From Kappaphycus alvarezii (Eukaryota; Rhodophyta; Florideophyceae; Gigartinales; Solieriaceae), in the NCBI GenBank assembly GCA_002205965.3, contig NADL03000624.1:744001-808000 (forward strand): 64,000 nt of DNA. The letters run 5' to 3'. Shown here in pieces: positions 1 through 64,000 of this stretch. How positions within the stretch are numbered: position 1 is the stretch's first letter; every line of letters begins with the position of its first letter. Both the position numbers and the translations under genes were made by a program. Under the pieces are notes generated by a model, which was given only the letters and a program-made list of their open reading frames with translations, did no database searches and was not told the origin of the DNA.

Positions 1-1760
1 TGCTCGTTAGAACGTTAATCAAGAGCATTCTCATGCCCATTTTTGAGCAGGGGTTCCTTCAACAGTGGGAGTACTCAAAGGTGACATTTTGCGGGATATG
101 AAGGAGAAGCCCTCAAGACAAGTTAGAACACAGGCAGTTAATAGCCAAAAATGAGACTTGGTTTCGCCTGCAAAAGAAATATAACAGGAGAAGCTTCTAA
201 TGTAACCATAAACACTGTTCGCCCAAAAACAGCGAATCTGCACAACAAAATACCTTACAATGCTCAATAAGTATCTTTTGTGCAATTATTGATAAATCAT
301 CCCCTCTTAATTATGGTACTTAGGAACCAGCTGAGAAACTCGGTGCAAAGGACATAGCAGAGGCCGTTCAGTTTTCATTCGCTATGATGCAATAAATCAG
401 CGGGGCAATGAAACGTACCTTAAGCATGCAGTTCAGCTTCCGAAATTTTTGGAAAGATAATGCCACTCTCTGTGGGGCATGGCGAAGTGGGCACCACAAA
501 AGAAGTTGAAAAATCGGTGACAAGGGACAAATATAACCGGGAAAGAGAGGATAATGAACAAGGCCTCAGCACTTATCAATTCATGTGGCCCAAAGGTATA
601 CAAGAGCTCTTTGGAGAACACATGTTCTCATAGGGCCGGAGAATGATCTCTTTTAGATGCTCAGCGGACATGTTACTGCTTGTTGAAGACTTTTGTATTT
701 ACGAGAAGGACGAAAGGCATCTGCTGTCTTATTTCTTCAAACTAGATGCAGAAAAAGTATTCTATGATGCACTACATTTTATGAACTCTGGGACTGTTCC
801 GAAGCTATGTTATGGAACAAGGCCCAGCACAGCAGGTTGCGGGACTAATTCTTCTATATTAAAAGGAACGAGAGGTTTGGGCCTTTGTCTCCCTTCGGAG
901 AACGTTTAAGGTCTACCTCAATGTTCTTTTTAGATTCTAATCTCGGGAAAATCACGGTAAATAGCTTCAAATCAAATCTTCAAGCCCATCTTCAAGATCA
1001 GGCCATTCTTATGTTGGGATACTACGATACTATAGTCAGAATGATTTGGAGGATTTTCGCAGCACATCAGATCACTGGTAGAGAACGATTACATCTGATA
1101 CAGGAGGCAAGGACTGAACAGAGAGCCGCTCAAACAGAGGCCGGGTATAGCTAACCGCAAGTAAAATGGTACTACTGCCAGCGCAATTTTCATAGGATCT
1201 AGAATGAATCCTGAAGAGGAGATAATTGGAGCGTCACTATTAGGAAAAAGCACAAGCAAGGGAAGTTTATAGGGGCCAAAGGCCCTAGCCAGAAACAAAC
1301 CCTCATAATAACTTGAAGAGTAAGACGCAAGAGGATTTTGGCGCTTGTAGGGCCTTGAGGCAGGGGATTGAGGAACATAGGAAACTGGCAGTGAAAGCCA
1401 CTGTATTCGGTGAACCCGTACGCTATATTTTATACACTGGGATATCTTCCATTTGAGCAGATTCGAAGCGGTTCCAATAGACAGGAGGAATACTGCAGCC
1501 CACTGACGGAGAAATGTGTCGTCCTGGTGTGCATGGAAACCAAGTCACAGTAGAAGTGTTCGTCTCTGTTCACAGATGGTGGAAAATCATTCAGGGAAAG
1601 GCTAGCACTATGAGGACTCTTCAGGTAATCTGCTGTTGGAACGTCAGTTCTGGCGAGAACAAAAGCTCCTCCTAAACCGGGAAAATTATACCGTGTCGAA
1701 TTCTTGTGGAGAAAGATAATCATTTGTTCTCTGTAGAATAGTAGAAGCTAGGGATCGGAT
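1..1760 (+). other. Presumed gag/protease part of the gypsy relic, not recognisable
   Basis: By position this should hold gag and protease of the element whose RT begins near 1965. Short open stretches exist (for example 643-909 and 885-1154 on +), but I see no zinc knuckle and no D-S/T-G protease motif. I call nothing more specific here. Confidence 0.35.
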
Positions 1761-1889
1761 GACATGGTTATAATCCAGGAGGTTATTGAAGATCATGAGG
1801 TGGGAGATTTGACCAAAGCCACAGAAGTTTCAGAATTTTCTACCAACTACGATACGCAACGAAATTTTCGTGCCCTGTTCTGGGACAGA

Positions 1890-2590
1890 CGAAAAATCTT
1901 CAAAGATTTCGAAGAGATGATAGTAATATGTCACATTATGTCCCTAAAACCAGGTGTGTAACTGATATTCACTCCTATGCGAAGATCCTCCGCAAAGGAG
2001 GAAGAGATAAAGTGCAAGTCTATGCAGGTATTTGTAAATATCGGAGTCTTAGAATCATCTGTATCTCTATGGGCTACGAATAAGGTATTCGTGAAGAGCA
2101 AAGACGCGAATACCCGCGTTACCTCCGATATAAGTCGGATAACTGACATTACAGTCACAGACACCTAGCCTATGGAATACATGAGGGAAAAACTGGACTG
2201 GAAAGGGGGAAGAAGATATTTTCCGTATTTGATCGTAAGGATGGATTTTATCAAGTCCAGTCACATCCGGATTGGAAGCCTTCCACAGCAGTGCGCACAA
2301 AGCTTGGTCTGTATCAATGCACCCGACTTCCAATGGGCTTGGAGAATTCTTCAGGCACGTTTCAGCGCATTTTGAACAACATTCTGTGAGATTGGAAGGG
2401 AAAGTATGTCATGGCCTTTCTTGATAATACAAGCATAGGTACCAACACTGGGCAGGAGCTTTGAGACTCCTTAAGGGCTATCTTTGATTACTTGCGAGAA
2501 GCGGGAGCTAAACTTAAATTGTCTAGGTGCACTCTTGAGGTCCCATTAGTCGATGCATTAGGTAATTTAGTGTACAATAACTAGGTACGG
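1890..2590 (+). pseudogene. Ty3/gypsy reverse transcriptase remnant
   Basis: Near 1890-1965 there is the usual connector before RT (a phenylalanine-rich stretch, then a proline/glycine pair). From 1971 the text reads TPMRRSSAKEEE, matching the P-x-R-R-x-S/P-xxEE start of gypsy RT. Near 2050-2165 the 'WATNKVFVK' and 'DISRITDITVTDT' runs match the conserved 'W.SPVVLVKKKDG' and 'DYR.LN..T..D..P' blocks. From 2235 another frame reads 'DRKDGFYQV' and 'TRLPMGLENSSGTFQRIL', the catalytic-Asp and PFGL/APATFQ blocks. The YLDD box appears at about 2410 as FLDN, so the second catalytic Asp is lost. Several stops and frame changes: not functional. Confidence 0.8.
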
Positions 2591-2639
2591 CCTGCATAAA
2601 CGCTATCCTGAAGTTATTTTACCAAAAATAGGCGATGAA

Positions 2640-3110
2640 CTGACGATGTTTTTTGGTTTGGTTAACTTTTTCGCCTCTTTCTTGTACATTTTTGCGGATA
2701 AAGCCGCCTCACTCTATGCTGAACTCTAAGCATTGAAGGTAATAGGGTTCACCAAGAGAATTCTCCATGAGCAATGGCTGCTCATACCAGATTATAAAAC
2801 AAGTTAGGGTGGGGCGCAGCAGAAGTCATGAAGAAAATTGAAAACAACTCTCAGAAATACGGAGATCCTCGTGTCACCAGTCCCTGTCGCTCCTAAAAGG
2901 AAAATGAACGATTTTCTTGTTTCATTAATTCTCCAGTTAGATGACAAGAAACATAGTGTCCTATTTCATTCTGCACCAGAATCTTTGGAAAGTCGGAAAG
3001 GAATTATGTCTCTAGACATCGTGTATGCTTTACAAAAATGGCGGCGCTACCTCTGTGTAGAGTTGTTCATAATATTGACCGACCATTTTTCTCTCAAATG
3101 GCTTTGAAAC
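2640..3110 (+). pseudogene. Ty3/gypsy connection and RNase H remnant
   Basis: Downstream of the RT block, 2650-2720 resembles the 'LR.FLGLVNYYR.FI' connection of gypsy pol (here 'FFGLVNFFASFLYIFADKAA'). 2838-3107 is a single open stretch of 89 codons that ends in 'LTDHFSLKWL', the TDH..LKWL signature of gypsy RNase H that contains one catalytic Asp. The first RNase H Asp motif is not visible, and a stop directly follows KWL. I read this as RNase H decayed in place. The connector stop codons rule out expression as part of a polyprotein. Confidence 0.7.
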
Positions 3111-3279
3111 CTTAGGGAACATCAAAAGATGTCAGCTCGGCGTTTGATACCTGTCTAAGCATTTTATTTCAATATCGAGTGCCGGGACAGCCCTGAGCCA
3201 ATCATAGCTAGTAACATTAGCCATAACGCCGTTCCAAACGCATTCTGTCAGCGATGCTATGATTATGGTGAAATGGACG

Positions 3280-4170
3280 CGAAGAGTCTCGAGAGGTTTA
3301 TCGATAAAACGGAAAAGCAGAGGTCTTTCCAGATAGGAGAATTTTCAGCAAACTTATCACCAATTATCACGATCTTGGGCATCCTGCAGAGGTTCTCCAA
3401 ATCCGAGAGGCATAGGAAGAGGAGTTTGGAGACTTAAGAGCTTTTTCAAGATCCAAGGACATGTTCGCGGTGGACGGGGAGGTTGTAATACGATATACAG
3501 AAATGAGCGACTCCCGATCTTGGTACCAAACGTAACTGTTCCAGAGGTTTTAAAATGGGTCCATGGCTCCGAACCCAATGCTAATTACAGCTTGCGTAGA
3601 TCTATCCCGAAGTTGGTCCCTAGATGTAACTAATAGGGCATGTCCCAACAAGCAGCAACATTTGTGAAGAATTTCCTGCGTCATACCACTGCCCAAGCGC
3701 AACAAACAGCGATTCAGGCTCCTTTTTTGTTTATAAATCTCAAGCGAAGATTACAAACGGTAGATTTCTACATTCAGACCATGACACCAAGTACAGAAAA
3801 TGGTAATATAAAGTTAATTGCAATTTTTTTGTGTTTACAAGGAATCTAAGTGCAATTTATGTACCAGATGAGCGTGTATAGAACATCTCCATACTGTTAA
3901 TAAACGAATTGATCTCAACATTTGGCCCATTTGAGATTCTGCTGTCAATTGGTTTTCTGAATGTAATTGGTAGATTTATGTAGAATCTCTCCGAGATGTT
4001 GGGCACTTGAATGATGCAAGCATAATATTTACATCCGTAGGCAAATGAAAATGTTGAAAGGTGGAATAAAACTCTCATCAAAGACCTTGGTTGCGTCATA
4101 TCCACAGGAGAGACCAATTGAGACGATTATGTAGCCCTAGCTTTATTTCGATATAATAAAAAGGACAATA
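3280..4170 (+). pseudogene. Ty3/gypsy integrase remnant
   Basis: Around 3505-3720 one frame reads 'LVPNVTVPEVLKWVHGS' followed by a decayed His-Cys stretch, as in the N-terminal zinc domain of gypsy integrase ('VVP...R..VL...H'). Around 3880-4160 another frame reads 'INELISTFGPFEILLSIG', corresponding to the 'W...FG.P..LLSDRG' catalytic core, and then 'ANENVERWNKTLIKDLG', matching 'QANG.VER.N.TL' with the catalytic Glu. The Asp before 'RG' is lost. Stops interrupt each block. Sequence beyond 4300 has no clear integrase C-terminal match. Confidence 0.65.
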
Positions 4171-4299
4171 TGAAGCCACATTCATGAAGATAGGGAGGCG
4201 CTTCAAGCTTGGAGAAAATTGAATGCTGTGTGCTTCGACAAAGATCGAACAAGTCTTTCGAATCGTTTGTATTTTCTTAATCGTCAATCATATGAAAAA

Positions 4300-5956
4300 G
4301 GACGCCTATATGGATCAAGAGACAGAAGTAATATGACATGAAAGTCAATCATGTGAAATTTAACAAAGTGGATCGCGTCATACTATGATTTATTGAATAA
4401 AGCAATGCATAGTGCAACATGAACATAGAGCCGTAGATAAGGCCTTATAAAGTGACGGGTCGCTTGGCAGAGCTGAATAGATCCTTGAGTCCGAGGAGGC
4501 CGAGTAAATAGCCCGATAGTATGACAATGGGATTCATAAATAGTTGATAGCATGGATAAGACAGGAGATCCCTCGAGGGAAGTATTCCCTGATTTCTCCC
4601 AGACTTTGAAGAAGATATTACAAGACAAAATGAGGAGAAACGAGGTAGTAGTATCAATGGAGCGGCATTTCAGGATGCAATTTTCTGTGCTTAAATCAAA
4701 CAGATGTACTCCAGAGAGTGCGCTTCCTGAGTAAATGGTTCGTCTCTACGAAAAACGAAAGGAAAGATATTAAGGTTAATGAAGGATAACAATTTTAGAG
4801 ATAAAAATATTAATGAAAGCAATACTTTGGACGAGTCGGACTCCAATCCCCTACAGACCTTGTAGGCAGGCAGTGATTCCATTGCCAGCCAGATCTTTCC
4901 CGAATCAAGACAAGGTCAGGTAGCCCCGCACAGTAGTAGGGATCACTAAGTATCGGACAACCGGCCTCCAACATGACTCTCTGGGCCAGACACAATTTTA
5001 GCTGCCTAATTCATTGCTTTAAGCCCTTGATAGGTGCAAATAATCCTCAAAAGACGTCCCAAGGATGTTAAGAACAACAAATCGTTTCATCTTTAAGCCA
5101 AGCCAGTTTCTTGCTATAAATTGCGCTTGCAGTTCAGATAGAAACAAAGAAAGTGCGCCAAGAAATCTCTTTCACAATATTTGCCCGCTTGGAAACACCA
5201 GTATCCGCCCCAAAAGACTGATAGATGCAGAAGGTAGTCAACGTATTGCTTTGGTTCTAGTCTCCAGGCTTGCGTCCGAAACGTAGCTTCAACCACTTAT
5301 TACCTTTAAATAATCTACACTGATTAGCAGCAGCATTGAAGGAACTCCACTGAGGAAGTAGAATATGCCATTTCTACCTAGCCGAAGCATTTACGAAGAT
5401 AAGACAGAAGAAGGAAATGCTACCGCGGCCAGGCGACAGGTCGCGGCTTCTGTAAGCTTTAGAGACATAAACTAGCTAGTATGCCACCCACACTGTCAAG
5501 TGGTGAGAGGGTACATTGATGGATGCTGTACAGTGCCCATGGAAAGATAGGGTTACACGCTGTACGATGGGATGAATTATGTGCATCTGTCTTGGAAGGG
5601 TAGATTTTTCTGTGGGAATTATGGCTGATTTGCGGCTAGCGAGGGATTTTACTAGAGTCCCCATCCCAATTCCTAAGTTGCAAAAACTGGAGGGAACAGT
5701 GATGCGAGTCCAGTTCAGAAAGAAGATGAGGGCCTGGAAGAAGAGATGATCGACGGAAAAGATACTGGAGATCTAACCGGTCGACGAGTAGTGCATAGAA
5801 AAGGAAGGAGACAGATGACCGGAATGAAAACACGACAGAAGCTGCGGGGCCTACATTTTTATTCGTTTGATTTTGTTGATTTATATTCGTTTAATCTTGT
5901 TCATTTATTAATTTCTGTCGTTAATGTTGAATTTTAGTATCGCATGTGGGGCTCAA
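4300..5956. other. Stretch without recognisable genes (tail of gypsy relic)
   Basis: Only short open frames occur. 4552-4734 on + ('SQTLKKILQDKMRRNE') could be the integrase tail of the relic but I cannot support that. AT-rich text at 5850-5935 precedes the candidate LTR. Confidence 0.4.
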
Positions 5957-6127
5957 TGTTAGAGACCGCCGTATTGAACATATATTGTACTATGTTGGCC
6001 CGGGAGGGCAATCCTGGTCTGTTTGAGGTGACCACAAACGAATGCGCTACTGTTAACAACTGTATTTAAAGGTGACGGCCGATGTTCAATGAAATTATTA
6101 ACTCAATAGTCTCCCTTTAGTACAACA
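5957..6127 (+). repeat. Candidate 3' LTR of the gypsy relic
   Basis: The segment begins TGTTAGAGACC and ends TAGTACAACA, so it has TG...CA ends. It is preceded by a G-rich tract (tgtggggctcaa) that could be the polypurine tract, and it contains a TATA-like run (gtatttaaagg) at about 6060-6070. It lies downstream of pol in the right orientation. There is no second copy in the window, so this rests on ends and position only. Confidence 0.4.
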
Positions 6128-7100
6128 TCCTTTGCATAGTACAGTAGACTACAGTACAGTACAGTGAATGCCAACTGAAGTCCCTCCACTGAGCCTGCGA
6201 AAACAAATACAGACACGGCGTAAGACAGCCTCTGTATCGCACAGTAGACTGTCGTGCGGCAGAGGCCCACTCCCACATGAACACAGCAACACCAGAAAGA
6301 CAAACAGCGAGCAACAAGCAATAGCGGCAGCGCCGACGGCAACAGCGAACGACGGCGGTTGTGAGGCGGTAGCAGCAGCGGTAGGTAGCTCTGAATCGAC
6401 GGCAGCAGAAGTAGAGGGTTGGTAGTGTAGTGGCAGTCGGTTATGGAGTGTTATTTATGCAACTTTTGTAGGCCTTCATTTTAATTACGGTGAAGCCCTA
6501 CTGTGTTGTATTTGAGGCTGATCCTTTGAACCGATGGGGTCAGCCAAAAAAATGAAATCTTGATGAGGGTACAGGGGATTGCTTCCACAAACCATACAAA
6601 ATGGACTCTATCACTGTGATAATCGGGGATATTTTGGATAATTTATAATTTGGAAAGTAATGTGTCATTTCTTGAGGTGTGGTGAACATGTATTCAAACT
6701 CCTGACTAAGAACAGCCGTCTATTATGCTATGTTTTCAGGGATTTGAGGCCAAATGTTCCGTTACGGATTGAGAGGAGTAGTTGCGAGCTTACAGAGTTC
6801 AAGATTTGCAGCGTGGCCGCGTAATCCTAAAAAACTGGCCGAAGCCCGGCCATCAAGCAGACAGCATTGGACATTGATGCCGCTGCGGCGTTCTTTTGAG
6901 TGAGGACTTCCCTAAACTTTCCCTAAACCTTCCATAGGTTTGCATCGGCCTCAACGCCACATTCCGTGCGACGTCGCTCAGTAGCGCGTAGTCATCTGGT
7001 TCAAAACCTCAGAGAGTGGTGATGGGACGGGAATGAGTCTACCTCTGGCAGAATTCGAGATGAATGACTCGTTACTTCTCACTTTCGCGTTTTTCGCAAC
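6128..7100. other. Intergenic stretch with TACAGT cluster
   Basis: 6136-6166 is a run of ACAGTA/TACAGT units. One 85-codon frame on + (6168-6425), rich in Ala, Ser and Arg, has no recognisable domain and I do not call it a gene. The remainder up to element A holds nothing I can identify. Confidence 0.5.
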
Positions 7101-7105
7101 ATTGA

Positions 7106-7522
7106 TGTCGCGAAAAATTCAAGGGTTAGAGTACAAAAAGCAGACGGGTGGCGTTAGTGGCGAGTCTGAAAAAAAAATTAGACGTTTTTGCTAGTATAGA
7201 AAAGTTGAGTAGGTTGAGAATAAAATTGTTGATGTTGTTTTTACTTCAGTGCCCAAGGCGGCTAGGCCTTTTATAGGCAGTAGATGTCGTCGACTATCTC
7301 TAGCACATCTACTACTTATCTACTAGATTCCCTAGCGGATAGTCCTGCTGACGGCCCTAGTGACCTTTACACTACAACGGTCCTAGCAGGCATCGCTAAC
7401 AGTACAATAGGATAGAGAAAAAATAGACTACGTAGGATAAAAAATAGAAGTGAGGGCAAAAAACTAAACTACAGGACAGTAAATAGAACATAAATAAATT
7501 ATATATATCCTGTATTACATTA
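7106..7522 (-). repeat. Element A 3' LTR (left copy)
   Basis: Nearly identical to 13307-13721. Because the element reads leftward, this is the 3' LTR. It begins (+ strand) TGTCGC and its inner end is near ...TTACATTA, where two bases differ from the other copy's ...TTACAACA. Confidence 0.85.
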
Positions 7523-7623
7523 CTCTGGGATCTTTGCCCTGACCTATTGTTTTCTCCTTCCTTAACAACGAATTACCCATTGTTGAACAAGTAGATCACA
7601 CTTACTTGTTGTGATGATGTAAT

Positions 7624-7830
7624 TCAGTGCATCAAATTTTGCGATCTTCGTGAAGCGTCTGCGCGGTAGTCCGCAGGCCGTTCAAGATCGTGCTTAATCA
7701 TGTAGCCAATATCGAAGGCATCATCAAAAGCATAAACTTCGGCACCTAGTACAGATCTAGTTACTCTGCGACTTTTGTGACTAGAATAAATCAGCACATT
7801 ACAATTTCCGTTCTTGTAAGTGAGCAAAAC
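7624..7830 (-). pseudogene. Element A RNase H (copia type), fragment
   Basis: The minus strand reads '...NGNCNVLIYSSHKSRR' and 'RVTRSVLGAEVYAFDDAFD', the conserved copia RNase H block in which 'S.K...V..S..EAE..A' carries the catalytic Glu. It lies directly between RT and the 3' LTR, as expected. The region between this and RT (7830-7980) is broken by stops, and the earlier catalytic Asp block cannot be read in frame. The C-terminal part is short compared with other copia RNase H domains. Confidence 0.7.
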
Positions 7831-7981
7831 AATTTATCCAAGTTGGTAAGTATTGTCGTCGCTGTTTGCGAATGACGAGTCAGAATATACTTTCAATCTT
7901 ATGAGTTTTTGTCCAACTTGTAATACTTTAGCGACGGACCAGGGTTGTTCTTCACATGCTTTACAACTTTTTTCAACTGCT

Positions 7982-9028
7982 TTATTGCTTCCACTGAGAA
8001 CTTTTTTCAGTCACTTGCGCGGCCATGTTAACGGCACAACATATTTCAGACTTTGTTTGTGGTAACCGAGCTAATCTATGCCTTAAAGATCTGAATTCAG
8101 AAAAGGAGGCGTCCATCGGCAGAATACGTAACTTCTTAACATACTGTTCCTGGCTTAACTCAAATCTATAGTCAGTTCTCTTTACTCTGACACCTGCAAA
8201 TACAGTGTCATAGAACTCCCTCTCTCTCCATTCAAACTTATCAAGAGTCTTTTGGGGCAACTCAACGAATTCATTTCTGCCACAAAGTAGAGAATCGTCC
8301 ACATATGTTCCAACTAATCCCTGAAGCTCTCCATTTGTATGCTTTGAGAAGAGTGCGAGATCTCCATCGGTTGGCCTCATACCGAGGTCTTTATTCACGG
8401 ATGAATTCGTAGTGCGATTTCAATAGTCTCCTGAATCGGATAATCCGTACAGAGGTTTCAGTAACTCGAGGGATTTGTTCTAAGTTAATCCAAAGTCTTT
8501 GGTTGGTCTAAAGTAAACTTTGCGCGTCATAATTTGAGCTGACTGTAAAATCGCCTGTTTAACGTCTTGAGACCAAATCATGAAATCGTGTATTGCAGAA
8601 ATTACAACCAGCAAGCGTGTAGAACGCTGGCGTATAGACGTGGTGTCATGTACGAGATAGTTCTTTTCTTTTTCCCTATGACCTTTTACTACAAACCGTG
8701 CTTTGTGTATCTCTTTGTCAGTGTTCTTATTTTTGATTGACAGAACGAATCTTCCAGTAAAGATATTAGCATTCTTTGGTATGTCGTCTCTAGCGACTAT
8801 TTTCCAGATATTTCTCTCAACGAGCCCTTCTATTTCTTTCTGTTTCGCTCTCAGAAATTCCGCGGAATTGGATCTGAGATCTCGTGGATATAAAACTTCA
8901 TTGAGATTGACGTCAAACAGTTTAAGATTTTCGGAGTATACCCTTTCAATTGATGAGTGCAAAGCTTCAACTATTGATTCAACTTGATCATCAATATATG
9001 GTTTTAATTGAGTGCGTGAATGTTGCAC
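7982..9028 (-). pseudogene. Element A reverse transcriptase (copia type)
   Basis: Two open stretches in copia RT order. 9028-8480 carries the N-terminal part: 'GRFVLSIKNKNTDKEIHKARFVVKG' is the 'R.V...K...DG.+.+.KARLV.KG' block and 'WSQDVKQAILQS' the first catalytic Asp block. 8398-7982 carries 'GLVGTYVDDSLLCG', the YVDD active site, and then 'SEICCAVNMAAQ', the 'T.PDI..AV....Q' block. Between them, 8400-8480 still reads 'LLKPLYGLSDSGDY' followed by a stop where Trp is expected. The active-site Asp residues are present. The interruption and the missing reading-frame link to integrase make it a pseudogene. Confidence 0.85.
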
Positions 9029-9029
9029 T

Positions 9030-10024
9030 TCCTCTCCATTTCTGTCAATAAAGACTTGTCTTTCATTACTTTTCGTGATTTTGTAGGGTCCTGTCCACTT
9101 GGGTTTGCACTTTTCACGATAGACTAGACCTTTATTTCCAATTTTAAGTTCATGGTGAGCGGTATTCGGAAGCTGCGAATTCAGAGCGGTTCTGAGTCTG
9201 AGTTCTGAAGTGATGGTTTACATCTCAGCTCTTGCCATTTGAAGCGCTCTCATTCGTTCCATTTGACTTGGAAGTTCGTTATTCATGGCTGGAAACCTCG
9301 GCAAAACTCAAAAGACAAGTAACGATGGAACCAGTCCTTCTGGGTTCATAGTATCGTTCATGGCCTTAACGGAGAGACGTAGAGCGAGTTATATTTCAAC
9401 GTTAGGTTCTGAATGGCGAACCTTGTTGTAAACACAGCGTGACGGATCATGATAACGTTCACCGGAACCAACATAATTTTAACTTTCAACTCCAGATAAG
9501 CTGATTTTGATTCCATTATATTTTACCAAATCTTTCCACGCTTTCGAAACGAATTAACTACCTTGGTCCACTTTCATTCTATCAGGAAATTCAGTGTAAA
9601 TTGTATCCCAGCACTCAAGAAAAGAGTTACGAATAGATTCCGTACTTTAACTGTGTAGTAATATAGCATTACCGAAATGGGTTTGCATATCCACGATATG
9701 AAGTACAGGGTTTTTGTCAAGAAACATGATATCAAGAGCTAACTCCTGATTGAATATGATTCCATTGGGCGCACTAACCTGGAATGATCTGAGTTTCGGT
9801 TCAAAGTGCTGACATGTGCGGCACTGTTTAGATATCTCCGAAATCAAATCTAGCGTGTCAGTTGTTGCTTCCTCTGGTCTAGCTCTGCTTATCAGATTGT
9901 ATAGCTTTGAGGCAGACGGATGAAAAAAGTGCAAATGGAGGCGCTTTAATTGAGACTTTGTGAACAGGATTTCAGAAAAATCCCACACCACGTAAATATG
10001 GCCGTGTTTGCGTGTAATTGGCAT
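9030..10024 (-). pseudogene. Element A integrase (copia type)
   Basis: 10024-9647 on the minus strand contains a His-His-Cys-Cys zinc domain ('LHLHFFHPSASKLYNLI...' then 'CRTCQHF'), the gag-pre-integrase domain typical of copia elements. It is followed by 'LALDIMFLDKNPVLHIVDMQTHFGNAILL', which contains the first catalytic Asp. 9647-9300 is degraded. Near 9120-9030 another open piece reads 'KPKWTGPYKITKSNERQVFI', the integrase C-terminal 'W.GP' module. I place the domain by order and motifs. It is interrupted and inactive. Confidence 0.75.
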
Positions 10025-10426
10025 AGCTCATCCATTTACTTTGGACACAAGTAGGTTTTCAACGTTATCTGCAACCAGTCCAAATTTGTCTAAAGCTTCC
10101 AGGCCAATCAAGAATGGAATATTGGCATTAACTGCATCGATGTGTAGCGGGATAAAGGCGCCGTCAGGCGTTGGAATACGAATCGGAATCTGTTCAATGC
10201 TTGAAAATATTCCATCGCCAAACTTCTAAGCAGTTGTCACGTGCTTATGTTTAATCTTAATCCCAGCCAGGTCACAATATGCCTTTGCTTGTGATTTTCT
10301 AATCACTGATTTTTGGGCACCAGTGTTGAGACACATTCCGAGGAATTTCTCTGAATTGGATTGTTTTGGCAATTTGCTGCTTTTGACAGTTAAAATTTTA
10401 TGTATCTTTACGTAATCATTCTCCAT
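10008..10426 (-). pseudogene. Element A aspartic protease, catalytic Asp replaced by Asn
   Basis: The minus strand from 10426 reads 'FLGMCLNTGAQKSVIRKSQAKAYC', where family members have D-T/S-G-A. Here the codon is AAC, giving Asn. The second frame piece, ending near 10010, reads 'PDGAFIPLHIDAVNANIPFLIGLEALDKF', the flap and the 'IPFLIG' hydrophobic-Gly block of copia proteases. An in-frame stop separates the parts. The D-to-N change at the catalytic position would by itself inactivate the enzyme. Confidence 0.7.
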
Positions 10427-10554
10427 TTTTCTTTGCTTCCGTGGATAAGGGACGAGTTTTAAGTTATAGATGAGAGGCTTGTCGCGTTCCCTTACAGTTT
10501 GCCTTTGCGAAGAGCACTTCGGCTTGTTTGAGTACCCTTAGATGAAAACCCTCT

Positions 10555-10923
10555 TCATTCAAAACGGTCGTTCCTTAACTGAAATTTGCGAAAACAAATG
10601 TCCAGGGACATACTTTTAGTCGTCTTTGTCGAAATTCCATTTTCTGATTCTTCCATGTCATCATCACTGTTGACATCTCCGAAAAAATCCTGAGCAGGCA
10701 GTAATTCTTCATCAACTGATTGATCATCATGATCCAACTCATGACAGAGCTCAAAAAGTACACGTTTCGTGGCCTTTGCCGGATCTTTAAATGAGTTTCT
10801 CTGATAGTATTGAACCTTCCGAGCAAGATTTTCAGCCATTGATTGGCTACATTGAGAAAGAATATGGCCCTTTTTACCACAACCCCAACAAACTCTATCA
10901 TCACGAGTTTTGTTCTTCCTCAT
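10555..10923 (-). pseudogene. Element A gag nucleocapsid with zinc knuckle
   Basis: The first residues contain 'CWGCGKKGHILSQC', a perfect C-x2-C-x4-H-x4-C zinc knuckle for RNA binding. An acidic tail follows, rich in Asp and Glu ('ELDHDDQSVDEELL'). The position between capsid-like gag and protease fits. The start at an ATG just before the knuckle is an artefact of a frame break upstream, so the real protein would have continued from the capsid part. Confidence 0.8.
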
Positions 10924-11108
10924 GCTGTAAGCGTCGTTGCTTCGTAAGTTACCATCGTGAAGATTGACTTTGGTAGAACGTCATGGCCGTATTGAGGTTG
11001 CACAGTATACAATGTATCAGCAAGACGGCTACGTAGTGTAGGATCTGCATCTAAGATCTATGTCATACGAAGGTTCCTCTGATCCCTCAATCGTCCGACT
11101 TTCTCCTC

Positions 11109-12161
11109 TTACTCGAATTGGGCGGCAGAAATGAGCTGGCTATAAAATGATTGATAACTAAAGTCACCAAAATTTGCTCTGCTACCAGGATCACGAGCCC
11201 AGGAGAATTCAATAACGGCGGACTGAAGATACTCAATCATGTGTCTTTCTGAGCGGCAGTGAGGTGGTGCTTGAGGAGTGAGCTTAGATATTTCCTCCTG
11301 GACTTTCTCGATAGCATCATTTACAGTACAAGTGGGAGAAATATACTGACTGACACGAATGCTGCGAAGATACACATCAATTCTGTTTTGCCTTGAGACT
11401 GACTTGTATTCACTTTCCAGAGCTTTTGGGGCTTGAGAGTAATGCTCATACACACCTTCAACATTCGTTATGTAGAATCTTTTCGCATTTCCTGTAGGGA
11501 GATAGTGGTGATACTTGAGCTTTTGTTCATCATTGAGTATATACTCTTGGCAGCCATACTTGTATTCAGCTATGAACTCGTTCCAACATTCAGCTGGGCT
11601 TCAAGAAAATTTCCTATTTTCTTCTCTGAAGCGCATGGACATGTAGTGTGAGACCTTGTCTTCCGATGGTGCCGGGGGTTGGGTGGGCACTGGAGTGTAA
11701 CGTATCGGGTTTGCGGCGAGTCTAATCGGTGATCCGGTTGGTGACACAAGAGAGTTGAAATACGCATCAATTTGGTTTAATGCTTTGTTGAGGTCACCAT
11801 TGCGGAGAATAGTTGACATAATCGTCTTTGAAAGGACAGCAGATTCATGGCGGACAGGTAGCGGATTGCGTTCCGCGAGAAACAATATCAACTTGCGAAT
11901 AATGGATGGATTACTCAGAATTTGTCCCGAGAAAAGCATTGGGATAGGGAAGTCCTCGAGTAACCGAGCCTTTAATTCATCACCAGCGATGAAGCTATCC
12001 TCAACATATCTTTTGACGCAGTCCACCAGAGACTGTTGCAACTCTGCGGCCTGTCTAATACCTTGACCGGAAACCATATCAATATACCCTTTTCGCAAGT
12101 GCAAACTAATGGTGATTAAATGCTTCGAAATTTTGGACTTTTTCAAAGTTTTTTGTAGCAC
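11109..12161 (-). pseudogene. Element A gag capsid region
   Basis: Two open minus-strand pieces, 12161-11601 (186 codons) and 11453-11109 (114 codons), lie upstream of the zinc knuckle. They are rich in charged helices ('KRYVEDSFIAGDELKARLLEDFP', 'DAIEKVQEEISKLTPQAPPH'), as expected for capsid-like gag. No named domain is certain from sequence alone. The assignment rests on position between the 5' LTR and the knuckle. A frameshift lies near 11500-11600. Confidence 0.6.
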
Positions 12162-12372
12162 TATACGTCCACTTTTTGTTTATAGACTATTTTTTCAGTC
12201 TTTGCTTTTCCTTTCACTGTAAACACTTGATCTTTCAATTCTTTTTGTTCTCAATTTGTTTTTTTGTTTTCAATTTGTTTTTTTTCAATTTGTTTTTTAA
12301 CTTTCAAGCGAGAATCACAATTAATTTGATAATTAAATTTACTCAGAACAAGAAGGGAGATCCATATCTAAT

Positions 12373-13143
12373 TTAAACTAGCTCTAACTTATTACTGACA
12401 ACCTTGAGATAATTTTTGCCAGATAGATAGCGCTGCAAATGCGAATGACTGTCAAACTTCAGCTTAAATTCGGAACAGTAAAGAAATTTTCTAGTTTTGG
12501 ACGCGATTGAGGTGTTTTTTGCTCCTGACGTGGTCAAAAAACGTTTTTGACCCGTTGCACGTGACGTTGCACAATTTACAAGTGTGTTTTTTTGCGGCGG
12601 TGCGTGTCTTTTTAGATATAAAAACACCCGCTCTGCCCGTCAGGCTGCAGTCGAGTTTGCAACACAGCCGTGGAGGACCCTTTTCTCGACTGTCAGCAGT
12701 TGTAATGGCCGGGGGGCTGTAAGGTCAATAACTGAGAGTAGACGGCGAGCTACAGTAGGTAGATCTGAAACCTGAACTTGAGTACGAACTGAAACGATTC
12801 CGATGGAACCTGAGTCTGAAACCGTAGGGACAGCTGTCACTTTCGCATTGGTCATAGTAGATGGCGTCGGAATGGTCCGAATCGGCGATTTCTGGGTACC
12901 ACGTGTAGAACTTTAATTGGTTTTCTGTCCACTTGGTAATACCTCGTTGGTCTTGGTAGACGGCGTAATTGGCGAAATTAGTGTGGCAGACGTATTTCCA
13001 GGTCTGACAGTAGGGGAACGGGCGGACGGTGCAGTGGATGTCAGCTTACAGAGAGCTGATCTGGATTCCAGTCCCATTCTGGATCCACCTGGGCCAGGCT
13101 GGCTACGTGGCACTTCAAGCGTATCGCGGTTCTTATTGGCCAC
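12373..13143 (-). pseudogene. Element A leader ORF upstream of gag, broken by two stops
   Basis: Three open pieces (13143-12913, 12855-12640, 12627-12373) share one reading frame and are separated only by in-frame stops, so they were probably a single N-terminal ORF of about 255 codons. The first part is rich in Ser, Thr and Pro ('TSTAPSARSPTVRPGNTSA'). No domain is recognised. It sits between the 5' LTR and gag. It may be a long N-terminal extension of gag or a separate small ORF. Confidence 0.45.
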
Positions 13144-13306
13144 TAGATAGTGTTCGAAAAGAATTTAAAAAAATACGTATTGTTAGAATTTGCCGGCTTA
13201 CACTTGGCTCTAAACAACGAGGAAATAGAACAAATAGGTATTTTTTCACTATCGAATAGCAAATAAACTTACTTCTTAAATTCACCGAAAACCGGTAAAT
13301 CGGGAT

Positions 13307-13721
13307 TGTCGCCCAAATTCAAGGTTTAGAGTAGAAAAAGCAGACGAGCGGCGTTAGCGGCGAGTCTGAAAAAAAATTAGACGTTTTTGCTAGTATAGAA
13401 AAGTTGAGTAGGTTGAGAATAAAATTGTTGATGTTGTTTTTACTTCAGTGCCCAAGGCGGCTAGGCCTTTTATAGGCAGTAGATGTCGTCGACTATCTCT
13501 AGCACATCTACTAACTATCTACTAGATTCCCTAGCGGATAGTCCTGCTGACGGCCCTAGTGACCTTTACACTACAACGGTCCTAGCAGGCATCGCTAACA
13601 GTACAATAGGATAGAGAAAATATAGACTACGTAGGATAAAAAATAGAAGTGAGGGCAAAAAACTACACTACAGGACAGTAAATAGAACATAAATAAATTA
13701 TGTCTATCCTGTATTACAACA
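13307..13721 (-). repeat. Element A 5' LTR (right copy)
   Basis: Pair of 7106-7522. On the minus strand it begins TGTTGTAATACAGG and ends GCGACA. No convincing primer binding site could be seen just inside it. Confidence 0.85.
13467..13474 (-). promoter_or_regulatory. TATA box candidate in element A 5' LTR
   Basis: The minus strand reads TATAAAAG within CCTATAAAAGGCC. It is conserved in the other LTR, about 250 bases from the LTR start. Confidence 0.5.
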
Positions 13722-13726
13722 ATTGA

Positions 13727-13932
13727 GTGAGGTCAGCGGGTTTAGATTGCGAACCCTCCTGCAAGAGGGTGCGAGGGGGTTCTTGAAGGTGATTTAGAAG
13801 ATGTCTGTGCCGCCGATATGCCCCATCGCGCTAATGTCTGGTCTGGTGCGGTAAAAGCCTTCTCGCGGTTGCACGACTGGATGTAGTCACTGTGATATGT
13901 ACAGTATGTGCAACACTGCAGTACAGTACTAT
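13727..13932. other. Spacer between divergent elements A and B
   Basis: About 200 bp between the 5' LTR of A (leftward) and the 5' LTR of B (rightward). It ends in a TACAGTAC-type cluster (13896-13932). No gene is visible. Confidence 0.5.
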
Positions 13933-14316
13933 TGTTGTACAGTGTATACTGTACGAACGGCCTCAGCCAATCACAGGCAACGACTGATTTGACTTGGCAG
14001 ATCCAATGATTTGTGCCCTAAACATCGAAGTGGCAATACTACTGTACAGTATTGTGCTCCCGGTAATACAGTGGCTATCGTCTACTGTATCTGCTATTCT
14101 ATAGCTGTCGAACGGCTATATAAGGAAGCCCTCACTGCCCGATCGGGGCGTGAAGAGAGAGGCAGTTTTGGATTGAGAGAGAAATATCGACCGTTCTAGT
14201 GACTCCACCTACTAAAACAACCAAATACGGGACTGCGACTGCATCCCGGGGACCTTTGTACCCGTTCACTTTGGCTTCCTTTCCCGCTCCTCCTCGCTGA
14301 CACTACCCATACTACA
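13933..14316 (+). repeat. Element B 5' LTR
   Basis: Starts TGTTGTACAGTG and ends CCATACTACA. Its start holds two overlapping TGTACAGT-type palindromes. Same length as the 3' copy at 20354-20737. Confidence 0.85.
14117..14124 (+). promoter_or_regulatory. TATA box candidate in element B LTR
   Basis: TATATAAG in the context GGCTATATAAGGAAG, repeated at 20538-20545 in the other LTR. Placed about 185 bp into the LTR, as for a U3 promoter. Confidence 0.55.
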
Positions 14317-14319
14317 GTT

Positions 14320-15645
14320 ATGGGCCCAGGGAAGGACTTAGAGAAAGGTTTTGGCATGATGAACCCTCGGGTATTCAAACGGGACCAAGACCTCCTATCG
14401 TGGAGAAAGAAAGTTGCAAGTTGGGTTTACTTAACTGCAACCGCAGCCGAGAAGGGAGAACACAAATTCTACGAACAGGGATTCCACACTCTTGAGCGTC
14501 AACTATAAGATCGAGGTCTTCGCCAAGCTCAGCAGAGTCTTGTAGACGAAGCGCAAGAGCAAGGAAAGATCGATTACTAGCGGGAAGACCAGGTCAAAGC
14601 TGTGCAAGAGATCGTGGACTTGATTGCCCAAGATCCTCCCATCTCCGTGGTTACTCGCCTCATTGATTCCCTCAATAAGGTGACTTCTTGCAAGCGCGAG
14701 AACAATGAAGACTTGAAGCGTTATGTGTCTATGTTTCGCGGACTCGCCGCAGAGCACCTGATGAAAGCAGGATCAACCAGTCAATCTCAAATCGGAGAAG
14801 TACTGGCAATAACACTGCTCAATAACTCCTCTCTCTCACAAGCGTCCCTTACCAGTGCCAAGCTCAGACTTATTGGAATGTCGGAGGAAAGAAGCAAGGG
14901 AATGATACGCGCTGAGAAAAAGGTCACATTTACTTTGGATGAGGCACAGAAGATATCTTTGAGTACCAGAAAGGTTTCTATTTCGATTTCAAGAGCCTCT
15001 AGGAGTTCCAATCGTACTGGCAAACTCTCCATCAGGAAAGTGACGGGACGGTTCAATGATATATGTCGAGATGCCAAGCCCATCTTCGATAACATCAAGA
15101 AACTAAATGGCACTCGAGATATAGCCAAATACATTGCTTCCTCTGGTCGTCGTTGCACCTTAAGTCTGGATGACGCGGTGGATGTACTCCTCTCTCTTGC
15201 TCAAACTACCAACAAAACTGAAGCGTCGGTAAAAAAGGCTCATATTGAGTCTGCAGTTGACCATAGAGTTAAGAGTTTCTTTGGAAGTCAAAAGAATGGT
15301 CAACGAGAGTCAAGGATCAGAAACCAGTCAAATCATTGCGCTTTCAACGGAAATAAGCGGAAAACTTACGGCAACGACGGCGATAATTACAAATCCGATC
15401 GGGATGGAAAGAGGAAGAAGTCAACAATGCTGGCGAAACTCGTCGGAGAAGCCTGCATGGACTGTGGAAGGAAGGATCGCGCTCGAGGTGATTTGAAGTG
15501 CCAGCGTCCGAGCTATGCCACTTTCAAGATTCGAGAAGCAAAAGATCGCCATGACGAAGATTCCGAAAGAAACAGAATACCTGAAATATTCGATGGGTAT
15601 TTTCGTCCGGGCTCCAAGCATTCCAAGGGCAAAGGAGCCTGGTAA
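14320..15645 (+). pseudogene. Element B gag, two in-frame stops
   Basis: An ATG lies four bases after the 5' LTR, and one frame runs to 15645 with stops only near 14506 and 14578. The protein is basic and helical ('MGPGKDLEKGFGMM...', 'LIDSLNKVTSCKRENNEDLKRYVSMFRGLAAEHL'), as in copia gag. Near the end, 'CMDCGRKDRARGDLKC' looks like a zinc knuckle that has lost its His. The start so close to the LTR leaves little room for a primer site, which is unusual. I cannot say whether initiation really occurs there. Confidence 0.65.
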
Positions 15646-15677
15646 GCGTAATCCCTACCAAGTCTGATCTGATACCC

Positions 15678-16172
15678 ATGCATAGCGATCCGAATCCTAT
15701 TTTGGACGAGGGTTGCTCCCGATCCGTCGGAGGAATTAAGTCAGCAGTAGCGCTGTCTTTAGCGATGGGCATCGAATTAAAGTTGGAGTCTTTAGATTGT
15801 GAGCCATTCTACCATGGTTATGGGCAGAACTGCAGTGATGCGGAGGTCACATTCGGCATATGGATACTACCTCTTGAAGATTTGAAAGGGAATAAAATCG
15901 TTAATCCGTTCTATATCACGAAAGGTGATGGTCCTCTTCTACTTGTAAATTGTGTATTGAGCAAGTCTGATGTGCTCAATTCGCATACACCCCGTGTTCT
16001 TATTATACCTTCAGGTGTAATAGAAGGATCGGATAGCAAAATCGTGCTTCCGATCTATGTTACTGAAGGTAGAGAAACTCGAATTCATCTTCATGTTGTT
16101 ATGAGCCAAATATCCAAGTTCCAAAGCTACCTTGCCACCCAGCGGGCTTTGCTTGGAACCAATGGAGACTAG
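15678..16172 (+). pseudogene. Element B aspartic protease region
   Basis: It begins in a different frame from gag. Near its start it reads 'ILDEGCSRSVGGIKSA', aligned with the I-x-D-S/T-G-A-x-x-S-V-x-G motif of copia proteases. Here Ser/Thr-Gly-Ala is replaced by Glu-Gly-Cys, so catalysis is doubtful unless this is a lineage-specific form. The later 'HTPRVLIIPSGV' region is consistent with the rest of a protease fold. The stop at 16172 separates it from integrase in the same frame. Confidence 0.55.
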
Positions 16173-16202
16173 GCAGACGAAATTAGCAAACAATCGCGTT
16201 TC

Positions 16203-17400
16203 ATGGGAAATTCTGCGAAAGAGTTCGCTTCAAAATTTCACCTGTACTCGCATTTGCCTCTAAAGGAAATGAAGGATTTCTGCAAACGGAACGGATTTCT
16301 TTCTCCACTCTTAGAGCAAGCCCTCGAATCTGTCGTGGAAAAGTGCTCCAGCTGCAAGACGACTGGACGTCCGTTCAATGTGCGCAAGATGTCCTTGAAA
16401 AAGCCACTTCGAACATTTAACGAGGACGTGCAAATCGATTTCATGTACGTGGTTGAATTGACGAAGTAACCAGTACTCCATATGAAAGACCTGGCTTCAC
16501 GCTTCTGCAATGCGGTTGTTATGTCGACTAGGGATATGGAAGAAGCTGGAAGAATCTTTGAAACTCACTGGATCGCAGTGAATGGAGCCCCTGAATCAAT
16601 ATCGTTTGATTAGGAATTCGACAATGATGATTTTTGCAAGACGTTGCAAAAACATGTCATCAAACCGAAGCCTCGTCCGGCGAGGAGACATAGCAAAATC
16701 GGTTCAGTAGAAAGTGAAAACTTCACCCTATGTCTTATGTCACTGCGTATTCTAAAGGATGCAATGCAGGAACGAAACACACGTAGTACTTCGTTCACGG
16801 TTCAGAAAATCGTCTCAAGAGCCGTATTTGCAACGAATCTTCTTCGTGTAAATAATCGTATCAGTGCCTTTGAACTTGCAAGAGGATACACATCATATAT
16901 TCTTGGTCTTCCACAGATGCCAGTGGACATTGAGTTAATTGACGCACATTATAAGCAAGTCGCACGCCGCACGCTCTCAAAGATGTTGGAATCTCGATCT
17001 TCTAACACTGTTCTGTCAAATAATTTGACGAGAAGAACTCCAGTGTACTTCTTTGAGAAGCAAACGAAACATGGTGTTTGGAATTTGGGTTACGTCCAAA
17101 ACGCAAAAGAACATTTCTTCGAGCTCGCACGGAGCAAATACGGAGCCGGGAAACGGCTGAAAGTCGCATACGAGTACATACGGCTCTACACATCTTCATC
17201 CCTTTTGCAGGAGTTGGACAGTATCGAGGATTCAGAACAAGTACGTGGCAATCAGATCCCGTTGGATGAAAAAGGTGCATCTGTTGCCGCTGCACCTATC
17301 CTGTCTGCTTCTATACCAAGACCAATACTAGAGACTGAACAATCTCGAAGAGAAGCTGTCAATGACGAACATCGTTCTTCATTGTTATCGAGTCTTATCG
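16203..17400 (+). pseudogene. Element B integrase (copia type)
   Basis: Same frame as the protease, with stops at about 16467 and 16612. Zinc domain: 'LYSHLPLKEMKDFC' and 'CSSCKTTGRP'. Catalytic core: 'EDVQIDFMYVVEL' (first Asp), 'WIAVNGAPESISFD' then stop and 'EFDN' (second Asp at the D-x-EF block), and 'RRHSKIGSVESENF' (catalytic Glu in GSVE-x-N). The C-terminal part continues openly ('RTPVYFFEKQTKHGVWNLGYV', the W-module-like segment). Only two nonsense changes separate it from an open frame. Confidence 0.8.
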
Positions 17401-17639
17401 ATGACATCCAAAAAAATCGAATAATCGTTCCGCAGTCGTCTTCGTTCCTTGTGACTAAGGATAATGCCAATCAGGCTACGTTCAAGAGTGTCGAATTTGA
17501 CATAAATCAGAATACTCCAACCAGTCGACCGGACAAAGATGTTGCAACTAGCCCTCTCGCGGATAGTACGAAGTTCTCGCAAGAGTTAAAATCACAAAAG
17601 CAAACCATACTTCGGCAAATTCGAAATGCAATTGGTTAT

Positions 17640-18691
17640 GAGCCTGTGACGGAAAGTAAGATCGTTTCAATGGCGCCAAGGTGGCTTAATGACGAATCCA
17701 TCGAGAAGGAAAAGTCTACTTACCAGGATAAAAACGCGTACGAGGAAGTCGATATTAGAAACCTACCAAGAGATGCAAATCTAATATCCTCGCATTGTTT
17801 CTTCCAAGTAAAATTGATGGAGAATCAGACAAATTGAAATTGAATTGCAGATTGGTCCCACACGGTAAAAGGGAAAAGGAGAAGAATTTCATCCGTAAGG
17901 ACTCAGCAACGGCTCAGTTTCCTGTAATACTGGCTCTTCTTTCTGCTGCAGCGATATTTCGGTTCTCCTTGGCGACGATTGACATTTCTGGCCCTTTCCT
18001 CCAATCCGGATCTTTGAATCGAAAAGTATATGTCCACTTCCCGAAAGGATAGACAAAGAACAGCTTCTTCGTGTGGAAGCTGCTCGTCCCCGCCTACGGT
18101 CTTATGGAATCAGGCCGGCTGTGGCAACTCGCAGTTGAAGAATTGATGTTCAGCAGTGGGCTTGAATGCGTTCCTGGAATGCCGCAACTATTCTTGAAAC
18201 GGGATCCATCCGGAAATTTGCTTCTCATTGTCGCCAAAGTTGTGGATGATTTCCTACTTGCCGGTCACCCTCAACAGATTCAAGATTTCCATAATGCGAT
18301 TTCTAACCGATTCAAAGTCGGCAGATTCGTTTCCCAGTCGAATCTGGTCTTCAACAGGCTCCATATCCTTCAAGAGACTTATCTCAAAATCACTGTCTCG
18401 ATGCAGGAATACATGGACACCATTGAAAAAATCCCATTAGACCGCATTAGGAGGAAATATCAAGGAGCTAAATGCTCACCGGATGAGATTAAGTCATTCC
18501 AAGCACTTGCTGGAAAGCTTAATTGGCTTGGCCATGGAGTTCTCAGCCCTGCTGCCTTTGTATCGAGTGTTTTGCAGCAATGGACCTCCTATCTGAGATG
18601 GCACCACTTGAGTGAAGCCAATCGCGCTCTCCCTGAAATTCGACAGCCTCGCGGGTCCTCACGTATCGATTGCCTTCTAATCATGACGTAA
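17640..18691 (+). pseudogene. Element B reverse transcriptase (copia type)
   Basis: The frame changes once near 17820. It reads 'KLNCRLVPHGKREKEK' (the KARLV.KG region), 'LATIDISGPFLQSG' (first catalytic Asp), 'KVYVHFPKG' then a stop, 'LLVPAYGLMESGRLWQ' (L..LYGL..S.R.W), and 'VAKVVDDFLLAGH', the YVDD box with Val in place of Tyr. The block 'DEIKSFQALAGKLNWLGHGVLSPAAFV' matches the 'Y....G.L.YL....P' thumb segment. Both DD residues are kept. Confidence 0.82.
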
Positions 18692-19200
18692 GTAGCAACG
18701 ATGCGGCTTACTTAGCGTTCTGTGACGCGAATCAAGGCAAATCTTCCTACGCCCAAACAGGTTACCTCTCTGGATTCTTCCTTCCGAACTCTAAGATATT
18801 CTATGCCATTGACTGGCACAGCTTTAAGCAGGATCGAGTCTCGTTTTCGTCCATGGGGGCGGAGATACTAGCAGCCGCAGAGTCATCCAATCCACGACAA
18901 ATGGCATACTGCTTGTCGAAGGTGTACGCGGCTGATCGTTCCCTGCCTCTTGTGTTGACGGTTGACTCACATGGACTCTACTCGACCATCACCACTCTCC
19001 ACGAAGGTCGCGATTACAGGCTGCGACAAACAGTCGAAATGTTGACAGACTCCTTTGAGTCAGGAGAAATCGCTGTTATGCAATAGATAAAGGGCGCCAA
19101 CAACATCGCTGATGCCCTGACAAAGAGGAACTAGGGCACCTTCCGCAAACTCAATCAAACCTGCGCTCTTGGACTCTTAGACTCTGATATTCTTCATGAA
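18670..19200 (+). pseudogene. Element B RNase H (copia type)
   Basis: After a frameshift near 18680 the frame reads 'AYLAFCDANQG' (first Asp), 'SSMGAEILAAAESS' (the catalytic Glu of the copia S..EAE motif, here S-x-GAEI), 'LVLTVDSHGLYSTI' (second Asp), and after a stop at 19084-19086 'GANNIADALTKRN', the NIAD..TK motif with the last Asp. All four acidic residues are recognisable. The end near 19190 marks the end of pol. Confidence 0.8.
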
Positions 19201-19554
19201 GCCGAGAGAGTCAAACCAAAAGAGGAAATCAAAACGGATATCCAGTGATTCATTGAGGCCACAAACCATTTTACGATTGTGTACCATCCTGATGGCCGCT
19301 CAATACCATAACCTCGATACACTACTTGATTATGGACTTGCGTTTCCGTTCAATAATCTTGGATTTATTCGTTACTGGTTTTCAAGCTTGTGCAAAGTTT
19401 CTTGAAATAACCATTAACTGGTGCCGACTTCGAATAATGCTCTGTATACGAGCACCTGTGCAATATGTACCCTCTTCCTCGATTCGAATAATTGGACACG
19501 CGGGATATTTGGAACCACTCCAACCAATTGGCCATCCTTTATTTTAATTGAGAA
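19200..19554 (+). other. Non-coding 3' part of element B
   Basis: AT-rich text between the end of pol and the antisense ORF. Three overlapping short open frames, none with recognisable content. Confidence 0.4.
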
Positions 19555-19992
19555 TTATTCGAATTCTAATTTACTTCTCACACTTCTGTCCCATAGAGAT
19601 CCACATGTTGAACACGTCTCCACTGTTTGGGGTGTACAGTCTTCTTCGCCGAAATCTGCCTCTACCGCCTCATCATCTACCAACCGGTGCCGGGGGTAGT
19701 CAGTGCCAGGTTTCTTCTCTGATTCCGTAGACGACACGCCGTCAGTAGGAGGTGACGGTTTGGGTGACATATAGCTCGCGCTCGAAGAACTACTTTCGTC
19801 CAGGTCAAATTTTGGGCCTCTCGCGCTGAAAAAAATAACATCTGAAGTGTCATCTACAAGGGAATTGCTGTCGAACCAGCGCAAAGGGAAACCCTGGTCA
19901 TTTCGAAGGGGTGAAGGGGGTGATGCCTGAATGGGAGCGTGCGCATTCACAAGGTCTGGATTGTTGAATGGAAACCTTGGGGAAGAAGACAT
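19555..19992 (-). CDS. Antisense ORF inside element B, 145 codons, unknown function
   Basis: Complete ATG-to-stop frame on the strand opposite to gag-pol, located between RNase H and the 3' LTR. Low-complexity, acidic and Ser/Pro-rich ('DLDESSSSSASYMSPKPSPP', 'VDDEAVEADFGEED'), with a short core 'LRWFDSNSLV ... FFSARGPKFDL' and a C-terminal 'CSTCGSLW'. No known domain is recognised. Candidate TATA-like runs lie upstream on the minus strand near 20050-20060. Element D also carries antisense ORFs in the same position, one with a similar core (FDSN ... AR ... FDL). It may be an accessory ORF or a chance frame. Confidence 0.4.
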   Translation of the reverse strand: MSSSPRFPFNNPDLVNAHAPIQASPPSPLRNDQGFPLRWFDSNSLVDDTSDVIFFSARGPKFDLDESSSSSASYMSPKPSPPTDGVSSTESEKKPGTDYPRHRLVDDEAVEADFGEEDCTPQTVETCSTCGSLWDRSVRSKLEFE

Positions 19993-20353
19993 TGCTGTTG
20001 GATGTTATGGCTGAAGAGGAACTGCGAATGCTGAAGAAGATTAAGTGTTATATGTATAAACTCTAGACGGATCAGAAGTCGATTGCTTTTGTCAATTGGG
20101 TCATTTGGCAAACATTGCTGACATCAAAGCTGCAGTTTTTTTATTGTTTTTTTCATGGTGCCGAAATATGTTCGTTCTGGACCAATAAGAAGCGTTTTTA
20201 TGCTGCACTTTACTGTACTTCACATAGAAAACGGCTGATTTCAATTTAATCGACGTGCACACTTATTATTTACGTTTCGTAATACTCAGTTCAAGGATTT
20301 GAATTAATTCGGCCCCTTACTGTATAAGGACCGTTTCGGCCCAATCGGGGGTT

Positions 20354-20737
20354 TGTTGTACAGTGTATACTGTACGAACGGTCTCGGCCAATCACAGGCC
20401 ACGACTGATTTGACTTGGCAGATCCAATAATTTGTGCCCTAAACAGCCAAGTGGCAATACTACTGTACAGTATTGTGCTCCCGGTAATACAATGGCTATC
20501 GTCTACTGTATCTTCTATTCTATAGCTGTCGAACGGCTATATAAGGAAGCCCTCACTGCCCGATTGGGGCGTGAGGTGAGAGGCAGTTTTGGATTGAGAG
20601 AGAAATATCGACCGTTCTAGTGACTCCACCTACTAAAACAACCAAATACGGGACTGCGACTGCATCCCGGGGACCTTTGTACCCGTTCACTTTGGCTTCC
20701 TTTCCCGCTCCCCTTCGCTGACACTACGCATAATACA
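20354..20737 (+). repeat. Element B 3' LTR
   Basis: Pair of 13933-14316, with the same TG...CA ends. It is preceded by a purine-rich tract (AATCGGGGG) at about 20343-20351 that fits a polypurine tract. Confidence 0.85.
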
Positions 20738-20742
20738 ACTAA

Positions 20743-21060
20743 ACTGTGTATGGTACTGTACAGTACAGTAATACTATACGTATGGTATCTACAGCACGTA
20801 GAAAGTTGGAATTGGTTGGGTTTGTTGTTGTTGCTCCAGTCAGCCAGAAAGACGCCTGGAGTGTCATTTATATAGAGAAATATTGTCGCGGGCTGCTAGA
20901 GAGTTTTGGAACCTGAGAAGCAGTGAGCGTTCTGACTGACTATAATCCTCTTGTAAAGCCCGATGATACATACAGTATTTTATATCAAGCCTGGTGCAAG
21001 TCGGAAGCAAAGGTATTCTGGAAATAAGACGAATGGGAGAGTTTACCAAGCACTACCCTG
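20743..21060. other. Spacer without genes, TACAGT cluster
   Basis: 20752-20790 contains TACTGTACAGTACAGTA-type units. Nothing else was identified. Confidence 0.4.
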
Positions 21061-21900
21061 CATACGGAAGCTGATATTTGGCGAAGGATCCGCCACCAGG
21101 CATACTTAGAGACGCCTGCTGCAGCCTTTCTCACCGCACATCCGTCTGCGGTCAGCTGGACCTACAATAAGATAGGGTCAGTGATGCTACGCCGCCACCT
21201 GGGAGTTCACGTGTTTGACGATACTGTGCCGCTGCAATGCGCGGAGTGAAACAGGCCCATGGACAACCGAGGTGACCATGCAGCGGATTTTTGCAAAAAG
21301 GCCTTGGATGGACTAACCGGCACAATATCGTAGTGAAGGTATTTGGCCGACAAGTGCTCAAAGCAGCAGGAGTCGGCGTCCAATATGAGGTGAAATACTT
21401 ACTTTCCGGACTGAATGAGCGGCCTGCAGACATTCTAGTGTACCCGAGGTCGGAAGAGATCAACACCTTGCCGCCCCTCCGGTGGCGTACGACGTCACAG
21501 TAACATCGCCATTCCAAGAGGGGTTCATATCAATTGGAGTGCGTGAGGCGCGCGCCGTTGCCAATGCAGCGGAAAGACGGAAAAATGGGGAGCTTGCCAG
21601 CAAAGTAGCAGCCATCCCCGGTGAAGCCATCCCAGGACGATCAAAACCGGGATGGAAGTTTGTGCCGCTAGCCATAGACTCACTTGGATCGCCGTCTGCG
21701 ACGACGTCGAAGGTAATCGACGTATACGTGGTCGCTGTCGGAACCCTCAGCGGATGCTCGACGGGAGTAGTGAAGACTCGGCTTTATCAGCAGCTTAGTT
21801 ATGCGATTTGGTCCACGTGTGCCGCGTCTGTAATATGTCGCGCCTCACAACATGCAGAGTTTAGCTACCCTATTCAAACCTAACTTTGTTAGGTTTGTTA
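21060..21900 (+). pseudogene. LINE-like protein, C-terminal zinc and endonuclease-like domain
   Basis: Read across two frames. 'AAAFLTAHPSAVSW' is followed by 'MLRRHLGVHVFDDTVPLQCAE', a stop in place of Cys, then 'MDNRGDHAADFCKKGLGW' and 'RHNIVVKVFGR'. This is the CxxC...GDHA..C...RHN zinc-knuckle block found at the C-terminus of many LINE-like reverse transcriptases. It continues 'LNERPADILVY' and, after a frameshift near 21480, 'AYDVTVTSPFQEG', the RPAD...DVTV pattern of a PD-(D/E)XK-like (restriction-type) nuclease, then 'WKFVPLAIDSLG' and the terminal 'IQT' before a stop at 21883. No RT domain lies upstream in the window, so the copy is 5'-truncated. Confidence 0.7.
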
Positions 21901-22190
21901 CAGTGAGGTATCCAGAACTTTGTATGTTGCACCTGCATAGTTCTGTGGTAAAGTAATCGAACTCCATCCTCTTGTCCAGAGGTGCTTTTTGAGGAAGGTG
22001 CTGGCCAATAAGAAAATAGCTCCTGACTGGGCTGTATAAATTTGGCTCTTCTGTGAGCTAATTTACGTACGAATAAAAGTCCATATCTTCCCTTGTACGT
22101 ACGAATATTGCAGCACAGCAGACGCAGAGCAGTGTCCTGATACCGTCATCGAACGCAATTTACAGTTCGATACTGTGGTGTGGTAAAAAT
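21901..22190. other. Spacer between LINE fragment and element C
   Basis: No gene. A small inverted repeat, AACCTAA / TTAGGTT, spans about 21877-21896 just after the LINE stop codon. Confidence 0.4.
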
Positions 22191-22463
22191 GGTGGAATAA
22201 ATGGAAAATTATGGGTGAATATGATAAGGGGGCTTCGACGTGGCTGTGATCCACAACTGGAAGCAAGTCACGCTGTCACGTCTGCATCTCGAATGCATTT
22301 GCATCCGCCAGACTGTAAGCCACTCGAGACATGGCCACGTTGGCAGCTTACCGTTGCTCAAGGACTTGATGTGCGATCACAACCCGTCGAACAGTTCTAT
22401 ATAACCGACAACTTGGAAACCTTAGCCACAACTTCTGGTCCCTTCAAGTCGTCGCTTGTTCTC
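22191..22463 (+). repeat. Element C left direct repeat
   Basis: About 95 percent or more identical by eye to 26412-26683. It contains an open frame of some 70 codons ('RRGCDPQLEASHAVTS...') kept open in both copies, and a TATATAA at 22398-22404, 125 bp before the gag-like ATG, which may be its promoter. Confidence 0.8.
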
Positions 22464-22528
22464 ATCCTTCGAACCAGCTCCAGACGAATCACCGTCTAGG
22501 CCGATATTCACAACACAACACCCTTAGC

Positions 22529-23370
22529 ATGTCTAATGCCGAATCCTTCTCTGCTGCATCAACCGGTTCCCGTATCGAAGCCCTTGAAAACAAGTTTTCA
22601 ACCCTCGAGAATCAAGTCTCCGAAGTCGTCAATTTGCTCAATGTTGGTGCCGGTCCTTCCGCCGAAGCCGCTCCCGCTGGGCCCTCCGCTGCCGCAGATC
22701 CGCCGTCTGACCCCGCCGATCAAGCCACGGCCGCCGCCGAGGCCTTCAAGGTTGGGTAACTGCAGGTTTCACTGCCGCCCCCAAGTGCCGAGCAGGTGGG
22801 CGAAACCTTCGCTACTCGGCGAGCTTACGCCTGCACCGGTAAGCTCAACAAGTTCGAAAAACCTCTCACCGTCGCTCTGTTTCCTGCAAAAAGGTTTATT
22901 CGGAACTTGAAGGTCTGTTTGGGCGCATCAAGACAGCCAACCAAAGGGACGGGTGGGAAGCCGAAGTCCTCTGTAACGTGGGCAACAACTGCCAAAACGC
23001 CCTCGCCAGTGCTCATCGAGTCACTGAAGCCTTGGCTGCTAAGGACGTCCAAGCCGCTGCCGAGGCCTTCGTTGTACTACACCATTTTCTTGAAGCTTCC
23101 TATTCCAGGGTGTTGGAACGAGTTGATTTCTTCACCGACTCTTTGGAATCCGGTAAATCAGAGTCTATTCTTCTCCAGAAGTACGTAAGAGAAAACGACT
23201 TCCCCTACGCATCCGACTTGTACCGACCTATCAAGCAGAAGTTTGCCGAGCTCCGTTCGCAAGCTTACGCGAAGGAATTCAACAAGCAACAAGCCGCTGG
23301 AAATCGTCGCCCTCCGAAGAGACCTGGAAAGAACCAGCCTGGTCCGGCCGATAAGCCTAGTCGCAAGTAA
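22529..23370 (+). pseudogene. Element C gag-like ORF, frameshifted
   Basis: The ATG at 22529 starts 'MSNAESFSAASTGSRIEALE', with a likely coiled coil ('RIEALENKFSTLENQVSEVVNLLN') followed by an Ala/Pro-rich linker. A stop lies at 22757. The same frame continues to 'FATRRAYACTGKLNKFEKPL', and after a frameshift near 22893 a second frame reads on to 23370 with a basic Pro-rich end ('NRRPPKRPGKNQPGPADK'). DIRS-like elements carry such a first ORF, often without zinc knuckles. No domain could be named. Confidence 0.6.
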
Positions 23371-23401
23371 ATCGATAGTCTCCGCCGTCTTTTCGCCCTA
23401 G

Positions 23402-24410
23402 GTATCAAGTCCCATGGCGCAACACTCAACACGCCGCCCCGCTTTGGTCCCAGACCCTTCAAGCCTTCGAATTACTTCTTCAGGCGCTCCGTTTTTGAGT
23501 TTAAGAGCGCCCGGTGAAAACATCCCTTTCAGACACTCAATTTTGTCTCCCTCAAATCCCTATCGATCCCTCCGACCGGGAATTCTTCGACGACGCAATC
23601 AAGGACGCCCTTCAACGCCGAACGTACGAAGAAATCTCAGCAGCCGAGGCTTTCCGTCTGCACAAGGATGGCTACCCGATCTCAAACGCATTCTTTGCAG
23701 TTAACGGGGAAAAACAGCGGTTGGTTGTAAACCTTTCACGCCAGTCTACGTTGTTTCGAAACGTGCCTGTCAAAATGGAAACCCTGGAAGGGTTCGCTCT
23801 GGATATCAAGCGTACAGACTTCCTTTTCTCGTTCGATATCGCCAAGGGCTTCCACCATTTTCGATTACATCCCGATATTCGCAACGGGTTCATTTTCAAG
23901 GTGGACAACCGATATTTCCGCTGTATCGCCCTCCTCTTTGGATGGAAGCTTTCGCCGGCATATTTTATCAAAGTAATGAGGCTCCTCGTCTGCTTCGTCA
24001 GAAACTGCCTTCTTCTGCGTATGCACCCGTACATGGACGACTTTCTGGTCACAGTTCGCCGTCGCTCTCGTCTTCACAAATCTCGCGGCCAAATTGACCG
24101 TCTTTTGAAGGCTTGCGGACTACAACGCAAGGACGACAACAAAAATTGGACCAGCACGCAGTGCATCGAATACCTCGGGCTTACTATCGACACCGTCCGT
24201 ATGATGTTTGGAGTAACTGCAAAGCGAATGGCAAAACTCAAGGGCATTTCGCAACAGTTGCTCCGCCAAGCACGTCGGAACCGCCGCCTGGTCGACGTCC
24301 AACTGTTACGCCACTTCGCGGGGAGTGGCCACATCGTGCTCCCTGGCCATGCCACTCGCACGGTTCTACACCCGATCCATCTACGATTGGCTCAAAATGA
24401 ACGCATATAA
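23402..24410 (+). pseudogene. Element C reverse transcriptase (DIRS type)
   Basis: Open from about 23505. 'DGYPISNAFFAVNGEKQRLVVNLS' is the R/K-x-hydrophobic-D/N block of DIRS RT. 'TDFLFSFDIAKGFHHFRLHPD' carries the first catalytic Asp, 'RCIALLFGWKLSPAYFIKVM' is the PFGL..AP block, and 'RMHPYMDDFLV' is the catalytic YMDD. Then 'IEYLGLTIDTVRMMFGVTAKR' follows. The frame ends at 24410, where similarity continues in another frame (24325 on, 'SLAMPLARFYTRSIYDWL'), so a frameshift lies near 24320. A further frame break lies near 23505. Confidence 0.85.
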
Positions 24411-25322
24411 CTCAGGGAAACGGGTGAAGCTGCTTCACTCAGCGATTCAGGACTTCAAACACTGGCGCGATCTAGCTCACAGTCCGCCAGAGAGGCCAGT
24501 ATCGAACCCATCCCCTACGCTGGCGCTCCACTCAGACGTATCGACGACCATCGGTCAAGGGGGAACCTTGGGCTCCATTTTTCAACCGGGGCCCAAGGAA
24601 TCTGGGAAGCTCGTGGCTTATGGGATCCTTTTCTTCGCGTCAAGCCAATAAAATTCTTGGAAGTCCGCGCCGTGACGGACAACATCCGGTCGTTCGCCAA
24701 CATTCTCAGATCAGGGGCTCATCTCAGAGTATGGGAGGACAACCAAGCAGTCGTGGCAATTCTAAACGCCATGACAACCAAGTCCCGACCACTCATGCAA
24801 GAACTCCGAGTGTTACACCGCTTGTTACAGAAGCTGGGAATCTCCATAGAGGCACGTTACCTCCCGCCAGCAGTCAATCGATTCGCAGATCGGTTGTCAC
24901 GACTACACACCCTCGACGATTGGAGGATCAATCAGGAGACACTCCGACCGCTGCTGGAATCATACCGCCCGACTATCGACAGACTCGCCGACAGCAGCAA
25001 CAAGGTCTGCGCCAAGTTCAACAGCGAATTCTCGTGTCCTGGCTCCCTGAGGATCAACGCGTTACAACAAGACTGGCGTTCGGAGCTCAATTTTTGGAAT
25101 CCTCCTCTCAAATTGATTCCACTCGTCGTGAACAAGATCTGCCACGGACAAGCGAAAGGAATGCTGGCCACGCCTTGCTGGCTTGCTCAGCAATGGTTCA
25201 CGAAATTGCTCCGTTTGGCTCGTCCGTACGTTTTCGACGCAGAAGATCTTTACCTCCCGCCAATTTGGGCCCCGAGGACATTGCCCGCTCCTCCGTGGAA
25301 ATTGGCCGTCTGGAAAAAATAG
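24411..25322 (+). pseudogene. Element C RNase H (DIRS type)
   Basis: 'LALHSDVSTTIGQGGTLG' supplies the first Asp (the SDAS..GWG block). A frame change near 24630 leads to 'FLEVRAVTDNIRSF' (catalytic Glu), then 'LRVWEDNQAVVAILN' (second Asp) and 'RYLPPAVNRFADRLSRLHTLDDW', the N..AD.LSR motif with the last Asp. All catalytic acids are visible. The motif spacing is that of DIRS-like RNase H. The tail to 25322 leads toward the recombinase. Confidence 0.8.
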
Positions 25323-25424
25323 CAGAAGAAGCCCGGACTCTACTTGTGGCCGTCACGCTACAACAATCGGTGCTTATAGTAGCTGGGCTGGGGAAACTAC
25401 TGGGGGTACTACCATCGCTCGTTT

Positions 25425-26408
25425 ATGCCGAAAACGAGGGCACCGAACAAGTGGAGATCAAACGAAATTTTGTGGAAGAATTGGCTGGAATTCTGCTCTC
25501 AAGATGGTATTGACCCATTCTCTGGAAATGAAGGCGCTGTCCTTCGGTATCTCGGTTGGCTCTTCGAAGAGAACAAGGTCAGTGCGGGCTCAGTACGCAA
25601 CTATCTCTCGGCGGTCACTACGGCGCACACTCGTATCGGGCGGTCTCTGGAACTCACAACACTCATACAATTGGCTGTGGATGCCTTCCAACAAGAGGAC
25701 AGAGACCGAAAGTTGCTCTCAGACCCGCTTACAGAGCGGCGTGGTCTGCCAAGCTCAGTTGCTCGTCGAATCTTCGCTCTCGCACTGGCCTCTCCGGACA
25801 CTGATGTAGAATTTCTACTTAACGCCTGCGCTGTACTCGTCAGCTACATTTTCTTTGAACGTGGCGAAGCTGGGGTGTCTATGTTGCTGACCAACATCAC
25901 CGTCACTCCAGATTCAATCAACATCGCCATCGCGCTTCGGAAGAATCGCAACCGAGTTGCCCACACCCTTTCTTACCGCCGAAATCCCCGCTTCGATACT
26001 AGCGTGATCGATCTGGTCCGTCTTTATGATACTCTACGCCGCTCAAACCGATCTGGGAGCAAATATTTTTGGGCTTTACCTGGGACTCGTCTTTCCACAA
26101 GCGCAAGAACCATTACTCTTTGGCTCCAGTTTTTTCTCGCTCGTGCTCAAGTTACACCGCCGCCTCAATTTTCTTGGTCCTCGCACTCGCTGCGCATGGG
26201 TGCCGCCTCGGAATTTGCAGCGATTGGGGTTCAAGAATGGCGCATATTGATATGGGGAGATTGGTCCGCTGGACCCACATTCCGCGAGTCCTATCTGGAT
26301 GCTAGGGTGATGAAATGTGATGATTCGCTTTTTTCTTCGGTTACTTGGTGTGACCTCACTCTCTTTATCACGTACCTGTGGTACATTTGGTTTTCTCTAT
26401 TGTTTTAA
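25425..26408 (+). CDS. Element C tyrosine recombinase
   Basis: Open frame of 327 codons with an N-terminal helical SAM-like part ('WKNWLEFCSQDGIDPFSG...', 'SVRNYLSAVTTAH') and a catalytic part. Catalytic residues read as Arg in 'YIFFERGEAGVS', His-x-x-Arg in 'SWSSHSLRMGAASEFAAIG', Gly-Asp-Trp in 'LIWGDWSAG' and nucleophile Tyr in 'TFRESYLDARV'. It would integrate the element without a target duplication. The start is not certain, since RNase H and recombinase may be one polyprotein. The only ORF of element C without a visible break. Confidence 0.8.
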   Translation: MPKTRAPNKWRSNEILWKNWLEFCSQDGIDPFSGNEGAVLRYLGWLFEENKVSAGSVRNYLSAVTTAHTRIGRSLELTTLIQLAVDAFQQEDRDRKLLSDPLTERRGLPSSVARRIFALALASPDTDVEFLLNACAVLVSYIFFERGEAGVSMLLTNITVTPDSINIAIALRKNRNRVAHTLSYRRNPRFDTSVIDLVRLYDTLRRSNRSGSKYFWALPGTRLSTSARTITLWLQFFLARAQVTPPPQFSWSSHSLRMGAASEFAAIGVQEWRILIWGDWSAGPTFRESYLDARVMKCDDSLFSSVTWCDLTLFITYLWYIWFSLLF

Positions 26409-26411
26409 TTC

Positions 26412-26683
26412 GGTGGAATGATTGGAAAATTATGGGTGAATATGATAAGGTGGCTTCGACGTGGCTGTGATCCACAACTGGAAGCAAGTCACGCTGTCAC
26501 GTCTGCATCTCGAATGCATTTGCATCCGCCAGACTGTAAGCCACTCGAGACATGGCCACGTTGGCAGCTTACCGTTGCTCAAGGACTTGATGTGCGATCA
26601 CAACCCGTCGAACAGTTCTATATAACCGACAACTTGGAAACCTTAGCCACAACTTCTGGTCCCCCAAGTCGTCGCTTGTTCTC
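26412..26683 (+). repeat. Element C right direct repeat
   Basis: Second copy of 22191-22463, ending at gtcgtcgcttgttctc. It starts four bases after the recombinase stop codon. Confidence 0.8.
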
Positions 26684-26767
26684 CCGCCTCCCGCCCTCCA
26701 TTAATCCTTTATGGCCCAATCACAAGCCGTCTTTTGTTCTTGATTTATGTGATATTTTACGTCATGA

Positions 26768-26895
26768 TTTTTTTGTTATGGATATTATGATTCAAGTCTC
26801 ACGCAAACGCAGAAACCGGTGGAAGTGTTGATTTGGTTCTGGTCAGAGGATCAACGCGCATATTGGTCACGGGCGTATGACCGCGCTACTCTCCT
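26768..26895 (+). pseudogene. 5' part of an unknown ORF split by element E
   Basis: One frame is open from the stop at 26765-26767 to the CTCCT duplicated by element E, reading for example 'LIWFWSEDQRAYWSRAYDR'. Across the 19.5-kb insertion the same frame continues at 46419. There is no in-frame ATG in this part, so it may be an exon (AG dinucleotides lie just upstream) or a chance frame. The Trp/Tyr content is not that of the surrounding repeats. No domain is recognised. It could also be the 3' flank of element C. Confidence 0.35.
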
Positions 26896-27517
26896 TGTGG
26901 GAAATAATCCGATAGGTTCGTCAGTAGCGTAGAGAGTTGGTAGAGCATGGATAAACCTATAGGCTACAGTAAATACCAATTGGGAGAAAGAGTTTGCAAG
27001 GAAGCGTAGGATAGTACGACGTTCAATGGGCGGACGGTTAACCTACTGGGGTGAAGGAGTCCAGGGAGTTGCCGGCGGCTTGGAGACGGATTTGTGGCTT
27101 ATCAGGTGCTTACCTCTTTACTCGAACCATCAAGAATTGACAAACCCATATAGGGAAAAGATCTAAAACGCCGGCGATGGGACTGTAAGGGAGCAATGGC
27201 CCAAAGGAAAGGGTATCTAACAAGGAATCCAGCGCCTGTAGGAAAGGTGAGCCACGAGCTCACCTTCCCAAACCCTCTGACGGTGCGTACCTTGCGGGAG
27301 TCTACGACATTTCCCTGAGGGCTGCACTGTATCCAACGGGACCTTACAGTAGTCTCCCATCGGGATCCTAAAATCTCCATCCATGACGACCAGCAATGCA
27401 CTTCAGGCAACCCACTGGAACATTACACCAAACCACTCGGCTTACATTAATCCAACAGGGAGCGGACGCAAATTTGGAAGCGAGCGCGCAAACCATTTGG
27501 GACGCCATTATACCACA
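26896..27517 (-). repeat. Element E 3' LTR
   Basis: TG...CA ends (+ strand TGTGGGAAAT...TACCACA). The inner side is followed on + by gagccccctctc, the complement of a polypurine tract (GAGAGGGGGCTC, 27518-27529). Confidence 0.88.
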
Positions 27518-27985
27518 GAGCCCCCTCTCAAGACCGCGGCACGACCCCGTGACGCTAACGGCTCGAAAGTCCACCTATGGGAAAATTTCGTCTTCCAAGA
27601 ATCACACCAGCAACGAGAAAATCCATTATGGCCGACAGAAATCCATCAGGTAGACCCATTAAAATTCAAAAAAAACCGTTGGGGAATGGTCTTTGTCTCA
27701 TCCTCATCGGGTATTTCGCCCGACACGGCAAAAACGACTGAACCACCTAGCGGTACAAAAGCCGAAAGTCCCGCATCCCTTTTGGCAACCAGTCCCTCTG
27801 GTTATCAACCATCACTTGCAAACCCTTCATCCATTCCTTCACGATCCTCTGCTCTCCCCATCCTCATGCAACCGTCTGGTACTCCGTCCTCTGGAGCGGG
27901 GCGTGGTCCCTTCCAACCGGTTCGCTACCTTCCGAATAAACTTACCCCTGCCGGGGTCCTCAATTCCACGCACTGCATCCTATAG
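27383..27985 (+). other. ORF starting in the E LTR, antisense to element E
   Basis: A 200-codon ATG-to-stop frame on + that begins in the 3' LTR and runs into the element opposite to its genes. Ser/Pro-rich ('SGYQPSLANPSSIPSRSSAL'). Its first 45 codons also occur from the other LTR (46281 on), where they run into flanking DNA instead. No domain. I list it because B and D also carry antisense frames in this position. Chance is a fair alternative. Confidence 0.25.
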
Positions 27986-28166
27986 GTCCATGGTAATCTG
28001 CAGGTCAACACAAATGGCAACAACCTGAGGGTAAGCCTCATTCCGAAATGGGTTACCAAACCAAAAGGTAACCTAACCAATCCAACAATTCTGCCAATTC
28101 TGCCCCTCCCCTCCCTTCCTGAGGTGAGGCAAATCCCGAGGGTCAATGTTGATACTTGTTGGGTGG

Positions 28167-28640
28167 TTAAATTCCCTTCGAGCGCCAGTAACGGATTATG
28201 AAGTGCTCTGGGATGTCCGCTTCGCCTTCCCAGGTATCATCCGCTGGGACATACCCGTACCAACGAACCTTATACTGGTACCCTGATCCATGACGGCGGT
28301 GACGAACCAAACGGTCAACAGCGAACTCGTCCGACTCTGGTTGCGTATCCAGGGGTGGGGTAGTAGGTTCCGTGGGGGGTACCGCGTTGTCCGTCTGGGT
28401 AGCTTCCAGTCTGCGAGGTTTGATTGAGATACAGTCCTTGCTAACCTTATGGACTATGCACTCTTCATCTATCGATACCGTATGGGTTTGGACTCCAAAA
28501 ACCTTAAAGGGACCAGTAGTCTTCAATATCAGCTTCTTGGATAGGTTATAGTCTTCTTCCAATCGGTTTCCGTCGTCCGTTCGGTACCTCTGGTTGGACC
28601 GTGGTCGGCCTAGGTACACTTCATCGCCAGCGTTAACCAC
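28167..28640 (-). pseudogene. Element E integrase tail and chromodomain
   Basis: 157 codons on the minus strand. The N-terminal part is the integrase C-terminal module ('GDEVYLGRPRSN', 'TTGPFKVFGVQTHTVSI', the GPF.I module). After an acidic/Pro linker comes 'FAVDRLVRHRRHGSGYQYKV' and 'RWYGYVPADDTWEGEADIPE', a chromodomain with the aromatic and W-E residues of chromoviruses. It is in the same frame as 29060-28659 but separated from it by a stop at 28659. Confidence 0.85.
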
Positions 28641-28658
28641 AATGGGAGCCCGGATTGC

Positions 28659-29690
28659 CTAATCAAAGTCGGCTTTATACCTGCGTTGGGCGGCACTCGA
28701 CTTGGTGGCCGCGGCCTTTAGGTCTTCTGCTAACTTCCGTAGGTCTATCTTCTTAAATTGGGCCGCCGTCATGCCTTCATCACCATATTTGGATACATCC
28801 ACTGACGGTACAGAGGCCTCATGGATTGACGGGGGATGCCTGGTTAAAACCAGGTTAAAAGGCGTCGTCCCAGTGGTTTGGTGCACTTGCGTGTTGTACG
28901 CATAGGTGAGCGGTTCCACGTAACGATCCCAATCCCTTTGGTTCTCTGCGACATAATCCGCAAACGCTGCACGATGGTCTTGTTGTATCGCTCCACTTGC
29001 CCATTGGTTTGTGGGTGATACGCCGTAGTGAACCATAAGGAAGAACCCAGAAGTTGGCATACCGCTGTAAAGAACTTGCTCGCAAACTGGGGACCATTAT
29101 CCGTTAGGACATAAAGGGGAACACCATAGGGATAGACCCAGTAGGTGAGGAAGGCCTGAGCCACGGTTGTCGACTTCGTGTCCGCAAGGGGGATTGCTCG
29201 GCAAATCTTTGAAAACCTGTCGTTAATCACGACGACATGCCTTTTGCCTCCTTTGGTTTTGGGTAGCGGTCCTAGTAGGTCCATGGCGACAAATTCCAAA
29301 GGGCCGGTAGCCGGGAAGGTCTTCAGATAGTTTTGATGCTTCCTTAGGGTCCCTCTTGCCTTCACACACTGGTCACAATCCGCAACGGTATTGAACACGT
29401 CGTTCGCCATTTGGGGCCAATAGAACTCGCGCCTGATGGAGTCGTAAATTTTCGTACCACCAAGGTGTCCAGCCAAAACGGAATAGTGTGCCTTAGCTAG
29501 GATTCTTGCTCGGAGGGATTTCGGTACGACAACCTGGACAGCTACATCCAGCTTGGACAGACGAACCAGCAGGCCGGAACCCGCGATGTGGAAGGAGGTA
29601 TTAGGTGCGTCCACCTGTTTGGTCATCTCCTTACAATAGGGATCGTTGGCTTGCTCCTGTAGGAATTCCTCTGCCGTAATGGGCAAATCC
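28659..29690 (-). pseudogene. Element E integrase
   Basis: From 29686 the minus strand reads a His-His-Cys-Cys zinc domain ('AKAHYSVLAGHLGGTKIYD' ... 'ADCDQCVKARG'), then 'EFVAMDLLGPLPKTKGG' (first Asp), 'YVLTDNGPQFASKFF' (second Asp) and 'TNGQVERYNKT' (Glu): a complete D,D-E core. A frameshift near 28990-29060 moves the end ('WDRYVEPLTYAYNTQVHQTTG') to another frame. The domain order and the N-Q-V-E-R-Y-N signature are those of Ty3/gypsy. Confidence 0.88.
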
Positions 29691-30256
29691 TGATCGGCTG
29701 AATACCGGCGAGCTCATAGCCTAAGGCAAAGCACGGCACATCGTCATCCAATTGGGACTGATCGGCTCCTTTGGTTTCCAGGCGGGATGTAGAATCTGCT
29801 AGGTTGTGTTTCCTCCCAGGATTGTACCGGACCTCGTAGTCGAAGTCGGCGAGGCGGAAACGCCAACGAGCCAGTCTCCCTTTAGAATCCTTTAGGTTCA
29901 ACAACCACAACAAAGCCTGATGGTCCGTTCGGATAACGAACTTGGTTACTTCTAAATACGGTCGCAACGTTAACAAACTCCAGACGACTGACGAACATTC
30001 CCTTTCGGTAGTGGAATAATTACGTTCGGGTTTCGTCAGAGTCCGACTTCAATACCCGATTGGTTTCAACATCTTGTCTTGTTCCTGGAGGAGGCAGCGT
30101 CCCACTTGGGTCTTTGAGGCATCCGTGTCCACATAATAGGTTTGACTAACGCGGGGCAAAGCCAAAATGGGAGGATGGAGTAACGCCAAGCGGAAAGAGT
30201 CAAAAGGCTTTGAACTCATCATCCGTTAAGGTTTCAAATCTAGTTGGTTGATCCTT
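29623..30256 (-). pseudogene. Element E RNase H
   Basis: 29976-29623 reads 'TLRPYLEVTKFVIRTDHQALLWLL' (TDH..L.WL, catalytic Asp), then 'LADFDYEVRYNPGRKHNLAD' and 'STSRL' (the N-AD..SR motif). Upstream, 30256-29977 is the RNase H N-terminus in other frames ('YYVDTDASKTQVG', 'YSTTERECSSVVW'), including the first Asp and the Glu. Two frameshifts. Confidence 0.78.
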
Positions 30257-31501
30257 TCACAATTTGCGGTTCAAGGGAGCCGCGATCTTTGCGAACTTGT
30301 GTACAAACCTTCGATAGACATTGCAAATGCCCAAAAAGGAACGCAATTCCGACTGTTCAGTGGGAGGTCGCGCGTGCTTCAGGGCCTCGACGTTCTTTGT
30401 CGCGACTTCCAATTTCCCTGGACGGATGACATGACCCAAATAGTCAATGGATGCCTCGAAGAAACTGCACTTCTTCAACTTGGGGGATATACCAGCCGCT
30501 TGGATCAGTTTCAAAACCGTTCGGAGATGTCCAAAATGTTCCGTCGGGTTTTTGGAATAGATAATGAGGTCATCGAGATACACCAACGCATATTGCCATT
30601 TGCATCGCGCAAGGATGATATCGAGAGCCATCTGAAAAGTTGCGGGAGCATTTTTCAGTCCAAATGGCATGCGCATGAAACAATATAATCCTGAATGGCA
30701 AATAAAGGACGTTTTGTCCTGATCCGATGGGTTCACTGGGACTTGCCAGTATCTGCAATTTTCATCCAAGGTGGTAACGACTTCTGCATCTCCCAGGGAG
30801 TCAATACACTCATCCACCCTAGGTATAGGGTAAGATTCCACGCAGAAACGGAGCGTACCATCTGGTTTAGGGATGAGGACCACAGGGCTCGCCCATTCCG
30901 AATCGGAGGGCTCGATTACCCCTTCCTTCAACATTCTTGCCACTTCAGTTCGTTCAACCTCTCTAGCTTTCATTCCTGCACGGTAAGGCTGCTGGTGAAC
31001 CGGTTGAGCATCCGGTACGAGATTAATCCTATGGGTTGTGGCCTTGATTTGCCCCAGGTGGCCTGACCACATTTCTTTGAACTCCTCCAACAGGTTGATG
31101 ACCTGCTGCCGCGTACAGGGATAGTCAACACCAATATGAACGGTCTCTCTCCAGTCCGGTTCTTCTCTCCGGTCGGCAACGATCTCTTTCTTGGTTTGTA
31201 TGGCATAGATGGCCTGCGGTGCCTGCAATGCGTGTCCCAATACTTGATTCTTCTTTACCCTGACCGGCCGGTGACTAAAGTTTGAAACCACAATGGGAAA
31301 CGGTACCAAGGGGTGTATGTCTTGGACACCATTCGCCATCAGGGTCAAGTTCTTCAATGCCGTTCGGGGTGCATTCTGAATCAAGCGTAGGCCTGCAGCA
31401 TCCGATTGGACTTGCACAACCATCTTGGAGAAGGCGGGAATCGTAACCGGCTTGGCAACTCTAACCTTTGTTGATGTTGTTGCCTCCGGACGGTCGACCA
31501 C
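30257..31501 (-). pseudogene. Element E reverse transcriptase, with small deletion
   Basis: 414 codons. The N-terminal connector holds 'EEFKEMWSGHLGQIKATTHR'. RT proper runs 'EWASPVVLIPKPDGTLRFCV' then directly 'ESYPIPRVDECIDSLG': about 11 residues present in element D at this place ('DYRKLNALTVKD') are missing. Then come 'VVTTLDENCRYWQVPV' (first Asp), 'MRMPFGLKNAPATFQMALD', 'YALVYLDDLIIYSK' (YLDD) and 'YLGHVIRPGKLEV'. The deletion removes the fingers segment with the conserved Asp-Tyr-Arg, so activity is unlikely. A TAG at 31511 separates RT from protease in the same frame. Confidence 0.88.
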
Positions 31502-31510
31502 CTTACCTCA

Positions 31511-31960
31511 CTAACCAACCGATAGGATTGCCACCGATGGTGAGTCATACAGCATAACCTTTCGCCTTGCTGGTATGATAGCCTTCACGAACCGGTCGAT
31601 GAAGCTCGTCCCCAGGATACAACTTGTCGCCAAGTTGTTAATCACCAGGAATTGCACCTTCGCAACCAGGTTACCCATTCTCAAATGAAGGGGAATTACC
31701 GCGATCGGTTTTATCCGATTGTTGGACACGTCGAGCAACCGGGAGCGGACCTTGTAAGGTAGTGCAAACTTTCTCCAATTGGTAGGTAGGTTTTTAACAT
31801 GGATGATATTGGGTCCAGCTCCGGTATCTAACACGCCCTTGACCGAGAACAACTGTGACGGCGTGAATCCATAGGACAGAGAAACCTTGTAATGGCTCTT
31901 CTTGAGGAAGAATACTGTGTCATCAATATACTCCCCCCTCCTGGATTATGCCAACTTCTG
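31511..31960 (-). pseudogene. Element E aspartic protease
   Basis: The minus strand reads 'FSVKGVLDTGAGPNIIHVK', the D-T-G-A catalytic motif, and later 'LATSCILGTSFIDRFV', the hydrophobic-Gly (I-L-G) motif. It is in the same frame as gag, separated from it by TAG (32018-32020) and TAA (about 31949), and in frame with RT beyond another TAG. The catalytic residues are intact. Confidence 0.8.
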
Positions 31961-32017
31961 GTTCGGCAACCGACGGGTAAGGGGTGCGCGTGATACCAGA
32001 GGAAGTTGGCTAATTTT

Positions 32018-33994
32018 CTACTCCTCCTTTCCGTTTTCCTCCGGGGTCAGAATGTGAACCCGCGAGGTATCCTCTTTCGCTCCCACTGGATGCGGGGGTC
32101 GACCACCCGTGCGTGGCATGTTCTTGTTGTCTCCAGCTGGGGTTTGTCGGTTCCCTGTGGCCTTAGCGAAATTTGCGCGTCGTTCGTCCAGGATCCTGTT
32201 CCTAATGGAAGCTTCAACTATAGGACAATCTTCTGCGAAGTGGTCCGGACTGGCGCAAATCCAACAACGGCGGCCTGACATCACCGACGACGATGCCGCG
32301 GAGGATGGTGGAGACATGAGGAATGCGTTGTCCATCTCCATCTGGACATGCATAACCCATTCAGAACTGCCCCTTGCCGCTTGGGAAATCGATGTATCCG
32401 TTGAGGTCTCGTCTTCTTCCTTCATCATATGGACTTTTCCAAATGGTTTCGCCTTCTTCCCCATTGGATACTCGACCTCCTTGAACGGCTTGGGTTTGTT
32501 CCGTTCGTCATCTTCCTTAGCCATGGCATACTGCTTGATATCCGAAAACGTCAACTGCTTATTCATGGACAGATGATTACGCGTCGAAGCTTGAATGCTT
32601 CGATGCAACCCATCCACGAAAATAGACTTCAATCTCCTTTCGGAAAACACAGAGCCACACCGTCGAGCTTTCGCTCGAATCAGTTCCGCAAAGGTTTCCT
32701 CCGTCATGGTCGGCGCTTGCTTCATGCTGGTCACCTCAGTGTAGGCTCTTGCAATAACCTCATCGGTAGCGTAGGTCCTCAAAGAAAAGTTGACGGCCTC
32801 CTTGTAGGTACCGACTTGATCGTTGCTGTCCTCTTCGTCAATGACCGTACTCCTTCTGGTCTGTAATCTTGACTGGAGATTTTCCTTAGCGGTTCCATCC
32901 ATGAAGTACTGAAGTAACCAGAGGGCCAGTCCTTCCGAAACTCCGTCATGGTCACAAGCGTTTCGGAACTCCGTTAGGAATCCTAAAATCACAATGGGAT
33001 CCCTGCCGGTGAACCTGTCCTCGGGCATTTTTACTGCCAGTCTCTTGGCAATGGATGATATCTTCTTAGCCTTGCTCTCCGAGTATACCATCGAACGGTT
33101 CTCCAACCTATAGGAACGGTAGTCCACCACTCTGGTAAACAAGTCGTTCAACGGTATCACTCGGTCTATGTGCTTCCGTGCACGATTACGACGGCGTTTT
33201 CGGTACTCCACCTCGGAACTTGACCCTTCCTCTTCAGACGAGCTTCCTTCGGACGATGACGACGACGACCTCCGTTTGCGGTTCTTCTTTCTATCCCGTT
33301 TGGACTTCTTATCCTTACGGTTACTGCCTCGCCGACGACCACTCCGGTGGCTGTCATCTCCTGATGACGGGTCGGACGAGTCCCCATCTCCTTCAGGTTC
33401 TCCTTTAACCTCTCGGGAGGGTTTCGTACTTGGTGTTTCTGGCAGAATAATCCCTTGGGGCTCAGGACTTTCCGCACGGGGCTTCTGTGAATCTTTCACT
33501 TCGGATAACTTGGGTAAATTGATGGAATCCAAATGGTCTTTGACAGGAGTCGCAACCATCTGGGATACCAAAGGGCGCACGATCGTCTCAATGGGATTAG
33601 ACTCCGGTGACAACTTCCACTCTTCCAATAGGTTTGATATCGTGCGTTGAACCATTACGGGGAGAGTTGCGGGAAACGTCTCCTCGATGAACTGTGCCAC
33701 CAATGGAGTCACCGACATGGGCACTCTCCATTCCAATTCAGCCTTCAACCATTGGGTTAACCTTGGGGTCAACTCGGTGTTGAGCCAATGTTGGCAGTTG
33801 TCCGATAGCGGCGGCGATGACGCCACTACGGGCTGGGCAGGGGTAGTTCCGACAGGTAAAGGCGTAGACACTAAACCACTTGGGATTGCGGGCGTGCCAA
33901 CTTGGGGTCTTCTAATCATCTTCTCGGGTTCCGCGACAGGCGACACCACAGTAGCACCGGATCCTCGGGTAGACTTGTAACTCTTATCCGACAT
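32018..33994 (-). CDS. Element E gag, intact
   Basis: 658-codon open frame. I choose the ATG at 33994 because the frame is open further upstream only without an ATG and across the primer binding site. A Pro-rich N-terminus is followed by a Ser/Arg/Glu-rich low-complexity tract ('SSDPSSGDDSHRSGRRRGSN', 'KRRSSSSSSEGSSSEEEG'), then a capsid-like part ('MPEDRFTGRDPIVILGFLTEFRNACD', helical) and near the C-terminus the zinc knuckle 'CWICASPDHFAEDC' (C-x2-C-x4-H-x4-C). It packages element RNA. Its capsid part resembles that of element D (D: 'KFDGKDPISIIPFFSTYKKVCD'), so the two elements are related. Confidence 0.85.
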   Translation of the reverse strand: MSDKSYKSTRGSGATVVSPVAEPEKMIRRPQVGTPAIPSGLVSTPLPVGTTPAQPVVASSPPLSDNCQHWLNTELTPRLTQWLKAELEWRVPMSVTPLVAQFIEETFPATLPVMVQRTISNLLEEWKLSPESNPIETIVRPLVSQMVATPVKDHLDSINLPKLSEVKDSQKPRAESPEPQGIILPETPSTKPSREVKGEPEGDGDSSDPSSGDDSHRSGRRRGSNRKDKKSKRDRKKNRKRRSSSSSSEGSSSEEEGSSSEVEYRKRRRNRARKHIDRVIPLNDLFTRVVDYRSYRLENRSMVYSESKAKKISSIAKRLAVKMPEDRFTGRDPIVILGFLTEFRNACDHDGVSEGLALWLLQYFMDGTAKENLQSRLQTRRSTVIDEEDSNDQVGTYKEAVNFSLRTYATDEVIARAYTEVTSMKQAPTMTEETFAELIRAKARRCGSVFSERRLKSIFVDGLHRSIQASTRNHLSMNKQLTFSDIKQYAMAKEDDERNKPKPFKEVEYPMGKKAKPFGKVHMMKEEDETSTDTSISQAARGSSEWVMHVQMEMDNAFLMSPPSSAASSSVMSGRRCWICASPDHFAEDCPIVEASIRNRILDERRANFAKATGNRQTPAGDNKNMPRTGGRPPHPVGAKEDTSRVHILTPEENGKEE

Positions 33995-34115
33995 GAGGCG
34001 AATTTGTGAAAGATCCTTGATACAGGTTGATTTCGTACTAAACTCTTGGTCACTCGATTCCGTCTGGTAATACCGGCTAAACCGACGCAAAGGAAAAGAT
34101 AAAAGAGCTCTTCTA

Positions 34116-34128
34116 GGTCGGGAGACCA
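34116..34128 (-). promoter_or_regulatory. Primer binding site of element E
   Basis: The minus strand reads TGGTCTCCCGACC a few bases inside the 5' LTR, starting TGG as required to pair with a tRNA 3' CCA. Identity with the site of element D extends to 19 bases. Confidence 0.7.
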
Positions 34129-34131
34129 AAA

Positions 34132-34161
34132 TTTGGGAAATAATCCGATAGGTTCGTCAGT
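34132..34161 (-). repeat. Element E 5' LTR, inner 30 bp (cut by element D)
   Basis: Matches 26896-26925 of the 3' LTR with one change next to the end. It ends in TCAGT, the target sequence duplicated by D. Confidence 0.85.
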
Positions 34162-34816
34162 TGTGGGAACCTGGCCGTTACTTTTCGCGCGCGCATAAGC
34201 TACCTACAACTAAGGACAGGCTGTGCTGTCCCGGGCCAGTAGAGCCACGTGTAGTTGCTTTGCAATTACTTTTAATTCCCCAATTATTCCTTTATTTTAG
34301 TAATTACTGTAAGACTAGTCTAGCTGACAGTGCCACACTAGGTGGCGCCGTCCTACACTACTTAGGGTGTCACCACCCTAGGCCGTCCACAGTAAACCAA
34401 AAACAGACCCCACCGAGCCCAAGTTACCTTTTTATTTCCGTGACCGGAGTAGTCCGGAAGTTCAACCTTAACTAGGACTCCTAGTTTGTGACCGGCAAGC
34501 CTAGCGCTGCAAGGATCACTACAGCTAGACCCTTCTAGCGTGCGACCGGAGTAGTCGTGGCTACCCTTTACTTGGCCAGTCCCGGAGTAGGACTGCCTCC
34601 CTATCCTTTACCCACCGTTTTCCCATCCTTCATTCCCCAGAGAAAGATCCTGGAGGACCGTAGGGCATCTTCCTACGCCTATCGAGCGCGACCTACGTCG
34701 CTCTATCCCTCTTCTACCACGTGGCTGTATAGGCCTCCTGGACTGGTCTCCTGCGGAAGCGCCAGCTTCCGAAACTAGCCACCTGGTGCGTGGTCCTCAA
34801 GGGCCATATTACTATA
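34162..34816 (+). repeat. Element D 5' LTR
   Basis: Starts TGTGGGAACCTGG and ends ATTACTATA, where the other copy has ATTACTACA. Confidence 0.9.
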
Positions 34817-34817
34817 G

Positions 34818-34830
34818 TGGTCTCCCGACC
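34818..34830 (+). promoter_or_regulatory. Primer binding site of element D
   Basis: TGGTCTCCCGACC one base after the 5' LTR. The same 19-base string, extended by TAGAAG, occurs in element E on the other strand, so both elements should use the same primer tRNA. Confidence 0.75.
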
Positions 34831-34941
34831 TAGAAGGTTTTTCCTTTCTCCCCTCAACGCGAGCGAAACAGAAAGGCGATCCTTTCTGAAGACCCGACAG
34901 CGCGAGCGCGCTGCGATTCGAGCAGATGCCTCATCCCTCAG

Positions 34942-36404
34942 ATGCTTCGATCCGAGGCCGTGCCTCGGATCGCCCACAACGAGGAGTTCCTCGTATCAAC
35001 TATTCGAACAACGGAGAAGTTTCACGTTCTTCGTGAGTTCGTAATGGTCCGGGAATTCCTGACCCAAGACCAAGAGATACTGCCGCTCAAGGATTGGAAA
35101 CCGCACCAGCAGTTCCTCATTCACAAGCCGTTCCGGCACCGCCGGAACGTCCAACTGGGAATCCCCAGTGCCTACAGTGGGTGAAAATGGCGCCCCCACT
35201 CCCATTGAGGAAATCCCTCAATCCATTCTATCTCCCGAGCTTCGCTTGGTCGAGTTATACCTCGAGCAGGTGCTCGAGGACCGCTTGGTTGCGTTCCAGG
35301 AAATCCTGGAAGAACGCTTGGAAAGAAGGACGATTCCTTCCACACCATGCTCCGCCAGGAGATGGTCGCCCTCTGCAAACAGGAGCGTACAGTATCAGAT
35401 GCTACACAAGTTGGCCGGCTCGTCGGAGCCGCCATGGCGGATTCGCCTATCGAGCGTCAGCTCGATGAACTCAAACAACAGCTTGAGGAAGAGAGACGCA
35501 GGGTTTCGGATCTGCATGGCGAACTGCGTGGGCTTAGACTCCGCAGGGATCGCTCTCAGGCATCTAGCCGGAGCCCTGTTCCGAAGGGAACAAGTGACAG
35601 ACGGCGCTACAGCCCTGTACGTGATCAACATCCGGGATATCCCGGACTCCACTGCCAACAGTGTGGCATGAGTGGACGCGCGCGGAATGTCCGTAGTGAC
35701 TCCGCCGAGTGAGTCAATCGCTGGTACCACGATCGCCTGGTTAAACAAGCCCACAAGGCAGAAGCCGAGGAGTCCTCGGACCGGATGGAAGGTGGGGAGA
35801 TAGAATTCATTCCCCGCACAAGGTCTGGGTTGGTCCCCGACATGAAGGCCTCAGAGAGATCCAACCGGCCGAGCCAAGTTTCGCTCGTGTCGTTTCATAC
35901 CGCAGGTACCGCCTGCGCAACACAGACCAGAACATCTCTAGTACAGTGCTCGCCGACACCGGTGACCACTACAAGCGGCTCAAGCATTTGCTTGGCGCCC
36001 GAAAATTTGATGGGAAAGATCCCATCTCCATCATCCCCTTCTTTTCTACATACAAGAAGGTGTGCGATAACAATCGCGTAAGTGAGGGAGCCGCCCTCAT
36101 CCTGTTACCGCATTTTCTCTCGGGCGAGGCCCGAAAGCAGTTCGAATCCAACTTCGAGTTGGGAGAAGAAGGTAGTGGGGGATTCACCTCCTACCCAGGA
36201 GCCGTGCAGTTCTTGCTGCGCATGTATGTCACCGATCGTACGATCGAGGCGGTCGTCGAGAACATCGACAGTCTCCGGCAGAAGCCGGAGGAAACGAAGC
36301 TAGCATTTGCTAGTCGTCCACGCAAAGCGGCGAGGTCCTGTGGCGCGGTGTACACCGAGCAGGACCTCATCAAGCGCTTCGTAAGGGGATCCTTACCTGA
36401 CTAG
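34942..36404 (+). pseudogene. Element D gag, frameshifted
   Basis: Read through at least three frames. 35168 on: 'TPIEEIPQSILSPELRLVELYLEQVLEDRL'. 35430 on: 'MADSPIERQLDELKQQLEEE', a coiled coil, then a basic Ser/Arg stretch. 35946-36404: 'GARKFDGKDPISIIPFFSTYKKVCDNN' and 'SEGAALILLPHFLSGEARKQF', matching the capsid part of element E gag. A stop follows at 36404, and the frame continues to about 36900 with Pro/Arg-rich text. I see no intact zinc knuckle; 'CQQCGMSG' near 35655 is only suggestive. Confidence 0.65.
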
Positions 36405-36572
36405 AAGCCGCTCCTTCAAGTTGAGCGGCAGACGTCGCAACAATCTCGGGACAACCCGAGAGCTTTCCTCGACTATGTCGAGAAGACAACTGCCATCGGG
36501 GATGCTCACAGAGCCCTCGTAGAGAGGCAGCACAAGCTGCCATGGTCATCCCGAAGAGCTATAGCTCTGTCG

Positions 36573-37500
36573 GTGAACTCAATCAATGAGGGACCTCCCT
36601 CACAAGAGCGTCGTCGCAAGACCGCTCACCTCCAGGGCGATACAGTGTTCGCCATGCATTCGGACGAGGAGGTTACCTCCTCCCAAGTGTTCGACTCGGC
36701 CACCGAGATCGATTCGCACCGGACACGCCCGCGTCCGGAAAGGCCTGACTCTGCGCTTGCCGTGATTCCTGCTCGTAATCCGCGACTACCGTCATGGGCA
36801 TCGCCAACCAAGAACCAGAAGCCTGGTTGGGTAACATCTGAGGATCAACCCTTACAAGTTGGGACATCGTCGTCCCAACTGTCCAGACCAGGGACGCCCT
36901 GATTCCGACCCTCACTTCGCGAGGGTCGTCCGCGACAACTACAACAAGTTGTCAGGCAGCAGAAGTATTTCCGTCGCGCCGTAGGAAGAGCGCCGCGCTT
37001 CCTTGCCGGGGACTGAAAAGGCCCGTCCTATGTTCAAGACACCCCACCGGCACCGCCGGTGAGGTCGGAATCACCATCGAGGGAATCCTCGATATTGACA
37101 AGGAAGGATGACCTTCATGTCTCCTTCTCGGAATCTGAGACTCCGACGCAGTCGGAAAAATAGAAGGGGTCCCGCCACAAGCGAAGCCCCCGGCGGAACC
37201 CCCTCCCTCAGGGGAACAGTCGGTCAATCCCGCTCTAAACCAACACAGGTAGGGATCCTACCTCGGCCTTACGGCCTCCCTCGCCACATCACTGTGGAGG
37301 AGTATCGAGAAGATCCTATCTGCTATCTATCGCGCTACAACTACAAGGTGGTTGCAGAAATTGGGGACGCCCTCAATACGCTCAACGCGTACAACCCGTG
37401 TTCGACACCGGTGCAGGACCAAATTTGGTCTCAAGAGATTGTTGCTAACGGCAATCGAAATCGAGAGATATTTAACCTATCTAGCGCTTCAAACACCGTC
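36573..37500 (+). other. Element D, gag tail to protease, no clear domain
   Basis: Short open frames rich in Pro, Arg and Ser. Hairpins continue without a gap. Nothing else can be named with support. Confidence 0.4.
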
Positions 37501-37860
37501 TGAAGATGATGGGAATCGTAGTACTGTCGCTACGAGTCGGGGACCTGCTCTGCAGGTAACCCTTTGTAGTCGTCGAGGAACTCGGCGCTGATGCCATACT
37601 TGGCACCACCTTCATCGACCGGCATGTGGAACTTATCCACATCCGTCGTCGAGAAGTGGTCCTCCGTAGCGGCGCTACTTTGCGGATACATAAGAGACCC
37701 GCATTGTTTCCGTTCCGTCGCCGTTCGACGGAACCGAAACCATTCTTCGAGGAAGTGCCTCGAAATAAAATCGTGCGGACTACCCGCCGATTCCTCCTGC
37801 CTCCGCAATCGGAGACAGTGGTGGAAGTTCAGCTTCCTTAACAGGAGATGTCCTGTTAGA
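37380..37860 (+). pseudogene. Element D protease region
   Basis: Around 37505-37680 one frame reads 'LGIVVLSLRVGDLLC' then 'PFVVVEELGADAILGTTFID', aligning with 'IPLHLRMGNLVAKVQFLVIN' and 'CILGTSFID' of the element E protease. The catalytic D-T/S-G box upstream (near 37390) is not convincingly readable, with only 'PVQDQIW' at the expected place. Later 'FRRRSTEPKPFFEEVPR' is the linker to RT. Several frame breaks. Confidence 0.6.
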
Positions 37861-38151
37861 GACCTATCCAAGGTTGTATCGCAAGACTCAGGTCAGCCTG
37901 AGTAATGGAATCGCTTCGGTCAAGCCGAAGGAATCGTTCGCCGTGAAGGTCGCGAACTTTTCGACCGAAACGCGCGTTCTGGCAAAAGGCCAGATTGTAG
38001 GGTACGCATCCGCGATGCCCGACACTGTACTCGAGGTCACCCTCGACGATAAGACACCCGGCCGTGAAAACAATTTAGCGCCGCAAAGCTTCGGCACCGC
38101 CGAAGAGAAACTGGGGGTGTATGACGTTGACTTGTCCCATCCACCCCCGCA

Positions 38152-39068
38152 GTGCAAGCCAAGACACGAGCAATGCTCGTGAAGCATGAGACTATGTGGT
38201 CAGGTCACTTAGGAAAAATCCGGGCTACCGAACACCGGATCGACCTCGTACCTGGGTCATCCCAGTACGGTCACACCCTTACCGTGCAGGCCCAAGGCCC
38301 GCGAGACGGAAGAGAAAGAAGTCAAACGAATGCTTGATGCGAAGGTGATTGAGCCCGCTCAATCTGAATTCGCCAGCCCAGTAGTGCTGGTGCCCAAACC
38401 GGATGGGAGCAGACGGTTCTGCATAGACTACAGGAAGCTCAACGCCCTCACGGTCAAGGACAGCTATCCGTTGCCCCGCATGGATGAATGCCTAGACTCG
38501 CTAGGTGAGGCGACGTATTTACCGCCTTAGACTGTAACTGCGGTTACTGGCAAATACCTATCCGCGAAGCGGACAAGGACAAAACAGCATTCTTCTGTCA
38601 CGAAGGCTGTTTCCGGTTCTGCCGGATGCCTTTCGGGCTGTGCAATGCGCCAGCCACGTTCCAACGCACAGTAGATATCCTACTGGCGCGATAAAGTGGA
38701 AGACTTGTTTGGTATACTTGGATGATATCATCATTTTCTCCAAGTCCATCGAGGAACACCTCGATCATGTCGATGAAGTACTCACGGTACTTCGGAATTC
38801 AGGGGTATCCCTGAAGTTGAAGAAATGCACGTGGTTCACAACCACTGTCAACTACCTCGGCCATGTGATACGGCCGGATAAACTCGAGGTTGCCTCGAAG
38901 AACATCGAAGCGGTGAAGGGCTTCACCCCACCGCGCACGCAAACGCAACGAAGGAGCTTCCTCGGTCTCTGCAACGTATATCGGAGATTCGTCCCGAACT
39001 TTTCCCGAGTGGCGGCGCCTCTCAACAAGCTATTGAAAAGGGAAATCCTTCCAACTTCCGGAGCTTGA
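38152..39068 (+). pseudogene. Element D reverse transcriptase, frameshifted
   Basis: The connector 'HETMWSGHLGKIRATEHRIDLVPG' closely matches element E. 38330-38527: 'FASPVVLVPKPDGSRRFCID' and 'YRKLNALTVKDSYPLPRMDE', complete where E is deleted. Then another frame: 'LDCNCGYWQIPI' (first Asp) and 'RMPFGLCNAPATFQRTVD'. Then 38699 on: 'CLVYLDDIIIFSKS' (YLDD) and 'YLGHVIRPDKLEVASKN'. All catalytic residues are present but the pieces lie in different frames. The YLDD codons sit inside a 12-bp palindrome. Confidence 0.85.
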
Positions 39069-39072
39069 CTCC

Positions 39073-39530
39073 GTGCAACTGGAAGCATCTGCTTCCTTGA
39101 AACAGGCCCTCATCAAGTCGCCTGTGTTGAGGTTACCTCAACCTGGATTATCATACTCGGTCGATACCGACGCGTGTGATGAACAAGTAGGATGTGCCCT
39201 ACTTCAAACCCATGAGGATGGCATTCGCCATCCCATCGGCTATTGGAGCCGATCACTCGGCCCCGCCGAGAGGAACTACACGACGAGCGAAAAGGAATGC
39301 CTCGCTGTTGTATGGGCAGTGCAACTGCTCCGCCCATACCTCGAACAGGAAGATTTTCAACTGTTCACCGATCATCAGGCATTACGCTGGTTGATGAAGT
39401 CCACCGACACCACCGGTCGGTTGGCCCTTTGGAGGCTACGCCTCCTCAATTCGATTTCACCCTTGGTTATAGAAAAGGGGTGAAGAACCAAATAGCAGAT
39501 GCTATGTCAAGGTTACACACCGACGGCGAG
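39073..39530 (+). pseudogene. Element D RNase H
   Basis: 'LSYSVDTDACDEQVGCALLQ' (first Asp), 'RNYTTSEKECLAVVWAVQLL' (Glu) and 'FQLFTDHQALRWLMKS' (second Asp) lie in one frame up to 39480. After a frameshift 'QFDFTLGYRKGVKNQIADAM' supplies the last Asp. All four acidic residues are visible. Confidence 0.83.
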
Positions 39531-39654
39531 ACCGACTTCGCCGGAAATTGGGAAGTACCTTGCTTCCTCGTGGAATCGACGGTGACCCGTCAGAGTCACC
39601 CGCCTATCCGACAGGAGCAGGCTTGAGCCAGCTCCTCGCTCGGCAAGGATATCC

Positions 39655-40797
39655 TTGCCCTCACCCCGAACCTTTCAAAGTGAGGTTCTTCGCTGCAGGA
39701 CACCTGCAGATAATCCAGTCGTCGACATGGATTTGGACGACATCGACTGTGAAGACAGTCGCGACGAGGGCTTGACCTCGTTCGATCCAATCTCGGCAAC
39801 CGAGCCGGCACGTGAGCTACAAACGCTTACGACGGAGGAAATCCTCCGTGAACAAGAGAAGGACTCCTTCTGTCAAGAGGTAAAGGACGCCTTCACAGAC
39901 GATGAACGTAAAGTCAGGGACTTTACGATTGACCAGCGTGGCCTGGTCGTTCGACTTTCGAAAGTCGATGACGCGGTGCAAATCTACGTGCCTGCATCGT
40001 TGCGTCCGCGAGTGCTGATGATATCGCACTACGCAAAAATGTCCGGGCATCCCGGAGGGTCATGCAAGTACATGACTCTACGTCGTACATTCTATTGGCC
40101 CAGCATGGCACTGGACGTATACAACACCGTTCGCCAGTGCTCAAGCTGCGCGAAGGAGCGTGTCGCTCTTAGGAAGCACGCAAACTTCCTCAAACTATTC
40201 CCGGCCTCGAGTCCTCTCGAGTTCGTGGGGATCGATATCCTCGGTCCCTTCCAAGGACATCCTTGGGCTACCGCTATCTGCTAGTTATCACAGATAGGTT
40301 TTTGAAGCTAGTTCGAACTGTCGCGCTACGCAGAGTAGCTGCTGTGGCGATCACCAAAGCCTTCTGCGAAGAATGGGTGTTTACATACGGGAGTCCCGTA
40401 TAACTTCTGTCTGACAACGGAGGGCAGTTTGTCAGCAAGTTCTTTCATATGCTGTGTCCTAGGCACGCGTAATCTATTTACGACAGCCTACCATCCGCAG
40501 ACCAATGGTCAGACGGAGAGATTGAACAAGACAATCCTGTCAGCGTTGCGTCACTTTTGCAGGGAACACTGGAGGGACTGGGATCAGTACCGCGCCACTG
40601 TAACCTACGGTTACAACAATACAGTGCACTGGGCAACCGGTCACACTCCGTTTGAGCTAGAGCTCAGCCGTCCACCAACCCCGCTTGCCCTGGCACAAGT
40701 GAGGACGATTAACCTCGGGGATGTTCACCCAAGTCAAGTGAAGCGTCGCTTCCATGACCGCTTGAAGGCCATGTTGGCAACTTCAAGGAAAGACTGA
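39655..40797 (+). pseudogene. Element D integrase
   Basis: 39655-40284 carries the zinc domain ('MISHYAKMSGHPGGSCKYMT' ... 'RQCSSCAKERVALRKH') and 'EFVGIDILGPFQG' (first Asp). A frame change follows, then 'LLSDNGGQFVSKFFHM' (second Asp, after a stop), another change near 40440, then 'YHPQTNGQTERLNKT' with Glu and 'WDQYRATVTYGYNNTVHWAT'. The integrase C-terminal part continues near 40800 as 'YKRGYDSRLRVSTETISVGD'. Confidence 0.83.
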
Positions 40798-41463
40798 GCA
40801 AAGCTCAGGACGCATACAAGCGAGGCTATGATAGCCGCTTGAGAGTAAGCACTGAGACTATCTCAGTGGGTGACTCGGTCCTCGTGAGCCGCGAGCGAAC
40901 GAAGAGTGACGAGCCAAACGCACCGACGAATGAACCGTCGACAACTTACTAGAGCACAAGCTCCGCATGGAAGTGCTGGGACCGTACCCAGTTGTGAGGA
41001 TATCCTCACACACAGTCACGATCCTGTGAGACGTACTCGAGAATACCGTGTCGCGAGACCGTATCGCGAAGGCACCCTCTCGGCCGAGTACAGGGGTATC
41101 GGGAACTCTCGATACTGAAGAAAATCAGGAAAACCCTGATTCAGGACCTACATCCGCGTCCCCTCCTCAGGAAGGGACGGAAGACTCTCAGTAATCGCCT
41201 GAACCAATAACGATGGAGGGCCAAACCCCCACCGTCGATCAAGAATAAGAAGCCCCGCTTCTTCGATTAGGACAGAGGGACACGCCCTCGAACGCTGCTG
41301 AAGCATCACGCGAAGCGCCGCTTCGTCGATCATCCCGCCTTGTTGCGCAAGGACAGGAAAAACGAGGATGCCTCGGATGACTGAGAATAATCCCGATCGG
41401 CAACGCCGACTACGGAAAGCAATGAGGACAACCTCAGTCAAGAACCAGGTGACTTAGTCCCTA

Positions 41464-41613
41464 CGCTTCGATCGGATTATAGATCACGATCTTGATAGCG
41501 GGCTGTACCGCGTCCGCTGGACGAACTATTCGCCTAGTGATGATACCTGGGAACATAGTTCGTCCATCCCTTTCAACGCCGTGGCACAGTACCACCGGCG
41601 TAAAAGACTGAGG
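41464..41613 (+). pseudogene. Element D chromodomain
   Basis: One frame reads 'RFDRIIDHDLDSGLYRVRWT' followed by 'NYSPSDDTWEHSSSIP'. The aromatic residues, the V-R-W strand and the D-D-T-W-E end match chromovirus chromodomains, including that of element E. It is out of frame with the upstream integrase tail. Confidence 0.8.
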
Positions 41614-43604
41614 CCCCCTCAGTATTCCCTTCGTCCGCCTGACGAAAGACGATATTGGAACAAGGGTAGCCTTGTGAATTGGCTAAGCCAAATGGACGTC
41701 AAGGATACCTCGACTACACAGTACCACCCAGGTGTTCCTGGGTAGGTGAACTAAGCCTACCGAGAAGGTAGACGGGGAAGAGTATCTGTTCCCCAAACGG
41801 AATCCCGTTTCGACCACGCCGGGGGAGAACAACCTCCCCACCGCTATTACAATTGGAATTCCCAAATCCTGTTGAGAGCCGAACTTCGGCCTTTGAAACG
41901 ACAGACCGGGACAACACGATCTTGGGAAATTAGGCGACTCGCGCCTACCACTCGAGATAGCTCTAGTGATATGCTCAACTTAAGGTGAGCTGGAAATCTC
42001 CCCCCCCAACGCAATCCTTGGCAAAAATACTGAAGCGGTACGACCGCCCACTCTCTTTGGGAATCCCAATACATTCGTACGAATCGGCGCGCAGCCCGGC
42101 TCGTACTTGGAGGATAAAACGCCTCCAGAAGAAAGACGAGCCTCCTTATGTCCGAACAAGGCTCCACGCGCCGTGGAGATACACACGAGAACCCTCGTGA
42201 CAATTTGGAATGGGATCCCCCATTCTCTGTCAAGGCAAAGCTCATCCTTGCCCTCTTGAACCAGGTCCCCTGGTCTAAACTTGCCAATCAACTGAGACTG
42301 TCTTGCCCTTTATCAGGACTCCTGATTTCTTCTAGGTTGGGGAAATCCCCCCCCAACTTCTGTTCAACCAGCTTGGCTGGCCAACACCGTGTTGCTCCGC
42401 CCCACGTTGGATGGGAAAACCCATCCCGCCAACCACTACACAGTGACTACTATTGTCACTGCATACCCAGGTAACCTGGACTACGATATAGACAATAGAC
42501 GAGGCCACCCTCGCCGCGACGGCTACCGTACGCCGGCAACCAAACTACTGAGCAATCCCAGTACATCAACAACCGTCTCACGAACTCTTCGTGCAGGCGC
42601 AGACCAACATCTCTTGGTACTGTAACAGTCCCTACGGAATGTTCCGAGGGAACCAATGGGACCAACAAGGATAACCTTGTTACAACTCTGTTGGGAATGA
42701 CTCAACCGAGATGCTACATTAACTATTCAGGTTAACCTGGATCTACAAGTTCTACTCTAGTTATCCAACTATGAGGGAAGAGGGAAGGCTACTTCTCACA
42801 AGACAAATCTGGGACACCAGGTCCTTTATTCAACTACGTGTGGGCTATCTCCATACCAACCACTGCGAAGCCTGACTACACGTCGGCTACGCCTGGCCCT
42901 CTTGGCCCTCATTACTGCCAGACTGGGGAGGATTCTCCCCCCCTCCTCAACCAGGTCGTATCACCGACCACCGCTGGGAGAACAACCTCCCTCCCCTTTA
43001 CCAGGATATCTTGGAGCAAGTCCAGGAGACCAACAATGGTCAATCGTCCTGGACGACCGTTGCGTGCAAGCGCTTCGAGAAAGGTCGGGCCCACCGGTTG
43101 AATGCCACGGTACCAAGGATCCTCTCGGCTTGTTTGTACTCCTCACGGGAACACCCCCGTTGAGCTACGGTCGGGAAGCTGCCCGACCCAATGGACTGTC
43201 CGAACGCCCCCGCCACCCCTGTCGGGCGGCCTTCTTGCGGCAACGACCGCAAATTACCCGTCAAGCGAGGACCCCTATCGTCACGGGGATCGAACCGCTT
43301 GGACTACGTGGGGTGAGCCCCCCTGGAGGGCTACTCGGAGCCCAGATCGCTGGGTTAAACTCGACCCAGTCTCCACCACCATAGACTGGTTTACTCATGT
43401 CCTGAGTTTCCGTAAGGACCCGGTTCATCGCAGGAACCTGTGACCAGTGTATCTGGTCAACAAAGTCCAGCAGGGCGCTGGCATCGGCGCGGTCCGCCGC
43501 TATCGATTGAGGAAGCAACTATTCCAGGCCAATGTTCCTCGCACCGTCTACAGTTGCGGGCGGAAGGTAGTATAGCCTACCTCGACGCGCTTCATAGATC
43601 AACT

Positions 43605-43973
43605 CTATGACGCAATTCTGTATCCATTGGATACAATGACATTCCACGAGGAATCCTCGTCATTTGCATACGGACCTGCAATGTCCAATCCGCGGTACAC
43701 AATGAACCAGGGAGTCTCTGGTAAGAAGCCGTACGGAACTTCGTACTTGTTCCACCAGACAGGGACTGGCACGTACTTGTCACCCAGCGCCGCTGGGTCA
43801 ATAATATACGCTTCGCGGTTATGATAGCTCACAAATACTCGGTGAGCATGGCGCATCTTCCTTTCGAATTTGCGATCCGAAGGACAAGGGTAGTAGTCCC
43901 GGTCAGCGCGAATGCTGACAGCACGCGGCAACGCCGCGCGCCCCTCAAGGAGCCTACGCTCCTTCCCGAACAA
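43605..43973 (-). pseudogene. Antisense ORF in element D tail, 122 codons
   Basis: A minus-strand frame with balanced, protein-like composition: 'HRVFVSYHNREAYIIDPAAL', 'VWWNKYEVPYGFLPETPWF', 'YRGLDIAGPYANDEDSSWN'. Further minus-strand pieces continue in other frames at 43518-43261 and 43264-43040. Together with 44544-44017 they look like one decayed antisense reading frame of perhaps 500 codons. No domain is recognised. The dense palindromes make the two strands similar in composition, so chance frames are more likely here than usual. Confidence 0.35.
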
Positions 43974-44016
43974 CAGAGCGGCGGACTGATAACGTCGCAG
44001 TCCATGTCTTCTTTAG

Positions 44017-44544
44017 TTAACGAGGAATCCTTGTTGCATACGGTGCTTCGGTTGCGCAACGCGCAAACACAATGTCGAGGCCTTCCTCGACCGCAAAACG
44101 GAGGTCAAAGTACTGACCCCGACGACGAGCACAGGACACCAGCCTGTCTAAACGACGCTGACTAACAGCGTTGCTGTCAAAACGGATTAACCAGTCTTTG
44201 CTGGTTGTCATCGCCCGAGGAATCCCCGGTGCGGCATGGGCAAGATAACCTGCCCTTTCGGCGGAACCTGCCTCAAAGAAGCCCTGACATGAAGCTGAAA
44301 TGGAGGAAGGAGGAAACGGGTTGTTAGACTGGGGACGGGGCGGCGGGAACAAGAGGACGCGCCGGATGAAAACGCTGTGCGGAACACTCGGGCTGTCCGG
44401 GTTTGTGTTCTGGGGAGAGTGATGGAACTCTTCCAAACCACCAGGAGTCCTGGTTATAAAGCGGTTCACCGAAAAGTGATACTGTATTTTTGGAGGGATA
44501 TGCCCTTTTCCTGGGGAGTGCCTAGATACGACCGTGAATGACAA
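44017..44544 (-). pseudogene. Antisense ORF in element D tail, 175 codons, FDSN motif
   Basis: It starts at an ATG about 620 bp before the 3' LTR and reads away from it, against gag-pol. The N-terminal half is Pro/Ser-rich. The C-terminal half reads 'DWLIRFDSNAVSQRRLDRLV' then 'SCARRRGQYFDLRFAVEEGL'. The order R-x-FDSN ... AR ... G-x-x-FDL recurs in the antisense ORF of element B (19555-19992), which sits in the same relative place in an unrelated element. Function unknown. Confidence 0.4.
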
Positions 44545-45148
44545 TTACTTTTACCAGTCAATTCACACTGGGGGGGGCGGAAAAACCCGACCAGCAAGGC
44601 GCCCCTCTTATTGATCGGGCCACCCGATCTGGGCTTTTGGAAGTCAACGGCCGCCCGAAAACCGGGCGCGCCCCACAACGGATTCTTACCAGGATACCTG
44701 GTATGTCTTGGATGACCCCGCACGAACACGGGTTCGAGGAATATGGAACAGCGGAACGACTGCTCCCCAGAGGATCACCCGACGACGGTATAACGTCTAT
44801 TAGCAGAAGCTACTATTTGGATTCGCAGTGAAGCGTTGCTAACCAGGTCCAGCCAGGATCACCTGGCTCAACGCAAAGTTTTAAGAGGATGGGGTTACCC
44901 AACCCCCATACCTCGTCAATATTTTCAAGGAACCCCTTGACCGTTTATAGACCCTACACGAAACAACGTGTAACTAGCATTGCTAGTTCGGCAACCGAAG
45001 TACAGGCTTGCCACGCAATTGGGAAATCCCAACTGCGTTATGACCTTACGATATCCTAATTTGCTACGACTAATACGCGCGGTACCACACCCCGACCAGG
45101 CTCCCTGGTCTGTCTTTCTCGCGTTACTCGTACTACGTACTCGATGCT

Positions 45149-45161
45149 GGGTGAGGGGGCA
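45149..45161 (+). promoter_or_regulatory. Polypurine tract of element D
   Basis: GGGTGAGGGGGCA directly precedes the 3' LTR, as needed to prime plus-strand DNA synthesis. Confidence 0.6.
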
Positions 45162-45818
45162 TGTGGGAACCTGGCCGTTATTTTTCGCGCGCGCATAAGC
45201 TACCTACAACTAAGGACAGGCTGTGCTGTCCCGGGCCAGTAGAGCCACGTGTAGTTGCTTTGCAATTACTTTTAATTCCCCAATTATTCCTTTATTTTAG
45301 TAATTACTGTAAGACTAGTCTAGCTGACAGTGCCACACTAGGTGGCGCCGTCCTACACTACTTAGGGTGTCACCACCCTAGGCCGTCCACAGTAAACCAA
45401 AAAACAGACCCCACCGAGCCCAAGTTACCTTTTTATTTCCGTGACCGGAGTAGTCCGGAAGTTCAACCTTAACTAGGACTCCTAGTTTGTGACCGGCAAG
45501 CCTAGCGCTGCAAGGATCACTACAGCTAGACCCTTCTAGCGTGCGGCCGGAGTAGTCGTGGCTACCCTTTACTTGGCCAGTCCCGGAGTAGGACTGCCTC
45601 CCCTATCCTTTACCCACCGTTTTCCCATCCTTCATTCCCCAGAGAAAGATCCTGGAGGACCGTAGGGCATCTTCCTACGCCTATCGAGCGCGACCTACGT
45701 CGCTCTATCCCTCTTCTACCACGTGGCTGTATAGGCCTCCTAGACTGGTCTCCCGCGGAAGCGCCAGCTTCCGAAACTAACCACCTGGTGCGTGGTCCTC
45801 AAGGGCCATATTACTACA
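45162..45818 (+). repeat. Element D 3' LTR
   Basis: Pair of 34162-34816, ending CTACA. Followed by the TCAGT target copy. Confidence 0.9.
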
Positions 45819-46413
45819 TCAGTTGCGGAGAGAGTTGGTAGAGCAGGGGTAAACCTATAGGCTACAGTAAATACCAATTGGGAGAAAGAGTTTGCAAGGA
45901 AGCGTAGGATAGTACGGCGTTCAATGGGCGGACGGTTAACCTACTGGGGTGAAGGAGTCCAGGGAGTTGCCGGCGGCTTGGAGACGGATTTCTGGCTTAT
46001 CAGGTGCTTACCTCTCTACTCGAACCATCAAGAATTGACAAACCCATATAGGGAAAAGATCTAAAACGCCGGCGATGGGACTGTAAGGGAGCAATGGCCC
46101 AAAGGAAAGGGTATCTAACAAGGAATCCAGCGCCTGTAGGAAAGGTGAGCCACGAGCTCACCTTCCCAAACCCTCTGAAGGCGCGTACCTTGCGGGATCT
46201 ACGACATTTCCCTGAGTGCTGCACTGTATCCAACGGGAAATTACAGTAATCTCCATCGGGATCCTAAAATCTCCATCCATGACGGCCAGCAATGCACTTC
46301 AGACAATCCACTGGAACATTACACCAAACCACTCGGCTTACATTAATCCAACAGGGAGCGGACGCAAATTTGGGAGCGAGCGCGCAAACCATTTGGGACG
46401 CCATTATACCACA
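45819..46413 (-). repeat. Element E 5' LTR, outer part (cut by element D)
   Basis: Continues the LTR from 34161 and matches 26921-27517. It ends CCACA, followed by CTCCT. Confidence 0.88.
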
Positions 46414-46418
46414 CTCCT

Positions 46419-46803
46419 TACAACTCTTGCGACGCGAACACACCAAATCAAAAGAGTTTACCCAAGCGTAAGCATGATGGAACGAATGGAACCGGACAAG
46501 GATTTCAGCGTCTGGGGAGACACGCCGATCATCTCATCCAATTCCACCATTCCATTACTCCCGGTCATTTATCTCGGTCCTTGCAACTCCCCCGCCTTTT
46601 CGCTGGAAAATCCTCTCCGCTTCGTGTGCCTCCCCAGGCCGGCCATTGCTGGCAGCGTACGTCCACTCAAGACAAGTAAGGTTGGCACCAAACGGAAGCT
46701 CTCACACTACACCCCTTTGGGGTACCATCCCCGGGAGAAGCGTATCGCGCTAATAGTCGCTGTACAGCAGCATCCGAGGATTCGAGTGATCAAGCATTTT
46801 TAA
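46419..46803 (+). pseudogene. 3' part of the unknown ORF split by element E
   Basis: The frame that is open at 26768-26895 continues here after the duplicated CTCCT and stays open for 128 codons to TAA at 46801-46803. In its present state the frame is instead entered from the E LTR (ATG near 46280). It is basic with scattered Pro ('GYHPREKRIALIVAVQQHPR'). No domain is recognised. That the frame is open on both sides with the junction in phase is the only evidence that it was coding. Confidence 0.35.
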
Positions 46804-48180
46804 CCCTGCCATTACCAGTTCTGTCTCGAGCAAACGTCCAACACAAAGGTTCAAATCAGTCCCAACTACTGGAGCATGTAAGCTGCATAAGTTATCCCTG
46901 ATTGCTGTAATGCGTACTTATTTAGTTATCCCTGTTGCTGTTAGCTATTTGCTTTGATAAAGTGTTTGTGTTTCTCTTTTGTTTTAATTCAACGCAGCAC
47001 TTGGGAGGATTCGTTCATTCGATTTGTATGCACCCTGTAGGATATTCCGGGCCACAACCGACCATACCTTTCAAATATTAAATCACCCCACATTTTCCCC
47101 CTTTGTACTTCAATAATTTCGTTGTGATTTTTCTTCAAATGACTCAGGACGAAAGAACACTTTTGATGTCTTTGTCACTACTGTACAGTATGTACCGTAA
47201 ATAATACGGCCTTGCGGTATTTTCTTCTGTAGTGTAGCCAGTTTGAAAGGTAAATGGCGACACGATTTCATGTCTGCCTGGCTCGCCGCCGCTATGATCT
47301 GGCGTTTGTCAGATCGTGAGGTGGTACAGAGATCGGTGCTTCGTCAAAGTTTGCCGAAAGATCCCTCCAATCGCGCCAGTCATTTTGGACCAGAGATACC
47401 GACGGCGTCGAGTGGGCGTGTGTACATGCAACCTTGATGCCACCATTTCAGAAAGATACGCAGAGAGCATGGAGAAAGATCACCTTGGATCTCACTATTC
47501 ATAATCCAACTTCGTCCAAAAAGCGTGGTGAATAACAGTAAAACGTCACAGTTGGAGAAGAAAGAATGCAAGCTTAGTCATGGAAAATTTCGAGTAAATT
47601 CCATTTTTTTAAGTGATGGCGTAGTAGGGGAAGTTGCATCACCATCGGAGATACCCTAAGAATGCTTGAGTTGCAAATAATCAAACCGCACTGTATCTTT
47701 ACTTCCAGTGTCGTTCCTCTGTCTTTGGGGCTATCTTGGTTTGGGTAAGCGGCAACTTTTCAGAGCAAGTAAGTTGGCGCCGATTCCCGCGCTCCTGCTG
47801 ATGTTACAGCCCGACATCAGCTCTTTCATCCCACGCTCCATGCTTTTTCCTGTTTTGGGAGTATTTACGAAGCAGACGTTCAGTTTTCCTGATGACAATT
47901 GGGTTCGTCTGTGTTGCTAAGACGCTCCAATTATTGGCTACTTCGTAACCATGAATGAACATGCCTTAGCAACCAACAACTTCCCCACCACCGCAACCCA
48001 CTGAACCTCCGCATCCTCCAAAGGCCCCAGCTCTTCTGCTCCGGCAAAGTCGTCATCGACGTCATCGCCATCCCCAGAATTGAAGTCGGACCAACCCAGC
48101 GAGCTAACCGGCACCAACTAGCGCTCAGTTCCATATAGTCACTGAAAAGACAGATCGGTGGCAACCTCGGTGCTCGTTAT
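46804..48180. other. Intergenic stretch
   Basis: Short frames only (for example 47708-47920 on +). 47031-47104 is the inverted counterpart of 60971-61183. A TACTGTACAGTATG motif lies near 47180. Confidence 0.45.
47031..47104 (+). repeat. Inverted repeat arm (empty-site copy)
   Basis: The reverse complement matches 60971-61026 joined to 61157-61183 with about one mismatch. It lacks the 119-bp LINE piece and the second copy of its 11-bp flank. Confidence 0.8.
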
Positions 48181-48184
48181 AAAC

Positions 48185-48550
48185 TTACCCGCGCGCCCAA
48201 GTGACGTATGCCCATAGACGCCTTCCGGTTGAATTCGATTGGGGCGGCCTCCGGAGAAGATAGGGACTGCTCGTTACCAGGTGATGACGAGCGTGAGGGT
48301 TTCTGTATACACGAAGGATTGGCCTGCGGCATGCCTGCATTGGGAGCCGAAAGAGCCGAGTCAAAAACAAAATATCCAAGTTGGTCGCCAGCTCCGAGCT
48401 CGTAATAACCTCACCTGCGCGCCCGAGTGACTTTCTGCACATAGACGCCTTCGGGGTTGAATTTGATTGGGGCGGCTTCCGGAGAAGATAGGGGCTGCTT
48501 GTCGAGATGATGACGGGCGTGAGGGTTTCGGTAGACCGGGGTTGGAGACC
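48185..48550. repeat. Imperfect tandem duplication
   Basis: About 48185-48330 and 48405-48550 share long near-identical runs (such as GGGGCGGC-TCCGGAGAAGATAGGG and GATGACG-GCGTGAGGGTTTC). The unit is about 220 bp. The right copy falls in the 3' end of the hypothetical gene at 48361-49104. Confidence 0.7.
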
Positions 48551-49104
48551 TGAGGCCTATTGGTTTGGGGGACGGTGGGAGCCAGCTCTGGGTCCGAGCA
48601 CATTCCATCATAAATTCTGAATAAGAGGTCATGTAGGGACCGGTTCAACCGACGAGAGGCAGTGTTAGACGCTCGAATATGGGGTTGTAGCATGGATAAA
48701 ACCGAGGCCACTACCTGCCCGAGATTATATTCCCGCCGCACAGAAATGTTGTGCACGTGAAAGAACCTTTGCAGGTCCGACACGAGATACTTAACATGTA
48801 TGTGAAAGTCTGACAAGTCGGGACTGGAGGTACGAAGTTGCTCTTCTGACTCCGTTACCAGAGCGAAATAAACATATCTCAGATAGAAGCACGAGTGCTC
48901 AGGCGATTTGATGTTGTGCGGTACCTCGGACCACGCCTCGAGCGCTTCCGCGAAAGGTTGCGCTGAGTCTTCAAAGTCGTTGTACCAGTCATCTTCGCCT
49001 TCCCCATGACGATGACGACGGTCATCATCAGCTCCAAAGTCTGACCTTGGAAATTGGGGTTGGATAGGGATGCGTGGAGACGATAAGTCGCTGCAAAGGC
49101 TCAA
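48361..49104 (-). CDS. Hypothetical protein, minus strand
   Basis: The frame is open from a TGA at about 49115 to a stop at 48361, about 247 codons, without an ATG near the start. A first exon upstream is therefore likely if it is real (a TTTGCAG acceptor-like string lies near 49090 on the minus strand). An acidic N-terminus ('DDDRRHRHGEGEDDWYNDFE') is followed by a helical middle ('FAEALEAWSEVPHNIKSPEH', 'LSDFHIHVKYLVSDLQRFFH') and a Pro/Ser/Arg-rich end created or extended by the tandem duplication. I do not recognise it. The middle part has normal amino-acid balance, which favours a real or recently real gene. Confidence 0.4.
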   Translation of the reverse strand: MSLCSDLSSPRIPIQPQFPRSDFGADDDRRHRHGEGEDDWYNDFEDSAQPFAEALEAWSEVPHNIKSPEHSCFYLRYVYFALVTESEEQLRTSSPDLSDFHIHVKYLVSDLQRFFHVHNISVRREYNLGQVVASVLSMLQPHIRASNTASRRLNRSLHDLLFRIYDGMCSDPELAPTVPQTNRPQVSNPGLPKPSRPSSSRQAAPIFSGSRPNQIQPRRRLCAESHSGAQVRLLRARSWRPTWIFCF

Positions 49105-49842
49105 CCGATGAATACATCAGCTAAGGGGACGGAAGAAAATTCCCCAAAGATATCTTGGCAAACCGAAACATCATCGGGTTGAAACACTCCCGACGTAAGC
49201 GGTGTGCTTACTGTACAGAAAGAACAGGTGACGACGACGGTTGTTCCGAGTGAGCGATCTTGATTAGTACCAGCAGAACAACGAGGGCTGGGACCCCTCG
49301 CCTGCTGTAACAAAGACAGCATTGGTTGGGTGCGGTAGGGTACACTAAGGGTTGCACAGCCTGGTCGGGGAGGACAGCCTTCCTTACAAGCCTCTCCCAG
49401 TTTGACGCAACGTGCTTGGAGGGCGAGGGATGACAATCTCACTGAAACGGCAAGAACCAAAATCGACGCAACGAAGTCTCCGAAGCGGGGATAGGCGATC
49501 TGTATGACCCGCTAGGACTTGAGGAGAGAAGAGGATCTTCGGTGCCCATGGCCAGCGTGGCCCGGACGTCAAGCGATGCGGAACAATGATTGGAAAAGAC
49601 CAGCGTGGATGTTGGGTAAGATGGCCCAGTTGTGTGGAAACGGTTTTTCAGTACTTGAATCCAGATTTAACGTTTTCAGCTTAACAAAACAATTTTGCAG
49701 CCACCTGTACACGCCTCATTGTCGTAAGTTTATCAAAATACAAATATTTCGCAACAATTCTCATTTGGCTCATTATGGGCACCTCAGCAGACACCAAATC
49801 AAACGCTCGAGCCATCGCACACCAAACGACTTGTTGCTGCAA

Positions 49843-50163
49843 ATGACCACCGCCACCCACACGGTTTCCATTCACAATGATGGTCCCATTCTCAAATCTA
49901 CTCCCGCCTCCCTCCCGTGGGACGCCTCTACATTGCCATTCAAGCGCAACACGGCCATCCCCACTTCCCACGTCCCGATCGCTGTACCCCATCACCTACC
50001 ACCCCAAACACGCCACCATAATTCAAAGTCGCAACACACCCTACGCGCGACCCTGGGACACACATGCGCGCATTACACATTTCGTAAAGCTCAGCAATGC
50101 ACACACATTGCAAGCTCCTACACGTGCGGAAGACGTTTTACAAGCAAGACAAAGTGCATATAG
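49843..50163 (+). CDS. Hypothetical His/Thr/Pro-rich ORF, doubtful
   Basis: An ATG near 49843 opens a frame of about 106 codons ('MTTATHTVSIHNDGPILKST...'). The + strand is strongly C-rich from here to about 50520, which lengthens open frames in all + phases. A parallel frame (49877-50197) looks equally protein-like ('TPYARPWDTHARITHFVKLS'), so a frameshift may be hidden near 49985. No domain. Confidence 0.25.
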   Translation: MTTATHTVSIHNDGPILKSTPASLPWDASTLPFKRNTAIPTSHVPIAVPHHLPPQTRHHNSKSQHTLRATLGHTCAHYTFRKAQQCTHIASSYTCGRRFTSKTKCI

Positions 50164-50631
50164 CAGCACGTTCACATGTCCCGGCAATTTGAATTGACAT
50201 TACACCTGATCGCCACGCCACCAAACAGATCATTGCCTTTGGTCTACAAAACCCAACAATACAGCACTGTACGATACAATACACCGACAAGCCACAACAC
50301 CATCGCCACTCAACACTGAATTCACAAACTTTGAATAAATTGTGCGTGTATCTCACAGTGGTTCAGCAGTACAAACCACGACACCAAATCAGAACCACCC
50401 TGAAACACACGTCCGACACCAGCCACGCAGCTTACACAATTCCACCAATTCCACCCCGTCCTCCAACCCCCGTCCCACGGTCATCAACACAACGCATGCA
50501 CGCAAGACGTGCACACATCATTGGTGAAAATGTGTGGTAGACGAGAGAGTCTCGTGCCACGGAGAGTTGTGTGAACTGGTTCAGATGCGGATGAAATTGT
50601 GCCACTGTTTACACTGCCTGTTGGTTCGGGG

Positions 50632-51585
50632 TTACGGGCAGAGGGGGGTTGGAGTGGATGGCAGTGCGGTTGGGGTGTGGTGGTTGGGACATGACGGGGT
50701 GGCATGGTAGATGCCATGTTTGAGGTGTGGTGTGGTGTAGTGTGTTTGTTGTGCAACGGGCGGGGTGGGTGTGACGGGGGGCATGAAAGGTGTGAAGCGG
50801 GGTTGATGATATGGGGGTGGTGTGGTGGACCAAGTAGAGCTGAAACGTTTGTGAGGGGAGGGGTTACAGGGTGTAACGGATGGTGGGATGGTGGAGATGA
50901 TGGGGAGATCGGGGGGGATTGAGAGGTTGTGTGGAGAGAGGTGGGGGCGATGGAGTGGTGTGAGGTGTGTATGGAACACGTGGGTTGGAGAGGTGGAGGG
51001 CGGGGGATGTGGCAGTGTATGAGTGGTGGGGTGGTTGTGGATGGAAGCGGGAGGACATGAGAGTGCGGGGGTGGGGATAGGGTTGCAGGGTTTTGCGGGA
51101 GGTGGTTTACCGGTGGTTGTGTAGTGGGCGGGGCGGAGGTTGGGAGATGCTGGTTTAGAGGAGGTTGGATGGGGTGGAGCAGAATGGCAGCAGGTGCATT
51201 GGGGCGGTTTGTTTATTGGAAAACGGATGGGAGAGGGTGTGGGAGGAGGGGCGGGGTCTAAAACGTGGAGTTGTACGGTGGGGAGGGCGGGATTGGGTAC
51301 GGAATGGGCATGGCGGATGGGTGGATGTTGACGGTGTGATTGGTATGGGGTATGTTCAGAGTGAGGAAGAGGGTGTGGCTGCGTGTCGGGGATGAAGGTG
51401 GAGATTTGTCTCGGGACTGGGGATGTGATGTGTGCTTGGGAGGGGACATGGGCTGAAATGGCGCGTATGTTGCCCAGAGAGGGCGGTTGGTTTGGAAAGG
51501 GCTTTCTGCGGTGGGTTGTTTTATGTTGATGGATGACATGCGCAGCGGTGAAAAGCCCAGATGTGGGCAAGGTGATACTGTACAT
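50632..51585 (-). CDS. Hypothetical Pro/Thr/His-rich ORF, 317 codons
   Basis: ATG-to-stop frame on the minus strand, starting 'MYSITLPTSGLFTAAHVIHQ'. About a third of its residues are Pro or Thr ('PPPSTSPTHVFHTHLTPLHR'). The minus strand here is very C-rich, so a long open frame could be a composition effect. On the other hand, the trypsin gene at 53373 also begins with a C-rich sense strand. A cluster of TACAGT motifs lies just upstream (51655-51935). No domain. Confidence 0.3.
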   Translation of the reverse strand: MYSITLPTSGLFTAAHVIHQHKTTHRRKPFPNQPPSLGNIRAISAHVPSQAHITSPVPRQISTFIPDTQPHPLPHSEHTPYQSHRQHPPIRHAHSVPNPALPTVQLHVLDPAPPPTPSPIRFPINKPPQCTCCHSAPPHPTSSKPASPNLRPAHYTTTGKPPPAKPCNPIPTPALSCPPASIHNHPTTHTLPHPPPSTSPTHVFHTHLTPLHRPHLSPHNLSIPPDLPIISTIPPSVTPCNPSPHKRFSSTWSTTPPPYHQPRFTPFMPPVTPTPPVAQQTHYTTPHLKHGIYHATPSCPNHHTPTALPSTPTPLCP

Positions 51586-51589
51586 TAAA

Positions 51590-53372
51590 GTTGAGGGTTT
51601 GAGTCGGTTGGATTGGCGGACTCAGTGTCTTGTAGGCTTGTTGCTGACAGTATTGCACTACTGTACTGTACAGTATCACGTCTGGATGGGTGATGCACAA
51701 GCCCTAGCTAGCTGCACCAGATTGTTCTGTACGTACAGTGTCTTTACACAGTACTGTATGCCGCGAAAAAATAACCTCGACTCGACTGTATAGAACTGCA
51801 GTACAATTTTACTGTACAATACATGAATGTACGGTATGCGGGAGAAAATGTATTGTACGGTAAATGCTGTTTTCAGAAAGGGCACAAATGAGTATAATAC
51901 AAGTGTACAGTACGTACAGTGTACAGTGTACAGTGTACAGTGCGTGGGAGATATTTATGCTGCACGCTTAATTGTGGCCGGTTGTGCATCCTTCATACCT
52001 TGGCAGCATGGACTGTCCATACACAGGATACAGCACAACCATTTTTGTCGGGTGTATTATAGCCAAGGGCGGTTGCACTGCGATCACCGGTGGTACCGTT
52101 TTTGGTCAAGGGGCGTATGGTTATCAATTGATTCCAGGGCCATCAATATCTTTCCCCATCTCGTTGCAGCAATTCTTGTGAGGGCCGTTTTCAAACTATG
52201 ACTGCATTTGATGAATTTCTTCTTTGTCTGTTCCATTTACAGTACGCCGTTATGAATTTGCTTGAAAATTTTGGGGTGTTATGATCGTATATACTGTACA
52301 GTAGGTTGTTTTCATTCCCTTTGATTTCAGTCGACCTAGCTAGAGTCCTGTACTGTATAGTACTGTACTTTACTGTACTGTACTGCACAGGCACAGTAGG
52401 TCCGACGGACTTTACCCAACAGGGCGAGTGGCAGATGGGGTTATCGTTGGGGTAGCAGAGGGCAGGGGTTGAGATTGAGAGGGTGGGTTGAAGGTGGCTG
52501 TAAGTAGGTGCAACGGGTTGCCGATCAAAGTTGAAACAGATGCATTGTAACAGGCCACACTGTGCAGTGACCTACAGTACCTGATCGATACCGTATAGTA
52601 CTGAGTGCATGTTCATGCTATTCTACAAAGCCATAAATGGCGTCTGTAACGTCTTTTGGGTCATGCCCAGTTTGAAACAGTGCGATCTTCATCGTGACGG
52701 TAGCTTTTGTGAAACCTAATCAATATTTGGCCGTGCACATTCTTTGGCTACACCAGAACATGTGGTAGAGCCTACACAACAATTGAACAACATCGAAAAA
52801 AAATATACGATTTCCATCATTTCTTGCCCGCATTGACATAGTTTTTTACTAGTTGAGCACAAGCAACGGGAGATAGCATGAGCATAATACCCTCCAACAC
52901 CTATCGTTTAGAGGCATGCCACAGAAGGTCGCTAGTTGACCAAAAGCATACACCAGCATGAAAAGCAAAAGGGGAAACCCTGCAGGATTTTAACAACAAC
53001 AAAAAATTAAAAAACTAAAAAATACAATAAAAGCCCTAGCGAGTCTGTTCTGATCCGTAGACACTTGAGACTACATTCCAGCCCCCGCATCCGTTTGTTT
53101 CATAGTCAATTAAAATTCCCGAGTAAAGGCCATCTCATGCTCTATCCTCTCGGCCCCCCTCCATTCCCTCTCCTCCCTTTTGCTACCTGTCCCTCCAATT
53201 CCTTCCAACCACCACCACTCTCCTACCTCTACTTGTACTCCACCCATCCCCTCAACCCTCCTCCCCCTCATTCTCACTTTACATTTACCAACCACTTTGC
53301 AAATTACAATTCTCTCCACTACTCAGCCTCACTTTACTCGCCTCCCTCAAACCTCACTCAAACACGCTCACT
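51590..53372. other. Intergenic, rich in TGTACAGTAC motifs
   Basis: 51655-51935 and 52285-52390 hold about fifteen copies or half-copies of the palindromic TGTACAGTAC/TACTGTAC motif, including four GTACAGT units in tandem at 51903-51941. No gene is recognised. The end at 53100-53370 is C-rich upstream of the protease start. Confidence 0.6.
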
Positions 53373-55251
53373 ATGGCCGTCCTCCCCCTTACCTCCGCCT
53401 ACCTCTTCCTCCTCCTCCTCTTCCCCCCAGCCCAATCCCATCCCGCCTCCAATACCACCGTTGCATGTCCCTGTACGATTCACATCCACCGTCATGTCTC
53501 CCGTCCTAACACCCCCTTCTCCCTTCTCCTCCACACTTCCTCCTCCCGCCATCCCCATCCCTCCTCCCTCTACAACCAAACTCTCTCCCAAGCAATCAAC
53601 CCCTTTATTCTTTCTCACACCTTAACCCTCTCCGCTCCTCACAACTTCACCCTCACTCTCCAACCCCCCTCCCCGCACCTTCACCTTCGCACCCGATCCG
53701 TCCGCCAGTCAAATCCCACCTGCCCCATCAAATTTACCCAGGATGCACCACCCGTTCGCATCCTCTCCCCTCCCGTCTCCCGCCTTTCCCCCTCTCTTCG
53801 TCAACCTACCCCTCGCATCGTCGGTGGTAACTTTGCCTCTCCCAATCTCGTTCCCCATGCTTTGGCCATCTACCTTCCAGACGGACGCTTCTGCACTGGC
53901 ACCTTGATCGCTCCCAACTGGGGTATCACTGCCGCTCATTGTCGTATCACCACAAACCTTACAGTTTCTGCGAATACTACCACCGTCTTTGTGGATGGTA
54001 CTACTCTGGCTATTACTCGTGTCTTTATTCATCAGTCTTACGATACCACAGGCCCCCCCAGACAGAATGATATTGCCGTGTTTCGATTAAATGCTACCGT
54101 TCCGGGCTCTGTTCCGATCCGTGTCAACGTCGATCAGCAACGCCCCGCGGTAGGTGAATTTGTACGCGTCTTGGGCTATGGTCATATCAGCTATCAACAG
54201 GTTTTGATCGATGAAGCACCTGGCAGACTGAGACAGGTCGACTTGCCAATTGTTCCACACGAGCAATGTCGAGAAACCTACGAGGCCTTTGAAGAGATTT
54301 CCCAGACAAAGCAAGTCTGTGCTGGGTATTTCGAGCGCGGCGGATGTGATGCCTGGTACGTTTTTTACTCGCTTGTTTTTCCTATTCTCCATCCTCGTTT
54401 CTAAATGCCAAAATTTTGACGTGCAACGCAAATGTCCACCGGTGTGGAACGTGTGGAATTTCGGGAATTGACAATCTAACCTCCTAATGTGGTGGAACTG
54501 ACTTGTTTACACCTGTCGTATTCCATGACTCAGCTCGGGCGATTCTGGCGGCCCGATGATCCAGTATGACTCGACCGGAAACGCTGTACTCGTGGGACTA
54601 GTCTCCTACGGCTTTCAGTGCGCAATACCCGCTTACCCTGGTGTCTACGTGCGAGTGGCAGCGTTCCGCGAATGGCTTCGCCAACGTGGCATTCCATTCG
54701 AGACCGCCGAATGGAATGACAGCCCTGGTAATAAGCCGCCGACACCCACGCCAACGCCAACACCGACGCCAACGCCAACACCGACGCCAACGTCAACACC
54801 GACGCCAACGCCGACGCCAACGCCGTCGCCGCGCACGGCACCCGACTCGAATAGTGGGAACTCTTCGACTGTGGCGACTTCCACGCCCGGACAGGATGGC
54901 TGTAAGAAAGGGGAAAAGAGAAAAGGACCGATTTGTGTGCGGTGCCACTCACGGGCTGTGTCACCTGGGGGGAATTCGCAGGTATGTGAGAGATGTCCCA
55001 ATGGGATGTTTCGACATCCCATGGATGGATCGCGGTGCGGTTGTGTGGGGAGGGATGCAATTGGAAGGGGGTTTGATGAGAGTGGCAGATGTACTCTGTG
55101 TAGACCCGGGTTTTTCGCGGGGTCACGCACAAGAACTGTAAACCGTGCGCTGCAGGGACGGTATCTAGCGAGTTTGGAAGCGAGGCATGTGAGGGATGCC
55201 CGCCTGGTATGGTTCCGAATAGTAAGCAGAGGAAGTGCGTTGCTGTTGTGA
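53373..55251 (+). CDS. Secreted trypsin-like serine protease with Pro-Thr linker and Cys-rich tail
   Basis: Exon 1 53373-54355, intron 54356-54533 (GTACGT...CAG), exon 2 from 54534. The ATG at 53373 is chosen because a signal peptide follows (hydrophobic 'YLFLLLLFPPA'). A propeptide of about 125 residues ends at the activation site R148-IVGG. The catalytic triad is His189 (TAAHC), Asp233 (NDIAVFRL) and Ser332 (GDSGGP, formed only after splicing). Asp326, six before Ser332, predicts trypsin specificity for Arg/Lys. A Pro-Thr repeat linker follows, then a Cys-rich region ('CVRCHSRA', 'CERCPNGMF', 'CTLCRPGFF') like EGF/ephrin-receptor modules. Near 55125 Cys-rich coding continues in another frame ('NCKPCAAGT', 'CEGCPPGMVPN') to TAG at 55281-55283, so the copy has a one-base frameshift or a sequence error. 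The in-frame end at 55251 is then spurious. Confidence 0.82.
54356..54533 (+). other. Intron of the protease gene
   Basis: 178 bp, GTACGT donor and CATGACTCAG acceptor. Splicing joins TG to C and creates the conserved Cys before S-G-D-S-G-G-P. Without it the frame stops at 54404 before the catalytic Ser. Confidence 0.85.
54745..54836 (+). repeat. Minisatellite coding for Pro-Thr repeats
   Basis: About fifteen ACGCCA / ACACCG hexamer variants, coding (PT)n. It links the protease domain to the Cys-rich tail. Confidence 0.85.
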
Positions 55252-55289
55252 GAGAGGTGGTGGAAGCGGTTGTAGGTAGATAGCGGGTC

Positions 55290-57033
55290 GCGAGTTTGGG
55301 TCGGTTAAAGTTAATCGAGATGCTCGTGGCACAAATAATTAGTATGCAATTCCCGACGTATTGAATCATTTATGAAGTACGCCGTCTTCGAATTGCCCAG
55401 GTATCTGAGACTTTTGGCGTGTAGATTGATGGCATGGAATTGTACCAACGGGATGGAAGCCTCAAGATGGTAGGGTAGTGCAGTGGGATTCAGTGTTGTG
55501 CGGTATGTCTGGAGTGCAGTAAAATAATCTAGACTTCTATTGGATAGTGCAGGCGCAAAAGATGCAGATGTGGCATGTTTGCAAATTTTGTTCTGTAGCG
55601 CACAGAACGATATTAGCCGTGTCGAGCAGGAGTTGTCTTCCTGAGACCTCTGTAAATACGACCTCTGCAGAGAAATTTAAACGTTAGTTGGTGCTATACG
55701 TGAGAAGCCGCAGCATGAAATCTATCTTTTTACTGTACTGTACAGTACAGTATGCAGAATTGATCGACGACAGGGTCGAGTGAGGGGGCCATAGTTTAGC
55801 CACAAGCCATTACCACCATCCAATTCACAACCACAGAAGCGGTCCCCTATCGATTAATCTATGGCGCTATGGCGGCTCCCCCAAAAGGATGTGTTAAAGG
55901 CACGGCAATCTCCAATTTGGTTCACTTGCCTCTCGAGCTATGTTCTGTAAAAACCCGCCAAACCCAATCATAGTGGTACGCATCTCGCCAGACACAGAGC
56001 TGTCCAATTTTTTTGGCTGTAGCACTGCTTGGCTCCAATAAATGTATGTCTGGAAACAGAAGTGAAATGGAGATGAAAGGCTGATTTAAAATTTTCATGT
56101 ATTGCGCATGTTTTAAAATATTGGTATCTGTGTAGGAGAAGAGCAAAGCTGTAGTAATGTGCCGTGTGACGTGTACTAAAACAACACGACAAAAACTCTT
56201 AGAGAATAATCAATCAATCTTTATTCAAGTAAATTTTCCCCTATCATCATCCAGGCTTGATATGTTGTTTACACTACACCACATTCTTTATTGCAACAGA
56301 CAACAATGGGCGTTATTGTTTCATAAACATGAGAAACTTGTAATCTGCATTTGTTTTCGCAGCAATGCTGACAATTTTCCCTTTTCATTTGCCCCAGTTT
56401 CAAGTTATTGGCGGAAAAAGATCTTTCTCCACAAACGGCCCAGAACCGTTGGCTCATAGATACCGCACTTTGTACAAACTAAGAGTTGTTTCTCTGTGTA
56501 GCCCTTACTACTGAAGGCAAAAATCTTCTTCAACGCGCACGCCACAGACCTGCTTGAGACACAGAGGTTTCAATATGGCCATCACTGCTCGGGCCATGAA
56601 TCACACTTGCATGTCAAGCGTCTGAGCGCCACTCTGGATGAACATAAACCAAAAAAAAAGTCAGGCGTACACTACTGTAACGAAAATTTCTACTGGAAAA
56701 ATGCCATTGCCAGGTGCAGATTTGAACAATGAGGAGTGCACAAAACCTCATTGCAACTGTAAAAAAAACCAGTCAACCCGATGAATTGGCAATCACTGCT
56801 TGGTCCAAAGCTGTTTTGAATTCTAAATGCGGTTATTGCAACATTATTCCCCTTCAGAACTGCTTCTCAAGCAGTAGCAAATCGGTCCGACCAGTTACCG
56901 TACAACAACGGTGTACGGTATTGACTGTACAGTAAATTTCAGTATTCCACACTGTACCGTGCCTCATTCACTCCAGGACATCGTACAATAAACGTGCTAG
57001 GTCCAAATACTCTTACAGCAAACTAGCAAACAT
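55290..57033. other. Intergenic stretch
   Basis: TACTGTACTGTACAGTACAGTA lies at about 55731-55752. Only short frames without recognisable content occur otherwise. Confidence 0.5.
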
Positions 57034-57171
57034 TTGCGAACGCATGTCACTGTAAAGTACAGTACAGTACTGCACTTATTGTACAGTAGCAACAAGCAAT
57101 GGCCGCACTCTTCTCACTGCTGTCCACACGCCACTATCCACCGGTCCACTGTACATTCCACACATTCCACG

Positions 57172-57210
57172 CGCCCAATTCCACCAATTCCACCAATTCC
57201 ACCAATTGCT
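57172..57210 (+). repeat. Short tandem repeat, 9-bp unit
   Basis: CCAATTCCA repeated about four times, upstream of the LURP-one-related gene in a C-rich stretch. Confidence 0.7.
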
Positions 57211-57418
57211 TCCAAGACCTCGCACTCTGTCATTCGCCAATCCCGAGCCCTACCGCTCCCCGCAATTTTTTTGTTGTCAACCTGCACCACACCGCTTCCC
57301 ACGCACCCTCCACTGGCCGTCTAACCCCAAACACAACTTGCCCCCTTCACTCGCGCCCCGTCTTCTCTCCACACTCGTATCACCACCACTCAAATCGCGT
57401 CCGCCTTGCTCACACATC

Positions 57419-58188
57419 ATGACTGCGGAGTTGCACCGCCTTGCCAATGACCCCAACTTTGTGGTTGAATTCGCGGTGGGTGACCCCGCGCCCGAGCTGG
57501 TGCCACAGTCGCCGGATTCTGGGTTGAGAATGTCGGGCGTTTACTTTGAGGCCCCGAAGAGGTATCTGTTGAAGTCGGCTCATATGTCAAGGGATGATCT
57601 GCGCATATTTGACATGGATACGGGGCGAGTGGTGCTGGTTTCGCATCATCCGGGAAGAATCCATATGAGGCGTTTGATCCGTTGGGGACTGGTAATTCAG
57701 ACATGAGGTATGAGGTTGCAGGTGGTGAATGGGAAAGTGTGTGTGACGTGACTAGTCGGGATTCGCGGTTTAGGTCGTTTAAAATTCGTCCAAAGACTCT
57801 GAGTAGACATGGGAGACAGTATGTCAAGTTTGGGGACGAAGTGGTTATGAATGTGGGAAAGGTGGGCAAGCTGAAGACCATGAGTTTGAGGGACCATTTC
57901 ATGGTCGGTGAGGGAGACAGCGGCGATCCGGTGTTTACATGCGTGGCGGATATGTTGGGCAGGAGTGTCATGATTCGTAATGAGAGCGAAGAATTGGTGG
58001 CACAGATGGCGAAAACCACCAAGGCACTCATGTTGACCGCCGCCTTTGGGTCGGGCAGTGAGAGCACTATTGACATCGCGCCAGGTGTCGATTGCAGCGT
58101 TATTTTGGCCACCGTGTTTGCCATGAGTCAGGTGGGCGCACATTGTACGTATACCTACGTTACGCGGTCCCCTTTTTGCAAAGAATAA
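57419..58188 (+). pseudogene. LURP-one-related (Tubby-like fold) gene, 1-base frameshift
   Basis: The ATG at 57419 follows a C-rich leader. The first frame reads 'RYLLKSAHMSRDDLRIFDMD' and 'TGRVVLVSHHPG'; from about 57655 similarity moves to the next frame, 'NPYEAFDPLGTGNSDMRYEV', and on through 'VGKVGKLKTMSLRDHFMVGE' to 'IDIAPGVDCSVILATVFAMS'. Strand pattern, length of about 240 residues and the terminal 'APGVD...A' motif fit the LURP-one-related family, a Tubby C-terminal-like fold known from plant and oomycete proteins, often of unclear role. One base seems to be missing in the GGAAG run near 57653. Family assignment is by eye and moderate. Confidence 0.5.
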
Positions 58189-58285
58189 CCCTTGCGTCTA
58201 CTGCGGTGCACAGCGCGGGATATGGCGTGCAGCGACAGTTTGCTAACAGGACGATGTGCCGTGTGTATGTTTGGTGGAGTTTTAG

Positions 58286-58473
58286 TCATGTCGGATGTGT
58301 TTAATAATTATGTGATGGACCCTGCGAAAGATGCGGTAGTGGATTCCGCGGTCGATGCCACCGGCATGGGTGACATGGTGGACCAGTACAATCAATTGTC
58401 CAGTGACGTCATGCAGCAAGCGGGTGCGCTCACTAGAGCCGCGCGTTTCATCAATGAAAACTTTTTTCAGTGA
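58286..58473 (+). CDS. Possible second exon of the LURP-one-related gene
   Basis: A GTACGT donor at 58145 and a GTTTTAG acceptor ending at 58285 would join in phase and add about 60 residues ('MSDVFNNYVMDPAKDAVVDS'), likely a helical tail. The donor is the same hexamer as in the protease gene. Without splicing the frame ends at 58188. An independent small ORF is the alternative. Confidence 0.35.
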
Positions 58474-60880
58474 CCTTACCGTCGCGGAGCAACTGGTGGT
58501 TTGTGCCAAACAAATTAGCAAGGCGAAGGGACGTGCAAGTATAAATTGGCGAGGGTGTGGGGCCTATACTGCTCCTCATTTGTTGGTGATTGCGCAGTTT
58601 ATGAACAGAAGAACATTGCCACTCCGCATTGGCAACCAAACATGGCTATGTGTGCCATTTTGACTTGGCCGCAATGCGGAGCATCCGTATGGTTATGAAG
58701 CCAGACATCCCGCAGCCCTCTCCGCAGCGCTCATACGAAAATATCGACAGCAGAGCCAAATTCCGACGCTTATGCCTCTCACCGTTTCGTTGGAAACAGT
58801 GTCCCTCATCAGTTTGGTTTCCTCGTGATCATAAACATTAAATGCGAGTCTTTGCCATGCAGTCAATGAGGAGTTACGAGCCTTCTACTTTCGCATATGA
58901 GATTATTTTGAGAAAGAAGAAACATCGCGCGACGTTGTAACGTGAACTCACTGTCAACGTTACTTGCCGAAAAAGAAAAATGGCATCCGTGAGGCGATTA
59001 GAAATAAGAGGTCCAGGCCGGAAATAGAGCGCAAATAAGCGGAATTCTCGTTGCTATCTCTGGAGGGAGGTGAGAAAGGCTAACCTAATAATGTGGTTGC
59101 GACTGCATGTAGCATATTTGAAACGAAATAAAGTGGAGGATGCGAAAGGGCATGGCGAGCGTAGGGGGGCAAGAAATGGTGCAGTTTGTTGGAATTTAAA
59201 CGTGAGGTGGAGTAAATGTGGCGTGTGCCTCTGCTGCGCAGTGGGCTCAATAATGAGTAAATATCATCTCTTTCTCAGTTGAGGATGTGGAAGCGGTTCC
59301 GGTTTGGTCTTGTGAGGTTTTTCGTGTGTGTCTTTTTAGAGCAGAAACCACGTGGCGAAGAAGGCGGTAACGTGCTGAAGGAGCTTATACGAAAGTTTGG
59401 TAACTTCCACAGCAGAAAGCGGAACAGCCATGTGGCTCGGACGAGTTGTTTCACGTGGTCCATAGTGTTGCTGGGGAAGGAAAAATTGCAAAACTGGCCA
59501 AATTTGTGGGATTTATGACGGGGTGAAACGTTGCCAAGTCTTAATTAATTATATTTTTTTAGTGAGAGATTTATTTGTTCAAAAAATGCGTTCCGCTTTA
59601 TTGTACAGTATGTCGACAAGTGCGCACTACACAGAACCCGCGGTTCTGCTAGCCGGACGACTCCGGCCAATGGCTGAATCACTGGTCGATTGGTCATTAA
59701 TTTGTTGATTTGAGACAAATGGAGCAATGGTAACGTTCTGTCGCGGTGCATGCTGCGGTAAGGTTATAGCCTAGAGAGGCTTTATGACGTTAGGATTCAT
59801 TTGGATAACAGTTCGTGTCTACGACTGCTTTTACCAGAAATACAGTAGCATCCTCATGCCAATCTAATGTAAACATGCAACGGGCACGAAAACATTTTCT
59901 CCACAAATTGGATGCACCGTCCAGGGAACTGTATAAAAAGTGAGACTGTGCCGGTAATTATCTTTCAACTAATTAAAAGTTAGATATAAGGCGAAAGGCG
60001 ATACGATACCATACGGTAGATTAGTGTAACAGTTTTCCACGAGGATTATACAGGTTAATTGGGCTTTGAGAGAGAGGATGTTTTGTATCGAAAAGTAAGC
60101 AGATTCAGTACAGTTGTAATGTCGGGCAGTTGTTAATGATAACATCTCGGGCTTTTCAGTCTAACGAATTTCATATGCCACTCTTGACAACGAGCTATCT
60201 GCCCGTGAGCTGTATAAAAAGTTTTCAGTTAACGACAAGAGTCAAAATGCTTGCCGCTGGTTGGTGCCACGATTTCATATTTATCGACTAAAGCGCATCG
60301 GTAGAGCGGAGATATTGTCAAAACCTGTCGTATCGTTTGCGCAAGGGGGAAAATTGCAGTATTTTTATGATTGAACAATAGGTTAGCCTGAGTTCCAAAG
60401 TGCATCAAATAATTGGTACAAATAGTCGGCATGGAGGAACCAGGAAAGCGGGTTTGCGTAGGTGTCCCTGTCTTTGTTGTAGTGGTATAGGTGCCGTGAA
60501 ACGATGGAAACATCTGTTTGGTTAGCATGCAAGCGCGAGAGGGCTACTGGAACGAATCTTGTCGGATGCAGCCAGACCTGTTGCAGATGCGCATGGCTAG
60601 GCTGCTCGTGATAGGTTCCTCGAATTGAGGCTGAGTTGTCCAGTATGTCCAAATTAAGAATCATGAAACATTGAGCCCCAACCTTTCGTTCAATCCGTGA
60701 GGGTTCAGTAGGTTCATACCTGCATCTTTAGCAAAGGTAGCCACGGCATATGGTGCAATGGCTGTTCAGAAAAAGCAAAATTGAGGGAGACCCAAGGAGA
60801 CACACATGTGAAACAACGCCATACTTTGCAGAGATGTGTGCCTCAAAGTGACGGCTATCCGCAACTCAACCGATTGGGCG
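58474..60880. other. Intergenic stretch with weak ORFs
   Basis: Several short frames on both strands. The most protein-like is 60664-60383 on minus (93 codons, 'LYHYNKDRDTYANPLSWFLH'), which I cannot identify. No RNA gene or repeat array was seen. Confidence 0.4.
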
Positions 60881-60970
60881 TTTTGTTAGGTGAGCGAAAT
60901 GGGGGTTAATTTACTGTGGTAGATATGTGGGTTGGTACCCAGTAGGTTAGGTTCAACCGCCACATCCGCC

Positions 60971-61183
60971 AAAGGGGGAAAATGTGGGGTGATTTAATAT
61001 TTGAAAGATATGGTCGGTTGTGGCCCCAGTAAATTAGGTTTGAATAGGGTGGCCAAACTCTGCATGTTGCGGGGCGCGACACATTATGGACGCCGCGCAC
61101 GTCGACCAAGTGCATAACTTAGCTTCTGATTGATCCGGGTCTTCGGGTTGTGGCCCGGAATATCCTACAGGGTGCCAGTAATA
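60971..61183 (-). repeat. Inverted repeat arm interrupted by a LINE piece
   Basis: 60971-61026 plus 61157-61183 match 47031-47104 in reverse. The interruption is flanked by two copies of GGTTGTGGCCC (61016-61026 and 61146-61156). Confidence 0.8.
61027..61145 (-). mobile_element. 5'-truncated LINE insertion, 119 bp, with 11-bp target duplication
   Basis: On the minus strand it resembles the last 120 bases of the LINE fragment at 21770-21890, including the terminal codons ('WSTCAAS', 'CRAPQHAEFGHPIQT' then stop; the other copy reads 'WSTCAAS', 'CRASQHAEFSYPIQT'). GGTTGTGGCCC flanks both sides, and the site without the insertion survives at 47031-47104. The element ends about 12 bases after the stop and has no poly-A. 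Confidence 0.8.
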
Positions 61184-61486
61184 CCTCTGAAATTACCCTA
61201 AAAAGCCGGCGCACGCCAAAGTAAAGGTTTCGATCATTTTAGAACAGCGGAGGCAAAGTGCAGTACTGTGCAGTTAACATTTGTACAGTATTTTGTTGTA
61301 TTGTACAGTACTGTAGAGCACCGTGCGTACGCTTCACGTATTGGCATCGACAAAACACTTACAGTAACAGCGTCTTTTCCTACCGTAAAACAAAATTGCC
61401 ACCGTATGCCCACAACAGGACACTTGAGTGCATGAAGGACTACAACTCGGCGACAATGGGTGGCAGTCATTTCCGGCCTCCATGGC

Positions 61487-61542
61487 TCGCCCCGGTGCGA
61501 AAGCACGGGTGTGCTCGCCCCGGTGCGAAAGCACGGGTGTAC
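61487..61542 (+). repeat. 28-bp tandem duplication
   Basis: GCTCGCCCCGGTGCGAAAGC plus the next eight bases occurs twice in a row with one change, inside the LINE relic. 28 is not a multiple of 3, so it shifts the frame. Confidence 0.8.
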
Positions 61543-61559
61543 TGTGTCCCATCTCCGGG

Positions 61560-62249
61560 GCTAAAGACAAATGTAATGAACCGAGAGAATTCTCGTTGTG
61601 GTTCCAATATGATTGTCAAGTCCAACTCTTCGCTCCGCAGACACCATGCCCAAAGAGGAACTGCCCCGAAATGCTCGACTGTTTCAGCGACCACCTCCTT
61701 CGTTGCTTGCACGGAAGCGAAAGGACGCGGCGTCACGACCGTCATGTCGACCTACTGGCCATTGATCTGAAAAAGCCAGCTCGACACTCAGTCGTGGAAC
61801 CGCGAGAAGGGCTTTACCGCACCAGATCCGATATTGGGGATTCAGTTTGTAATTATCTCGGACACCGAGGCATCTTTAAATAAAACTATCCTGTTCGATA
61901 TTAGCGCAATGGAGCATACCGGCGGCATGGACTTTTTCGACATCACCTTCCTCAACCCCTTGGCGCCCTCCGCAGCAGAGTTCGCAACTTCAACCCGTTG
62001 ACCTCACTTAACCCGAGAGTAAGGAGATACGAGTCATTCATTGCGAATTCTGCCAGAGGTAGACTTATTCCCGTCCCCACCTCCACTCTGGAAGGTTGGC
62101 ACCCGGATGCCTACGCGCTGAGAAGCGACGTCGCACAGAATGTGGGAGTAAGGACAATGGAGACATGTGGAGAGGGTAAAAGAGAGCTCCACATTGAAAA
62201 GGCAAGCCACAGCGGCATCAGTGACCAATGTTGCATGCCTCATGGCTAG
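61560..62249 (+). pseudogene. Second LINE-like C-terminal fragment, different lineage
   Basis: 'LWFQYDCQVQLFAPQTPCP' is followed by 'CPEMLDCFSDHLLRCLHGSE' and 'RTRRHDRHVDLLAIDLKKPA', the C...C.D.FSDH...C...R.RHD zinc block. 'VVEPREG' is then followed in another frame by 'GGMDFFDITFLNPLAPSAAE', the D-hydrophobic-T...PL core of the nuclease-like domain, and near 62090 by 'PTSTLEGWHPDA', the P..T.GGWHP signature. It is related in plan to 21060-21900 but too different in sequence to be the same family. Frame breaks and the 28-bp duplication make it a relic. Confidence 0.65.
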
Positions 62250-62841
62250 ACTCCGGCCAGCTCTCTAGGGGGGAATTTTTGGGTTATATTAATGCATGGA
62301 AGATGTGGTCGGTAATATTCACGGAGCTAATGCGTTATGCGGGAACAGTCGTCGCTAATGGGAAACACCACAGTACATGACCTTCCTTACAGGGCCGGCT
62401 CAATGCCAGCGATCAGGCATGCCGCGTTGGAAATGACGGCCGCGGCAGCGTGCCTTTGGGTAAGCACCGCTCTAACCATCCCATAGGTCTCCATCGCTCG
62501 AACGGGTTTTCTAGGGTGACGTGGGCAGGCGGCTAACTTCTTACTGTGTAAGCTTACCTCCACACGCCTCGATCCAAATGGAAGGTGCAGGATCTGGTAG
62601 GGTCGGAAAATGAAAAAAATTGAAACGTGACCCTAGTGTCCAGAGGACAATTGTACTAATATGAGTCCATATTTCTAACGGCTAGATTTTATACAAAAAA
62701 CTAACATAATGACACCGTTAGATTTCCACCACATCTAATAGCACCCTTAGGTAGTCAACCGTGCAAAACTTCGGAGTTTACTCCTAAACTGTTCATTCGA
62801 ACACACAACAGGTTAGTCAACATCGAAAAATTTAACCAAAA
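62250..62841. other. Spacer before the piggyBac-like gene
   Basis: No gene. CCCTAGTG at about 62631 has the CCC start seen in piggyBac-type ends, but no TTAA precedes it, so I do not claim a terminal repeat. Confidence 0.35.
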
Positions 62842-64000
62842 ATGAAGAATCAAAATGACCCCCGTCAACAGTCCGGAAACCTTTTCAACACTCGCGCAAC
62901 CCTTGTCACGTCAGCAGCTGAGTTTAAGCGACTATTCGGTTCCCTTTGGAGAAGTAAGCGCGTCAACGGAACCGTGGTCAGCATCGTAGTTGACAAATCT
63001 ACCGGAAGACGTCAGACTTCGGTCACCGCAGACTGGTCCATTCAGGACAGGACAAAGCGCGTCAGCTTGAAACTCGTCAACGTCAAGCCACGAGAAGCAT
63101 CTGAAGGTGGCCTAGCAACGTCAAATGAAATGGAGACAACTGCTGCTGAGGTCAAGCTACCGAATCGTCAACCTTCTGTTGAAGAACCTCGAGAAGAAGC
63201 CAATGGGATGGCCGGAGTAGGAGGGGTATGCAAAGAAGTGCATGGAAAAATTTGGACCAATCAGGAGGTATTATTGCCGTTGAATGGATCAACGGCTTAT
63301 CGGCCATAGAAGGTAATTGGTCCAGCAGGGAACACGTACATACAAGGTCATACCGAGTATGAGAAGATTCTGTATGATTTTTTCCTTTCGCATGTATCCC
63401 GTCGAACACCTTTCCACAATTACCGAACTTACAAACCGGAAACTCGGCTAATGGTGGGCACATGCGTACAACAGCTGGTGAAATTCTAAAGTTTTTTGGA
63501 ATTCTCATATTGCTATGCAGATTCGAGTTTAAAAGCCGAAGTTCACTTTGGAGTACATAGTCTACATCCAAATACATTCGATTGGCGGATTTTGGAAAAA
63601 CAATTTCGAGGAACCGTTTCGAAGCACTGGTTTCATGTATTACATTCAGCCGCTACACAGAAACTGAAGGCACTGACAGAAGATGATCTTTGGTCAGCGG
63701 ATTCATGGAGGCCATAAAACGGCATAGGAGGTCAAGTTTTTCGCCATTAGAGAGAATTTGCGTGGATAAAAGCATGTCACGCTGGTACGGAATGGGGGGG
63801 GATTGGGTGTCAGAAGGACTACCGCACTATGTCGCCATGGACCGTAAGCCTGAAAACGTATGTGAGATCAAGACTGCGTGCTGCGGTGTCAGTGGTATTG
63901 TATTGAATTTGGAGATTGTTTTGTCAGCATCTGACAGCAGTAATCGGCATTAGGAGTCAAATTTCCCTCATGGTACTGCTATTGTTCTTCACCTTACAGA
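62842..64000 (+). pseudogene. PiggyBac-like transposase, decayed, running out of the window
   Basis: 62842-63309 (155 codons) reads 'RVNGTVVSIVVDKSTGRRQT', resembling the N-terminal module of piggyBac-like proteins of protists. In later frames come 'EFKSRSSLWSTQSTSKY' and 'NRFEALVSCITFSR' (63520-63660, the RF..L blocks), and 63690 on 'FSPLERICVDKSMSRWYGMG' followed by 'GLPHYVAMDRKPENVCEIKT' and 'ACCGVSGIVLNLEIV'. This is the core D-x-S-M..W.G.GG..GLP....RKPE..EI...CG.SG pattern, with the catalytic Asp in VDKSM. Stops at 63307, 63488 and elsewhere break it. A stop at about 63951 follows within the core, so the copy is dead. The 3' end lies outside. Confidence 0.72.

Follow-up and report, generated by a model that had tools for sequence, protein, structure and literature searches.

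What lays short hairpins along the whole length of a retrotransposon, and what keeps them there? The question is raised by element D, a Ty3/gypsy-type LTR retrotransposon in the window (the whole 64,000-nt stretch of Kappaphycus alvarezii DNA that was analysed), over which an earlier note had described a near-continuous chain of perfect inverted repeats. The answer that we favour, by a slight balance of probability, is that a dense stem-loop array evolved and was selected in a Ty3/gypsy chromodomain clade, as dispersed RNA sites whose likeliest reader is Gag.

Element D and its neighbour

The features of D, and of the related element into which it is inserted, are as follows.

26921..34161 (-): element E, related comparison element without hairpin excess
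34157..34161 (no strand): target site duplication TCAGT, left copy, read from D's ends
34162..45818 (+): element D, LTR retrotransposon of Ty3/gypsy type with short hairpins along its length (inverted-repeat counts, LTRs, target duplication)
34162..34816 (+): 5' LTR of D; 7 hairpins of stem at least 6, loop 3-8
35880..36389 (+): gag core (Retrotrans_gag, PF03732) of D, hairpins within
36853..36882 (+): gag zinc knuckle remnant of D, second half only (CCHC search)
38321..39035 (+): reverse transcriptase (RT) of D, in pieces across different frames (PF00078, E=8.3e-14 on 38538-39065)
39058..39447 (+): RNase H of D (PF17917); 8 hairpins of stem at least 6 within conserved protein
39670..40245 (+): integrase zinc-binding domain and core start of D; 12 hairpins of stem at least 6
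41458..41610 (+): chromodomain of D, integrase C-terminus (PF00385, E=6.5e-8 on 41458-41742)
41651..45161 (+): 3' tail of D, 3.5 kb, no recognised coding sequence; contains 43 hairpins of stem at least 6
45162..45818 (+): 3' LTR of D
45819..45823 (no strand): target site duplication TCAGT, right copy, read from D's ends

D shares with the Ty3/gypsy chromoviruses its LTRs, target duplication, gag, RT, RNase H, integrase zinc domain and chromodomain, in the same order; by profile matches, RT, RNase H and integrase are followed by the chromodomain, as in chromoviruses. It differs from them in its whole-element array of selected micro-hairpins and in its 3.5 kb tail. The two LTRs are 98.9% identical. 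The 5' LTR ends in TA and the 3' LTR in CA; TG..CA termini and a short duplication are present, and the insertion point is the LTR edge of E. Past the 5' LTR, a stretch starting with TGG at 34818 is, judging by its sequence, a candidate tRNA primer binding site; tRNA and Rfam scans of the window returned no match. The gag profile covers 35745-36401 (E=3e-5; 24.6 bits, cut-off 24.1), and the gag of D is 36.7% identical to that of E. No complete CCHC was found in D's three plus-strand frames. Further matches are those of PF17917 (39037-39480, E=1.5e-33) and PF17921 (39586-40281, E=8.2e-14). A Pfam scan of one tail ORF (43605-44012, minus) and a scan of viral contigs with D's RNase H piece yielded no match and no relative, respectively. 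The broken frames, and two places where the LTRs differ in a homopolymer, may reflect assembly noise or the element's age.

Hairpin excess and hairpin design

Perfect inverted repeats with loops of 0-8 nt were counted and compared with 20 dinucleotide shuffles. With arms of at least 6, D contains 172 (20.9 in shuffles, sd 4.8); the counts are 86 versus 4.5 for arms of at least 7, and 26 versus 1.1 for arms of at least 8. Three stretches of equal length gave 24 versus 23.0 (22504-34161), 33 versus 20.5 (45819-57476; 8 versus 1.3 for arms of at least 8) and 38 versus 25.6 (1-11657). The flanks therefore lie at 1.0-1.6 times their shuffles, two of the three mildly above chance, while D is eightfold above. 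The chain reported earlier is real, and the chance rate given with it (one per 600 bases) is right; its spacing, put at every 20-40 bases, is in fact one per 68 nt (arms of at least 6), or one per 39 when arms of 5 are admitted. The excess is confined mainly to loops of 0-8, with a maximum at 3-4. Density (stem at least 6, loop 3-8) is even along the element, at 10.7 per kb in the LTR, 14.3 in leader and gag, 12.9 in pol and 12.6 in the tail. A search for regular hairpin spacing along D found none: gaps average 59.6 with an sd of 60.6, as in random placement.

The 3792 coding nucleotides of D hold 48 hairpins, compared with 5.8 after synonymous codon permutation (200 permutations, sd 2.3, maximum 13), and the residues encoded within hairpins fit homologs as well as equally conserved spacer codons do. 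An example is the hairpin at 39235..39253 (+; stem 7, loop 5), which encodes IGYWSRS, the commonest residues of the homologs. These results bear out the proposal that the palindromes are written largely into synonymous positions. Hairpins are sparser over the most conserved residues, and no clear codon-register preference was seen among the coding hairpins (12/19/17).

Genome-scale ordered RNA structure (GORS) is a property of some RNA viruses, and D resembles them in that its folding energy lies below that of shuffled sequence along the element. Over 77 windows of 150 nt the mean z is -2.56 on the plus strand and -2.07 on the minus strand, with 64% of plus-strand windows below -2; the values for E are -0.06 and -0.28. 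Folding z favours the plus strand (52/77 windows) and raw energy the minus strand (53/73), a comparison that says little because the stems are identical on both strands. The array in D departs from GORS in that its hairpins are separate, perfect and limited in size, with a common apex; it belongs to an LTR retrotransposon and shows no wobble signal.

The hairpins follow a common design: stems of up to about 7 bp, loops of mostly 3-5 nt, and an apex, (A/G)G(G/C)..(G/C)C(T/C), common to the families described below. The odds of extending a stem in D run.58,.56,.47 and drop to.15 at stem 7; in five other families the series is.54,.50,.47, with a drop to.24. At the apex, AGC and AGG are enriched 4.4x and 4.2x, compared with.82x for GCT,.75x for CCC and 0 for TTT. 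Loops in D's tail are A-rich and G-poor on the plus strand (A.39, G.094), a feature weakly developed in the other families (A.304 versus.255 overall).

A clade-wide trait and its fate

In E, as the earlier note had it, the pattern is absent: a 1400-nt RT piece has 2 hairpins (1.8 in shuffles). D's density exceeds that of E and of the flanks and, in its coding parts, that of synonymous permutations. Across the genome, the D family is dense throughout (14 of 14 loci, from 13 elements counting D itself; 8.8-13.6 per kb), as are six of the seven divergent tail relatives, at 9.0-10.9, and 9 of 12 sampled RT pieces (8.6-13.6; D's own piece, 17.1). These nine match D at 80-83% over 813-1258 nt. The remaining three sampled pieces, with E, have 1.4-2.1 per kb, and 20 other RT loci 1.7-3.3. 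About 27 elements in six families (D's own and five related) are dense; among the elements sampled, the array is a trait of one clade of families.

In resident copies the hairpins decay neutrally and are not repaired. Eleven copies carry 163 stem variants, none compensated, and their private variants are equally frequent in stems and spacers. One of the causes proposed earlier, a host process that perfects palindromes in DNA already resident, is therefore not supported.

Between families the picture is different. Third codon positions differ at 7-18% within stems versus 22-42% elsewhere (D versus F2-pol: 13/93 in stems, 109/273 outside), and none of 1360 shifted hairpin masks was as conserved as the real one. 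Third-position divergence is lower in stems in all eight directed comparisons of four families (p 0.034 to 2e-6; the comparisons are not independent). Stems as a whole differ between families 1.5-3.7x less than other sites do, and their third positions 2.1-3.4x less. In the tail, change per site is.207 in stems versus.308 (p.0024) and, in the reverse direction,.185 versus.31 (p.0006); private changes are similar in stems and elsewhere. For F2-tail versus F3 the constraint has p.04, or.20 where L046 agrees. Hairpins were kept exactly in 248/1072 cross-family cells (179/3634 with random masks). Since stems are constrained between families and lost neutrally in resident copies, selection keeps hairpins in the replicating lineage; on these sequence comparisons, we consider it very probable that the hairpins are maintained by selection.

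Individual tail hairpins were compared with a related tail family, which keeps three of those below with changed pairs and lacks two others.

43169..43188 (+): stem 7, loop 6; T-A to A-T pair swap
43782..43798 (+): C-G to T-A pair swap
43902..43938 (+): two D-family hairpins, missing from the related family (turnover)
44189..44206 (+): stem 6, loop 6; outer-end bases changed in pairs

Template switching would leave multi-base reverse-complement changes in a single arm; in five hairpins of D that the related family lacks or carries in altered form, a direct comparison of the two families shows differences in both arms. Compensating pairs, which the earlier note had asked about, were counted in both parts: in pol, 181/379 double changes re-pair (91-127 of 372-397 when slid; cells are not independent), and in the tail, 3/9 and 4/9 fall within the slid range. 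Over the eight pol comparisons, 15/26 double changes re-pair, and single changes outnumber re-paired doubles 138 to 15 (summed over comparisons). Inner pairs change less than outer ones in the tail D-F2 comparisons (.29 versus.53,.33 versus.42), and in only 3/8 comparisons in pol.

No preference for G-U over A-C was detected among single changes in the eight comparisons (39 versus 36) or pooled across families (433 versus 431). Counts are 7 versus 14 and 2 versus 6 in the tail, and 5 versus 11 (strict test) or 18 versus 46 (loose) in D alone; only F2-tail to F3 leans toward G-U (7 versus 3; 3 versus 2 where L046 agrees). RNA-structure-specific selection should favour G-U, and the absence of this preference weakens it. 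A strand bias in wobble pairs was considered and set aside: D's counts (A-C 36, G-T 17; shuffled 6.3, 3.8) roughly equal composition.

Origin and possible function of the array

We give virtually no credence to the idea that composition, codon use, repeats or assembly created the pattern artificially. The frame breaks and LTR homopolymer differences could be read in its favour; the dinucleotide and synonymous controls rule out chance, composition and codon use, and high density recurs in about 27 elements from six families. Templated (snap-back or quasipalindrome) mutation during reverse transcription could write hairpins, with purifying selection removing only those that harm proteins. The Watson-Crick-perfect arms without G-U preference, loops of 3-4 with a GC-rich apex as priming seed, random spacing, equal coding and non-coding density, several lineage-specific hairpins and the re-pairing doubles are all as expected, and the passages of PMC8794818 on template-switch-like changes report enrichment of 4-nt loops. 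As a full account it is nonetheless unlikely: new hairpins should raise divergence, yet stems differ less between families, third codon positions included; single changes greatly outnumber re-paired doubles; and pol is no less dense than the tail, though hairpins thin over the most conserved residues. Snap-back switching, another of the earlier suggestions, hence stands as a possible origin and does not predict the low stem divergence.

Other rivals accept selection and differ in its target. Shielding, or the holding apart of complementary strands, has been proposed for GORS in persistent RNA viruses, and hairpins might likewise shield RNA from small-RNA silencing. Even density over the whole element and the strong folding relative to E fit; a fixed apex sequence and a 7-bp limit would be unneeded, and G-U would be tolerated, and we regard this reading as improbable. 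We place little weight, too, on a selected feature of duplex DNA or single-stranded cDNA, either palindromes bound by a protein or hairpins formed by the cDNA. A constraint blind to strand would give perfect Watson-Crick pairs and would tolerate G-U and A-C equally, as is seen, and the LTRs too carry hairpins; variable loops and arms are unlike a fixed duplex site, and the tail loops are strand-asymmetric. Of the earlier suggestion of selection for structured genomic RNA, selection on the element genome is supported (slow stems), and specificity for RNA structure is weakened by the missing G-U preference.

Under the dispersed-site reading that we favour, selection would act during element replication, most likely on single-stranded genomic RNA and possibly on single-stranded cDNA; that the hairpins act as RNA rather than as cDNA or duplex is somewhat probable. 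Each stem-loop would be one of many similar binding sites, recognised in part through its apex sequence and in part through its pairing. The element's own Gag, condensing and packaging an RNA of about 11 kb, would be the likeliest reader, followed by a host protein; a role in Gag binding or packaging is a tentative suggestion. Equally speculative is the idea that ~140 similar-sized stem-loops over gag-pol and non-coding parts form a distributed packaging code, by which Gag selects and folds its own genome.

Single-stranded RNA phages such as MS2 have dispersed packaging signals, short stem-loops with a common apical motif. The stem-loops of D are likewise numerous, short, alike in size and topped by a common motif; there is no homology, and Gag is a candidate reader. 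Our literature search found no such element, and no precedent for a distributed packaging array among LTR retrotransposons. Ty3 genomic RNA, another Ty3/gypsy genome with short palindromes, is reported to have six of them near its 5' end, one supporting dimerisation, and a core amounting to almost 20% of the RNA that is well folded; the sections of PMC11381356 describing them contain no continuous array like that of D. Template-switch hairpins, in the relevant passages of PMC8794818, have perfect stems and 4-nt loops and arise from events in RNA genes; those of D differ in being conserved and in numbering about 13 per kb across 11.7 kb. Fungal GalEa Copia elements also carry a conserved hairpin, described in the corresponding part of PMC5445492 as the Conserved Hairpin Site, a single site after the 5' LTR rather than an array.

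The array amounts to a selected second information layer that covers the complete genome of a retrotransposon, recurs in several families, and lowers change at third codon positions within stems by half to 70%. It makes dispersed structural signals of LTR retrotransposons (in packaging, protection or reverse transcription) testable, and dense families beside trait-free relatives in the same genome offer a natural comparison.

Gag itself varies among these elements. The knuckle pieces of element A and of a hairpin-free sister are split between frames, and F3 has a CCHC with its His changed. The idea that the whole clade has lost its Gag zinc knuckle, considered as a cause of the array, is wrong: the related element L063 has a complete CCHC. 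A gag protein search returned one relative, P0150 (72%), whose codon differences from D are similarly frequent in hairpin arms (6/20) and spacers (33/114).

Hairpins laid over element D

The window is composed of retroelements nested in one another, among them the following features:

34162–45818, forward strand: element D, a Ty3/gypsy-type LTR element (LTR identity 98.9%)
41651–45161, forward strand: the tail of D, its 3.5 kb 3' part
26921–34161, reverse strand: element E, homologous to the coding pieces of D
34818–34827, just inside the 5' LTR of D: TGGTCTCCCG, a candidate primer binding site

D, flanked by a 5-base duplication, was inserted at the edge of an LTR of E and contains recognisable gag, RT, RNase H, integrase zinc and chromodomain regions. 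Its coding sequence lies in pieces in differing frames, with nine in-frame stops (14 pieces were used), and its LTRs show two homopolymer-length differences; these breaks, stops and differences may reflect age or assembly error. The genome is 336 Mb in 884 contigs. Long open frames around RT are retained in some relatives (up to 1091 aa, 96% identity). A gag protein relative, P0150, is 72% identical to D. The organisms named among the 120 listed of 576 RT homologues are Chondrus crispus and Agarophyton chilense only, which makes a red alga the probable host.

D carries 172 perfect inverted repeats with arms of at least 6 bp and loops of up to 8 nt, against 20.9 expected from dinucleotide shuffles (86 against 4.5 for arms of at least 7), while flanking stretches are near to mildly above their shuffles (24 vs 23.0, 33 vs 20.5 and 38 vs 25.6). 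The excess is concentrated in loops of 0–8 nt, with a maximum at 3–4; density is alike across LTR, gag, pol and tail, and spacing within D is random, with no regularity. The earlier note had described such an excess in D and its absence from E, and both hold: in its 1400-nt RT piece E falls, together with three RT loci (L059, L060 and L062), at 1.4–2.1 hairpins per kb. RNA folding gives a z of −2.56 per 150-nt window in D, against values between −0.06 and −0.48 for either strand of E and of two further regions.

The excess in D is explained by neither composition nor codon use. When synonymous codons are permuted within the 14 coding pieces (3792 nt), 5.8 hairpins remain (no more than 13 in any of 200 trials) against 48 in the real sequence, which supports the earlier note's view that palindromes were written largely into synonymous positions. 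Hairpin-encoded residues in D fit homologues no worse than spacer residues of equal conservation (match differences of +0.018 in the 5' arm, −0.001 in the loop and −0.001 in the 3' arm, each within error), and hairpin coverage falls from 40 of 87 codons in the class of lowest conservation to 13 of 74 in that of highest. Since hairpins are sparser over the most conserved codons and residues are kept, the protein code was in force while the hairpins arose.

Distribution and shared design

A DNA search with a piece of the D tail returned 21 matches: D itself, the D family (mostly 92–97% identity) and seven divergent loci. All 14 D-family loci (13 elements) are hairpin-dense, as are six of the seven divergent ones; the other, L046, has partial homology only and 1.9 hairpins per kb. 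For RT, 150 of 7670 candidate places were scored (28 at 75% identity or more), and 12 were taken so as to span identities. Nine of these carry 8.6–13.6 hairpins per kb, with 80–83% DNA identity to D, and the other three are L059, L060 and L062, which lie in the low range with E; RT-piece shuffles give 1.4–2.4 per 1400 nt, and 20 further RT loci lie at 1.7–3.3 per kb. Family names were assigned here by pairwise identity, with no tree; F2-tail and F2-pol are separate genomic places, assumed to belong to one family.

Loci assigned to families related to D
F2-tail, tail loci (89–96% mutual identity): L044, L045, L047, L048, L050
F3, tail loci: L049, L046
A, hairpin-dense RT piece: L051
F3, hairpin-dense RT piece: L052
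F2-pol, hairpin-dense RT pieces: L053, L056, L057, L058, L061
G, hairpin-dense RT piece: L054
J, hairpin-dense RT piece: L055

The trait does not follow protein identity alone (L061, at 82% identity to D as DNA, has 60% as protein). Hairpin tiling is a trait of a clade, not of a single element, in a sample of one genome and few families, with pieces of 1.3–4.1 kb, some loci decayed and assembly error possible.

A D stem has a further pair with a probability of.58 at 4 bp,.56 at 5 and.47 at 6, but of.15 at 7, as though stems were made to that length. The three loop-adjacent pairs are biased (arms AGC, AGG, GGG and GGC are 2.5–4.4 times as common as expected, GCT and CCC rarer than expected), pairs farther from the loop more weakly. 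Plus-strand loops in the D tail are A-rich and G-poor (A.39, G.094; p 8e-7), a shift that is weaker in gag (p.16) and pol (p.053). Five other families (eight loci, 144 hairpins) share the 7-bp limit and the apex; their loop A excess is weak. The seventh pair has G on its 5' side in.54 of 67 cases in related families (L045, L049, L051, L052, L054, L055, L057 and L064 pooled); in D (16/67) it is not favoured.

Divergence within and between families

Resident copies show plain decay of hairpins. Over 4.1 kb, 11 D-family copies show 990 variants, of which 905 are private; these occur at similar rates per site in stems (.210), loops (.266) and spacers (.217), with private G-U and A-C changes equal (40 vs 35). 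The compensating pairs for which the earlier note had proposed a test are missing from this family (0 of 163 stem variants).

Between families, stems diverge less. In the tail, differences are.207 in stems vs.308 in spacers from D to F2-tail (p.0024) and.185 vs.31 from F2-tail to D (p.0006); in the same two comparisons, stems and spacers have similar rates of private change (.232 vs.246 and.129 vs.15). F2-tail to F3 gives.093 vs.145 (p.04), or.050 vs.087 at L046-agreeing sites (p.20). At pol third codon positions, D and F2-pol differ at 13 of 93 stem sites against 109 of 273 outside (p 2e-6). Outside stems, 61 of 552 first and second codon positions differ, so the alignment is sound there. Pol stems are more conserved in all eight directed comparisons among D, A, F2-pol and F3, which share sequences and are not independent; none of 1360 shifted hairpin masks equalled the conservation of the real pol stems. 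Of 1072 cross-family cells, 248 retain the hairpin unchanged, against 179 of 3634 for random masks, and 27 more retain it with changes.

These patterns are read as selection acting on nucleic acid in the lineage that replicates, over and above the protein code, and we consider it highly probable that the hairpins are kept by selection. The earlier note's proposal of selection for structured genomic RNA is supported as to selection, while its part specific to RNA structure is weakened by G-U changes that do not exceed A-C changes in tail or pol comparisons, except F2-tail to F3 (7 vs 3; within F2-tail, 8 vs 18). Double changes in pol are re-paired in 181 of 379 cases vs 91–127 of 372–397 in slid controls, though cells share history; the tail has clear pair swaps, with double-change totals inside the slid-control range. 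Inner pairs change less than outer ones in D–F2 tail comparisons (.29 vs.53;.33 vs.42), and in only three of eight pol comparisons. A factor requiring Watson–Crick stems, or an apex reader, would fit; free RNA folding alone would fit less well.

In their most likely form, the hairpins would be repeated stem-loops in genomic RNA, read by a protein. Packaging by Gag is a first guess at their role, though less likely than not; silencing escape and a role in the cDNA are possible alternatives to it. The raw hairpins may have been supplied by template switching, a hairpin source treated in PMC8794818. A search of titles and abstracts, mainly in the open-access literature, found no report of a hairpin-tiled LTR retrotransposon.

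Other repeats in the window

Three further repeat pairs enclose ORFs:

22191–22463 / 26412–26683 (98%): element 22191–26683, presumably DIRS-like, with ORFs 23505–24410 (which we take to be RT-like) and 25383–26408 (likewise recombinase-like)
7115–7519 / 13315–13718 (97%): minus-strand ORFs, presumably copia-like; GC is low across 7115–13718
13932–14316 / 20353–20737 (96%): plus-strand ORFs, also presumably copia-like; GTACAGT/ACTGTAC hairpins in the repeats

Outside D, short palindromic TACTGTA..TACAGTA motifs recur at 20754, 51659 and 55731, and 45819–57476 holds eight inverted repeats with arms of at least 8 bp vs 1.3 in shuffles.
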